From: Sciscionella marina DSM 45152
Lineage (GTDB): Bacteria; Actinomycetota; Actinomycetes; Mycobacteriales; Pseudonocardiaceae
Length of the DNA: 35,111 nt
Reading direction: 5' to 3'
NCBI RefSeq assembly: GCF_000379465.1
Contig: NZ_KB905411.1
Coordinates: forward strand, 1 to 35,111
The notes under the pieces are model-generated. The model was not told where the DNA came from and made no database searches. It saw nothing but the letters and a program-made list of their open reading frames with translations. The position numbers and the translations under genes are program-made. Positions within the stretch are counted from its first letter, which is position 1, and each line of letters opens with the position of its first letter. Below, piece by piece: positions 1 through 35,111 of this stretch.

Positions 1-40
1 GGGGAGGGAGTGTCCGTGCTTGTGCGGGCACTCCCTCCCC
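1..40 (-). terminator. Strong intrinsic hairpin downstream of the DUF4232 gene
   Basis: Positions 1-12 and 29-40 are perfect reverse complements, and 13-16/25-28 extend the stem with one G-T wobble, leaving an 8-nt loop. It begins 7 nt beyond the stop codon of the leftward gene at 47, so it most likely ends that transcript. There is no clear U-tract, which is common for actinobacterial terminators. Confidence 0.75.
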
Positions 41-46
41 CGTGTT

Positions 47-589
47 CTAGCGTTCCGGGGTGGGCGCGGTCCCCGCGTGCACGGCACCGACATCGATGGT
101 GTGGCTGTCCGCATTGGCATCCACCGCACCGAGATTCCAGCCCAGGCTCACGTTCGGATCGATCGGATCCCCGTGCGGATTACTCCCCGCCGCAGCGGTG
201 TAAGTGATCGCGTTCGGCGTCTGCTGCTCCTCGGCGACCGCTGTCCAGTGCAAAGGCACATAAGCAGAACTGCCATCAGCGATCCCGACAGCAGGCGCAC
301 CACCGGCCGCCTCGTTGTCCACCAACACGTTGTGCGCACCCACCAGCCCGACCTCCGGCACCCCGGCAAGCGCACAACGCTCACCCTGCTTCGCGGTGAA
401 CTGGATCGCCCCGGAACGATTCCCCATACCCGCATCACCAGGCACGAGGTTGGTCGTGAACTGATTCGCAGTACACGGCAGCAAACCCGCACCAGAAGCC
501 TCAGCAGCACTCGCGGTAGCACCGAGCACACCGACACCGATCCCGGCCACCGCGAACCCGGCCACCATCCGACGCACCACACTGTTCAT
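47..589 (-). CDS. Secreted DUF4232 domain protein
   Basis: The 180-residue product has an N-terminal signal peptide (Arg-Arg near residue 6, hydrophobic core, ATASA-A cleavage-like site near residue 28). One globular domain of the DUF4232 type follows, with two Cys (CTANQF and GERCAL) that could form a disulfide. DUF4232 proteins are exported or lipid-anchored actinobacterial proteins of unknown function; no lipobox is visible here, so it is probably released. The ATG at 589 was chosen over a longer frame to 640 because GGGGAAG sits just upstream and the signal peptide starts there. It reads in the same direction as the SDR upstream but is separated by 214 nt, so it may have its own promoter. 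I could not find a convincing one. Confidence 0.8.
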   Translation of the reverse strand: MNSVVRRMVAGFAVAGIGVGVLGATASAAEASGAGLLPCTANQFTTNLVPGDAGMGNRSGAIQFTAKQGERCALAGVPEVGLVGAHNVLVDNEAAGGAPAVGIADGSSAYVPLHWTAVAEEQQTPNAITYTAAAGSNPHGDPIDPNVSLGWNLGAVDANADSHTIDVGAVHAGTAPTPER

Positions 590-803
590 GACTTCCCCTT
601 CCCAGGCACCCCAAGCAGGGCACCACCATCGGTGAACCACTCACCACGATTGATCTCTCACCGGAAAAGATGCACAGACCCACGGGAAGGAGGCCAAAAC
701 ATGACACCGCTCGCCAAAAGACAACCCCGACGCCACCCACACGTCCACGATACTGTTGCCGCGTGATCCGAACGTGCCATCACCGCCGCGAACAGTCGCG
801 GAC

Positions 804-1745
804 TCACCGGCCCCGCGCGTTGTCCACAATGGCCAGACACCAGTCGAGGAAACGCCGGGCCCGGTCCGGGCTGGTTCGGGTACCACGCCGGTAATCGATC
901 GGGCGCCGCGCCCGGTCGTGCCAGAACCGACCGCTTTCCGGAGCGGGGTCCGTCGCCGCGAGCCAGATCGCGGTATCGGCCCCCTGATCGGGATCGCGTA
1001 AGAGTGGACGGAGCGCCCGGTGGAATCCGGGCAGCGAACTGGCCACTCCGGGGGTGTCCGCCCAGCCGGGATGCGTGCAGTACACCGAAATCCGGTCGGC
1101 GGAAAGCCGTTCGGCGAGCGGGGCGGTCAGTACCGCCTGCATCCGCTTCGTCCGCGCATAGGCGACCGCGCCACGGTAGCTGCCGGTGCGGTACTCGGGG
1201 TCCTCATCGTGCAGCGGCTGGGTGTACATCCCCGCCGAGGAGACGAGCACCAGTCGTCCACCGGCAAGCGGTGCGCGAAGCGATTCGGTCAGCAGCAGCG
1301 GACCGAGCACGTGGACGGCCAGGGTGAGCTCGTGCCCCTGAGCCGTCGTCTCGCGCCCGACGGGCAGCAGCCCGGCGTTGTGCACCAGGACGTCCAGTTT
1401 TCCCGTGCCGGTGGCGGCGAACCGGGCGACATCGGGGAGATCGGCGAGATCACATCGTTCGACGCGCAGTCGCGCGCCGGGCACCTCCGCGGCGATCGCC
1501 TCGGCCGCCGCAACACCCCGCTCCCGGTCCCGCACCACCATGATCACGCTCGCCCCGAGTGCGGCGAGTCCTCGTGCGGTGGCCATACCGAGCCCGGAGT
1601 TCGCTCCGGTGACCATCGCGGTCTTGCCCCGCAGCGCTCCGGGCCAGGGATCTGCGGGCGGCCAGCCGCGTGCCCGGATCCGGTAACCGATGCGGCTGTA
1701 TCCCGGCAGTACCAGCCGATCAAGCGCGATGTCCAGCAGGCGCAT
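804..1745 (-). CDS. Short-chain dehydrogenase/reductase (SDR), classical type
   Basis: The 313-residue protein has an N-terminal extension of about 40 residues and then a Rossmann fold. Visible motifs are the nucleotide-binding TGANSGLG, the structural NAG (HNAGLLPVG), the catalytic Ser in VSSAGM, and the YARTK (YxxxK) active site. The sequence resembles retinol/WW-domain-type dehydrogenases; the substrate cannot be read from sequence. The ATG at 1745 is preceded by GGGAGAA, which decides the start over an upstream in-frame codon at 1805. It lies 69 nt downstream of the fasciclin lipoprotein gene, with a hairpin between them, so it may be expressed by read-through in the SigK-linked leftward operon. 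Confidence 0.85.
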   Translation of the reverse strand: MRLLDIALDRLVLPGYSRIGYRIRARGWPPADPWPGALRGKTAMVTGANSGLGMATARGLAALGASVIMVVRDRERGVAAAEAIAAEVPGARLRVERCDLADLPDVARFAATGTGKLDVLVHNAGLLPVGRETTAQGHELTLAVHVLGPLLLTESLRAPLAGGRLVLVSSAGMYTQPLHDEDPEYRTGSYRGAVAYARTKRMQAVLTAPLAERLSADRISVYCTHPGWADTPGVASSLPGFHRALRPLLRDPDQGADTAIWLAATDPAPESGRFWHDRARRPIDYRRGTRTSPDRARRFLDWCLAIVDNARGR

Positions 1746-1771
1746 CGAATCTTCTCCCTTCGCTGTGGGTG

Positions 1772-1805
1772 GTGGGTTTCCCGGGGCCGTCCGCGGGAAA
1801 CCCAC
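1772..1805 (-). terminator. Hairpin between fasciclin gene and SDR gene
   Basis: GTGGGTTTCCC at 1772-1782 pairs perfectly with 1795-1805 around a 12-nt loop, and the arms extend imperfectly outward. It begins 10 nt after the fasciclin stop codon. It could end or attenuate the Mo-oxidoreductase/fasciclin transcript before the SDR. No U-tract is seen. Confidence 0.6.
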
Positions 1806-1814
1806 CCACGGCGA

Positions 1815-2501
1815 TCACATCGGCGGCATCAGCACGCTGTCGACGATGTACACCGTGGCGTTCGCGGTCTTGACGTTGCCGCAGGCGACCTTTGCGGAAT
1901 CGTTGACGGTGAAGTTCTCGCCGGAACCACTCGTCTTCACCGACTGCCCGGAAAGGGACTTGAAGTCGCCCTTCCCCAGTTGCCGTGGCGTGATCTGCTG
2001 ACCGACAACGTGGTACTGGAGCACCTTGGCCAGCTTGTCCTTGTCCGCGAGCAGCTGATCGAGCTGCCCCTTGGGGACCTTCTTGAACGCATCGTTGTCC
2101 GGGGCGAACACCGTGATCCCCTTGGCGTTGTTCAGGGTGTCGACAAGGCCCGCCTTCTTCACCGCGGTGACCAGAGTCGACAGTACCGGGTTGTTGCTCG
2201 CGGCGGTGGCCACCGGGGCTTTGGCCATCCCGCTGAAGCTGCCCGCCCCTTCCTTCGGCACCGCCGCGCACGCCGGCCCGAACTGGCCGGCCATGGCGGC
2301 ATCACCGGGCGCGCTCGAACTACTGGGCATCGGTTCCGACTTGGGCATGGAGCTCTGCGAGCTCGCCCCGCCCTGCCCGCTGTCGCCACTCTGCCCGCTG
2401 TCGCCACTCTGCCCGCTGTCTCCACTCTGGCCACCACACGCGGCCAGGCCCGTCATGGTCAGTCCGGCGATCAGGACGACACCCAATTTCGTTGCCTTCA
2501 T
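1815..2501 (-). CDS. Fasciclin (FAS1) domain lipoprotein, MPT70/MPT83-like
   Basis: The 228-residue protein starts with a lipoprotein signal peptide (MKATKLG, hydrophobic stretch, lipobox LAAC with Cys about residue 22). A low-complexity linker follows, made of QSGDSG repeats and Ser/Pro/Met-rich sequence. One FAS1 domain fills the C-terminal ~135 residues, with the typical ITVFAPDNDAF box and LQYHVVG box. Mycobacterial MPT70 and MPT83 are the best known SigK targets and have this layout. The ATG at 2501 follows GAGAGGAAAAG. It lies 32 nt after the molybdopterin oxidoreductase stop, so the two are probably co-transcribed from the SigK-type promoter at 4035-4062. The role of the domain (cell-surface adhesion or envelope interaction) is family knowledge, not shown here. 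Confidence 0.9.
   Translation of the reverse strand: MKATKLGVVLIAGLTMTGLAACGGQSGDSGQSGDSGQSGDSGQGGASSQSSMPKSEPMPSSSSAPGDAAMAGQFGPACAAVPKEGAGSFSGMAKAPVATAASNNPVLSTLVTAVKKAGLVDTLNNAKGITVFAPDNDAFKKVPKGQLDQLLADKDKLAKVLQYHVVGQQITPRQLGKGDFKSLSGQSVKTSGSGENFTVNDSAKVACGNVKTANATVYIVDSVLMPPM
2373..2426 (-). repeat. Three tandem 18-bp units in the lipoprotein linker
   Basis: The 18-bp unit CTGCCCGCTGTCGCCACT occurs at 2373-2390, 2391-2408 and 2409-2426; the third copy has one C-to-T type change. On the coding strand each unit encodes the hexapeptide SGDSGQ, in the flexible linker between the lipidated Cys and the FAS1 domain. Near-identity at the DNA level suggests recent slippage. Confidence 0.9.
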
Positions 2502-2533
2502 CGGCTTTTCCTCTCTGTTCGGGTATCCGTACT

Positions 2534-4027
2534 TCATTCGGAAACGGTGACCAGCACCGAGTGCCAGCCGGTCGATCCGCTCGGGAAGACTTCGGCCCGG
2601 CCACCGGTCTGCATGTGGCCGGTCCCATCGACGGCACGCACCTCGATGCGGTGGCTGCCGGGTGCGGCCCGCCACGTCCAGCGCCACTGCCGCCACAGAT
2701 CCGGTCCGGCGTCGGTGGTCAGTTCCGCGCGCATCCAGGGGCCTCCGTCCACCCGGCACTGCACCGCCTCGATCCCGCGATGCAGCGCCCAGGCGACCCC
2801 GGCGACCGTGACCGGGACCGGCCTCAGCTGCGCGAACGGGCGGGGAACGTCGATACGGGAAGCGGTCTTCGCGGTGCCCTGCTCCACGTAACCGCGCCGG
2901 ACCCAATACGCGCGGTCCGCGGCGAAACTGGTCAGCTTCAGCTCGGTGAGCCATTTCGTCGCCGAGGCGTACCCGTAGAGCCCGGGGATGATCATCCGGA
3001 CCGGGTAGCCGTGCTTGCGGGGCAGCGGTTCACCGTTCATCCCGACCACGAGCATGGCCTCCCGCCCGTCGAGCACCAGCCCGGTCGGGGTGCCGATGGT
3101 CATCCCATCGGTGGCCGTGGACAGCAGCTGGTCGGCTCCGGCGCGGATCCCGGTCTCGCGCAGCAGGGTGGCGAGGGGAACCCCCAGCCAGCGAGTCGTG
3201 CTCACATACGGCCCGCCGACCTCGTTGGACACGCAGCACAACGTCATGTCCCGCTCCACGAGCGGCCTGTCGAGCAGATCGCGATAGCTCAGTGCCACCG
3301 GTTTGCCGACCGCGCCGTGGATGCGCAGTGTCCAGTCGGCGGGATCGATCGCGGGCAGGGCCAGATCGGTGTCCACCCGGTAGAAATCCGCATTGGCGGT
3401 CCGGAACGGGCTCAGTCCCGGGAGGGCGAAGCGGTGTCCCGGCGGAAGCGGCGGGGCCGGGTCCGCGGCACGAGGCAGCGCCGTGGCCGCGCGCTCGCCG
3501 GGGTCGCCGAGGAACCGTCCGCCGACCAGCCCGGCGGCACCGATGGTGAACGCGCCGAGGGCCACCCGCCGCTGCACCCCGGAGCTCTCGACGGCCGCCT
3601 GTGGTCCCGTGGTCCTGGTGAGCACCCGCAGCGAACCGGCTCCGAGCGCCGCGGCGAGCAGCGAGGGAAGCGCGTCGACCGGGCCGGCGCCGGTACCGAA
3701 CGCGGCCGCGAGCGCGCCCGCGATGCCCAGTACCGCGATCAGCACCGTGCCCGCCGTCCGGGATCGCAGGCACAGCAGACCGGCGGTCACCAAGAGGGCG
3801 AGCAGCACGAGCGTCACCCCGCATATCAGCACGAGCTTGTCGCCGGTGCCGAACCAGCGGATGGCTGCCTCCTTGACGGACGCGGGTGCGCTGTCGATGG
3901 CGAACCTCCCGACCGCCCCGATCGGTGAAGAGGACGCGCCGAGGAAGGCCCCGAGGAATTCGGCGATACCGATACCGAACACCGCGGCGGTCACACCCCG
4001 TGCCGCGTAGGCCAACCGTCGACGCAT
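2534..4027 (-). CDS. Membrane-anchored molybdopterin-dependent oxidoreductase (sulfite-oxidase family)
   Basis: The 497-residue protein has four or five hydrophobic segments in its first ~175 residues (near 12-30, 65-87, 95-112, 118-136, 154-172). An oxidoreductase molybdopterin-binding domain follows (about 205-385), then a C-terminal Mo-co dimerisation-like immunoglobulin domain (about 395-497). The Mo-ligand cysteine is in the TLCCVSNEVGG motif near residue 264. This architecture suggests an extracytoplasmic sulfite-oxidase-like or methionine-sulfoxide-reductase-like enzyme; the substrate is unknown. The ATG at 4027 lies only 7 nt from a SigK-type -10 box, so the mRNA is probably leaderless. 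Its divergence from sigK and its pairing with the fasciclin lipoprotein place it in the SigK regulon. Confidence 0.88.
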   Translation of the reverse strand: MRRRLAYAARGVTAAVFGIGIAEFLGAFLGASSSPIGAVGRFAIDSAPASVKEAAIRWFGTGDKLVLICGVTLVLLALLVTAGLLCLRSRTAGTVLIAVLGIAGALAAAFGTGAGPVDALPSLLAAALGAGSLRVLTRTTGPQAAVESSGVQRRVALGAFTIGAAGLVGGRFLGDPGERAATALPRAADPAPPLPPGHRFALPGLSPFRTANADFYRVDTDLALPAIDPADWTLRIHGAVGKPVALSYRDLLDRPLVERDMTLCCVSNEVGGPYVSTTRWLGVPLATLLRETGIRAGADQLLSTATDGMTIGTPTGLVLDGREAMLVVGMNGEPLPRKHGYPVRMIIPGLYGYASATKWLTELKLTSFAADRAYWVRRGYVEQGTAKTASRIDVPRPFAQLRPVPVTVAGVAWALHRGIEAVQCRVDGGPWMRAELTTDAGPDLWRQWRWTWRAAPGSHRIEVRAVDGTGHMQTGGRAEVFPSGSTGWHSVLVTVSE

Positions 4028-4034
4028 GCCCTGA

Positions 4035-4062
4035 CTTCGAAGGCGGCACCGGCTCCGGATGG
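4035..4062 (-). promoter_or_regulatory. SigK-type promoter for the Mo oxidoreductase operon
   Basis: On the minus strand CCATCC (4057-4062) is followed after 16 nt by TCGAAG (4035-4040). The mycobacterial SigK consensus, as I recall it, is CCATCC-N15-17-CCGAAT, so the -35 is perfect and the -10 keeps CGAA. The start codon follows the -10 by 7 nt, the same spacing as at 9341, implying a leaderless transcript. Confidence 0.65.
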
Positions 4063-4100
4063 GACAATGGCACGGTGATCACCCGGGTAGGGTGTGACAC

Positions 4101-4127
4101 CAATCCGTTCCCGCTATCAGTCCGAAC
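4101..4127 (+). promoter_or_regulatory. SigK-type promoter of sigK-rskA (autoregulation)
   Basis: CAATCC (4101-4106), 15-nt spacer, CCGAAC (4122-4127) on the plus strand, 36 nt before the sigK start. One mismatch in each box against the CCATCC/CCGAAT consensus. It suggests that SigK drives its own operon. Confidence 0.65.
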
Positions 4128-4163
4128 CACCGACGAGATCGCTGACTCCTGAGGGGAGCCGTC

Positions 4164-4757
4164 ATGGACGAGCAGGCACCGTCACCGGACGGCGCCGCGG
4201 GTGCGGGGCCGGACCGGCCGAACGCCGAGGAGCTGATCGGGCGTGTCGGGCGCGGGGATCAGGCCGCCTTCGCCGCGCTCTACGACCGGTTCGCGGGCAG
4301 TGTGCTCGGCGTGATCGCGCGGGTGGTGCGCAATCCTGCCTATGCGGAGGAAGTGGCGCAGGAGGTGCTGCTCGAGGTGTGGCAGAAGGCACCGCGCTAT
4401 GCCGAGGCCCGCGGCAGCGCGCAGAGCTGGGTGCTGACCATCGCGCACCGCAGAGCCGTCGACAGGGTGCGCTCGGAACAGGCAGCACAGCAGCGCGATC
4501 AGCGTGAACAGGCACTGGCCGAACGTCCCTACGACGAGGTCAGCGAGGCGACGGTGGCCAGGCTCGAACAGGAACGGGTCCGGCACTGTCTCGGTTCGCT
4601 CACCGATTTGCAGCGCCAGTCGGTGACGATGGCCTACTACGCCGGGCACACCTACCGGGAGGTCGCCGAGCTGCTGCGCACCCCGCTCGGCACGGTGAAG
4701 ACCCGGCTACGGGACGGGCTGATCCGGCTGCGCGACTGCTTGGGGGTGGCCCGATGA
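4164..4757 (+). CDS. sigK: ECF RNA polymerase sigma factor SigK
   Basis: The 197-residue protein has an ECF region 2 (about 25-95, with the YDRFAGSVLGVIARVVRN and AEEVAQEVLLEVWQKAP segments and the SWVLTIAHRRAVDRVRS helix). Region 4 is at about 130-190, with the LTDLQRQSVTMAYYAGHTYREVAE and GTVKTRLRDGL helix-turn-helix. The start at 4164 follows GGGGAG at good spacing. The stop overlaps rskA by ATGA. Identity as SigK rests on the RskA partner and on the surrounding UfaA1, DUF1365 and FAD-oxidoreductase genes, which also surround sigK in M. tuberculosis. It directs polymerase to CCATCC/CCGAAY promoters, four of which are seen in this window, including its own. Confidence 0.92.
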   Translation: MDEQAPSPDGAAGAGPDRPNAEELIGRVGRGDQAAFAALYDRFAGSVLGVIARVVRNPAYAEEVAQEVLLEVWQKAPRYAEARGSAQSWVLTIAHRRAVDRVRSEQAAQQRDQREQALAERPYDEVSEATVARLEQERVRHCLGSLTDLQRQSVTMAYYAGHTYREVAELLRTPLGTVKTRLRDGLIRLRDCLGVAR

Positions 4758-5479
4758 ATCCGGATGTGCACACCCTGACCGGTGCCTATGCGCTCGACGC
4801 ACTGGACGATCTCGAACGCGCCTCGTTCGAACGTCACCTTGCCGAATGCCCGGACTGTGCCCGCGAGGTGCGCGAGTTCCAGGAGACCGCCGCCCGGCTC
4901 GGCGCGGCGGCCGCCGTCACCACACCTCAGCGGCTGCGCGAACGGGTCCTGGCCGAAGTGGCGCGCACGAGGCAGTTCAGCCCGGCCGGGCCGCGAGCCG
5001 GGCGCGCCCGTCCCGGCCGGTGGACGATGCGGATCACCGGACTGGTCGCGGCCGCCGCAGTGATCGCCGCCGCGGTGCTCGGCGTGGACCTGTGGCAGAC
5101 CGGCCGGGATCTGTCCGGGACCCAGAGCAGGCTCGCGGAGATCAGCACGGTGGTCAATGCCCCGGATGCCAAGTCTGCCAAGGGAACCGCGTCGAACGGT
5201 GGCACCGCCACAGCCGTGGTCGCCCCGAGCGAGCGGCGGGCCGTGCTGGTGGTCGCGGGAATGCCACCGGCGCCCGCGGACCGGGCCTATCAGCTGTGGT
5301 TCATGGGCGGGGGCAAGGCGTACTCGGCGGGGCTGCTGCGCCGCGACGACCGCGGCGGATTCGCCCCGGTGCTCGCGGCGACGGTGCCGGGCGCCGAGCA
5401 GGTCGGCCTCACCCTGGAGCCGTCGGGCGGTTCCCCGCAGCCGACGACGCAGCCGCTGATGGCCTTCCGGCTGGCCTGA
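4754..5479 (+). CDS. rskA: Anti-sigma-K factor RskA
   Basis: The 241-residue membrane protein has an N-terminal cytosolic anti-sigma domain with the zinc-binding HLAECPDC motif (H..C..C, about residues 28-36). A single membrane helix lies near 95-113 (ITGLVAAAAVIAAAVLGVDL), followed by an extracytoplasmic RskA domain to the C-terminus (GMPPAPADRAYQLWFM and GLTLEPSGGSPQPT are typical). In mycobacteria RskA holds SigK inactive and is degraded by regulated intramembrane proteolysis under reducing conditions. The 4-nt overlap with sigK indicates translational coupling and fixed stoichiometry. The stop codon lies inside a 28-bp palindrome shared with the convergent gene. Confidence 0.92.
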   Translation: MNPDVHTLTGAYALDALDDLERASFERHLAECPDCAREVREFQETAARLGAAAAVTTPQRLRERVLAEVARTRQFSPAGPRAGRARPGRWTMRITGLVAAAAVIAAAVLGVDLWQTGRDLSGTQSRLAEISTVVNAPDAKSAKGTASNGGTATAVVAPSERRAVLVVAGMPPAPADRAYQLWFMGGGKAYSAGLLRRDDRGGFAPVLAATVPGAEQVGLTLEPSGGSPQPTTQPLMAFRLA

Positions 5480-5500
5480 GACCGGCGCCGGTCTCAGGCC
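5473..5500. terminator. Perfect 28-bp palindrome, bidirectional terminator
   Basis: Positions 5473-5500 are a perfect palindrome centred between 5486 and 5487 (arms begin GGCCTGAGACCGGC). The TGA of rskA (5477-5479) and the TGA of the convergent ufaA1 (plus-strand TCA 5494-5496) occupy symmetric places in the two arms. Both transcripts would fold the same hairpin directly at their stop codons. Confidence 0.8.
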
Positions 5501-6696
5501 TGGATGCGCAGCTGCCAGTCGTCCAGGTAGCGGGCCCGGAAACCCGCTTCGCTGTAGGCGAGGTAGAACTCCCACATCCGGTGGAAGGTCTCGTCGAAAC
5601 CGAGCGCGGAGATCCGCGGCCACTGCTCACCGAACCGCTCCCGCCACCGGCGTAGGGTAGCCGCGTAGTCGGCACCCAGCGAACGCTGCTCGACGATGCG
5701 CAGCCCGGTGTGCCCGGCGAGGACGCCCTCGATCGCCGGAACCGAGGGCAGCATGCCGCCGGGAAAGATGTACTTGTGGATCCAGGTGTAGGAATGCCGC
5801 GTGGCCAGCATCCGCTCGTGCGGCATGGTGATGGTCTGCAGCCCGATCCGGCCGCCGGTACGCAGTAAGCGTTCCAGGGTCCGGAAGAACACCGGCCAGT
5901 AGCCCATTCCGACCGCCTCGATCATCTCGATGCTGAGGATCGCGTCGTAGATTCCGGTGATCTCCCGGTAGTCCTGTAAGCGGACCTGCACCCGGTCGGC
6001 CACCCCGGCTGCCGCGATGCGTTTGCGCGCCAGGTCGAGCTGCTCGGTCGAGACGGTCACCGTGGTCACCTCGGCGCCGCGTTCGGCCGCCCGGATGGCC
6101 AGCGATCCCCATCCGGTGCCGATCTCCAGAACCTGAGTGCCCGCGCCGACCCCGGCATAGTCCAGCAGCCCGTCGATCTTGCGCAGCTGCGCGGATTCCA
6201 GCGATTCCTCCGGCGAATCGAACCAGGCGGCCGAGTAGGTCATGGTCTCGTCGAGGAAGGTCGCGAACAGCTCGTTCGACAGGTCGTAGTGGTGATGGAT
6301 GTTGCGTCGCGCTCCCTCGACGGTGTTGCGATCGGCCTTCGGGGTCGTCCGTTCGGCGAGTCGGCGGAACCGTTGCAGCGTAGGGGGAACCAGGGTACTG
6401 ATCCGGCCGGCGAACGCGGTGAGCACTCCCGCCGGGTCGGTGCTGGTCCAATCGCCTGCCATATACGCTTCCCCGAACCCGATCTTCGCCTCCGCACCGA
6501 GCCGGTGATAGAAGGGCCCGGGGCGGACCACGCGCAGCACCGGGCTTTCCGCTGTACCGCCACCGAGCACCGTGGCGTCCGGGAACACGACGCGCACCGG
6601 AAGAGTGCGCACCGCCTGGTGAAACAATGCCCGGGCGATCGCCGCGCGCAGCGGGGAATGCGGTACCCGTTCGATATCCGGCCACTCGGCTCGCAT
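5494..6696 (-). CDS. ufaA1: Cyclopropane-fatty-acyl-phospholipid synthase (UfaA1-like)
   Basis: The 400-residue SAM-dependent enzyme has an N-terminal lipid-binding part (about 1-120) and a class I methyltransferase fold. Motifs include HHYDLSNELFATFLDETMTYSAAWF, the SAM-binding VLEIGTGWGSLA, and the SIEMIEAVG segment. The family transfers a methylene or methyl group from SAM to unsaturated acyl chains of phospholipids; M. tuberculosis UfaA1 in the equivalent locus has been linked to tuberculostearic acid synthesis. It is the last gene of a leftward operon (hydrolase, FAD oxidoreductase, DUF1365, this gene). Its ATG follows GAGGAGG and is separated from the DUF1365 stop by a single base. A second cyclopropane synthase lies at 9465. 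Confidence 0.9.
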   Translation of the reverse strand: MRAEWPDIERVPHSPLRAAIARALFHQAVRTLPVRVVFPDATVLGGGTAESPVLRVVRPGPFYHRLGAEAKIGFGEAYMAGDWTSTDPAGVLTAFAGRISTLVPPTLQRFRRLAERTTPKADRNTVEGARRNIHHHYDLSNELFATFLDETMTYSAAWFDSPEESLESAQLRKIDGLLDYAGVGAGTQVLEIGTGWGSLAIRAAERGAEVTTVTVSTEQLDLARKRIAAAGVADRVQVRLQDYREITGIYDAILSIEMIEAVGMGYWPVFFRTLERLLRTGGRIGLQTITMPHERMLATRHSYTWIHKYIFPGGMLPSVPAIEGVLAGHTGLRIVEQRSLGADYAATLRRWRERFGEQWPRISALGFDETFHRMWEFYLAYSEAGFRARYLDDWQLRIQA

Positions 6697-6697
6697 C

Positions 6698-7441
6698 TCA
6701 TCGCCTCCTCGGTGTGCTGGTGTTCACGTCCCTCGGTGTCCTCGGGACTCCGCGCAACCACAGCGCGATGCCGCGACGGCGGATCGCCGCCGATACGTGC
6801 AGCGGGGCGAGCGGATGGCGAAGCAGCATCCGCAGCAGCGCGCGGTTTTCCCCGGGAAGGCGCCGGCCGTGCATGGTGGCCACCAGCGGGCGGTCGCCGT
6901 GCTGCTCGAGTACCACGGAGAGGCGCAGTGTCTCGTCCGGTTCGGGCAGGCGCATCCGGTAATGGCCGCCCATGGCCAAAAACGGCGAGACGTAGAAGGT
7001 CTTCGCGGCCGTGGCCTGTCCGCGTGCATCGGGATACAGCAGATACCGGTGCCGCTCCCGGTAGGTGTTGTGCACCTCGGCCACGACATGGGTCACCGAG
7101 CCCTCCGCATCGTGGCACCAGAACACGCTCAGCGGATTGAACACATAGCCGAGCACCCGCGCGGAGGCAAGCATCGTGATCCGCCCGGACGGTGCCGGGA
7201 CCTCCCGGGCGGCGAGCCATTCTTCGAGCTCCGCGCGGATGGCCGCCCCTTGATCACCGGCGACCGCATCGCCTGCCCCGTGATCGCGCGCGTCGAACCG
7301 GGCGAACGGCCGCAGCCACCGCGACGGCCGCGGCATCCGGTCCAGATCCACCAGCCACAGATAGAAATCGTGGTCGAACATCGTGCGTATCCGATCGGCC
7401 CGGACATGCCGGACACGCACGGCATACAGAGCCGCGCTCAT
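6698..7441 (-). CDS. DUF1365 family protein
   Basis: The 247-residue protein matches DUF1365: HVRADRIRTMFDHDFYLWLVDLD near the N-terminus, the GYVFNPLSVFWCHD core, EVHNTYRERHRYLL, and FYVSPFLAMGGHYRMRL. The function is uncharacterised; the family is almost always next to a FAD amine-oxidase-like protein and a cyclopropane synthase, as here, which implies a role in acyl-chain modification. The ATG at 7441 overlaps the FAD-oxidoreductase stop by 4 nt (ATGA), and this decides the start over a longer frame to 7489. It corresponds to Rv0448c of the mycobacterial sigK locus. Confidence 0.88.
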   Translation of the reverse strand: MSAALYAVRVRHVRADRIRTMFDHDFYLWLVDLDRMPRPSRWLRPFARFDARDHGAGDAVAGDQGAAIRAELEEWLAAREVPAPSGRITMLASARVLGYVFNPLSVFWCHDAEGSVTHVVAEVHNTYRERHRYLLYPDARGQATAAKTFYVSPFLAMGGHYRMRLPEPDETLRLSVVLEQHGDRPLVATMHGRRLPGENRALLRMLLRHPLAPLHVSAAIRRRGIALWLRGVPRTPRDVNTSTPRRR

Positions 7442-8700
7442 CGCCAGCGCACCCCGAAGGATTCGGCGGCGCGCACCCCGGCCGCACAACCGTCCTCGTG
7501 AAAGCCCCAGCCGTGATAAGCACCCGCGAACGCCGTCCTCCCGTCGTTGAGACTCGGCAGCTTCGCTTGCGCGGCAACGGATTCAGGCGTGTAGACCGGG
7601 TGTTCGTACACCATCTTCTCGAGCACTGCCCCGGGCTCGACTCCCTCGGTCGCGTTGAGCGTCACCACGTACCGGCGCCCCTGCGGCAATCGCATCAGGC
7701 GGGTCAGGTCATAGCTGACCAGCACCTGGCCCGGATCGGAGCGGCAACCGGGCTTGCGATAGTTCCAGCTGGCCCGGGCCGCGGGGCGCCGGGGCAGCGC
7801 ACCCGCATCGTGGTGCAGCCAGGTCTCGTTGCTCGTGTAGCCGAACGCACCGAGCACCCGCTGCTCGGTTTCGCTCGGCTCGGCGAGCAGCTCGAGCGCC
7901 TGGTCCGGATGGGTGGCGATGACCACCCGCTCGGCCTCGTGCACCGTGCCCCCGGCATCGACGATCCGCACACCGCTCGCGTCCCGGTACACCGCGCGCA
8001 CCGGTCTGCCCCGGTGCACCGTGGCAAGCCGCTCGGCGATCCGGGCCACGTACTCGCGGGAACCGCCGACCACGGTGCGCCAGGCCGGTGCGCCACCCAC
8101 CGAGAGCAACCCGTGGTGACGCAGGAAAGTGAACAGGTAGCGCGCGGGATAACGGCCCGCATCGGTGAGGTTCGCCGACCACACCGCCGAGATCAGCGGC
8201 AGCAGCAGATGATCGGTGAAATACCGGGGAAACCGGCCCGCGCGGAGAAACTCGTACAGCGTGGTTTCCGGGGCAAGGGGGTCGTCGAGCAGCCGCAGCG
8301 CCGCCCGGTGGAACCGGGGAACGGTAGCGAGCATCCGCAGGAACCGCGGGCGGACCAGGTTTCCCGGCTGGGCGAACAGCCCGGCGATGCCTTTGCCTCC
8401 CGCGTATTCCAGCCCGCAGCCACGGCACTGCACGCTCAGCGACATCTCGCTCGGCTGGGTCCGGATCCCGAGTTCACCGAAAAGCCGCACCAGGTTCGGG
8501 TAGGTGCGGGTGTTGTGCACGATGAACCCGCTGTCCACCGGCACCGTGGCGGAGCCGTCGCGGAACCGGTGGGTATGCGCGTGCCCGCCGAGCCTCGGCT
8601 CGCGTTCGAAAAGGGTCACCGCATAGCGCTCGCGCAGCAGGTAGGCGGCGGTCAGCCCGGCGATCCCGCTGCCGATCACGGCGACTCGCTCCCGGGTCAT
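7438..8700 (-). CDS. FAD-dependent oxidoreductase (flavin amine oxidase / desaturase-like)
   Basis: The 420-residue protein opens with the dinucleotide-binding RVAVIGSGIAGLTAAYLL motif (GxGxxG) and an ERE ending the second beta strand. It carries the FIVHNTRTYPNL and NYRKPGCRSDPGQVLVSYDL regions and the C-terminal GAYHGWGFHEDG flavin-binding motif. This is the Rv0449c-type NAD(P)-binding/flavin amine oxidase that accompanies DUF1365 and cyclopropane synthases. The precise reaction is not established; a role in fatty-acyl oxidation or reduction is inferred from context. The start at 8700 overlaps the upstream hydrolase stop (ATGA), and the stop overlaps DUF1365, so all are translationally coupled. 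Confidence 0.88.
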   Translation of the reverse strand: MTRERVAVIGSGIAGLTAAYLLRERYAVTLFEREPRLGGHAHTHRFRDGSATVPVDSGFIVHNTRTYPNLVRLFGELGIRTQPSEMSLSVQCRGCGLEYAGGKGIAGLFAQPGNLVRPRFLRMLATVPRFHRAALRLLDDPLAPETTLYEFLRAGRFPRYFTDHLLLPLISAVWSANLTDAGRYPARYLFTFLRHHGLLSVGGAPAWRTVVGGSREYVARIAERLATVHRGRPVRAVYRDASGVRIVDAGGTVHEAERVVIATHPDQALELLAEPSETEQRVLGAFGYTSNETWLHHDAGALPRRPAARASWNYRKPGCRSDPGQVLVSYDLTRLMRLPQGRRYVVTLNATEGVEPGAVLEKMVYEHPVYTPESVAAQAKLPSLNDGRTAFAGAYHGWGFHEDGCAAGVRAAESFGVRWR

Positions 8701-9341
8701 CCGCACTCCAGCCGCTCTGCTGCCGAAGTGATCGCATCCTCGACGAAGTGCCGGACGACCGTGAGCCACCGCCGGCCACGGCGCAGCATGGTGTGCCCGC
8801 TGCCCGGGATCGCGATCCAGGGAACTCCGGCGTGCTGCGCGTACCGGTGTGAGGCGGCCGGGTCCGTCCATGTGTCCCTGTTGCCGTGCGCGATCAGCAC
8901 CCGGCGCCCGGCAAGCTGCCTGGTCGGTTCACCCGGTTCGATCCACGGTGCGAGCGCGCAGACCGCACGCACCCCGGCCACACCCGCCAGCCGCAGCGCG
9001 ACTCGGCCGCCCATCGAATGCCCGACAAGGATCAGCGGGGCCTCCGGATGCCGCCGCCGTGCTTCGCCGATCGCCCAGCGCGCATCGGCGATCGCGTCCC
9101 GCTCCGGTTCGTTCCATCCCCGATAGCGGTTCCGCAGTACCCCGATGGCCGTCCCACCGCGCACGGGCTCCCGGCCGATCCGGCGGCCGAGCGCGAGCAT
9201 GCGCAGGTACGCGAGCCCGCACCGGTTGACTCGCCGGCCGCTCATGACCCGGCCACCGTGCAGTAGCAGCACGACGGCAGCGCACCGGCCGGGTTCGGTG
9301 ATCCACCGCAGGCTCGGGCGCGGCGTCTCCGTTTCGCTCAC
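8697..9341 (-). CDS. Alpha/beta hydrolase
   Basis: The 214-residue protein has the alpha/beta-hydrolase nucleophile elbow GHSMGG (Ser near residue 101), an HGG oxyanion-like segment near residue 26, an acid candidate in HGNRDTWTD and a catalytic His in GSGHTM. It is probably a small cytosolic esterase or lipase-type enzyme serving the lipid-modifying operon it leads. The GTG at 9341 is chosen because a SigK-type -10 box (9349-9354) ends 7 nt before it. The tempting in-frame ATG at 9368 lies between the -35 and -10 boxes and would not be transcribed. The message is therefore probably leaderless. The stop overlaps the FAD-oxidoreductase start. Confidence 0.82.
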   Translation of the reverse strand: MSETETPRPSLRWITEPGRCAAVVLLLHGGRVMSGRRVNRCGLAYLRMLALGRRIGREPVRGGTAIGVLRNRYRGWNEPERDAIADARWAIGEARRRHPEAPLILVGHSMGGRVALRLAGVAGVRAVCALAPWIEPGEPTRQLAGRRVLIAHGNRDTWTDPAASHRYAQHAGVPWIAIPGSGHTMLRRGRRWLTVVRHFVEDAITSAAERLECG

Positions 9342-9348
9342 CTCTGTA

Positions 9349-9376
9349 GTTCGGAGCGGATCCGGCATGCGGATGG
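9349..9376 (-). promoter_or_regulatory. SigK-type promoter of the hydrolase-FAD-DUF1365-ufaA1 operon
   Basis: On the minus strand CCATCC (9371-9376), 16-nt spacer, CCGAAC (9349-9354). This is the best SigK match in the window, with a perfect -35 and one mismatch in the -10. The GTG start follows 7 nt downstream. Confidence 0.75.
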
Positions 9377-9402
9377 CCCCGCATGCTGCGAGACAGGTCA
9401 CA

Positions 9403-9429
9403 CCGTCCGGACCGCCGGTCGTTCCGAAC
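9403..9429 (+). promoter_or_regulatory. SigK-type promoter of the second cyclopropane synthase
   Basis: Plus-strand CCGTCC (9403-9408), 15-nt spacer, CCGAAC (9424-9429), 35 nt upstream of the start at 9465. One mismatch per box. It is back to back with the promoter at 9349-9376. Confidence 0.62.
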
Positions 9430-9464
9430 ACAGGGAGAGAAACCGGGAAAGGGAAGGGGTAGCC

Positions 9465-10682
9465 ATGGCGACGATCGCCGGACGGCTGGCGAATCTGTTC
9501 GAGGAGATGATCGGTGCGCCACTTCCGGTCGGGCTGCGCGCCTGGGACGGGAGCACGGCGGGACCCGGCGAGGCCCCGGTCGCGGTGCTGCGCTCCCCGA
9601 AGGCGCTGCGTCACCTGCTCTGGTCGCCGGGCGAGCTCGGACTCGCGCGGGCCTACATCACCGGGGAACTCGATGTGGCGGGCGACCTCACCGAGGGGCT
9701 CCGCAGGGGCTGGGCACTCACCGCCGTGGACCGGGGCCGGGCGCTGCGGCCACGCCGGATCCTGGCCGCGGCGGGGTCGGTCGCCCGGCTCGGCGCACTC
9801 GGCCCGCGACCGCGACCGCCACGCGAGGAGGCCCGGCCGCACGGCAGGCTGCACAGCAGGGACCGGGACCGCACGTCGATCGCGCATCACTACGACCGGG
9901 GTAATGATTTCTACGAGCTCGTGCTGGATCCGAGCATGGCGTACTCGTGCGGGCTCTGGAGCGGCGAGCGGGACACCCTCGAACAGGCACAGCGGGCGAA
10001 GCTCGACCTGGTCTGCCGCGAACTGGAACTCGCACCGGGTGCCCGGTTGCTCGACGTCGGCTGTGGCTGGGGCTCGCTGGTGCTGCACGCCGCACGCGAG
10101 TACGGCGTGCGCTCGCTCGGCATCACGCTCGCCGAACAGCAGGCCCGCTTCATCCGCGACCGTGCGCGACGCGAGGGACTCGACCGGCTTGTGGAGGTCC
10201 GCACTCTCGACTACCGGGATCTCGACCGGTGCGGCGATTTCGACGCGGTGGCATCGATCGAGATGGGTGAGCATGTCGGTGAGCGGCACTATCCGGACTA
10301 TGCCTCGGCACTGTCCGGCTCCCTTCGCCCGGGCGCACGGCTGTGGTTGCAACAGATGTCCCGCGGCGCACGGGCGCCGGGCGGGGGCGCGTTCATCGAG
10401 TCCTATATCGCACCCGATATGACCATGCGGCCATTGCCCGCGACACTCGCACACCTCGAGCGGGCCGGATTCGAGATCCGGGCGGTCCTGGCGCTGCGCG
10501 AGCATTACGTGCGCACCATCCGGGCATGGAGCGAACTGTTCGAGCAACGCTATACCGAGGTCGCCGCGCTGACCGGCGAGCGCTACGCCCGGGTATGGCG
10601 GCTCTATCTCGCGGGTGCCGCGCTGGCGTTCGAGACCGGCCGGATGGGGGTCGACCGGATCCTCGCGGCTCGCCCATCCTGA
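9465..10682 (+). CDS. Cyclopropane-fatty-acyl-phospholipid synthase (second copy)
   Basis: The 405-residue protein has an N-terminal lipid-binding domain (about 1-110), the IAHHYDRGNDFYELVLDPSMAYSC motif, the SAM site LLDVGCGWGSLVLHAA and the catalytic-region SIEMGEHVG. A C-terminal helical part includes RTIRAWSELFEQRY. It is only distantly similar to the UfaA1-like copy at 5494, so it is a diverged paralog rather than a recent duplicate. The start at 9465 follows GGGAAGGGG. It is transcribed divergently from the UfaA1 operon and has its own SigK-type promoter, which would make SigK activation raise two different acyl-methylating enzymes together. It ends 13 nt from the convergent photolyase gene. 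Confidence 0.9.
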   Translation: MATIAGRLANLFEEMIGAPLPVGLRAWDGSTAGPGEAPVAVLRSPKALRHLLWSPGELGLARAYITGELDVAGDLTEGLRRGWALTAVDRGRALRPRRILAAAGSVARLGALGPRPRPPREEARPHGRLHSRDRDRTSIAHHYDRGNDFYELVLDPSMAYSCGLWSGERDTLEQAQRAKLDLVCRELELAPGARLLDVGCGWGSLVLHAAREYGVRSLGITLAEQQARFIRDRARREGLDRLVEVRTLDYRDLDRCGDFDAVASIEMGEHVGERHYPDYASALSGSLRPGARLWLQQMSRGARAPGGGAFIESYIAPDMTMRPLPATLAHLERAGFEIRAVLALREHYVRTIRAWSELFEQRYTEVAALTGERYARVWRLYLAGAALAFETGRMGVDRILAARPS

Positions 10683-10695
10683 GCGGCGGCCGGAA

Positions 10696-12063
10696 TCACA
10701 GATCCAGCGCTAGTTGCCGCTGTTCCTGGAAGCGTCGCCGGGCGGTGTCGAGATCGGTGATCGGCGGTGGGTAGCCGAGCTCGCGCAGCGCCGATTCACC
10801 ACGGCGCCAGGGCTGGTGGATTTCCCGAGGATCGTCGAGGCCGGCGAGTTCGGGAACCCAGCGGCGCGTGTAGTCGCCGGTCGGGTCGTAACGTTCGGCT
10901 TGGCGAAGCGGGTTGAGTACCCGGTTGGGGCGGGTGTCGGTACCGGTACCGGCGACCCATTGCCAGTTGAGCTGATTGTTGGCGATGTCGGCGTCGAGCA
11001 GGTGTTCGGTGAAGTGTGCCGCGCCGTGGCGCCAGTCGAGGTACAGGGTCTTGGTCAGAAAGCTGGCGACGATCAGCCGGGCGCGGTTGTGCATCCAGCC
11101 TTCGTGCCGTAGCTGGCGCATCCCGGCATCCACGATGGGGATACCGGTCTGTCCGTCCCGCCAGGCATCGAGTGCCTGCCCGTCATCGCGCCAGGCATCG
11201 CCCCGCGGGCGGTAGTCGCGGTGCGCGGCGGCGGGCCGGGCGGCGAGTACCTGATGGTGGAAATCGCGCCAAGCCAGTTGGCGCGCGAACGCCGCCGCTC
11301 CGGCGGTTTCCCGCGCGGCGGCCGTGGCGGCGAGTTCACGCGCGGACAGGCAGCCGAAATGCAGGTCCGGGGAAAGCTTCGAGGTGGCGTCGGCGGCAAG
11401 ATCGTCATGGCGGTCCTGGTACTCGTCGATGCCCTGGCGCAGCCACCGCTCGGCACGCCTGCGGGCATGTGTTTCGCCGCCCGGCCAGGACGCGGACCGG
11501 CCCGGGCTCGGCTGCACCGACGGCTCGACGCCGGGCGGCAGCCGCAGTCTGCGCGGGGTGACCGCCTGGCCGCGCCACGGGGCGTCGGCCCAGCGCCGGT
11601 GGTACGGGGTAAAGACCGCGAAGTGATCGTTGCCCTGCGGGCTGACCGCACCCGGCGCGACCACGTTGTGCACCCCTTCGTGGCGGACCAGCGTTCGGCG
11701 CTGCCGTTCCAGGGCGGCGGCGAGGGCCCGTTCGCGTCGCGCGGCGAACGCCGAGACATCGGCGGCCAGGTGCACCTCCGCCGCTTCGGTCTCTCCGGCG
11801 AGCCGGCATACCTCGGTGACCACCTCGCCGTGCCTGACGACCAGCGCGGCGCCACGGCTGCGCAGTCGTTCATCGAGACCGCCGAGCGCCGAGGCGAGGA
11901 AGTCGCTGCGGCGCTGCGCGGCGAATCCGGTGGCATGCAGCCGGACGTCGTGCACGAAAAGGGGCAGCACGTGTTCCGCGTTCGCGGCAGCCGCGGCGAG
12001 CACCGGGTTGTCCTCGATGCGCAGGTCGCGGGTGAACAGGACGATCGCGGTCTTGACGGGCAT
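10696..12063 (-). CDS. phrB: Deoxyribodipyrimidine photolyase
   Basis: The 455-residue protein has the N-terminal antenna-binding domain (IVLFTRDLRIEDNPVL) and the C-terminal FAD-binding domain. Signature segments are WRDFHHQVLAARP, IPIVDAGMRQLRHEGWMHNRARLIVASFLTKTLYLDWRHGAAHF, ANNQLNWQWVAGTGTDTRPNRVLNP and the terminal FDP-like PTGDYTRRWVPEL. It repairs cyclobutane pyrimidine dimers with blue light; the family also contains cryptochromes, but the repair residues look intact. The ATG at 12063 is preceded by AAGGAG. Photolyases are often found near sigK or cyclopropane-synthase clusters in actinobacteria, consistent with a light/oxidation response, but no SigK promoter is seen here. Confidence 0.92.
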   Translation of the reverse strand: MPVKTAIVLFTRDLRIEDNPVLAAAAANAEHVLPLFVHDVRLHATGFAAQRRSDFLASALGGLDERLRSRGAALVVRHGEVVTEVCRLAGETEAAEVHLAADVSAFAARRERALAAALERQRRTLVRHEGVHNVVAPGAVSPQGNDHFAVFTPYHRRWADAPWRGQAVTPRRLRLPPGVEPSVQPSPGRSASWPGGETHARRRAERWLRQGIDEYQDRHDDLAADATSKLSPDLHFGCLSARELAATAAARETAGAAAFARQLAWRDFHHQVLAARPAAAHRDYRPRGDAWRDDGQALDAWRDGQTGIPIVDAGMRQLRHEGWMHNRARLIVASFLTKTLYLDWRHGAAHFTEHLLDADIANNQLNWQWVAGTGTDTRPNRVLNPLRQAERYDPTGDYTRRWVPELAGLDDPREIHQPWRRGESALRELGYPPPITDLDTARRRFQEQRQLALDL

Positions 12064-12089
12064 GGTTCGGCGCTCCTTATCGGTTTCGG

Positions 12090-12109
12090 AAAACGAGCCA
12101 CGCGGCTCG
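12090..12109 (-). terminator. Intrinsic terminator between monooxygenase and photolyase genes
   Basis: On the minus strand CGAGCC pairs with GGCTCG around a 4-nt loop (12094-12109), followed directly by TTTT (12090-12093). It lies 18 nt past the monooxygenase stop and ends just upstream of the photolyase start. Confidence 0.6.
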
Positions 12110-12127
12110 GGGGCACCGGGCATCGCC

Positions 12128-13366
12128 TCAGGCGCGGTGGTCCCGGCAGAGCAATCCGGTGTCGAGCACGGGCGGGTGCGGGCCATAGGCGTTCGCGTTC
12201 GCGGCGCGCCGCCGGACGCCGGGCAGGAGGGTCACCAAGCGCAGCAGGCCGGGTGGGGTGATGGGTCTGCCGGTTTCCCGAGCGGTGGCGACCCGCTGTT
12301 CGGTGCGGACCTGCTGTGCCTGCACAGCCCGGATGGCCGGTTCGCGTTCGGCCTGGACCGCGGCCAGCACCGCGTCGGGGACCGGTCCGGGGCCGCGCAG
12401 GGCGGGTGCGAGGTGGTTCGCGGCGGTGACCGCGTCCTGGATGGCCATGAGGATCCCGTTCCCGCCGACCGGGGAGATCACGTGCGCCGCATCGCCGAGC
12501 AGCAGCAGGCCGGGCCGCCACCACCGCCGCAGCCGGGCGATGTCCACCGATAACAGGGTGGTTTGGGAAAAGGTCTCCAGTAGGTGCGCCCGGTCGGCCA
12601 GCCACGGAATCCGCTCGGCGAGCAAATCCCGGATCGGGCTGACACCGGCTTCGCGGGCGGCCGGATAGCCACCTTTCGGCAGGCTGTAGCCGATCTGCCA
12701 TCCGGCGGGGCCGGCCAGCAGTGCCAGGTAATGGTTCCGGCCGAAGAACAGGTCCACGTCCGCGTCCGGCGGGTCGGAGTCCTGTTTCGGGAGGCGGAAC
12801 CACAACAGGTCCGTGCACGCGCCAAGCGATACCGCTTCCATTCCGGCGGCGCGGCGCACCTTCGAGAACCGCCCGTCGGCCGCGACCACCAGATCGGCTG
12901 TCAACCGGTGCGTCCCCGCACTGTCGCGATACACGATTCCGGTGACCTTCCCGGTTTCGTCGTAGCACAGGTCGCTGACCTTGCAGCCGGTGCGCACCGG
13001 CGCGGCCGACCGTGCGAGCTCGGCGGCCAGGAAATCCAGGAACCGGGCCTGTGGCATCAAGGCCACGTAATTGAACCGAGTGGGCAGTTTGCCGTAGTCG
13101 GCCGTGGTGATCGCACCAGCGGGCGTGTTGAACCGGAAAAACCTCGCCCGGTGATGCGGAAGCGCCAGCAATTCGTCGACGAGCCCGAGCCGCCAGAACA
13201 GTTCGAGGGTGTACGGATGGAGCGAGTCACCGCGGAAATCCCGGTCGAAATCCCGGTGCTCCTCCAGTACCGTCACCGACGCCCCACTGCGGGCGAGGAG
13301 ATACCCCAGCACCATCCCGCCCGGCCCGCCACCGGCGATCACGCACGAGAGCCGCCGGTCGCTCAC
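12128..13366 (-). CDS. FAD-dependent monooxygenase (PHBH/UbiH-like)
   Basis: The 412-residue group A flavoprotein monooxygenase has the N-terminal CVIAGGGPGGMVLGYLLARSG (GxGxxG). The DG motif is in VVAADGRFSKVRRAAG and the second FAD motif is GLLLLGDAAHVISPVGGNGI (GD). It hydroxylates or epoxidises an organic substrate using NAD(P)H and O2; the substrate is not deducible. The GTG start at 13366 overlaps the stop of the upstream reductase gene (GTGA), so the two are coupled. Coupling to a DDN-like F420/quinone reductase and divergence from a MarR regulator suggest a detoxification or redox-cycling operon controlled by that MarR. Confidence 0.88.
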   Translation of the reverse strand: MSDRRLSCVIAGGGPGGMVLGYLLARSGASVTVLEEHRDFDRDFRGDSLHPYTLELFWRLGLVDELLALPHHRARFFRFNTPAGAITTADYGKLPTRFNYVALMPQARFLDFLAAELARSAAPVRTGCKVSDLCYDETGKVTGIVYRDSAGTHRLTADLVVAADGRFSKVRRAAGMEAVSLGACTDLLWFRLPKQDSDPPDADVDLFFGRNHYLALLAGPAGWQIGYSLPKGGYPAAREAGVSPIRDLLAERIPWLADRAHLLETFSQTTLLSVDIARLRRWWRPGLLLLGDAAHVISPVGGNGILMAIQDAVTAANHLAPALRGPGPVPDAVLAAVQAEREPAIRAVQAQQVRTEQRVATARETGRPITPPGLLRLVTLLPGVRRRAANANAYGPHPPVLDTGLLCRDHRA

Positions 13367-13869
13367 GCCCGATCACCGCTGTGCTCGTCACCGGCGCCGA
13401 GGCGGAAGACCGCCATCGTGGCCAGCTGCTCGAGCACCTCCTCCCGAAGGGTGCCGGGCCCGACAGGGAACGCCTGCAGTGCCCATGGCGCCTGCACCAC
13501 CGACAGGTAACGGGTCACCGCGATGGCCGCCCGGTCCCCCTCATCGAGTATCGCGAACCGGTGCTGTCTCTCGCCTCCGGCCGACAGCACGCACCGCGGC
13601 TCGGCACACAGGTTCCGTACCCAGTCCCGATCCCGCACCGGGGACACGAGCCACTCCTGCCCGCCGGACAGCAGCACCCCGACCGGTGTGCGCCGGGACC
13701 GCCCACTGACCCGCCCACGCGTCTCGAGCACCCGCAGCGCATAGTTCCCCTCCACCAAGGGTTGTGGTGGCTCGTGCAGCAACCGCTCCGCCATCCGGTC
13801 GTTGACCGCACGCACCGAACCCGTACCGGGGACCGTGCCGCCCACGTTTTCACTAGAACTTCTAGGCAT
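13363..13869 (-). CDS. Nitroreductase/quinone reductase family protein (DDN-like, F420-type split barrel)
   Basis: The roughly 168-residue protein carries the family core ALRVLETRGRVSGRSRRTPVGVLLSGGQEWLVSP, followed by the WVRNLCAEPRCVLS segment. These are typical of the deazaflavin (F420)-dependent DDN/nitroreductase family, which reduces quinones or nitro compounds. The start is uncertain: the ATG at 13869 has a weak AGGTAGG, another lies at 13878, and a later ATG at 13794 would place the operator-like palindrome at 13853 outside the gene. It is the first gene of a two-gene leftward operon divergent from MarR. Confidence 0.75.
   Translation of the reverse strand: MPRSSSENVGGTVPGTGSVRAVNDRMAERLLHEPPQPLVEGNYALRVLETRGRVSGRSRRTPVGVLLSGGQEWLVSPVRDRDWVRNLCAEPRCVLSAGGERQHRFAILDEGDRAAIAVTRYLSVVQAPWALQAFPVGPGTLREEVLEQLATMAVFRLGAGDEHSGDRA
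13853..13865. promoter_or_regulatory. Operator-like palindrome 1 (CTAG-N5-CTAG)
   Basis: CTAGAACTTCTAG is a perfect 13-bp inverted repeat in the MarR/reductase divergent region. A second element with the same CTAG-N5-CTAG outline lies 38 bp away at 13891-13903. MarR proteins bind palindromes of this size next to their own genes. Confidence 0.55.
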
Positions 13870-13890
13870 GCCGTGCATCCTACCTGTAGG

Positions 13891-13903
13891 CTAGGTTTTC
13901 TAG
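13891..13903. promoter_or_regulatory. Operator-like palindrome 2 (CTAG-N5-CTAG) overlapping the marR promoter region
   Basis: CTAGGTTTTCTAG has the same CTAG half-sites at the same spacing as the element at 13853. It lies 13 nt before the GTG start of the MarR gene, overlapping the likely -10 (TAGGCT at 13887). Binding here would repress marR. Confidence 0.5.
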
Positions 13904-13916
13904 CTACCATTGCGGG

Positions 13917-14396
13917 GTGGATGATCAGACCGGGCGTGCGATCGGACTGGAACTGCGGCGGGTGCTGCAGACCGGCCGCGAGATGCAGGCCACCCTCGCG
14001 CGGGGACTGGGATTGCGGGTGACCGACGTGCAAGCCGTGGACCACGTGGCGTCGAGCGAGGAGCCGATGGGCACCGTCGAACTCGGTGACCGGCTCGGCA
14101 TCCGCTCGGCCTCGGCCGCGGTACTGGTGGATCGGCTCGTGGCTGCCGGGCACCTTGTGCGCGAACCGGATCCGGCGGATCGGCGGCGGGTGACACTGAC
14201 CCCGACCGCCCACGGCCGGACCGAGGTGCGCGCACAGCTCGCCCCCATGCTCGACGCCCTCACCGGCGTCATCGGCCGGCTCGACGAATCCCAGGCCGAA
14301 ACGGTGCTGTGGTTTCTCCGGCAGGCCGCCGCCGTCATGCACACCTACGGCGCACCCGGCCACCCCGCGGAACTGGACCCGGTACGACAGGAGTGA
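13917..14396 (+). CDS. MarR family transcriptional regulator
   Basis: The 159-residue protein has the MarR winged helix-turn-helix: a recognition segment around MGTVELGDRLGIRSASAAVLVDRLVAAGHLVRE and the wing DPADRRRVTLTPTAHGR, with flanking dimerisation helices. The GTG at 13917 is used; no clear ribosome site precedes it, so it may be leaderless. It is divergent from the reductase-monooxygenase pair and 4 nt upstream of the epimerase gene. It probably represses both directions through the CTAG-N5-CTAG sites until a ligand, perhaps a quinone or aromatic, releases it. The ligand is unknown. Confidence 0.88.
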   Translation: MDDQTGRAIGLELRRVLQTGREMQATLARGLGLRVTDVQAVDHVASSEEPMGTVELGDRLGIRSASAAVLVDRLVAAGHLVREPDPADRRRVTLTPTAHGRTEVRAQLAPMLDALTGVIGRLDESQAETVLWFLRQAAAVMHTYGAPGHPAELDPVRQE

Positions 14397-14400
14397 TCAA

Positions 14401-15771
14401 GTGGGACTGCGATACGACAGCGTGCTCGAGGCGCCGATACGGGAGGTCTTCGACTGGCACGCACGACAGGGGGCGATCACGCGGCTGATGCCGCCGTGGC
14501 AACCGGTGCGAGTGCTCGAGGAGACGGCATCGCTGCGGGATGGCACGACCGTGCTGGCCTTTCCCGGCGGGTTACGGTGGCATGCCAGGCACCAGGCAGA
14601 CGGATACGATCCGCCGCACCGGTTCGTGGACCGGTTGACGAATCAGCCACTGGCGACCGCGCTCGCGTGGCGGCACACTCATGAGTTCGTCGCCGAGGCG
14701 GCCGCGAGGACGCGGGTACGGGACACCATCGAGTCCACCGTGCCCGCTGCCGTGTTGCGGTCGATGTTCGCCTACCGGCACCGCCAGCTGGCCGCGGACC
14801 TCGCCGCGCAATCCCGCGCCCGCGCCTGGCACCGCACACCGCTGACCGTGGCGGTCACCGGCTCGGGCGGACTGGTCGGGTCCGCGTTGTGCGCCTTGCT
14901 TTCCACGGGCGGACACCAGGTGATTCGCCTGGTGCGCCGCCGCCCGCGCTCGGCCGGAGAGCGTACCTGGCACCCGCACCACCCCGACCCCGAGCTGCTG
15001 GCCGGGGTGGACGCGGTGATCCATCTGGCGGGTGTGTCGATCGCGGGACGGTTCACCAAAGCTCACCTGCGGGCGGTACGGGACAGCCGGGTCGGCCCGA
15101 CGAGGCGGCTCGCCGAATGCGCCGCGAACACTCCACAGGGACCGAATGTGTTCGTGTCCGCCTCCGCGATCGGCTATTACGGACCCGATCGGGGCGACCG
15201 GCGGCTCACCGAGACCAGTGGGCGCGGTTCCGGAGTGCTCGCCGATCTGGTCGCGGACTGGGAAGCCGCCACGAACCCCGCCGCCGAGGCCGGGCTGCGC
15301 ACCGTGCAGGTCCGTACCGGCATCGTGCAGAGCCCGCGCGGCGGCACGCTCGGCTTGCTGTACCCACTGTTCGCCGCAGGCCTCGGCGGGCGCCTCGGCA
15401 ACGGCGACCAGTGGCAGTCCTGGATCGGCATCGACGACCTGCTCGACATCTACCGGCGCGCCGTACTCGATGACACCCTGAGCGGCCCGGTCAACGCGGT
15501 CGCGCCGAACCCGGTACGCAACACCGAGTACACCCGCGTGCTGGCGCACGTGCTGCACCGCCCGGCCCTGTTCCCGATCCCCGCACTCGGGCCACGGCTG
15601 CTGCTCGGCAGGCAAGGCGCGGACGAGCTCGCCCTCGCCGACCAGCGCGTCGAACCCACGGTGCTCGAACACGCCGGCCATCGGTTCCGCCACCCACAGC
15701 TCGACACAGCCCTCGGCCACCTGCTGGGCCACGCCGCAATGGAAACCCCGATGGACAGCCACGAAGCCTGA
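14401..15771 (+). CDS. TIGR01777 family epimerase with N-terminal SRPBCC/START-like domain
   Basis: The 456-residue fusion has an N-terminal ligand-binding SRPBCC-like domain (about 1-135, LEAPIREVFDWHARQGAITRL). An SDR39U1-type NAD-dependent epimerase domain follows: the VAVTGSGGLVGSALCALL Rossmann motif near 145, VIHLAGVSIAGRFT near 205, SASAIGYYG near 250, and the C-terminal DUF1731-like tail. The same fusion is common in actinobacteria; its substrate is unknown. The GTG start follows AGGAG at good spacing, 4 nt after the marR stop, so it is in the MarR operon. The stop codon lies within the stem of a terminator hairpin. Confidence 0.9.
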   Translation: MGLRYDSVLEAPIREVFDWHARQGAITRLMPPWQPVRVLEETASLRDGTTVLAFPGGLRWHARHQADGYDPPHRFVDRLTNQPLATALAWRHTHEFVAEAAARTRVRDTIESTVPAAVLRSMFAYRHRQLAADLAAQSRARAWHRTPLTVAVTGSGGLVGSALCALLSTGGHQVIRLVRRRPRSAGERTWHPHHPDPELLAGVDAVIHLAGVSIAGRFTKAHLRAVRDSRVGPTRRLAECAANTPQGPNVFVSASAIGYYGPDRGDRRLTETSGRGSGVLADLVADWEAATNPAAEAGLRTVQVRTGIVQSPRGGTLGLLYPLFAAGLGGRLGNGDQWQSWIGIDDLLDIYRRAVLDDTLSGPVNAVAPNPVRNTEYTRVLAHVLHRPALFPIPALGPRLLLGRQGADELALADQRVEPTVLEHAGHRFRHPQLDTALGHLLGHAAMETPMDSHEA

Positions 15772-15798
15772 CGCGTCCAAGGGCGAAACGCGTGAGGC
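15766..15798 (+). terminator. Terminator hairpin after the epimerase gene
   Basis: Positions 15766-15776 pair with 15788-15798 (ACGCGT core on both arms, one G-G mismatch) around an 11-nt loop. The TGA stop (15769-15771) is inside the left arm. Confidence 0.6.
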
Positions 15799-16104
15799 AG
15801 GTCAGCGCCACGGTCAGCTCCCGGAGCATCACCCGACATGCCGCCATCAGCAGCCCGTGCCTGGTATCCGGCCGGATTGCCGCCCACCAAGTAGCGATCC
15901 GGCAAAGGTCCACCTGAGAAGCCAGGGCCGCACCGGAACACTGCCGAAAGCCGCGATGGATACCTGCTACAGCAACAGCTGCGCCGCTGAACAAGAATCC
16001 GACCTCGAGCCGTACCTGGACATCCTCCACACCGCCCACGGGACGTGGCTGGGCCGAATGCATCGAACGGGCGGCGCCACCCGGGGAACCAGGTAGCACC
16101 GTCG
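15799..16104. other. Stretch without a recognisable gene
   Basis: Frames open across this stretch on both strands do not look like any family I recognise, and no ribosome binding site supports them. It leads straight into a decarboxylase-tail relic, so it may be the eroded body of the same gene. Base composition is less GC-skewed at third positions than in neighbouring genes. Confidence 0.4.
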
Positions 16105-16311
16105 GCCAACCGTCTCCTCATCGAGTATCAAGAGGTCGGCGGCTTCGGAGATGATCTCAGGGCAGAGCGCGGCTGGTTCGTCGGCAGGTCCGTCGACCCC
16201 GAGGCCGTCCACCTCATGATCGACCCGGTGCACGCACCGTTCCCCCAGTATCTCGGCGATCTCCGTCAGTACGTTGAGCAAGCCCGAACCGACACTTTCG
16301 GTGTCAGCTGA
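16105..16311 (+). pseudogene. C-terminal fragment of a PLP-dependent decarboxylase/aminotransferase
   Basis: The frame from 16105 to the TGA at 16309 reads NRLLIEYQEVGGF, then RAERGWFVGRSVDPEAVHLM and a DPVHAPFPQYLGDLRQYVEQAR tail. This resembles the C-terminal domain of group II PLP decarboxylases of the sphingosine-phosphate-lyase type, where an ERGW..(D/R)RQ...LHLM..PVH pattern is usual. No upstream frame supplies the PLP-binding Lys domain, so about 85 percent of the gene is missing or degraded. The surrounding 15.8-16.5 kb has no intact gene. Identification is by pattern memory and should be tested by a profile search. Confidence 0.5.
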
Positions 16312-16503
16312 GCAGGAACGATCCCAGACGGGGATATACCGTCTACCTCCTCGCGCAAAGAAAGCGAAACCGGCAGCATCTTCTTTCGAATTTGACTTTC
16401 GGCTCACCTGTTAGTTCTTGTCTCACCTCGAAAACAGTCGGGATTGTGAATCGATTGCAGGGGAGGCATCCTGTTCTGCTTCGCAGATCAGGTCATCGGG
16501 CAA

Positions 16504-17052
16504 TCAGCTCGGACGCAGGATCAGCAGCAGCGCAACCGTTTCCTCGGGGGTCGGATTGCTCAGTTCGTGCTCGTCATGGGCCGGCAGTGTTGCGGCGTCA
16601 CCGCAATGCAGAATCAGGTCATGACCGGACGTCCGGATGCGGAGCCCGCCGTCGAGCACCAGGAAGGTTTCCCTTGTTCCGGGTTCGTGCGCGGTAAAAG
16701 GCTCGAGCACGGCGTGGGCAGGAAGCCGGTACCGGACGAGCTCGGCACCAGGCTGCGGGGAGAGCAATGCGTCCCGGGTTGCGCCGGTTTCTTCGTCCAC
16801 CACGGAGGTGACATCTTCGTTACGCACAATCACCGGCAGCTGCGGGTACTGCCCGACAAGGTCAGAGAGTGGCACGCCAAGGCCATCCGCAACACCCAAG
16901 GCCTGCTGCAGACCCGGGTTACTCTCCCCTCGTTCGATCTTGGACAGCGCAGCGCGTGATACGCCACTGCGCACAGCCAGTTCGTCCAGGGACAGCCGGG
17001 CATCGATCCGAAACTGGCGCACCGCCTTACCGAACCCCGCAACGTCAGCCAT
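16504..17052 (-). CDS. XRE-family transcriptional regulator with cupin domain
   Basis: The 182-residue protein has an N-terminal Cro/C1-type helix-turn-helix (about 6-62; LSLDELAVRSGVSRAALSKIERGESNPGLQQALGVADGLGV) and a C-terminal cupin (about 105-180; EPFTAHEPGTRETFLVLDGGLRI, then HDLILHCGDAATLPAHDEHELSN). XRE-cupin regulators commonly sense small organic acids or amines and repress nearby catabolic genes. The ATG at 17052 is chosen because the HTH begins immediately after; a longer frame reaches 17139. The gene sits about 1 kb from the divergent permease/isomerase genes, with one gene between, so it is a plausible regulator of them. Confidence 0.85.
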   Translation of the reverse strand: MADVAGFGKAVRQFRIDARLSLDELAVRSGVSRAALSKIERGESNPGLQQALGVADGLGVPLSDLVGQYPQLPVIVRNEDVTSVVDEETGATRDALLSPQPGAELVRYRLPAHAVLEPFTAHEPGTRETFLVLDGGLRIRTSGHDLILHCGDAATLPAHDEHELSNPTPEETVALLLILRPS

Positions 17053-17187
17053 ATCACCCAGTTCTTCCGTGGACGTGCGTCTCTTGGCCTGGGCGATTCT
17101 AACCTCTCCGCGACCCCGCCGCTCAGCTGGAGATTCCACAGTACGGGCACCGTTCGCTGCCCGAGCCGAATGGATCCACGGTTCTGG

Positions 17188-17964
17188 TCAACGCTCGGTG
17201 CTACCGAGCCAACGTGGGTCGGACGTGTCGAGCTGGCGTCCGCTGGACAGGACGGTCGGCAGCGCCACCCTTCCTGTGGCTTTGTCCACTTCCTCGGCCG
17301 CGGCCCGCAGTGCCTTGCGCAACATCGGTTTCCATGTGCCCTCTCGAACGTCGGCCGCGAACCTCTCGTCGGCGCCGAGCCGCTGCCCGAGGGAGACGAG
17401 CTGTTCATCGGTGTAGCCCGGCTCACCTTCCTGAACCTGCTGGCGATAAAGGCTGCGCAGGAAGGAAGGAAATCGACTGGGCGAGTGCACGGCCATGGCA
17501 TACGCGGCTGCCGAACCCCGCTCCGAATAGCCCGGCGGAACCGACGACTGGTCCAGATAAGCGAGGACGTGGTAGCGGACGCGGAGACGGCCCGCGTCGA
17601 GCTCTTTTTCGATAGCGTCCGCGTACAGCCGGTTGAACCCACCACACCCGGGGCAGATCAGGTCCTCATACAGATCGATCGTGCGGCCGGCCGTCTCGGT
17701 TCCCGCCGTGACGACCCCATCGGCGGCGCGCACCGGGTACCGCGGATGGACTTCGGTTGCCGCGATGACATCATTGATCTCGGCCTTTCTATTGGCCTTG
17801 GAGACCAGAACGCCAGTGGTTATCGCGGCACCGATCACCAGGACGGCGGCAATGGCCACATACCATTTGGCCTGTCCGTTCCCACTCTTCCGCGCCGCAC
17901 CAACCAGTTTCCCACTTCGTCCTCGGACATCTCGCCGCCCATCACGACGCCCAGTCGAGTTCAC
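17188..17964 (-). CDS. Membrane-anchored DsbA-family thioredoxin-like protein
   Basis: The roughly 258-residue protein has a short basic cytosolic N-terminus, one membrane helix near residues 36-56 (WYVAIAAVLVIGAAITTGVLV) and an extracytoplasmic thioredoxin fold. The redox motif is CPGC in DLYEDLICPGCGGFNRLY, and a helical insertion typical of DsbA follows. It is likely to form or isomerise disulfides in secreted proteins; MPT-type actinobacterial homologues are common. The start is probably the GTG at 17964 (GAAGGAG 6-8 nt upstream); another GTG lies at 17982. The gene is leftward, behind the XRE-cupin gene in orientation but 135 nt from it, and divergent from the permease. Confidence 0.85.
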   Translation of the reverse strand: MNSTGRRDGRRDVRGRSGKLVGAARKSGNGQAKWYVAIAAVLVIGAAITTGVLVSKANRKAEINDVIAATEVHPRYPVRAADGVVTAGTETAGRTIDLYEDLICPGCGGFNRLYADAIEKELDAGRLRVRYHVLAYLDQSSVPPGYSERGSAAAYAMAVHSPSRFPSFLRSLYRQQVQEGEPGYTDEQLVSLGQRLGADERFAADVREGTWKPMLRKALRAAAEEVDKATGRVALPTVLSSGRQLDTSDPRWLGSTER

Positions 17965-18033
17965 CGACACGGCTCCTTCCACCTCACTCGATCACGCACA
18001 CAATCGTCAGGACGCCCGGCGCCCGGTCTGCCC

Positions 18034-18062
18034 TTGACAAGGATTCTTGCATATTGGAGTAT
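18034..18062 (+). promoter_or_regulatory. Sigma-A-like promoter upstream of the permease unit
   Basis: TTGACA (18034-18039), 17-nt spacer, GAGTAT (18057-18062) within a locally AT-rich stretch. The -35 is perfect and the -10 keeps A2, A5 and T6. It lies 29 nt before a small ORF with a good ribosome site. Confidence 0.5.
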
Positions 18063-18065
18063 AGA

Positions 18066-18079
18066 TCTTGTAAACAAGA
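18066..18079. promoter_or_regulatory. Inverted repeat, operator candidate
   Basis: TCTTGT (18066-18071), 2-nt AA centre, ACAAGA (18074-18079). A further TTCTTG at 18044-18049 gives a third half-site on the same face. It overlaps the expected transcription start of the promoter at 18034, so a bound repressor would block it. The nearby XRE-cupin protein is a candidate, unproven. Confidence 0.5.
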
Positions 18080-18091
18080 ATATGAGGGTGG

Positions 18092-18208
18092 ATGACCACT
18101 GCCTCGCGGAGTACGGCGGCGCCCGTCCAAGACCGGAGCCTGCTCGACAAAGGGAATGCTCTCAACAGGAGTGCGCTCACCAACGGAATTGCTGTGCTGG
18201 ACACATAG
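18092..18208 (+). CDS. Small ORF (38 aa) coupled to the permease gene
   Basis: ATG at 18092 follows GAGGGTGG, a better ribosome site than the one before the permease. The frame gives 38 residues (MTTASRSTAAPVQDRSLLDK at the start) and ends TAG at 18206-18208, just 3 nt before the permease ATG, an arrangement typical of translational coupling. No family is recognised. It could be a regulatory leader peptide, a small accessory subunit, or the eroded end of a lost gene. It is too short to judge by codon use alone. Confidence 0.45.
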   Translation: MTTASRSTAAPVQDRSLLDKGNALNRSALTNGIAVLDT

Positions 18209-18211
18209 CGG

Positions 18212-19648
18212 ATGACTCTTGGATTCGCGGTGACGCCGCTGATAGTCGTGCTCGGCCTGAGCATCATGCTGCGGATGACCGCACACCGAGTGGCGTGGAT
18301 CGGCGTGATCACGGCTGTCCTCATCGTCCTTGTCGTGCCGGACTTCTCGTTCACCACCACGCCGACACTGAGCGCTGTCGCGGCCGCCTGCCTCCTGACG
18401 GGCGAGGCCGCGATGGTCATCATTCCGGGCCTGTACCTCAACGCCGAACTCGCCGACCGCCGGATACACAGCCGCCTGGCCCAGTGGATCCAGACACTCC
18501 CCATACCGGCCGAGGCAAAGATCGGGGTGGTCGTGGTCGGTCTCGGTCCGGCCTTGGAATCCCTGACCGGATTTGGTGTTTCGCTGTTACTGACGGTGCC
18601 GGTATTACTGGCCATCAGCGAACGGGATACCGCGCTGCGCCGTTCAGCACTGAGCCTGAACATCATGCCGTGGGGAACCCTGGGATTGGCGAGCACGGTG
18701 GCCGCCTCGTTGACCGGACATTCCCTCGCCACGATCGGCTGGCTCTCGTCACTGGTGAGCGCGGCGATCTTCCCGGTGCTCGGTGCCGTCGCCACGGCTA
18801 TCGCCTCCTCAGCAGGCGCACGCGGGCGGTACCGAAGCGCCCTGCCTGGAGCCATGATCGGCGCCTGCTTCTCCGCAACCCTGGTGGCATGCAACGGAGT
18901 GGGGATCGTCGAGCTTGCCGGGGTGACGGCGGGGCTCGTTTCCACCGTGGCCGGGATCGCTGTCTTCGCGCGCACCAGACTGCGGTATCTGGCGCCACCA
19001 CGTGAGGCGATCACGCCGTATGGCATCGCACTCGGGCTCGTGATTGCGGTTCGTATCCTGATCGGCGCCGGTGTCCGTCTCGACGAGGTAGCGGTCCGGG
19101 TCAGTGGTGTCGCATTCCAGCCCCTGTCCTCCCCTGGATTGGCCCTGCTCGCCACTGGACTGTTCCTCGCCCGTGGACGGTTACGTTCTGGGCCCGGAAT
19201 CGAAGCCCTGAAAAGATCCCGGACGACGTTGACCGCGCTACTCGGATTCGCCGTACTGGCCCAATTGATGGCGGTCAGTGGGATGGTCGCCACTATCGGC
19301 CATGTTCTCACCAGCAGCGGTATACTCGGTGCGATATTCCTCAGTCCCGCTCTCGGGATCTTCTCCGGATTTCTGACCGGTTCCAATACCGGGGCCAATG
19401 CCCTCATGGCTCCGGTACAGTCCACGGCCGCGACCGCACTGGGAATCCCCTCGCTTCTGCCTGCCGTACAGAACAGTGCCGCCGGTCATGCGGTATTCGC
19501 TTCATTACCGGAGACCTTGCTCGTCCTCGCCGTCGCCGGTGACACCGACGCCAAGGAAGAACGAGCGCTGATCAACTTCAATCTCCGCGTGCTCGGCAGC
19601 GTCTATCTTCTCCTGACAGCCACTACGGCCGCCCTCGTTCTACTCTAG
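18212..19648 (+). CDS. LctP-type organic acid (lactate/glycolate) permease family protein
   Basis: The 478-residue integral membrane protein has about 12 hydrophobic segments. The C-terminal GIFSGFLTGSNTGANALMAPVQSTAATALG segment is the counterpart of the TGS.T..N.LFG.LQ signature of LctP permeases. The N-terminal half has GPALESLTGFGVSLLLTVPVLLAI, matching the family's ESLTGFG motif. It is shorter than E. coli LldP (551 residues) and divergent, so the substrate may not be lactate. A short monocarboxylate or dicarboxylate fits the downstream maleate-isomerase/AMDase-family gene. The ATG at 18212 has a poor ribosome site and is probably coupled to the small ORF that ends 3 nt earlier. Confidence 0.85.
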   Translation: MTLGFAVTPLIVVLGLSIMLRMTAHRVAWIGVITAVLIVLVVPDFSFTTTPTLSAVAAACLLTGEAAMVIIPGLYLNAELADRRIHSRLAQWIQTLPIPAEAKIGVVVVGLGPALESLTGFGVSLLLTVPVLLAISERDTALRRSALSLNIMPWGTLGLASTVAASLTGHSLATIGWLSSLVSAAIFPVLGAVATAIASSAGARGRYRSALPGAMIGACFSATLVACNGVGIVELAGVTAGLVSTVAGIAVFARTRLRYLAPPREAITPYGIALGLVIAVRILIGAGVRLDEVAVRVSGVAFQPLSSPGLALLATGLFLARGRLRSGPGIEALKRSRTTLTALLGFAVLAQLMAVSGMVATIGHVLTSSGILGAIFLSPALGIFSGFLTGSNTGANALMAPVQSTAATALGIPSLLPAVQNSAAGHAVFASLPETLLVLAVAGDTDAKEERALINFNLRVLGSVYLLLTATTAALVLL

Positions 19649-19690
19649 GAGGAACCCGATCATTTTCTCCGAGAACAATCCGATTTCTCA

Positions 19691-19720
19691 TCGACAGCCA
19701 AGTTTTCGAAGCTCTAGTAT
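19691..19720 (+). promoter_or_regulatory. Possible sigma-A promoter before the isomerase gene
   Basis: TCGACA (19691-19696), 18-nt spacer, TAGTAT (19715-19720). It is in an AT-richer gap between permease and isomerase. Moderate match only. Confidence 0.35.
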
Positions 19721-19756
19721 ACGTTCTAGCGCCGCTGTCGCGCTCTCACGCCGGGA

Positions 19757-19773
19757 CCGACCGCATCGGTCGG
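19757..19773 (+). terminator. Hairpin between permease and isomerase genes
   Basis: CCGACCG (19757-19763), CAT loop, CGGTCGG (19767-19773): a perfect 7-bp stem with a 3-nt loop, followed by CATCTTCT. It could terminate the permease transcript or, if the promoter at 19691 is real, fold in the isomerase leader. Confidence 0.4.
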
Positions 19774-19845
19774 GCATCTTCTCACACACCGCACCGCCCG
19801 GCACTCTCGCAACCTTGTCAACCGATTCGAAAGGTCACAAGATCC

Positions 19846-20643
19846 ATGGTTGCTTCGCAGCACCCTGAAGCACAATCGTCAGCTTCCGGCGGGGACGACA
19901 ACCGGCCGACCGGGCCCGGACTCGGGATCATCGTCTCGTTCGACTTCCTCCACGACCGCGAACTGTGGCGATGGTCCCCGAAGGACACCTCCCCGTTCAT
20001 CACACGCACCGACCCGGTCGAGTTCACGACCAATTGGGAGTTGGTCACTCAGTTGAACCGGCCGGAAGTGGTGGCCAGGCCGGCACGATCGCTCGCCGCC
20101 CTGGGAACACCCGCGATCACCTATCTTTGCACCGCCTGCAGCTTCGTCGGCGGCCACGACGGCGAACGGGCTTTGCGCAATGCCATGCGGCATCCCGGCG
20201 TTCAAACCACTCTCACCGCAGCCGGATCCGTCATCGACGCCCTTTCGGCGGTCGGGGCCAAGCGAATATCGGTGGCCCATCCCTATGAACCGCCGGTCGG
20301 TGCGGCATTGGTGCGTTTCCTCGGCACGGCGGGCTTCGATGTCCTCACCGAGCACAGCCTCGGGCTGCAAACGATCCGCGAAGTCTACGACATCGGATAC
20401 CGCGAGGTGCGCGAACTGATAGCGAACGCGGACCATGCCGAAGCGGACGCGCTGTTCGTCAGCTGCACCGCCCTGCCCACCTACGACCTCATCGCTCCAC
20501 TGGAGCGGGAGCTCGGTAAACCCATCATCACGGTAAATCAGGCGACCATGTGGGCAGGACTTCGTTCAATCGGACACCGGCTACAGGGGCCCGGGCAACG
20601 CCTCGCTGCCATCACCGACTCACAGATACCTTGGCGACGATGA
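19846..20643 (+). CDS. Maleate isomerase / arylmalonate decarboxylase family protein (Asp/Glu racemase superfamily)
   Basis: The 265-residue protein has the two active-site cysteines of the superfamily: TYLCTACSFVGG near residue 90 and ALFVSCTALPTYDLIAPLE near residue 207. The second half has the SVAHPYEPPVGAALVRFLGTAGFDVL segment typical of maleate cis-trans isomerases and AMDases. Such enzymes isomerise maleate to fumarate or decarboxylate malonates using the Cys pair. It follows a carboxylate permease, so import and conversion of a dicarboxylic acid is a reasonable inference. The ATG at 19846 has GAAAGG upstream. The stop overlaps (ATGA) the start of a degraded MarR-like frame. Confidence 0.85.
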   Translation: MVASQHPEAQSSASGGDDNRPTGPGLGIIVSFDFLHDRELWRWSPKDTSPFITRTDPVEFTTNWELVTQLNRPEVVARPARSLAALGTPAITYLCTACSFVGGHDGERALRNAMRHPGVQTTLTAAGSVIDALSAVGAKRISVAHPYEPPVGAALVRFLGTAGFDVLTEHSLGLQTIREVYDIGYREVRELIANADHAEADALFVSCTALPTYDLIAPLERELGKPIITVNQATMWAGLRSIGHRLQGPGQRLAAITDSQIPWRR

Positions 20644-20985
20644 CCAAAGGCGCAGACTTCCTGAGCCGGGTTCCCGGCATGCCCGAGCCGACCTTAGCTG
20701 ACGGACACGCAGGCAGCGATTCGTCACCGGGAGCTCCCGGTGACGCCGAAGCAGTGATCGCTGCTGTGCCGGATCCGAGAGACGCCAGGCGTCAGCCAGG
20801 TCGAGCTTGCCGAGCAGACCTTCGACGGCAAGCCGGATGTCACCCGCATGCTGCAGGTAGGGGAACGCAATCAACCCATTTTCCGGAAGCATGACCGCGG
20901 CGACCAACGGAGTTGGAAGGCGCAGCCTCCACCTGTCCTCGCGCGTATCGAGGCCAATCTCGGTTATCAGGACGGTGCACCGTGA
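20640..20985 (+). pseudogene. Degraded MarR-family regulator
   Basis: From 20758 one frame reads SLLCRIRETPGVSQVELAEQ, then VTRMLQ, ERNQPIFRKHDRGDQRSW and ends at TGA 20983. This matches the MarR recognition helix and DP.DQR wing. Directly upstream the same frame reads ELPVTPKQ and then TGA (20755-20757) where MarR proteins have Trp in TP.QW.LL, suggesting a TGG-to-TGA change. Further upstream a TAG (20695) blocks the frame, while the likely original start (ATG 20640, overlapping the isomerase stop) lies in a different frame, so at least one frameshift is also present. The gene is probably non-functional. Confidence 0.65.
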
Positions 20986-21413
20986 TGCTGCGCCGCGTGC
21001 ACGCCGTAGCCGGATTGCTCGGCCTCGCGTTCGTGACGATATTCTTCATGACAACAGTGCTCACCGAGTGCTTCGGTTCTGCGACAACGATCGTTGAAGC
21101 GAAAACCGGGATTCTCTATGGCGTTCTGATCTTGATCCCCACGATGGCCACAACCGGCGCGACCGGACTACGAGCCACGGAAAAGCGCCCGGGTCCTTTG
21201 GAATGCTGTTCACCGGCCGCATCCGACGGTGAAGCGGGCGAGTCCGGCGGTCCATCAGAGCTGGCGAAACCAAGATTTATTGAATATCATTGTCGAAAAC
21301 TGGACGAGGTTTACGGGAGACCCGAGGATGCTCAAGCAACTCGACCGGACGACGGCCCAAGATTGGCTCGCGCGCTGGGACACGCAACAGGAGCGCTATG
21401 TCGCCGATCGTGA
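20985..21413 (+). pseudogene. Truncated small membrane protein gene
   Basis: The frame begins at ATG 20985 (overlapping the MarR relic's stop as TGATG) and reads MLRRVHAVAGLLGLAFVTIF with two hydrophobic segments (about 8-30 and 43-65), then ATEKRPGP. This resembles a family of roughly 130-residue actinobacterial proteins with a third helix after KRPGPL. Here the frame instead runs into hydrophilic, unlike sequence and overlaps the methyltransferase by 86 nt, so the C-terminal helix has probably been lost. It could still be expressed as a two-helix protein. Confidence 0.5.
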
Positions 21414-22098
21414 AGATCGCTTCCTGGTCATCGGCGACGTCATTGAGCATATCTGCGCCGAGCAGATATCACCCGAGATCGTAGACCTCGGCTGCGGCCC
21501 AGGATCACTGACGGCCCGGCTGGCCACACGTTTTCCCGCCGCGCACATCACCGGCCTCGATACCGATCCCTTCCTCCTGGCCTTGGCGGAGGCGACCCGA
21601 CCGAGTGCCACGGCCTCCCCGCGTTACCTCGACCTCGACCTCGCCACACCTGGCTGGGCGCAGGCCGTCACCGATGGGCACCTTCTCAGCGCCGTCACCA
21701 CGACCACGGCCTTGCATTGGCTCCGCCCACCACGCCTTGCGGCACTGTACCGAGAAGTCGCGGACAATCTGCGCCCTGGCGGAGTCTTCGTCAACGCGGA
21801 CAACCTCTACGATCAGCAGCCCGCCCTGGAGGAGCTGACCAGCGTGATCAGGCGGCGTCGCGCCGAACGCAATCGGGTAGAGCGCAACGAGGCATGGCAG
21901 ACCTGGTGGAACTCCCTGCGTCAGGATTCCCGTGTCACCAGTGTGTTCTCACCCGCACAACTCGCCGGATGCAGCACCGGATACGCCAATCGGTGCAGCC
22001 CGCAATGGCACCTCGAAGCGTTGTCGGCAGCCGGGTTCAGTGAAACGGGAACGGTGTGGCAACACGGAAACGACTACATCCTTGTCGGGATTCGCTAA
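21328..22098 (+). CDS. SAM-dependent class I methyltransferase
   Basis: The 256-residue protein has the SAM-binding motif I EIVDLGCGPGSLTARLA near residue 53, an acidic residue ending beta 2 (HITGLDTDPFLLALAEA), motif II-like TTTTALHWLRPPRLAALYREV and motif III-like LRPGGVFVNADNLY. It resembles trans-aconitate/ubiquinone-type small-molecule methyltransferases; the substrate is unknown. The ATG at 21328 with GGGAG upstream is preferred to a longer frame from 21229 because the first conserved residues follow it directly. It faces the AMP nucleosidase gene, 73 nt away. Confidence 0.8.
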   Translation: MLKQLDRTTAQDWLARWDTQQERYVADREDRFLVIGDVIEHICAEQISPEIVDLGCGPGSLTARLATRFPAAHITGLDTDPFLLALAEATRPSATASPRYLDLDLATPGWAQAVTDGHLLSAVTTTTALHWLRPPRLAALYREVADNLRPGGVFVNADNLYDQQPALEELTSVIRRRRAERNRVERNEAWQTWWNSLRQDSRVTSVFSPAQLAGCSTGYANRCSPQWHLEALSAAGFSETGTVWQHGNDYILVGIR

Positions 22099-22148
22099 CC
22101 ATCCGGGCGACTGAGGACACCAGCTCTGACCGGTCGAGTTGTCGTCCG

Positions 22149-22164
22149 GCCGAGCGACCTCGGC
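22149..22164. terminator. Short hairpin between convergent genes
   Basis: GCCGAG (22149-22154), CGAC loop, CTCGGC (22159-22164) in the 73-nt gap between the methyltransferase and amn stops. No U-tract; weak. Confidence 0.35.
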
Positions 22165-22171
22165 TATCCGG

Positions 22172-23344
22172 CTACTCTGCGCCGAACAGCGGTTCGTCCG
22201 AGGAGCGGATGTCCTGTGCGGGAAGGCCATCGGGGTGCTCGGTGCGGATTCGTTCGAGGCAGGCCAGTGCGATGTCCAGATGTTGACGTTTGCTCGATTG
22301 ATAGAATTTCACTGCTTCGCCGGATAGTTTCGGTGCCGCGTGCATCGGTTTATCCGAGACACACAACAGCGTCGCGTTGGGGATCCGGTAACGGAACCCG
22401 TTCGCCGCGATCGTCGCCGACTCCATGTCCGCGGCCAGGCAGCGCGCCGTCTGGATCGCGGCCAGCGGCGCACGCTGGTTGAGTTCCCAGTTGCGATTGT
22501 CGGTCGTGTACACGGTCCCAAGCCGATATTCGGCGTTACGCTTGTCGAGCTCATCAAGCAATAGCATATTCAACCGCGGTGTCGGCACCACCGGAACCGT
22601 GGTCGGCAGTACGTCATCGAGAACATGGTCATGACGCAAGTACGAGGTCGCCAGCACAAAATCACCGATGTTCTGGTGATTACGCAGACCACCACAGTGT
22701 CCGATCATCATCATGGTATCCGGCCGAAGCACCGCCACATGATCCGTAGCGGTCTTGGCATTGGCGGGCCCCACACCGATATTGATCAAGCTGACACCAT
22801 CACCATTTTCCGTTTGATGATGCCATGCCGGCATCTGAACTCCGGACCGGCTCGGCCCCTGCGCGTCGGGAAACCGTTCGAGAAAAGCCTCGACATGCAT
22901 CGCGTAATTGGTGAACAGGACATGACGCTGAAATGACTCCGCCGGTGTCCCCGTATAGTGCGCCAGGCGATCCAGCGACAGCGCCATCCGCTCGGGGCCG
23001 AACAGGAACAGCTTCTTCGCACGCAAATCGAACCGCTCCTCGTCGAGCGCGGCGAAGAACTCCGAGTCCTGGAAGGTCAGCGCACGACGAGACGCCCCAG
23101 CGGTGACGGTGGCGCCACGCTCGAGCAAGATGCTCAACTCTCGACACAGATACCGGCGGATAGCAGAAGGTTGCGCGAACTCCCCCACGATCCTCGGATT
23201 GTGCGCGGACCAGGGACGCGAGACCTCGAGCCTGGAATACCATCCCGCCGCGTCGGCCTCCTCGAGATGGTCCACCAGCTCGATGACCTGGCGTTCAATG
23301 AGGTCAGCCGCACTAGTCGAACCATCCACCGTCAGATCCTGCAC
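22172..23344 (-). CDS. amn: AMP nucleosidase
   Basis: The 390-residue protein has an N-terminal AMN domain (about 1-150) and a C-terminal nucleoside-phosphorylase fold. The diagnostic Amn segments are MMMIGHCGGLRNHQNIGDFVLA, YLRHDHVLDDVLP, the active-site DMESATIAANGFRYRIP and LLCVSDKPMH. The enzyme hydrolyses AMP to adenine and ribose 5-phosphate in the cytoplasm. It is shorter than the roughly 484-residue E. coli Amn, mostly at the N-terminus. The GTG at 23344 is taken as start, with AGGAAGG 11 nt upstream. Amn is typical of proteobacteria and sporadic in actinobacteria, and this copy sits among relics, so acquisition by transfer is possible. Confidence 0.88.
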   Translation of the reverse strand: MQDLTVDGSTSAADLIERQVIELVDHLEEADAAGWYSRLEVSRPWSAHNPRIVGEFAQPSAIRRYLCRELSILLERGATVTAGASRRALTFQDSEFFAALDEERFDLRAKKLFLFGPERMALSLDRLAHYTGTPAESFQRHVLFTNYAMHVEAFLERFPDAQGPSRSGVQMPAWHHQTENGDGVSLINIGVGPANAKTATDHVAVLRPDTMMMIGHCGGLRNHQNIGDFVLATSYLRHDHVLDDVLPTTVPVVPTPRLNMLLLDELDKRNAEYRLGTVYTTDNRNWELNQRAPLAAIQTARCLAADMESATIAANGFRYRIPNATLLCVSDKPMHAAPKLSGEAVKFYQSSKRQHLDIALACLERIRTEHPDGLPAQDIRSSDEPLFGAE

Positions 23345-23519
23345 TGCGCCATCAACCTTCCTCGTTCTGCTGCCGTTCCGCGAGCCCAGACAGCCGTGGA
23401 CCAGCTACTGGGCTTTCCACCACCCTGTCAGCCGCGAGCACGACAGCATTGTCCCACGCCCGTTGTGGCGCACCCACGTCCACGTTCGGATATCCCCGCC
23501 TGCCACCTTGCCGAGCTAG

Positions 23520-24485
23520 CTATTCTCCGAAGAGCGCACGGTATCGAGCCAATCGTTGTATCCCGCGGAACGTCGCGGATCCCACGATGGGGCATGCATC
23601 CTCGCGTAATACCGCGGCGAGATCATCGAGTACCCACCAGTTGCCCAGCAGCGAGGACGTCGTCGCCCATTGCAAGGCGTCCACTTCGATCACCCGCCTC
23701 CGCCGCACCGCACCCAACTGCCGCCACAACGGCCTGTCGTACAACCAGCGAGGATCAACAGTGGGGCCGACAGCCACGAACACCAGATCGGCATCGTGCT
23801 CTGGCAAGTGCTCCAGAGATACGGGCACGAATGATCTCGCGCTCGAGGCCGCCTTGGCCTGGGCCGCGGGGCGTCGAAGATCGAGAGCGGCCACTGTCGA
23901 GGCTGCCGGGGTAGCGCCGCCCACGGTGAAGATCGAGTCGGCTGCCAGTCCCGGTGAGATGATCGAGATCGTCGGCGCGGATCGCGACCGCAGCGCGCTT
24001 TGCAGCTGCTGCCTCGAGGCCGACAACATCGTCAATGCATGCCGAGTTCGCCTCAGCCGTCCGAGTGCGGCTCCGACGGCCAGGGAGTCCGCCGCTAGCC
24101 GCCCCGTTCGGGCAACCCGTTGCACACTGCTTGATATCCGGTCCAGGACGACGGCCTGCTCGACGGGACCGCCGCTGAGTCCGATGACCCTGGTCGGACT
24201 CAGTGCCACGAGCTTCTCGAGCTCGAGCTGCCCACCTGGCGATGACACATCGACCACAGGCCCCTCTTGCAGCATCGCGATCGCCTCAACGATCGGATCT
24301 TTGGCAAGAAACGACGCTGTCGCCTGCTGATGGCGGCCCAGCATGAGTGCCAGACCCGCCGTAGCTCCGTCCAAGGTCGCCAACCGCTCAACCGGAACTT
24401 GTGCTGCCTGCTTCCGCGTGACAGAAGCACAGCCTCCGATGAACCCGCCGATACCAGCGGTGAGTACCAGTCGACGGCCGATCAC
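23520..24485 (-). CDS. ABC-type Fe3+-siderophore/cobalamin substrate-binding lipoprotein
   Basis: The roughly 321-residue protein begins VIGRRLVLTAG (a twin-Arg-like pair), then a short hydrophobic stretch and lipobox IGGC with the lipidated Cys near residue 19. The remainder is a periplasmic-binding fold of the FepB/BtuF type (TAGLALMLGR, LEKLVALSPTRVIGLSG, LEHLPEHDADLVFVAVG, WYxD-like C-terminus). It would capture a ferric siderophore or heme for an ABC importer, but no permease or ATPase gene is present here. The GTG at 24485 is preferred because GAAGAG lies 7 nt upstream and gives a compact signal peptide; a further GTG at 24536 is possible. Confidence 0.75.
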   Translation of the reverse strand: MIGRRLVLTAGIGGFIGGCASVTRKQAAQVPVERLATLDGATAGLALMLGRHQQATASFLAKDPIVEAIAMLQEGPVVDVSSPGGQLELEKLVALSPTRVIGLSGGPVEQAVVLDRISSSVQRVARTGRLAADSLAVGAALGRLRRTRHALTMLSASRQQLQSALRSRSAPTISIISPGLAADSIFTVGGATPAASTVAALDLRRPAAQAKAASSARSFVPVSLEHLPEHDADLVFVAVGPTVDPRWLYDRPLWRQLGAVRRRRVIEVDALQWATTSSLLGNWWVLDDLAAVLREDACPIVGSATFRGIQRLARYRALFGE

Positions 24486-24817
24486 CGGGGAACTCTTCGA
24501 ACGGATAGCTCGTGCGGCATCGACGATCTCCCTCACTCCCGGTCAGCGCCTGCCCAGTGAGTCGGAGAATGAGCATCGAAAGTTCCGGTTCGACAGTGTC
24601 GCAATGCTCGACGACCCGCAGTCGGTCCGTCTCCCGAACCGGCGTCCCGGCTTCAGTGCACCAGCGGGAGATCCTGGCAAGCCATCTGCTGGGCAGGCCA
24701 TGGCCGCTTCGCGATCGAGTCGGCGTCGAGGGCTGGGCACGGCAGCGCATAAAAGCCCATGGGTGTGATGGCGTCAACGCGGAGGGCGCCGCGGGACGAC
24801 CGGTGTCCGGCCTCGCG

Positions 24818-25075
24818 CTACGCGGGGGCGGAATTCTCTGCTGGCACAAACCGATAGGCCTGGGCGTGGTGAGCGCTCAGAGCTGTCGCACAGGCACGAC
24901 ATGCGAGCTTGCGGGTCTCGATGAAAGTTTCTTCGGCCGAGGAGAAACCCGATGGATGCTTAATCGTATTCACACCAACATGCGCGCAGTCTCGGCATAC
25001 CCCCGCTCCACACGTCGTGCAGATCGCCATGGCGGATGTGGACTCACCATGTTCGGCGCAGTCGAAACAGTTCAT
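24818..25075 (-). CDS. DUF2180 family zinc-ribbon-like protein
   Basis: The 85-residue protein is Cys-rich: MNCFDCAEHG, CTTCGAGVCRDCAHVG and CRACATAL give four CxxC-type pairs plus His, a probable two-zinc B-box/ribbon module. DUF2180 proteins are small actinobacterial proteins of unknown function, often found with stress genes. The ATG at 25075 follows an ideal GGGAGG. Leftward; 232 nt of apparently non-coding sequence separate it from the next leftward gene, and no SigF-type promoter was found there. Confidence 0.82.
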   Translation of the reverse strand: MNCFDCAEHGESTSAMAICTTCGAGVCRDCAHVGVNTIKHPSGFSSAEETFIETRKLACRACATALSAHHAQAYRFVPAENSAPA

Positions 25076-25307
25076 GATTTCCTCCCTTCTCAAGGGCGCT
25101 TGTTCGATATAGTCATCAGCGGATCGGCGTGTCTCCAGAGCCCTGTGGACGTGTGCGGGGCGTTCATGAAGAGGTCCTGTGCGTTCGTCAGCCGCTTGAT
25201 GCGCGTTCTCCGACTGTCGTGGACCAAACCGCTCGGTATCGGCCCCCGGCTCGTTCCGGCACCGCGCGTCGATGGCATCGGCGCGGATACGCGGCATCGA
25301 CCAACGG

Positions 25308-25772
25308 TCAGACCGGCGGTTCCTGAACGGTGTGCAGGCGTGCACCGGGATCTGCGCCTTCCGGCTCACTGTCCTCGGTGGACGTGCCTGGCAGTCGATT
25401 CTCATCGCCGCGGTCGATGGCCCCGGTCTGTTCGGTAATTCGTTCTTCGAGGGCATCGACGGTCTCCGTGGGCCGATTCCGCGGGTCTTCCGGGAGCCGG
25501 ACCGGTTCCTCGAGTCGTCGACGTACCTGCGCCAGAAAATTCTCGTCAGTTGTCGTGAGCCGCTCGAGATCGACGCTCTCCGGCAATTGCCCACCGGCCC
25601 CGTGTTCGGTCAGATACGCCACGGCGCACTCGACAACTCGTCGTGAGCTGTACCGCGAGCCCACCTGCTCGAACACGGAAGCACTCGCATACCAGTGCGA
25701 CACGGCACGTCCATACCGGACGATCGCGAACTCACCTTCTCCCAGGTCCTCGACGCGCAGTTCTTCCGGCAT
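25308..25772 (-). CDS. Uncharacterised small protein, paralog A (SigF-type promoter)
   Basis: The 154-residue protein has an N-terminal ~90-residue globular part (DLGEGEFAIVRYGRAVSHWY, then RRVVECAVAYLTEHG, LPESVDLERL, FLAQVRRRLEE) and an acidic, Pro/Thr/Glu-rich, probably disordered tail. No named family is recognised. The globular part aligns with the 93-residue product at 26264-26545 (RVVE..xYL.E...G..P..xDL..L...D..xL...RxRL). The ATG follows a perfect AAGGAGGTG, and a GTTT-N15-GGGTAC promoter lies 24 nt upstream. It diverges from csbD. Stress-related by context only. Confidence 0.75.
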   Translation of the reverse strand: MPEELRVEDLGEGEFAIVRYGRAVSHWYASASVFEQVGSRYSSRRVVECAVAYLTEHGAGGQLPESVDLERLTTTDENFLAQVRRRLEEPVRLPEDPRNRPTETVDALEERITEQTGAIDRGDENRLPGTSTEDSEPEGADPGARLHTVQEPPV

Positions 25773-25795
25773 GGGCACCTCCTTCCGCCTTTGGC

Positions 25796-25820
25796 GTACC
25801 CACGCCTCGGCGATCGAAAC
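25796..25820 (-). promoter_or_regulatory. SigF/SigB-type promoter of paralog A
   Basis: Minus-strand GTTT (25817-25820), 15-nt spacer, GGGTAC (25796-25801). Matches the actinobacterial SigF/SigB consensus GTTT-N14-16-GGGTAY. Confidence 0.75.
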
Positions 25821-25860
25821 ACGCAAGCATAGAACGACTACCTGTGGGTACTCCCTGTCT

Positions 25861-26034
25861 ATGGATGACGAGACAACGAACAAGGCAGAGGAATTGCAGG
25901 GCAAGGCCAAGGAAAAAGCAGGTGAAGTGACCGACAACGAGCAATGGCAGATGGAGGGCAAAGCACAGAAGACGAAGGGCAGCCTCAAACAGGCGGGTGA
26001 CAAATTGCGGAAGGCGTTGAAGCCCAAGCGTTAG
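25861..26034 (+). CDS. csbD: CsbD family stress protein
   Basis: The 57-residue, highly charged protein has the CsbD repeats: KAEELQGKAKEKAGEVTDN, then EGKAQKTKGSLKQAGDK. CsbD is a general-stress protein under SigB control in Bacillus; its molecular role is unknown. The ATG at 25861 has no ribosome site, but a GGGTAC box (25846-25851) ends 9 nt upstream, so the transcript may be leaderless from a SigF-type promoter. The -35 there (GCAT) is poor. It is divergent from paralog A and convergent with paralog B. Confidence 0.85.
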   Translation: MDDETTNKAEELQGKAKEKAGEVTDNEQWQMEGKAQKTKGSLKQAGDKLRKALKPKR

Positions 26035-26112
26035 CGGTGTTCTCAGTCTTCCTGCTGTGCGCCTCGGTCCGTTCGGCCGAGTTCCGGCGGAGTCCTTGCC
26101 GCAGGTACGGAC

Positions 26113-26130
26113 GAGGCCGGGCTCGGCCTC
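26113..26130. terminator. Hairpin between csbD and convergent paralog B
   Basis: GAGGCCG (26113-26119), GGCT loop, CGGCCTC (26124-26130), followed by TGTT. Perfect 7-bp stem in the 229-nt gap between the two stop codons. Nothing else is recognised in that gap. Confidence 0.6.
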
Positions 26131-26263
26131 TGTTCACGACCGCCGTGAGCTCCCGCTTCGGTCCCCTGCTCTCCGATATCTCGTGGTTCGACGTCCCACA
26201 ATCCTTGATGCGCAGACAACGACACACGCGGTCACACGGAAGGGAAAGCCCCCGGGCAGGACC

Positions 26264-26545
26264 TCAACCGGCCAGTCGTTTCCGTAACGCGTTCAGATAG
26301 CGGGCGTCGTGTTCGCGCAGCTCGTCCAGATCGATGTCGTGCGGGATAGAGCCGGCCGAGCGGCGTTCCAGCAGGTATCGCATCGTCTGTTCGACGACAC
26401 GTGTCGCCGCGGCTCCGGGAAGGAGAAGGTCATCGAACAATTCCCCGCTCATGGTCACACGATGGTGCGTGGTGGCCATCCCACGCCGGATCGTGACCGC
26501 ACACGAATCGCCGTTGAGCCGCTTCACGTCGAGCTGTTCGGTCAT
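26264..26545 (-). CDS. Uncharacterised small protein, paralog B (SigF-type promoter)
   Basis: The 93-residue protein has the same fold region as paralog A: ATRVVEQTMRYLLERRSAG, IPHDIDLDELREHDARYL and the terminal LRKRLAG. It lacks A's acidic tail, so it defines the minimal domain. No known family is recognised; predicted mostly helical in the second half. The ATG at 26545 is the first Met in the conserved part, with GGAGGG about 12 nt upstream; a GTG at 26605 is a longer alternative. A perfect GTTT-N16-GGGTAT promoter lies at 26633-26658. Confidence 0.72.
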   Translation of the reverse strand: MTEQLDVKRLNGDSCAVTIRRGMATTHHRVTMSGELFDDLLLPGAAATRVVEQTMRYLLERRSAGSIPHDIDLDELREHDARYLNALRKRLAG

Positions 26546-26632
26546 CTCGGGTCTCGTCCCTCCATTGCACGTCTCGGCCCGCCGTCTTCCACGCGTGCCG
26601 ATCACCGGCCGCGGTTGTCGTCAGGTGATCAC

Positions 26633-26658
26633 ATACCCGCGGCCGGCGCGGTGCAAAC
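26633..26658 (-). promoter_or_regulatory. SigF/SigB-type promoter of paralog B
   Basis: Minus-strand GTTT (26655-26658), 16-nt spacer, GGGTAT (26633-26638). Both boxes match the consensus. It overlaps nothing coding; the PASTA gene stop lies at 26673 upstream. Confidence 0.78.
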
Positions 26659-26672
26659 GCCTCAGCGGTCGG

Positions 26673-26939
26673 CTAGGTCATCGGTGCCGTGGCAGTGGAG
26701 AGATCCGGGTCGAGGACTTCCTGCGCGGCTCGACCGTTATCCGACCACAGCGTCACGTCATTCCCGATATTGACCGAGACTCCGGGCGCGGGATCCTGCT
26801 GAATGATGGTGCCGTCGATCGGCTCGGGAGCATGCTGCGGTCCGCGAGGCGACAAGCCGGCAGCCCGGACCGCGCCACACGCCTCGACAGCGCCCAAACC
26901 CGTGACGTCGGGGACCTCGACTCTGTCATCGTGGGACAT
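26673..26939 (-). CDS. Small stand-alone PASTA-domain protein
   Basis: The 88-residue protein is essentially one PASTA domain: VEVPDVTGLGAVEACGAVRAAGLSP and GTIIQQDPAPGVSVNIGNDVTLW. PASTA domains normally form the extracellular part of Ser/Thr kinases and penicillin-binding proteins, where they bind peptidoglycan fragments. Here there is no signal peptide, membrane helix or kinase, so it appears cytosolic. The tail contains ALDP-like sequence without features. The ATG at 26939 lacks a clear ribosome site. Confidence 0.78.
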   Translation of the reverse strand: MSHDDRVEVPDVTGLGAVEACGAVRAAGLSPRGPQHAPEPIDGTIIQQDPAPGVSVNIGNDVTLWSDNGRAAQEVLDPDLSTATAPMT

Positions 26940-27022
26940 ATGACGACGGTAGATGATCCATTTCGGTTCGGAAACCCGTACGCAGCAATCGGGTCCGGGA
27001 CCTCGCCGTCATACCGTACCGG

Positions 27023-27853
27023 TCACGGCACGTGTGTCCCGTCTCCGATCTGCTCCTGGCGAAGCCCTTTCCACAGTTGAGCGGCAATCTCCCGGGCGCG
27101 CTCGTCCACATGGACCACGCTCTGGTTCACGGGTTTGTCAGCCGGTACCTGTCCGATGTGTTCCACCAAGGCGGTTGCCAGTTCACGGAGTTTGAGGTTC
27201 ACCTCCTGGCTCACCGCGCGGAGAACATCCCAGGCGGCATTGGGATCGCAGTTTCGTATCCCCATGATGACGCCCTTCGCCTGTTCGATGGCCGCCCGCG
27301 AGGCGAGCGCGTCCAGAACACGCTGTGACTGCTGCTGATTGCGCTCGGCGATTCCGGCCATCGTGACCGCGCTGGTCACCAACGGCTCGTGGCGGGCGAG
27401 CGTGGCGACGGTTCTCTCGTTCGCGGGACCATCGAGGTAGACCGACAAGACCATAATCCCGTCCTCGTCCCAGATCGAGGGCATCGCGGCGGCGCCCCGA
27501 ACCCGGGCGATGACGTCAAGCTGGGTGGCCTCCACCCTGTCCCGCAGCCGTTCGAATCTCAGATGCGGCCAGCGTTCGTCGCACCAGATGTCGGCCGTCG
27601 CGAGCGGCCCCTCCCCCAACGCGGCCAGGATCGAAGGTCCCCACAATTTCCCGGTCGTCACCGGAGTCAACGATTCTCCGACACCGCTGGCCGCAAGTAC
27701 TCTCAGTCGCCCTCCGCCTCGGTTGCGGGCAGGATGGGCAACACTGACGGCAGCGCCGAGGTCACCGGCGACATCGCAGCGTAGGCCGGTCAGCACGCGG
27801 GACAACAGGGCAGCCAGCGATGTGGCTACAGGCTCCAAGGGCGTCGAATTCAT
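27023..27853 (-). CDS. GAF-ANTAR transcription antitermination regulator
   Basis: The 276-residue protein has an N-terminal GAF-like sensor (about 1-165; GGGRLRVLAASGVGESL, WPHLRFERLRDRVE, SIWDEDGIMVLSVYLDG). A C-terminal ANTAR domain lies at about 185-240 (VLDALASRAAIEQAKGVIMG, then AWDVLRAVSQEVNLKLRELA). ANTAR domains bind dual-hexaloop RNA to prevent termination. Such GAF-ANTAR proteins are abundant in actinomycetes and respond to redox or small ligands. The ATG at 27853 has GGAATGG upstream. No dual hexaloop was searched for successfully nearby. Confidence 0.88.
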   Translation of the reverse strand: MNSTPLEPVATSLAALLSRVLTGLRCDVAGDLGAAVSVAHPARNRGGGRLRVLAASGVGESLTPVTTGKLWGPSILAALGEGPLATADIWCDERWPHLRFERLRDRVEATQLDVIARVRGAAAMPSIWDEDGIMVLSVYLDGPANERTVATLARHEPLVTSAVTMAGIAERNQQQSQRVLDALASRAAIEQAKGVIMGIRNCDPNAAWDVLRAVSQEVNLKLRELATALVEHIGQVPADKPVNQSVVHVDERAREIAAQLWKGLRQEQIGDGTHVP

Positions 27854-28131
27854 GCCATTCCACAGACGATCTCACGGACCACATGGAGCTTCGATGAAAC
27901 CCCACAGGGCCACTCCGTCTTCGTGGAAGCCAGGTGCCCGTGCCCCGGGCGCGGCACGAATTGCTCGCACGCGCCCCAGTGCGGTGTCGCGCCCGCCCTT
28001 GAAGTGTCGATACGATCAATAGCGTCGATAAGAAAAAGCATAACGAAGCAGCAACGAATTTGCCAGCCCGCTTTCAGGTGACCAGCTTGTCTACCGAGCC
28101 TGGTTTGCCGGTAAACACCCGAAAAAATCGG

Positions 28132-28503
28132 TCATCCAGGCGGAACCGTGACCGTGGCGTGCGGGTGTGCGGCTCCGTCGGCCGCCAGCTCCGAACCAGC
28201 TGTCATGGCCACCACGCGAGCAGCCGCCACGCAGGCCACCAACGACTCGAGTGGCGTCGTCACCGCCGCGCCGGGCCCGCGGTAGCTCAGTGGAGCGGTC
28301 AGCACGAGCTCCCGGCCACCCGTATGCGGCGGGTCGGGGTTGAACGTCAGCAGCTGCCCCACGAGACAGCTGCCGTCATCGAGCTCCAGCCCGACTCGGT
28401 GCGCACCGGCATTGCTGCCTGGATTTCGCGCTTTCGTCGGCACGCCGGCACCAGTGCGCCACCATCTATGGCGACGCGCCCAACCGCTGCCCATCAGCAC
28501 CAC
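28132..28503 (-). CDS. DUF6338-like small protein
   Basis: The roughly 123-residue protein has a beta-rich core (AHRVGLELDDGSCLVGQLLT, then GRELVLTAPLSYRGPG and VAAARVVAMTAG). It resembles the C-terminal domain of DUF6338 proteins, where a D/S-G-S/T-x-V-x-G strand and a (R)ELxL strand are usual; the N-terminal membrane part of that family is missing. GGAGG at 28508-28512 supports one of the GTG starts at 28503 or 28500; an ATG is at 28494. It lies 97 nt downstream of the encapsulin gene, same strand. Function unknown. Confidence 0.5.
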   Translation of the reverse strand: MVLMGSGWARRHRWWRTGAGVPTKARNPGSNAGAHRVGLELDDGSCLVGQLLTFNPDPPHTGGRELVLTAPLSYRGPGAAVTTPLESLVACVAAARVVAMTAGSELAADGAAHPHATVTVPPG

Positions 28504-28600
28504 TTTCACCTCCACGATCTGCGGTCACGACTTCCTGCGATTCCTGTCGAGGGATAACCCGTTTCACGACTGCCGAAACCCGCGCGAACGGTACGAGCAC

Positions 28601-29416
28601 CTATTCCCTGGCCAGCGCCACGGCGGCCGATCGTTCGACGACCCGTATGCAGAAGTTCTCCTCGAAATAGAATCGCACGAAGTCCCGGTCATGTCCTTCG
28701 TATCCGATGGAGATGTCCTGTCCGACATCGAACAGGAAGTTTCCCGCACCGAGGCCCAGCACGACCGCCACCTCGATCCCCGGCGCCCGCACGACCTTAC
28801 CGCCGCCCAGGATGCGGCGCAGGTGATCGAGAACCGGATATCCTCCTTGTTCCGCCGCCGCGAGAATATCCATGTGATCCCGCGGCCCGACCGCCAAGGC
28901 ATACGGTCCCGGGACTCCGGCATCCCGGAGTGTGTTCACCGCGAGAGCCGTCGATTTCGGGTAGTTCTGCGGATCGCTGCCGAGCGGGACGGGCCGATGC
29001 GGACTGGCCGCTGTCATGCCGGTGAAACCGGCCTCGCGCCACCCATGGAACACCGCGTGGTTCTCCAGCCGGGCCAAATGCAGTGCCGCCGCGTCCAGCG
29101 CGTCCAGATCGAGATCACCCGCGCCACGCTCGGCGTCATCGAGTTCGGACCTGTTGACGGCGAACGGAAGGCGCACCTCGGCGAGTTCGAGCACCTTTCG
29201 CCGGTGCAGCTCGATGTCACCCCGGTTCTGGTGCTCAGGTTCGAGAACGCGCTTACGGCCCAGTCCAGTGGCCGAGTGTTCCCAACCATGCGGGCCCGAC
29301 CAGTCGACCAGCCGCCGCCCCGCCAGGTGCACCGTGAACTGGTCCTTGGCCTCCTCCTCGAGTTTGTCCCATGCCGCTTGCGGTATCGGCGCGAGCTCAC
29401 GCAGCAGATGGTTCAT
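28601..29416 (-). CDS. Family 1 encapsulin shell protein
   Basis: The 271-residue protein has the HK97-fold encapsulin (linocin M18/CFP29) signature: N-terminal MNHLLRELAPIPQAAWDKLE, GRRLVDWSGPHGWEHSATGLG, a P-domain with LPFAVNRSELDDAERGA, and the A-domain and C-terminal SIGYEGHDRDFVRFYFEENF. Length is normal for the family. It assembles into an icosahedral protein nanocompartment in the cytoplasm. The ATG overlaps the hemerythrin cargo gene stop by 4 nt, so shell and cargo are translationally coupled. Co-location with SigF-type promoters implies that it is made during general stress. Confidence 0.93.
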   Translation of the reverse strand: MNHLLRELAPIPQAAWDKLEEEAKDQFTVHLAGRRLVDWSGPHGWEHSATGLGRKRVLEPEHQNRGDIELHRRKVLELAEVRLPFAVNRSELDDAERGAGDLDLDALDAAALHLARLENHAVFHGWREAGFTGMTAASPHRPVPLGSDPQNYPKSTALAVNTLRDAGVPGPYALAVGPRDHMDILAAAEQGGYPVLDHLRRILGGGKVVRAPGIEVAVVLGLGAGNFLFDVGQDISIGYEGHDRDFVRFYFEENFCIRVVERSAAVALARE

Positions 29417-29970
29417 CCGTTTCGCCTCCCATCGAGCGGACCCAGTCCGAGTGAACCGTCTCCGGCCCCTTCGGCCTCGACCGATGCGAGGTACCTGTTC
29501 GGGGCGATATCGCTCGTGTCGAGCCCGGCGGCGGCTGGATGCTCCTGTTTGAACGCGGCGAACCGAGCGCCCAGATCGGCGCGTAGGCCAGGATCCGCGT
29601 GTCTGCGGAAATCGGCGAGCGCGCCGTCCTCCTCCTCCGCCATGTGTTCACTGTTCTCCAGCCGTGCCCTGCGAACCGCACTACTCCACGGTGCGCTGCC
29701 CACCGGATAGCTATCTGCCTCGTGGACCGCGTCTCTGATCTGATTATGATCATCGACCGCATCAACGGTCTCGTCCTCGGCATCGGAGCCACGGTGTACC
29801 AGTTCGGGATAGAAGATCCGCTCCTCGGCCACGGCATGCAGATCCAGCAGTGCCGAAAGCGGCCGCCAAATCTTCGCCAGCTCCTCCGGCGTGTCCACCT
29901 CGTCGAGCGCGGCGAAGCGCCTGCGGAATTCCTGATGATCGTCGAGTATCAGTTCGGTGATATCGGGCAT
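29413..29970 (-). CDS. Hemerythrin-like (HHE) encapsulin cargo protein
   Basis: The roughly 185-residue protein begins MPDITELILDDHQEFRRRFA and has HHE helices with iron ligands: DDHQEF, LDLHAVAEERIFYPEL, DDHNQIRDAV and NSEHMAEEEDG. The C-terminus ends with GDGSLGLGPLDGRRNG, which matches the encapsulin cargo-loading peptide pattern (D/G-SLG-[I/L]-G-x-L). Hemerythrin cargos bind O2 or react with NO/peroxide at a di-iron site. The ATG at 29970 is chosen: a SigF-type -10 ends 9 nt upstream, leaving a 2-3 nt or no leader, which fits the missing ribosome site. A TTG at 29976 is the alternative. Confidence 0.9.
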   Translation of the reverse strand: MPDITELILDDHQEFRRRFAALDEVDTPEELAKIWRPLSALLDLHAVAEERIFYPELVHRGSDAEDETVDAVDDHNQIRDAVHEADSYPVGSAPWSSAVRRARLENSEHMAEEEDGALADFRRHADPGLRADLGARFAAFKQEHPAAAGLDTSDIAPNRYLASVEAEGAGDGSLGLGPLDGRRNG

Positions 29971-29979
29971 GACCAAGCA

Positions 29980-30004
29980 CTACCCGATTTCCTCGCCGGG
30001 ACAC
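29980..30004 (-). promoter_or_regulatory. Probable SigF/SigB-type promoter of the encapsulin operon
   Basis: Minus-strand GTGT (30001-30004), 15-nt spacer, GGGTAG (29980-29985). One mismatch in each box against GTTT/GGGTAT. The weakest of the SigF-type set, but correctly placed. Confidence 0.5.
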
Positions 30005-30018
30005 ATCCCGCGCTCGGG

Positions 30019-30402
30019 TCACCCGGCGACACTGACCAGCTGTTCGTAGTCGGCGGGCAACTGATCGAGGACCTCCTCGAACTCGCCGGTCGAAACGGCT
30101 TCTGCGAGAACACCGAATACCGCGCGAACATGCACCCGAAGCTGCTCACCGGTGCGGCCCATCGCCTCGCGCTGAGCCACCCTTCCGAGAAACTCCACGG
30201 CTCCGAACCGTTGCCCTTGGTCCGCCTCGATCAGCGAACGGCGCAGCTCTTCGGGCAGATGATCGGCAAGACGTCCGGCCTGCGCACCTGTCAGACGCTG
30301 GCCCAGCACCGCCGCTACGCTCTGTACGAGCGCTTCGGCCTCCACCTTGTTCACCGGACCACCGCCAGCTCGCACCCGGTCCACGATCTCGTCATACCGC
30401 AC
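30019..30402 (-). CDS. DUF2267 family protein
   Basis: The 127-residue protein is one DUF2267 domain: VRYDEIVDRVRAGGG, EAEALVQSVAAVLGQRLTGAQAGRLADHLPEELRR, the FGAVEFLGRVAQREAMG turn and VFGVLAEAVSTGEFEEVLDQLPADYEQLV. The family is helical, of unknown function, and widespread near stress genes. The GTG at 30402 is used: GAGGA lies 7 nt upstream, family members start with this same RYDE sequence, and the longer ATG at 30447 overlaps the -10 box of a perfect SigF-type promoter. It lies just upstream of the encapsulin operon promoter and may read through into it. Confidence 0.87.
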   Translation of the reverse strand: MRYDEIVDRVRAGGGPVNKVEAEALVQSVAAVLGQRLTGAQAGRLADHLPEELRRSLIEADQGQRFGAVEFLGRVAQREAMGRTGEQLRVHVRAVFGVLAEAVSTGEFEEVLDQLPADYEQLVSVAG

Positions 30403-30445
30403 TGGGAATCCTCGTCGGCCGTACTGAATGTATTCGGCTGCAGGC

Positions 30446-30471
30446 ATACCCCGATCAGCGGGGAGCGAAAC
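30446..30471 (-). promoter_or_regulatory. SigF/SigB-type promoter of the DUF2267 gene
   Basis: Minus-strand GTTT (30468-30471), 16-nt spacer, GGGTAT (30446-30451). Perfect in both boxes. It decides the start codon of the gene at 30402. Confidence 0.8.
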
Positions 30472-30664
30472 GCGGGTCGATGACATCAACCACACCGAAC
30501 TCCACGTGATATCTACGAAGGCCACTTGACCGCCGAGCCACGAGCCGCACCCTTGCCAAGGCTCGCGGACCGGCGTCGCGGAGACGGGTCGGCAGGTGGA
30601 CCGCGCAGATCCCGGCGACGATGTTCTTGATTCCCCGGCACGTCTCCCCTTCGCTGAGCTCGGC

Positions 30665-31138
30665 TCACACGTCCCCGGGCGGCGAGGTCGACCGCTGCGG
30701 ATGGCGGTTCTGCCCGGCGAGAAGCGCCATAGCCAGGAGAACGACCGCGATCGCCAGGTGCAACCAGTTATCGGGATCGTTGAGCGCGAGAAGATTCGCA
30801 TCCGCACCGTGCCCGGCGAGCAGCCCGTAGCAATAGAGCAGCAGATAAATCAGGCCGACGGTGATCAGCAGGCCATGGGCCAGTTTCGATGTCCTGGACA
30901 CGGCGATGAGTGCGATACCGAACGCCACGAACAGAAAATTCCGCGCAACCGTGACCGAGAAGGTGTCGAACAGGAGCGCGCTCGGTCCGTGACCGACCAG
31001 CTGGAGCAGGTGATACTCGGTCGTCGCGCCGGGTACGAAACCCAGTATCCCGATCAGGAGAAGCACAAGACCAGTAGCGAACGCGACGTACTGCACTGGT
31101 GGGCGCCGCTCGGACGCGAATTCTGTCCCGCCAGGCAT
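30665..31138 (-). CDS. DUF4383 membrane protein
   Basis: The 157-residue protein has four membrane helices (about residues 17-36, 58-82, 90-112, 124-142). It has the DUF4383 pattern: GFVPGATTEYHLLQLVGHGPSALLFDTFSVTVARN between helices 1 and 2, and NDPDNWLHLAIAVVLLA before the last. The NxxDNxLHL motif is the family hallmark. Function unknown; common in actinobacterial stress regions. The ATG at 31138 follows GAGGAGG. A perfect-35 SigF-type promoter lies 57 nt upstream. The 263 nt downstream of its stop (30403-30664) hold only the DUF2267 promoter. Confidence 0.88.
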   Translation of the reverse strand: MPGGTEFASERRPPVQYVAFATGLVLLLIGILGFVPGATTEYHLLQLVGHGPSALLFDTFSVTVARNFLFVAFGIALIAVSRTSKLAHGLLITVGLIYLLLYCYGLLAGHGADANLLALNDPDNWLHLAIAVVLLAMALLAGQNRHPQRSTSPPGDV

Positions 31139-31194
31139 CTCGCCTCCTCTGGAATATCCCATCACCTGCCGCGAACCGCGACACATGCATTCGG

Positions 31195-31220
31195 CTACCC
31201 GAAATGCCATTCGGCGAAAC
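31195..31220 (-). promoter_or_regulatory. SigF/SigB-type promoter of the DUF4383 gene
   Basis: Minus-strand GTTT (31217-31220), 16-nt spacer, GGGTAG (31195-31200). One mismatch at the last -10 base. Confidence 0.7.
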
Positions 31221-31319
31221 CCCGCGAGAGGCCGCTACCCGGACAGTGCGCACGCACCGCCTTCTGCCGGATATGTCGCCAGCGAGAGGGACGGCCACCA
31301 GGAGAAGTGAGAAGTGACC

Positions 31320-31510
31320 ATGACCGGGCCGGATCCCACAACGGCCAACACAGACCTGCCCCGAATCGCGATCGTCACCGGTGCCGACTCCGGCATCACC
31401 GTCAATGCGATGCCCCATGGGGCATCGCGACACCGATGACCGCTCCGGAAGACACCGAGCCGCACGAGCGGCCCCGTCCCGGCTGGCGACTACCTGATCG
31501 AGCGCCCCGG
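31320..31510 (+). pseudogene. Internally deleted and frameshifted SDR gene
   Basis: ATG 31320 follows a ribosome-site-like GGAGAAG and reads MTGPDPTTANTDLPRIAIVT then GADSGI, an SDR N-terminus with the TGADSGIG nucleotide site. The next residues are TVNAMPHG, which is the GITVNA.(A)PG segment normally found some 150 residues later. After a 1-nt shift the frame continues ATPMTAPEDTEPHERPRPGW, matching the GEIATPMTGQED...RPG tail of the same SDR subfamily. About 140 central residues are thus missing, and the reading frame ends at TGA 31437. From there to 31597 I see no gene. Confidence 0.7.
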
Positions 31511-31597
31511 TGTAGCTTTCCCCGCCTGGCGTGTCGTCTTGTGGAAAGAATCGAGTCTCGCCGAAGGAACCGTCGGAGTTCACGGTCTCCGGCCCAC

Positions 31598-32014
31598 CTA
31601 TTCGCCGGAATCGAGCCACCGACGGCTGTCGAACTCGGCATCGACGATCGCCTGCGCCTGTATCGAGGACACGAACCGGTAAGTGGCGTCCACGAATTCG
31701 CCGAGCTGACCGGCATCGGTGACGAATTCCGCCTGCCCGCTCGGCGAATACAGCTCGACGGCGACCGCCGATTCGCCGTCGACTGGGCGGACTCGCACCT
31801 CCCCTTCTCCCGAAGGAGTGTGCAGGCCAGTGGCCAGCAATGTCCTCGCCACCGTCCACACGGTTCTCTCGTTTCTCCTGACGTGGAAGGAAAGCCGCAC
31901 GGCCCACGGATCACCGCTGGTGTACTGGAATTCGACCTCGACAGGAATTGCCGTGCCGTCCGACAACAGCATGTCGAAGATCGCGGTGTCGGTGATTGAA
32001 GAACTATCGATCAC
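31598..32014 (-). CDS. SsgA-like sporulation/cell-division regulator
   Basis: The 138-residue protein has the SALP family layout: LLSDGTAIPVEVEFQYTSGDPWAVRLSFH, VWTVARTLLATGLHTPSGEGEVRVRP, SPSGQAEFVTDAGQLGEFVDATYRFV. SsgA-like proteins control septum placement and peptidoglycan remodelling in sporulating actinomycetes by recruiting or timing division and wall enzymes. The GTG at 32014 has GGGAG upstream and matches the family N-terminus. It is driven by a perfect SigF-type promoter, linking wall remodelling with stress signalling here. It is transcribed away from the sigF operon. Confidence 0.88.
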   Translation of the reverse strand: MIDSSSITDTAIFDMLLSDGTAIPVEVEFQYTSGDPWAVRLSFHVRRNERTVWTVARTLLATGLHTPSGEGEVRVRPVDGESAVAVELYSPSGQAEFVTDAGQLGEFVDATYRFVSSIQAQAIVDAEFDSRRWLDSGE

Positions 32015-32047
32015 GACTCGCTCCCGGTTGTCGCTTCTGGTTTCTCC

Positions 32048-32079
32048 GTGATACCCGTGCGACTGTGATACCCGTGCGA
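32048..32079. repeat. 15-bp direct repeat containing a duplicated GGGTAT box
   Basis: GTGATACCCGTGCGA occurs at 32048-32062 and again at 32065-32079. Each copy contains a minus-strand GGGTAT. Only the upstream copy has a correctly spaced GTTT. Confidence 0.85.
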
Positions 32080-32092
32080 ATGTGTGACAAAC
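32068..32092 (-). promoter_or_regulatory. SigF/SigB-type promoter of the SsgA-like gene
   Basis: Minus-strand GTTT (32089-32092), 15-nt spacer, GGGTAT (32068-32073): perfect in both boxes. The -10 box is duplicated downstream at 32051-32056. Confidence 0.8.
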
Positions 32093-32433
32093 GCGCGTCT
32101 TTGGGGCCACCGCATGGATCAAGGAACGGCACACCGACCGGGGGCGGCGGCGCGCTGTCCTTGCTGGTTCCGAGGGCCGACCTCTCGTGCCGGCGCGGAG
32201 CCCTCAGTAGTACACGACAAGCGTTCAGCGGCAGCGGGACTTGAACGGTAGCGCCCCCCACGAGGTGCGCCGGGAGCCGTTTCCGAGTAGTGACCCGACC
32301 GAGTTCGCGTCGCCGGAGTCGGCTTGCCGCTGGATCCTGCAGTACGAGCTATCCACCACCCATAGCGTCTAGACCGATGCGGTGGCCCGGATTCTTGTGA
32401 GTACGCCCAATCGAGAAGACGGATTCGACCGAG
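32093..32433. other. Intergenic stretch without a recognised gene
   Basis: Frames open on both strands give Arg/Pro-rich or irregular products with no ribosome site and no family resemblance. It separates the divergent ssgA-like and sigF transcription units. Confidence 0.5.
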
Positions 32434-32459
32434 GTTTCCGTCCCCGGCTTCCGGGGTAG
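32434..32459 (+). promoter_or_regulatory. SigF/SigB-type promoter upstream of the sigF operon
   Basis: Plus-strand GTTT (32434-32437; context AGGTTTCC), 16-nt spacer, GGGTAG (32454-32459). A CCCCGG-CTT-CCGGGG inverted repeat (32442-32456) covers the end of the spacer and the start of the -10. It is about 410 nt before the anti-sigma gene, so it implies a long leader and sigma autoregulation. Confidence 0.6.
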
Positions 32460-32645
32460 TCGTCACGTGGCAATGACGAATCCAGGACCATGAGGTGCGA
32501 GGACGGCGTCTTCTCGGCCTTGCCGACGGGGCGACACTCGTGTTAAGGCTGAACGAAAGTACTCCGCACGCAGGCTGATGTGCACCTGCGTCGCGGTACC
32601 GGAATCGGTCCGGATGACAGCCGCAGCTGCGACGAATAGGGTACG

Positions 32646-32873
32646 ATGAAGGCGAATTTCCCAGAGACCGACTGGCGGACGACGTCAGTTCGACTACGAC
32701 GCACCGGCCCCATGTCGCGGTCCGCTCCCGTATCGACGGTTATCGATACAGCGACGGCCATCCCGGCTGGGCACTCCGAGTACAACGGTGGAAGAAAACC
32801 GGTCAGGCTTGTGCCCGTCGGAGGGAGTTCCACCGGAGACGTCGACGATACGCGGGACCGGAGCGGCACATGA
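32646..32873 (+). CDS. Possible small protein coupled to the anti-sigma gene
   Basis: A 75-codon frame from ATG 32646 ends TGA at 32871-32873, overlapping the anti-sigma start as ATGA. That overlap is the main argument for it. Against it: no ribosome site, third-position GC clearly lower than in neighbours, and no recognisable family. It could instead be part of a long untranslated leader of the sigF operon. Confidence 0.3.
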   Translation: MKANFPETDWRTTSVRLRRTGPMSRSAPVSTVIDTATAIPAGHSEYNGGRKPVRLVPVGGSSTGDVDDTRDRSGT

Positions 32874-33295
32874 TCAGCGATCAGCCAGCAGAAAAACCAT
32901 CGGTTGCCGATGACGGTGTCGTCGAGGTGCATACGAGCATCGACTCCGCCCAGCTCGCCGTACTACGCAATGTGGCTGCGACCTTGACGATGGATGCTGG
33001 TTTCACCGTGGACAGCGTCGAGGACGCCCGGCTGCTCGTCGACGAGGTCTGCTCGACTCTCATCCGCAACGCGGAGCGCGGAGCTCAGCTGTCGTGCCGG
33101 TTCCGGGCCGATGACCGCTTCTATCTCCACGCGCAGGCCACCGCAAGCCCGGATGCCGTTGTCGACCGTTCTTCGTGGTCGTGGCGCATCATGTCAACGC
33201 TCGCGGACACCCTCATCAGCTGGACGAACGCGAATCCGGGGCAGCCGACGACGCTGCACATCGAGGCGACCAAGGCCTCTGACGGATGCCCATGA
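32870..33295 (+). CDS. Anti-sigma factor, UsfX/RsbW-like ATP-binding protein
   Basis: The 141-residue protein has the GHKL/HATPase fold used by SpoIIAB-type anti-sigma factors. The VEDARLLVDEVCSTLIRNA helix carries the N-box, in the degenerate form also seen in M. tuberculosis UsfX (LRLAVDEA..TLI). A WSWRIMSTLADTLISW segment is near the C-terminus. It should bind and inhibit the sigma factor encoded next and be freed by an anti-anti-sigma factor, which is not in this window. The start at 32870 has no strong ribosome site. Its stop overlaps the sigma gene. Confidence 0.85.
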   Translation: MISDQPAEKPSVADDGVVEVHTSIDSAQLAVLRNVAATLTMDAGFTVDSVEDARLLVDEVCSTLIRNAERGAQLSCRFRADDRFYLHAQATASPDAVVDRSSWSWRIMSTLADTLISWTNANPGQPTTLHIEATKASDGCP

Positions 33296-34095
33296 CCGAA
33301 GGCCCTGACCACCTCGGCCTGTCGAAACAGGCCGAGCACCAGGAGTACGCTCAGTTCGCGGAGGACTTCCACGAATTCGCTGCGCTCTCACCAGAGAATC
33401 CGCGGTATGAGCGCCTGCGGGAGAAGCTGGTCCGCGAGCACATGCCCCTCGCTGAGCACATCGCGATGCGGTTCCGCCACCGCGGTGTGCAGCTCGAGGA
33501 CCTGCGTCAGGTCGCCATGCTCGGCCTGATCAACGCGGTGGACCGGTTCGAACCCGATCGCGGGAACGACTTCCTCGCGTTCGCTGTGCCCACGATCATG
33601 GGCGAGGTGCGGCGGTACTTTCGCGACGCGGGCTGGGCCATGCGGGTGCCGCGCAGGCTGCAGGAACTGCATCTGAATCTCGGTAAAGCGATCGACGAGC
33701 TGTCCCAGCGCACCGGTCGCGCACCGCGGGCGGACGAACTTGCCGAGTACCTTGGGATCGAACTCGGCGAGGTGCGCAGGGGCCTGGAGGCGGGCAGTGC
33801 TTACCGGGCCGATTCCCTCAACAGCCCGGTCGGCGGGACCACCGAGTCCGACAGCCAGGCCGTCAGCGACACCATCGGCGAGCAGGACACCAACATCGAG
33901 GACGTCGAGCTGCGCGAAACGCTACAGCCGCTGCTGGCCGACCTGCCGGAACGTGAACGGCGAATCCTGACCCTGCGATTCTTCGGCAATCTCACCCAAT
34001 CGGAAATCGCGCGCAAGATCGGGCTTTCCCAAATGCACGTCTCCAGATTGCTCGCACAGAGTCTCAAACAGCTGCGCGAGCGGATCTACGGTTGA
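33286..34095 (+). CDS. RNA polymerase sigma factor, SigF/SigB/SigG family
   Basis: The 269-residue group 3 sigma factor has region 2 (LVREHMPLAEHIAMRFRHRGVQLEDLRQVAMLGLINAVDRFEPDRGNDFLAFAVPTIMGEVRRYFRD) at about 45-115. Region 3 is at about 120-180 (VPRRLQELHLNLGKAIDELSQRTGRAPRADELAEYLGI), and region 4 at 210-265 (LPERERRILTLRFFGNLTQSEIARKIGLSQMHVSRLLAQSLKQLRERI). It directs general-stress transcription from GTTT-N14-16-GGGTAY promoters, six of which lie within 8 kb. Start at 33286, or 33292 where ATGA overlaps the anti-sigma stop. Confidence 0.92.
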   Translation: MPMTEGPDHLGLSKQAEHQEYAQFAEDFHEFAALSPENPRYERLREKLVREHMPLAEHIAMRFRHRGVQLEDLRQVAMLGLINAVDRFEPDRGNDFLAFAVPTIMGEVRRYFRDAGWAMRVPRRLQELHLNLGKAIDELSQRTGRAPRADELAEYLGIELGEVRRGLEAGSAYRADSLNSPVGGTTESDSQAVSDTIGEQDTNIEDVELRETLQPLLADLPERERRILTLRFFGNLTQSEIARKIGLSQMHVSRLLAQSLKQLRERIYG

Positions 34096-34128
34096 CCGGC
34101 CTGGCTCCCGACACTTCCACAGCCGGTC
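34094..34128 (+). terminator. Possible terminator after sigF
   Basis: GACCGGC (34094-34100) pairs with GCCGGTC (34122-34128) across a 21-nt loop, starting within the stop codon. Long loop and no U-tract make it weak. Confidence 0.35.
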
Positions 34129-34288
34129 ACGGTCCCGGCAGTTCGTACACGGCGAACGCCCGTCCTATCACCGAAGCACATATCGACGCCAGTCATGGCG
34201 TCGCCAACGATGTGCCTGCCCGCGAACCGTACATCGCGCCCACGCTCGACTATCGACGCTGAATCCGGCTTACCGCACAGGAGTAGTC

Positions 34289-34561
34289 ATGTCCGAACAC
34301 CAGACCCCGGCCAGCGAACACGGGGAACACCTCGAACTCGACGAGAACCGCTCGGCCGCGCAGCCGCTCGACTGGCCACGAGACGACCCGCGCAGGGACG
34401 ACCCTGAACACGACACCCGGGATTCCGCTGATTCCGAGACGACGGCTTTTCCGCCAGAGGCATCGGTTCCGCCGGGAGAACCCGAGGAAGGCGCTCTGCA
34501 TCTGGAGACCGACCGGCACCTGGAGACCGACCGCCCGGAAAGCGAAGGTTCAGCGGACTGA
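34289..34561 (+). CDS. Small acidic, disordered hypothetical protein
   Basis: The 90-residue product is rich in Asp, Glu, Pro and His with no hydrophobic core, so probably intrinsically disordered. The C-terminal HLETDRHLETDRPE is encoded by a 14-bp direct repeat at 34502-34515 and 34520-34533. The ATG at 34289 follows CAGGAG, which supports translation. It lies 193 nt after sigF in the same direction and may be expressed with it. No family recognised. Confidence 0.6.
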   Translation: MSEHQTPASEHGEHLELDENRSAAQPLDWPRDDPRRDDPEHDTRDSADSETTAFPPEASVPPGEPEEGALHLETDRHLETDRPESEGSAD

Positions 34562-34596
34562 CCGGCGCACCGCGAGCAGCCCTGGCTGTCGCGATC

Positions 34597-35040
34597 TCAG
34601 TCGGCGATACCGTTGTTCTGGTCGACGAAGGTCTGGCGTTCGGGTGTCACCCAGAGCATCACCCGCTCGCTCTTGATGGCCTCCGGCGGATAGGGCTTAC
34701 CGGTGTAGTCCTGCGCGAGCTCGTCGACGTGTCCGCGCGCCCGGTCACCGCCGGTGGTCTCGCCGAGGACTCCCCGGATCTCCGCGTACCGGTACGGATC
34801 CTGCTCGTCGCGGATCATCAGGGCGATGCGCCCGTCGCGGCGGGCGTTGAGGTATTTCGCCCGGTGCGTCTCGGTGTTCACCACGAGTCGGCCGTCCTCG
34901 ACTCCGACCCACACCGGTTGGTTCTGGATGCGCCCACTGGGCAGCATCGTGGCCACGGCGGCGAAGTTAGCGCCACCGGCCAGCCGCTCGGTCTCCGGCA
35001 GCAGTTTCGTGCCATTGGCTGTCTTGACCGCCATCGTCAT
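34597..35040 (-). CDS. PPOX-class F420/FMN-dependent split-barrel protein
   Basis: The 147-residue protein has the pyridoxamine-oxidase-like split barrel: NFAAVATMLPSGRIQNQPVWVGVEDGRLVVNTETHRAKYLNARRDGRIALMI, then YRYAEIRGVLGETTGG and HVDELAQDYTGKPYP. This is the TIGR03618/F420-dependent type common in actinobacteria, which reduces or binds small substrates with F420 or FMN. The ATG at 35040 follows GAAGGAG. It converges on the acidic small protein gene, 35 nt apart. The promoter is in the last 70 nt of the window; I see no GGGTA box there. Confidence 0.87.
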   Translation of the reverse strand: MTMAVKTANGTKLLPETERLAGGANFAAVATMLPSGRIQNQPVWVGVEDGRLVVNTETHRAKYLNARRDGRIALMIRDEQDPYRYAEIRGVLGETTGGDRARGHVDELAQDYTGKPYPPEAIKSERVMLWVTPERQTFVDQNNGIAD

Positions 35041-35111
35041 GTTCTCCTTCGCCGAAAGGGAATCCTTCACGCACGTCCAGACCGAGCGCGGCGAGTAGTC
35101 GCGCACAATCC

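Follow-up and report, generated by a model that had tools for sequence, protein, structure and literature searches.

In Sciscionella marina, a gene for a SigF-type sigma factor lies among several copies of the motif GTTT-N15/16-GGGTA, which raises the question of whether this sigma factor is encoded amid its own targets. The window, by which we mean the whole 35,111-base stretch of DNA analysed here, very probably belongs to a large island of SigF-regulated genes in Sciscionella, at the end that carries sigF, with sites that would be read by SigF under the control of the anti-sigma factor RsbW. The evidence is that of sequence comparison, and the rival explanations are weighed alongside it.

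SigF-type sites and their genes

The strict pattern GTTT-N15/16-GGGTA has exactly six matches in the window, and all six sites reported in the initial annotation were present where it had placed them. Five are on the minus strand. GTTT-N15-GGGTAC at 25797–25820 precedes the gene for a 154-residue protein (paralog A; 25308–25772, minus strand) that gave no match in a Pfam search, while GTTT-N16-GGGTAT at 26634–26658 precedes the gene for a related 93-residue protein (paralog B; 26264–26545, minus strand; 32% identity to paralog A), for which there was no NCBIfam match, and no Pfam match with the longer reading 26264–26605. The remaining minus-strand sites lie before genes of the same orientation encoding a DUF2267 protein (30019–30402; PF10025, 99.9 bits; site GTTT-N16-GGGTAT, 30447–30471), a DUF4383 protein (30665–31138; PF14325, 102.5 bits for a longer reading to 31210; site GTTT-N16-GGGTAG, 31196–31220) and an SsgA-like protein (31598–32014; PF04686, 91.3 bits for the reading from 32041; site GTTT-N15-GGGTAT, 32069–32092). 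The sixth site, GTTT-N16-GGGTAG at 32434–32458 on the plus strand, belongs to the rsbW–sigF operon. The start codon lies 25 nt beyond the end of GGGTA for paralog A, 89 nt for paralog B, 58 nt for DUF4383, 55 nt for the SsgA-like gene and about 44 nt for DUF2267, whose GTG start, preceded by a GAGGA ribosome site, was read by hand, as was the start of the hemerythrin gene described below. The sigma-operon site had been described as preceding the anti-sigma/sigma operon; it lies 412 nt from rsbW and is not adjacent to it.

Six sites are far more than expected. In 100 dinucleotide shuffles of the window, the mean was 0.20 sites and the maximum was one. Across the whole genome (8.54 Mb), the strict pattern occurs 70 times, compared to 26 times for the reversed pattern, and a looser pattern, GKTT...GGGWAB, occurs 409 times, compared to 105. 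(The 70 matches include one repeat in three identical copies, on C36, C43 and C64.) At the genome rate, 0.29 sites would be expected in the window contig (Poisson p = 6e-7), so that the site density is not that of random genome segments. A scoring matrix built from 54 Mycobacterium smegmatis SigF promoters gave precisely the six strict sites as its top six ranks when the window was scanned. One alternative is that a GC-rich genome has produced chance matches that drew attention through falling close together. The reversed pattern does still occur 26 times, but with 0.2–0.29 sites expected and with conservation between species and genera, this explanation is refuted by the controls, and its probability is practically nil.

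A weaker site had been proposed before the encapsulin operon, and GTGT-N15-GGGTAG was indeed found at 29981–30004 (minus strand), with one mismatch, a matrix score of 15.6 out of 19.05 and rank nine in the window list; it is kept in the sister species S. sediminilitoris as GTGT-N16-GGGTAG. The operon, on the minus strand, comprises genes for a hemerythrin-domain protein (29413–29970; PF01814, 52 bits, cut-off 25.3) and a family 1 encapsulin shell protein (28601–29416; NF041155, 281.5 bits, cut-off 100), in overlapping frames, with the hemerythrin gene running into the encapsulin start. The pair recurs in other genera. The hemerythrin-domain protein is probably the encapsulin cargo, and the end ...GDGSLGLGPLDGRRNG is, we presume, akin to a C-terminal cargo-loading peptide. 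Hemerythrin-loaded family 1 encapsulins are a known kind, and like them the Sciscionella operon has the hemerythrin gene immediately 5' of the encapsulin gene; it differs in having a conserved SigF-type promoter. According to the available text of one study, MSMEG_2415 and 6212, which are hemerythrin genes of M. smegmatis, depend on SigF and have such sites (PMC4694148).

The rsbW–sigF operon

The sigma factor gene (33286–34095, plus strand) overlaps rsbW (32870–33295, plus strand) by 10 nt. Its product scored 293.8 bits against TIGR02980 (cut-off 234.35) and is the only SigB/F/G sigma factor in the genome above that cut-off. The best-scoring model for it was NF005514, the NCBI SigF model, yet its 344.6 bits fall below the cut-off of 372; the protein is thus a SigB/F/G member, putatively SigF-like in its working, and not a member by NF005514. 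Another sigma factor of the same genome might in principle read the sites, since there are five weaker TIGR02980 matches and SigB homologues are described as cross-recognizing promoters in Streptomyces coelicolor (PMC8346170, in the part available). The five score 33–137 bits, however, all below the cut-off, while SigF is favoured by the site at its own operon and by how well the sites fit the matrix of M. smegmatis SigF promoters, which makes another reader of the sites very improbable.

The anti-sigma factor was identified as RsbW/UsfX-type from a profile of five sequences, which matched the solved anti-sigma-F factor RsbW (8ih8_C, E = 9e-23; 8jzt_B, E = 1e-22). Against Pfam HATPase_c_2 it reached 21.2 bits, below the gathering score of 27.4. 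A structure model of RsbW had a mean pLDDT of 69 and was kept out of the evidence.

Between the promoter and rsbW is a 5' leader of 411 nt (32459–32869), with a block at about 32616–32680, very well conserved in the sister-species alignment, containing GGGTACGATGAAGG. M. smegmatis also has an rsbW–sigF operon with an upstream SigF promoter and many SigF-dependent genes around it (PMC4694148, in the text available), but there chaB is described between promoter and rsbW (PMC7693655, likewise in part), whereas no family was found in the Sciscionella leader. An open frame at 32646–32873 was rejected as chaB, as it matched no Pfam family and had a dN/dS of 0.73, indicating little constraint. A 110-residue gene before rsbW–sigF in G084, a complete chromosome from another genus of the same family (L166:8743–9075), was likewise dropped as a ChaB candidate, its Pfam match being to Rho_N only and below the cut-off.

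The promoter at 32434–32458 makes autoregulation of the operon probable. In the mechanism that we propose, RsbW, encoded just before sigF, would hold SigF until a stress signal frees it. SigF–RNA polymerase would then start at the surrounding GTTT-N15/16-GGGTA promoters, including that of the rsbW–sigF operon, which would give positive feedback. The predicted targets are paralogs A and B, DUF2267, DUF4383 and the SsgA-like gene, with the GTGT variant promoter driving the hemerythrin-loaded encapsulin, and further targets in neighbouring parts of the island.

Conservation between species and genera

S. sediminilitoris retains five of these six promoters, namely those of the rsbW–sigF operon, the SsgA-like gene, DUF4383, paralog A (at G001:C114:20211) and paralog B (as GTTT-N15-GGGTAT, with a spacer shorter by one base). 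The motif bases are identical at 45/45 positions, whereas the spacers differ, with 48/62 identical bases in the four promoter pairs of equal length. At the spacer rate, the chance of complete motif identity would be 0.774^45 = 1e-5. The sixth, with its DUF2267 gene, lies in a stretch to which nothing in the sister contig aligned; S. sediminilitoris lacks the gene at this position.

The footprints were followed between the two species, for the hemerythrin–encapsulin operon too, and between genera for DUF4383, DUF2267 and rsbW. Before DUF4383 in other genera, the strict site was found at 12 of 30 loci and a strict or one-mismatch site at 19, compared to none in the reversed controls (0/30); four site matches in these upstream stretches were on the opposite strand. 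For DUF2267, the eight of 30 loci with no tblastn match were left out. Among the 22 kept, the one strict site was that of Sciscionella, while eight of the 20 non-Sciscionella loci had a one-mismatch site, GTGT every time (reversed controls 0/22). Two of these eight came from one genus, and the DUF2267 copy on C35 (L158) had no site. In 39 of 40 relatives, the stretch around sigF, 20 kb long at most, also contained an rsbW match, with a strict site at 12 of the 39 loci and a relaxed one at 20 (reversed controls 0/39). As a baseline, the sigF stretches as a whole had strict sites before 40/703 genes and relaxed sites before 67/703, and four 20-kb control stretches had a site before none of 65 genes.

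These results support the suggestion that the shared promoter ties the DUF4383, DUF2267, SsgA-like and paralog A and B genes to SigF. The initial annotation had gone on to assign likely stress roles to several DUF proteins; the footprints do link the genes to a SigF-type promoter, while the stress role itself is read from that promoter. For DUF4383 and DUF2267, across genera, and for the SsgA-like protein and the hemerythrin–encapsulin pair, in two species, the result would be a promoter-based assignment to one and the same stress sigma factor.

The SsgA-like gene also allows a different emphasis, in which the sigma factor would be mainly developmental, serving aerial growth or sporulation as some SigB homologues of Streptomyces do, with this gene as the telling target and stress as a secondary role. 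SsgA-family genes on C32 and C35 each have a strict site, and the S. coelicolor homologues are described as using GTTT/GGGTA-like promoters (PMC8346170, available part, which also cites a title reporting that SigH drives ssgB). However, most of the other targets encode hemerythrin, oxidase, redox or DUF proteins and not division proteins, the SsgA genes near sigF in relatives had a site in none of three cases, and M. smegmatis SigF targets react to stress and to a block of respiration in the available texts (PMC4694148, PMC7693655). A mainly developmental sigma factor is thus unlikely, although the SsgA-like gene itself may have a role in development. S. coelicolor further differs in having nine SigB homologues (PMC8346170, in the same part), where Sciscionella has one SigB/F/G protein above the cut-off.

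Extent of the clustering around sigF

The initial annotation had placed the cluster at 25.8–32.5 kb and regarded a sigma gene amid its own targets as unlike the usual dispersed regulons. All six sites do fall in that interval, but it covers just part of a longer region rich in such promoters. In the sister species, 22 of the 69 genome sites lie within about 93 kb on three contigs, among which no end overlap was found; in the genome of the window itself, the island falls on several contigs, and the evidence for their order is partial. Near sigF, there are six strict sites in the window and seven in the sister Sciscionella (L024), compared to 0–5 in 40 relatives, of which 38 have 0–2. Summed over the 40 relatives, the sigF stretches hold 46 sites where 4.6 would be expected (reversed control 1). 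Since 14 of the 40 have no strict site and only two have three or more, a dense cluster beside sigF is not the rule.

The local cluster is thus real, but it is not exceptional, because M. smegmatis and G084 have such clusters too. In M. smegmatis, whose SigF consensus is given as GTTT-N14-19-GGGTA, 27 loci besides sigF among MSMEG_1758–1804 are lower in a sigF deletion by our own count from the available part of PMC4694148; that part, in which many neighbours are "hypothetical", names no encapsulin, SsgA-like or selenocysteine genes, all of which Sciscionella has. G084 has nine strict sites around a sigF (1759604–1794682), a second cluster of eight (4771597–4791702) and genes similar to those on C27, C31, C32 and C53, with proteins 69% and 73% identical, for example. 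It differs in that the second cluster is 3 Mb away and that the genome has three SigB/F/G matches. Our literature search found no SigF study for Pseudonocardiaceae or Sciscionella and nothing useful linking SigF with encapsulin or hemerythrin, or with DUF4383. Clustering of this kind around sigF is already known from M. smegmatis.

The clustering could also be a by-product of local duplication and rearrangement, in which a SigF promoter was copied together with its gene, with no selection for nearness to sigF. Paralogs A and B fit such a history, as do diverged copies on contig C53 of the DUF4383, SsgA-like and 34173–35111 stretches (81, 79 and 95% identity), of which the DUF4383 copy retains a site. 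However, the sites precede unrelated genes, namely the SsgA-like gene, DUF2267, DUF4383 and the sigF operon, and elsewhere in the genome selD, an oxidase subunit and phosphoketolase; moreover, some cluster genes recur in the G084 SigF-site clusters and none in two G084 control stretches. Duplication may therefore have added sites but leaves the mix of genes unexplained, and as the full account it seems fairly unlikely. The genomes can be compared with one another, since the sites are dense near sigF in Sciscionella, G016 and G084 and sparse in most relatives examined, to learn whether regulons come to lie close to the gene of their sigma factor, and for what reason.

The other targets point to a more tentative idea, possible but doubtful at present, that Pseudonocardiaceae keep the SigF regulon as chromosomal islands and that the Sciscionella island is a respiratory-arrest kit. 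SigF-type promoters in it precede a subunit I gene of an aa3-type oxidase (perhaps a spare one), a gene resembling those of pyridine-nucleotide oxidoreductases, selD–selA–selB with a selenocysteine formate dehydrogenase, and phosphoketolase–acetate kinase. M. smegmatis SigF is reported to be induced on loss of the aa3 oxidase (PMC7693655, available part). If the idea holds, a halt in respiration would free SigF, which would then turn on the hemerythrin-loaded encapsulin along with alternative routes for electrons and ATP.

Several other stretches of the window were considered. GTTT-N15-GGGTT at 28556–28579 (minus strand) was rejected because its –10 element changes in the sister species, and a promoter for the ANTAR gene (27023–27853) was rejected as the nearest matrix site (27648) is inside the gene. 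No site was seen upstream of the PASTA gene, where the sister contig ends. A scan of the window for RNAs gave nothing at the Rfam gathering score and no tRNA. A palindrome, GTTTCCC...GGGAAA, is found on both strands at 1776–1801, near the opposite end of the window. Divergent from paralog A is a gene for a CsbD-like protein (25861–26034, plus strand; PF05532, 54.9 bits) with GGGTAC upstream at 25846–25851, lacking GTTT at the right distance; the intergenic stretch between the two genes is well conserved in the sister-species alignment.

Promoter sites in the window and the genes behind them

The initial annotation had claimed a local cluster of SigF promoters, and the window's six matches to GTTT-N14-17-GGGTA all lie where it had placed them, from 25797 to 32458, compared to 0.2 expected from shuffles of the window. 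Across the 86 contigs of the genome (8.54 Mb), the pattern has 70 matches and its reverse 26; at the genome rate, 0.29 sites would be expected on contig C32, which the window nearly fills, and six were seen (p = 6e-7), bearing out the claimed density. A SigF matrix derived from 54 M. smegmatis SigF-dependent promoters in the tables of PMC4694148 ranked the six sites on top, with scores of 18.9–19.0 of a possible 19.05. Next came a palindrome at 1776–1801 (GTTTCCC...GGGAAA), which reaches 17.0 as a SigF site on either strand, and after it ranked the weaker GTGT-N15-GGGTA site at 29981–30004(-), before the hemerythrin–encapsulin operon (15.6). At a threshold of 10 the window had 32 matches, 17 of them in 25–33 kb, while shuffles gave 13.8 per whole window; at such lower thresholds, the window outside the cluster is near background.

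All six sites point toward a gene start, at a distance of 25 nt for paralog A, 89 nt for paralog B, about 44 nt for the DUF2267 gene (start read by hand), 58 nt for the DUF4383 gene, 55 nt for the SsgA-like gene and 412 nt for the rsbW–sigF operon. The hemerythrin gene, followed by the encapsulin gene, lies behind the weaker site. Paralogs A and B are 32% identical, and profile searches found no family for either. The CsbD gene has kept a GGGTAC at 25846–25851, 10 nt before its start, without GTTT at the right distance. The SsgA-like promoter contains, at 32048–32079, a tandem repeat of TCGCACGGGTATCAC, present as a single copy in the sister species, Sciscionella sediminilitoris SE31.

The rsbW and sigF genes overlap by 10 nt. 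The window's sigma is the one SigB/F/G sigma over the cut-off in the genome, with five weaker matches at 33–137 bits. The anti-sigma gene fell below the Pfam gathering score, and a profile made with four relatives matched solved anti-sigma-F RsbW proteins with E about 1e-22. A block in the rsbW leader (32616–32680), which holds GAATAGGGTACGATGAAGG, is near-identical in the two Sciscionella species amid otherwise diverged sequence. By analogy to M. smegmatis, which has a SigF-independent second promoter directly before rsbW, this block could be a second promoter of that type.

Conservation and extent of the cluster

When GTDB genomes were scanned with the sigma protein, the best match of the 22 loci obtained was in S. 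sediminilitoris (97% identical; locus L024, contig C131 of genome G001), whose DNA is 83–87% identical in the window region. For five of the six promoters an aligned counterpart exists there in which all nine motif bases are unchanged, namely for those of paralog A (G001:C114:20211), paralog B (G001:C114:20995), DUF4383 (G001:C131:3792), the SsgA-like gene (G001:C131:4672) and rsbW (G001:C131:7771). Four pairs have spacers of the same length, and 48 of the 62 bases in these spacers are identical. The paralog B spacer is 16 in the window and 15 in the sister species, and the hemerythrin spacer 15 and 16, respectively; both lengths also occur among the M. smegmatis SigF promoters given in PMC4694148. 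The DUF2267 stretch had no counterpart on C131, and contig C155 of the sister genome carries a DUF2267 gene with its own strict (GTTT-N14-17-GGGTA) site.

Strict sites are also dense on other contigs of the window's genome: C27 has five in 45.7 kb, C31 seven in 37.9 kb, C53 three in 10.3 kb and the first 33 kb of C35 four, compared to six in the 35.3 kb of C32. These contigs, picked for looking dense, together hold 25 of the 70 sites in about 162 kb. Placed along C32, C53 and C35, sister contigs C114 (4 sites), C131 (8, with sigF) and C49 (10) follow directly on one another: the end of C114 meets the start of C131 at C32 26951/26950, and the ends of C131 and C49 fall on C53 with 460 bases between them. 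As no overlap of at least 20 bases was found between the ends of these three, their order rests on synteny. The resulting sister island spans about 93 kb, with 22 of that genome's 69 sites. In the window's genome, the same 86 bases stand at the left end of C35 and at the right end of each of C32 and C53; this repeat probably interrupted the assembly. From the order in the sister genome, we infer that C53 is followed by C35. C27 and C31 are candidate parts of the island that may be joined to C32. C53 (locus L007) carries diverged duplicates of the DUF4383, SsgA-like and 34173–35111 stretches, which lie within window 30663–35111, and none of its strict sites lies at the SsgA copy.

Sites in other genera

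A SigB/F/G sigma over the cut-off was present in all 100 Pseudonocardiaceae genomes examined, both Sciscionella among them. From a hand-picked sample of 40 of the other 98 genomes (38 genera, contig-edge cases mostly omitted), stretches of at most 20 kb around the sigma with the best score were taken. They contained 46 strict sites, where the rates of the individual genomes predict 4.6; the reversed control gave 1. At least one strict site was found in 26 of the 40 stretches, and three or more in two (G008 with three, G016 with five). Zero to two strict sites are thus usual near sigF, and the six and seven of Sciscionella stand out in this sample, the six coming from a window that covers in full one flank of sigF only. 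A strict site preceded 40 of the 703 genes in these stretches, and a strict or one-mismatch site 67 of 703, compared to 0 of 65 genes in four control stretches.

Two families were also followed away from sigF. DUF4383 genes occurred in 51 of 60 genomes. Among the 30 loci returned, none from Sciscionella, 12 had an upstream strict site and 19 a strict or one-mismatch site, with none for the reversed controls; four site matches lay on the opposite strand. DUF2267 occurred in 39 of 60 genomes, and 22 of 30 loci taken were kept after leaving out 8 without a tblastn match. They included two from Sciscionella, one with a strict site and one with none. Outside Sciscionella, 8 of 20 loci had GTGT-N15/16-GGGTA upstream, by which GTGT looks like a usable -35 element, as in several M. 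smegmatis promoters described in PMC4694148. This supports the hemerythrin–encapsulin promoter.

Encapsulin genes were found in 14 of 100 genomes, and 12 of the 16 loci returned had a hemerythrin match (one a fragment). Both Sciscionella have GTGT...GGGTA before the hemerythrin gene, one locus (L189) has a strict site about 28 nt upstream of the hemerythrin start, and two (L184 and L186) have GTGT...GGGCA only; for the remaining hemerythrin starts of these loci, the upstream sites listed included no such GGGTA site. In another locus (L183), which has no hemerythrin match, a strict site lies 557 nt upstream of the encapsulin gene. With so few hemerythrin starts having a site, the evidence for the encapsulin operon is thinner than that for DUF4383.

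Clustering elsewhere and contents of the island

The clustering had been thought exceptional for a stress sigma regulon, a view that did not hold. According to the tables of PMC4694148, M. smegmatis sigF (MSMEG_1804) has its own targets as neighbours: by our count, 27 other loci in the range MSMEG_1758 to 1802 are lower in the sigF deletion. In G084, a complete chromosome from another genus, 20 neighbouring sites were <10 kb apart, where simulations gave 5.2 and never more than 16; its densest 35 kb held 8 sites, compared to at most 6 when simulated. The signal was weaker in G013, with 15 such sites against 4.9 simulated (largest 13) and a densest 35 kb of 5 sites, which is also the most that the simulations gave. 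The two G084 clusters contain counterparts of some genes from C27, C31, C32, C53 and C35 (e.g., 69% and 73% identical), and two G084 control stretches contain none. A ChaB reading of one G084 gene was dropped. From M. smegmatis and G084, clustering of SigF promoters therefore recurs, at sigF or apart from it; the Sciscionella cluster is real, conserved and ordinary in kind, and is useful for naming predicted SigF targets.

Several island genes have strict sites 11–92 nt upstream: aa3-type cytochrome oxidase subunit I on C53 (NF050116, 946 bits); selD on C27, with a site 55 nt before it, followed by selA, selB and formate dehydrogenase (locus L002, G000:C27:20001-40000, at 2800–10267); phosphoketolase, followed by an acetate kinase without the model's first part; an F420-dependent oxidoreductase on C31; and a pyridine-nucleotide oxidoreductase-like gene on C27, below the model cut-off. 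The formate dehydrogenase has an in-frame UGA at the selenocysteine position (NQARVUHSST). The oxidase and selD sites have sister partners (G001:C114:10154 for selD) before genes with matching Pfam domains, COX1 and AIRS, the latter as expected for SelD. According to PMC7693655, loss of the aa3 oxidase or a block of respiration induces M. smegmatis SigF. Taken with the oxidase and redox genes of the island, this allows a tentative, rather doubtful reading, by promoter position alone, in which the island would serve as a respiratory-arrest kit.

SigK-like ECF sigma genes, both below the SigK model cut-off, have a strict site upstream on C31 (L004 14337–15035) and in G084 (L168 17618–18313); with the site in two genera, a cascade from SigF to a SigK-like ECF sigma is possible.
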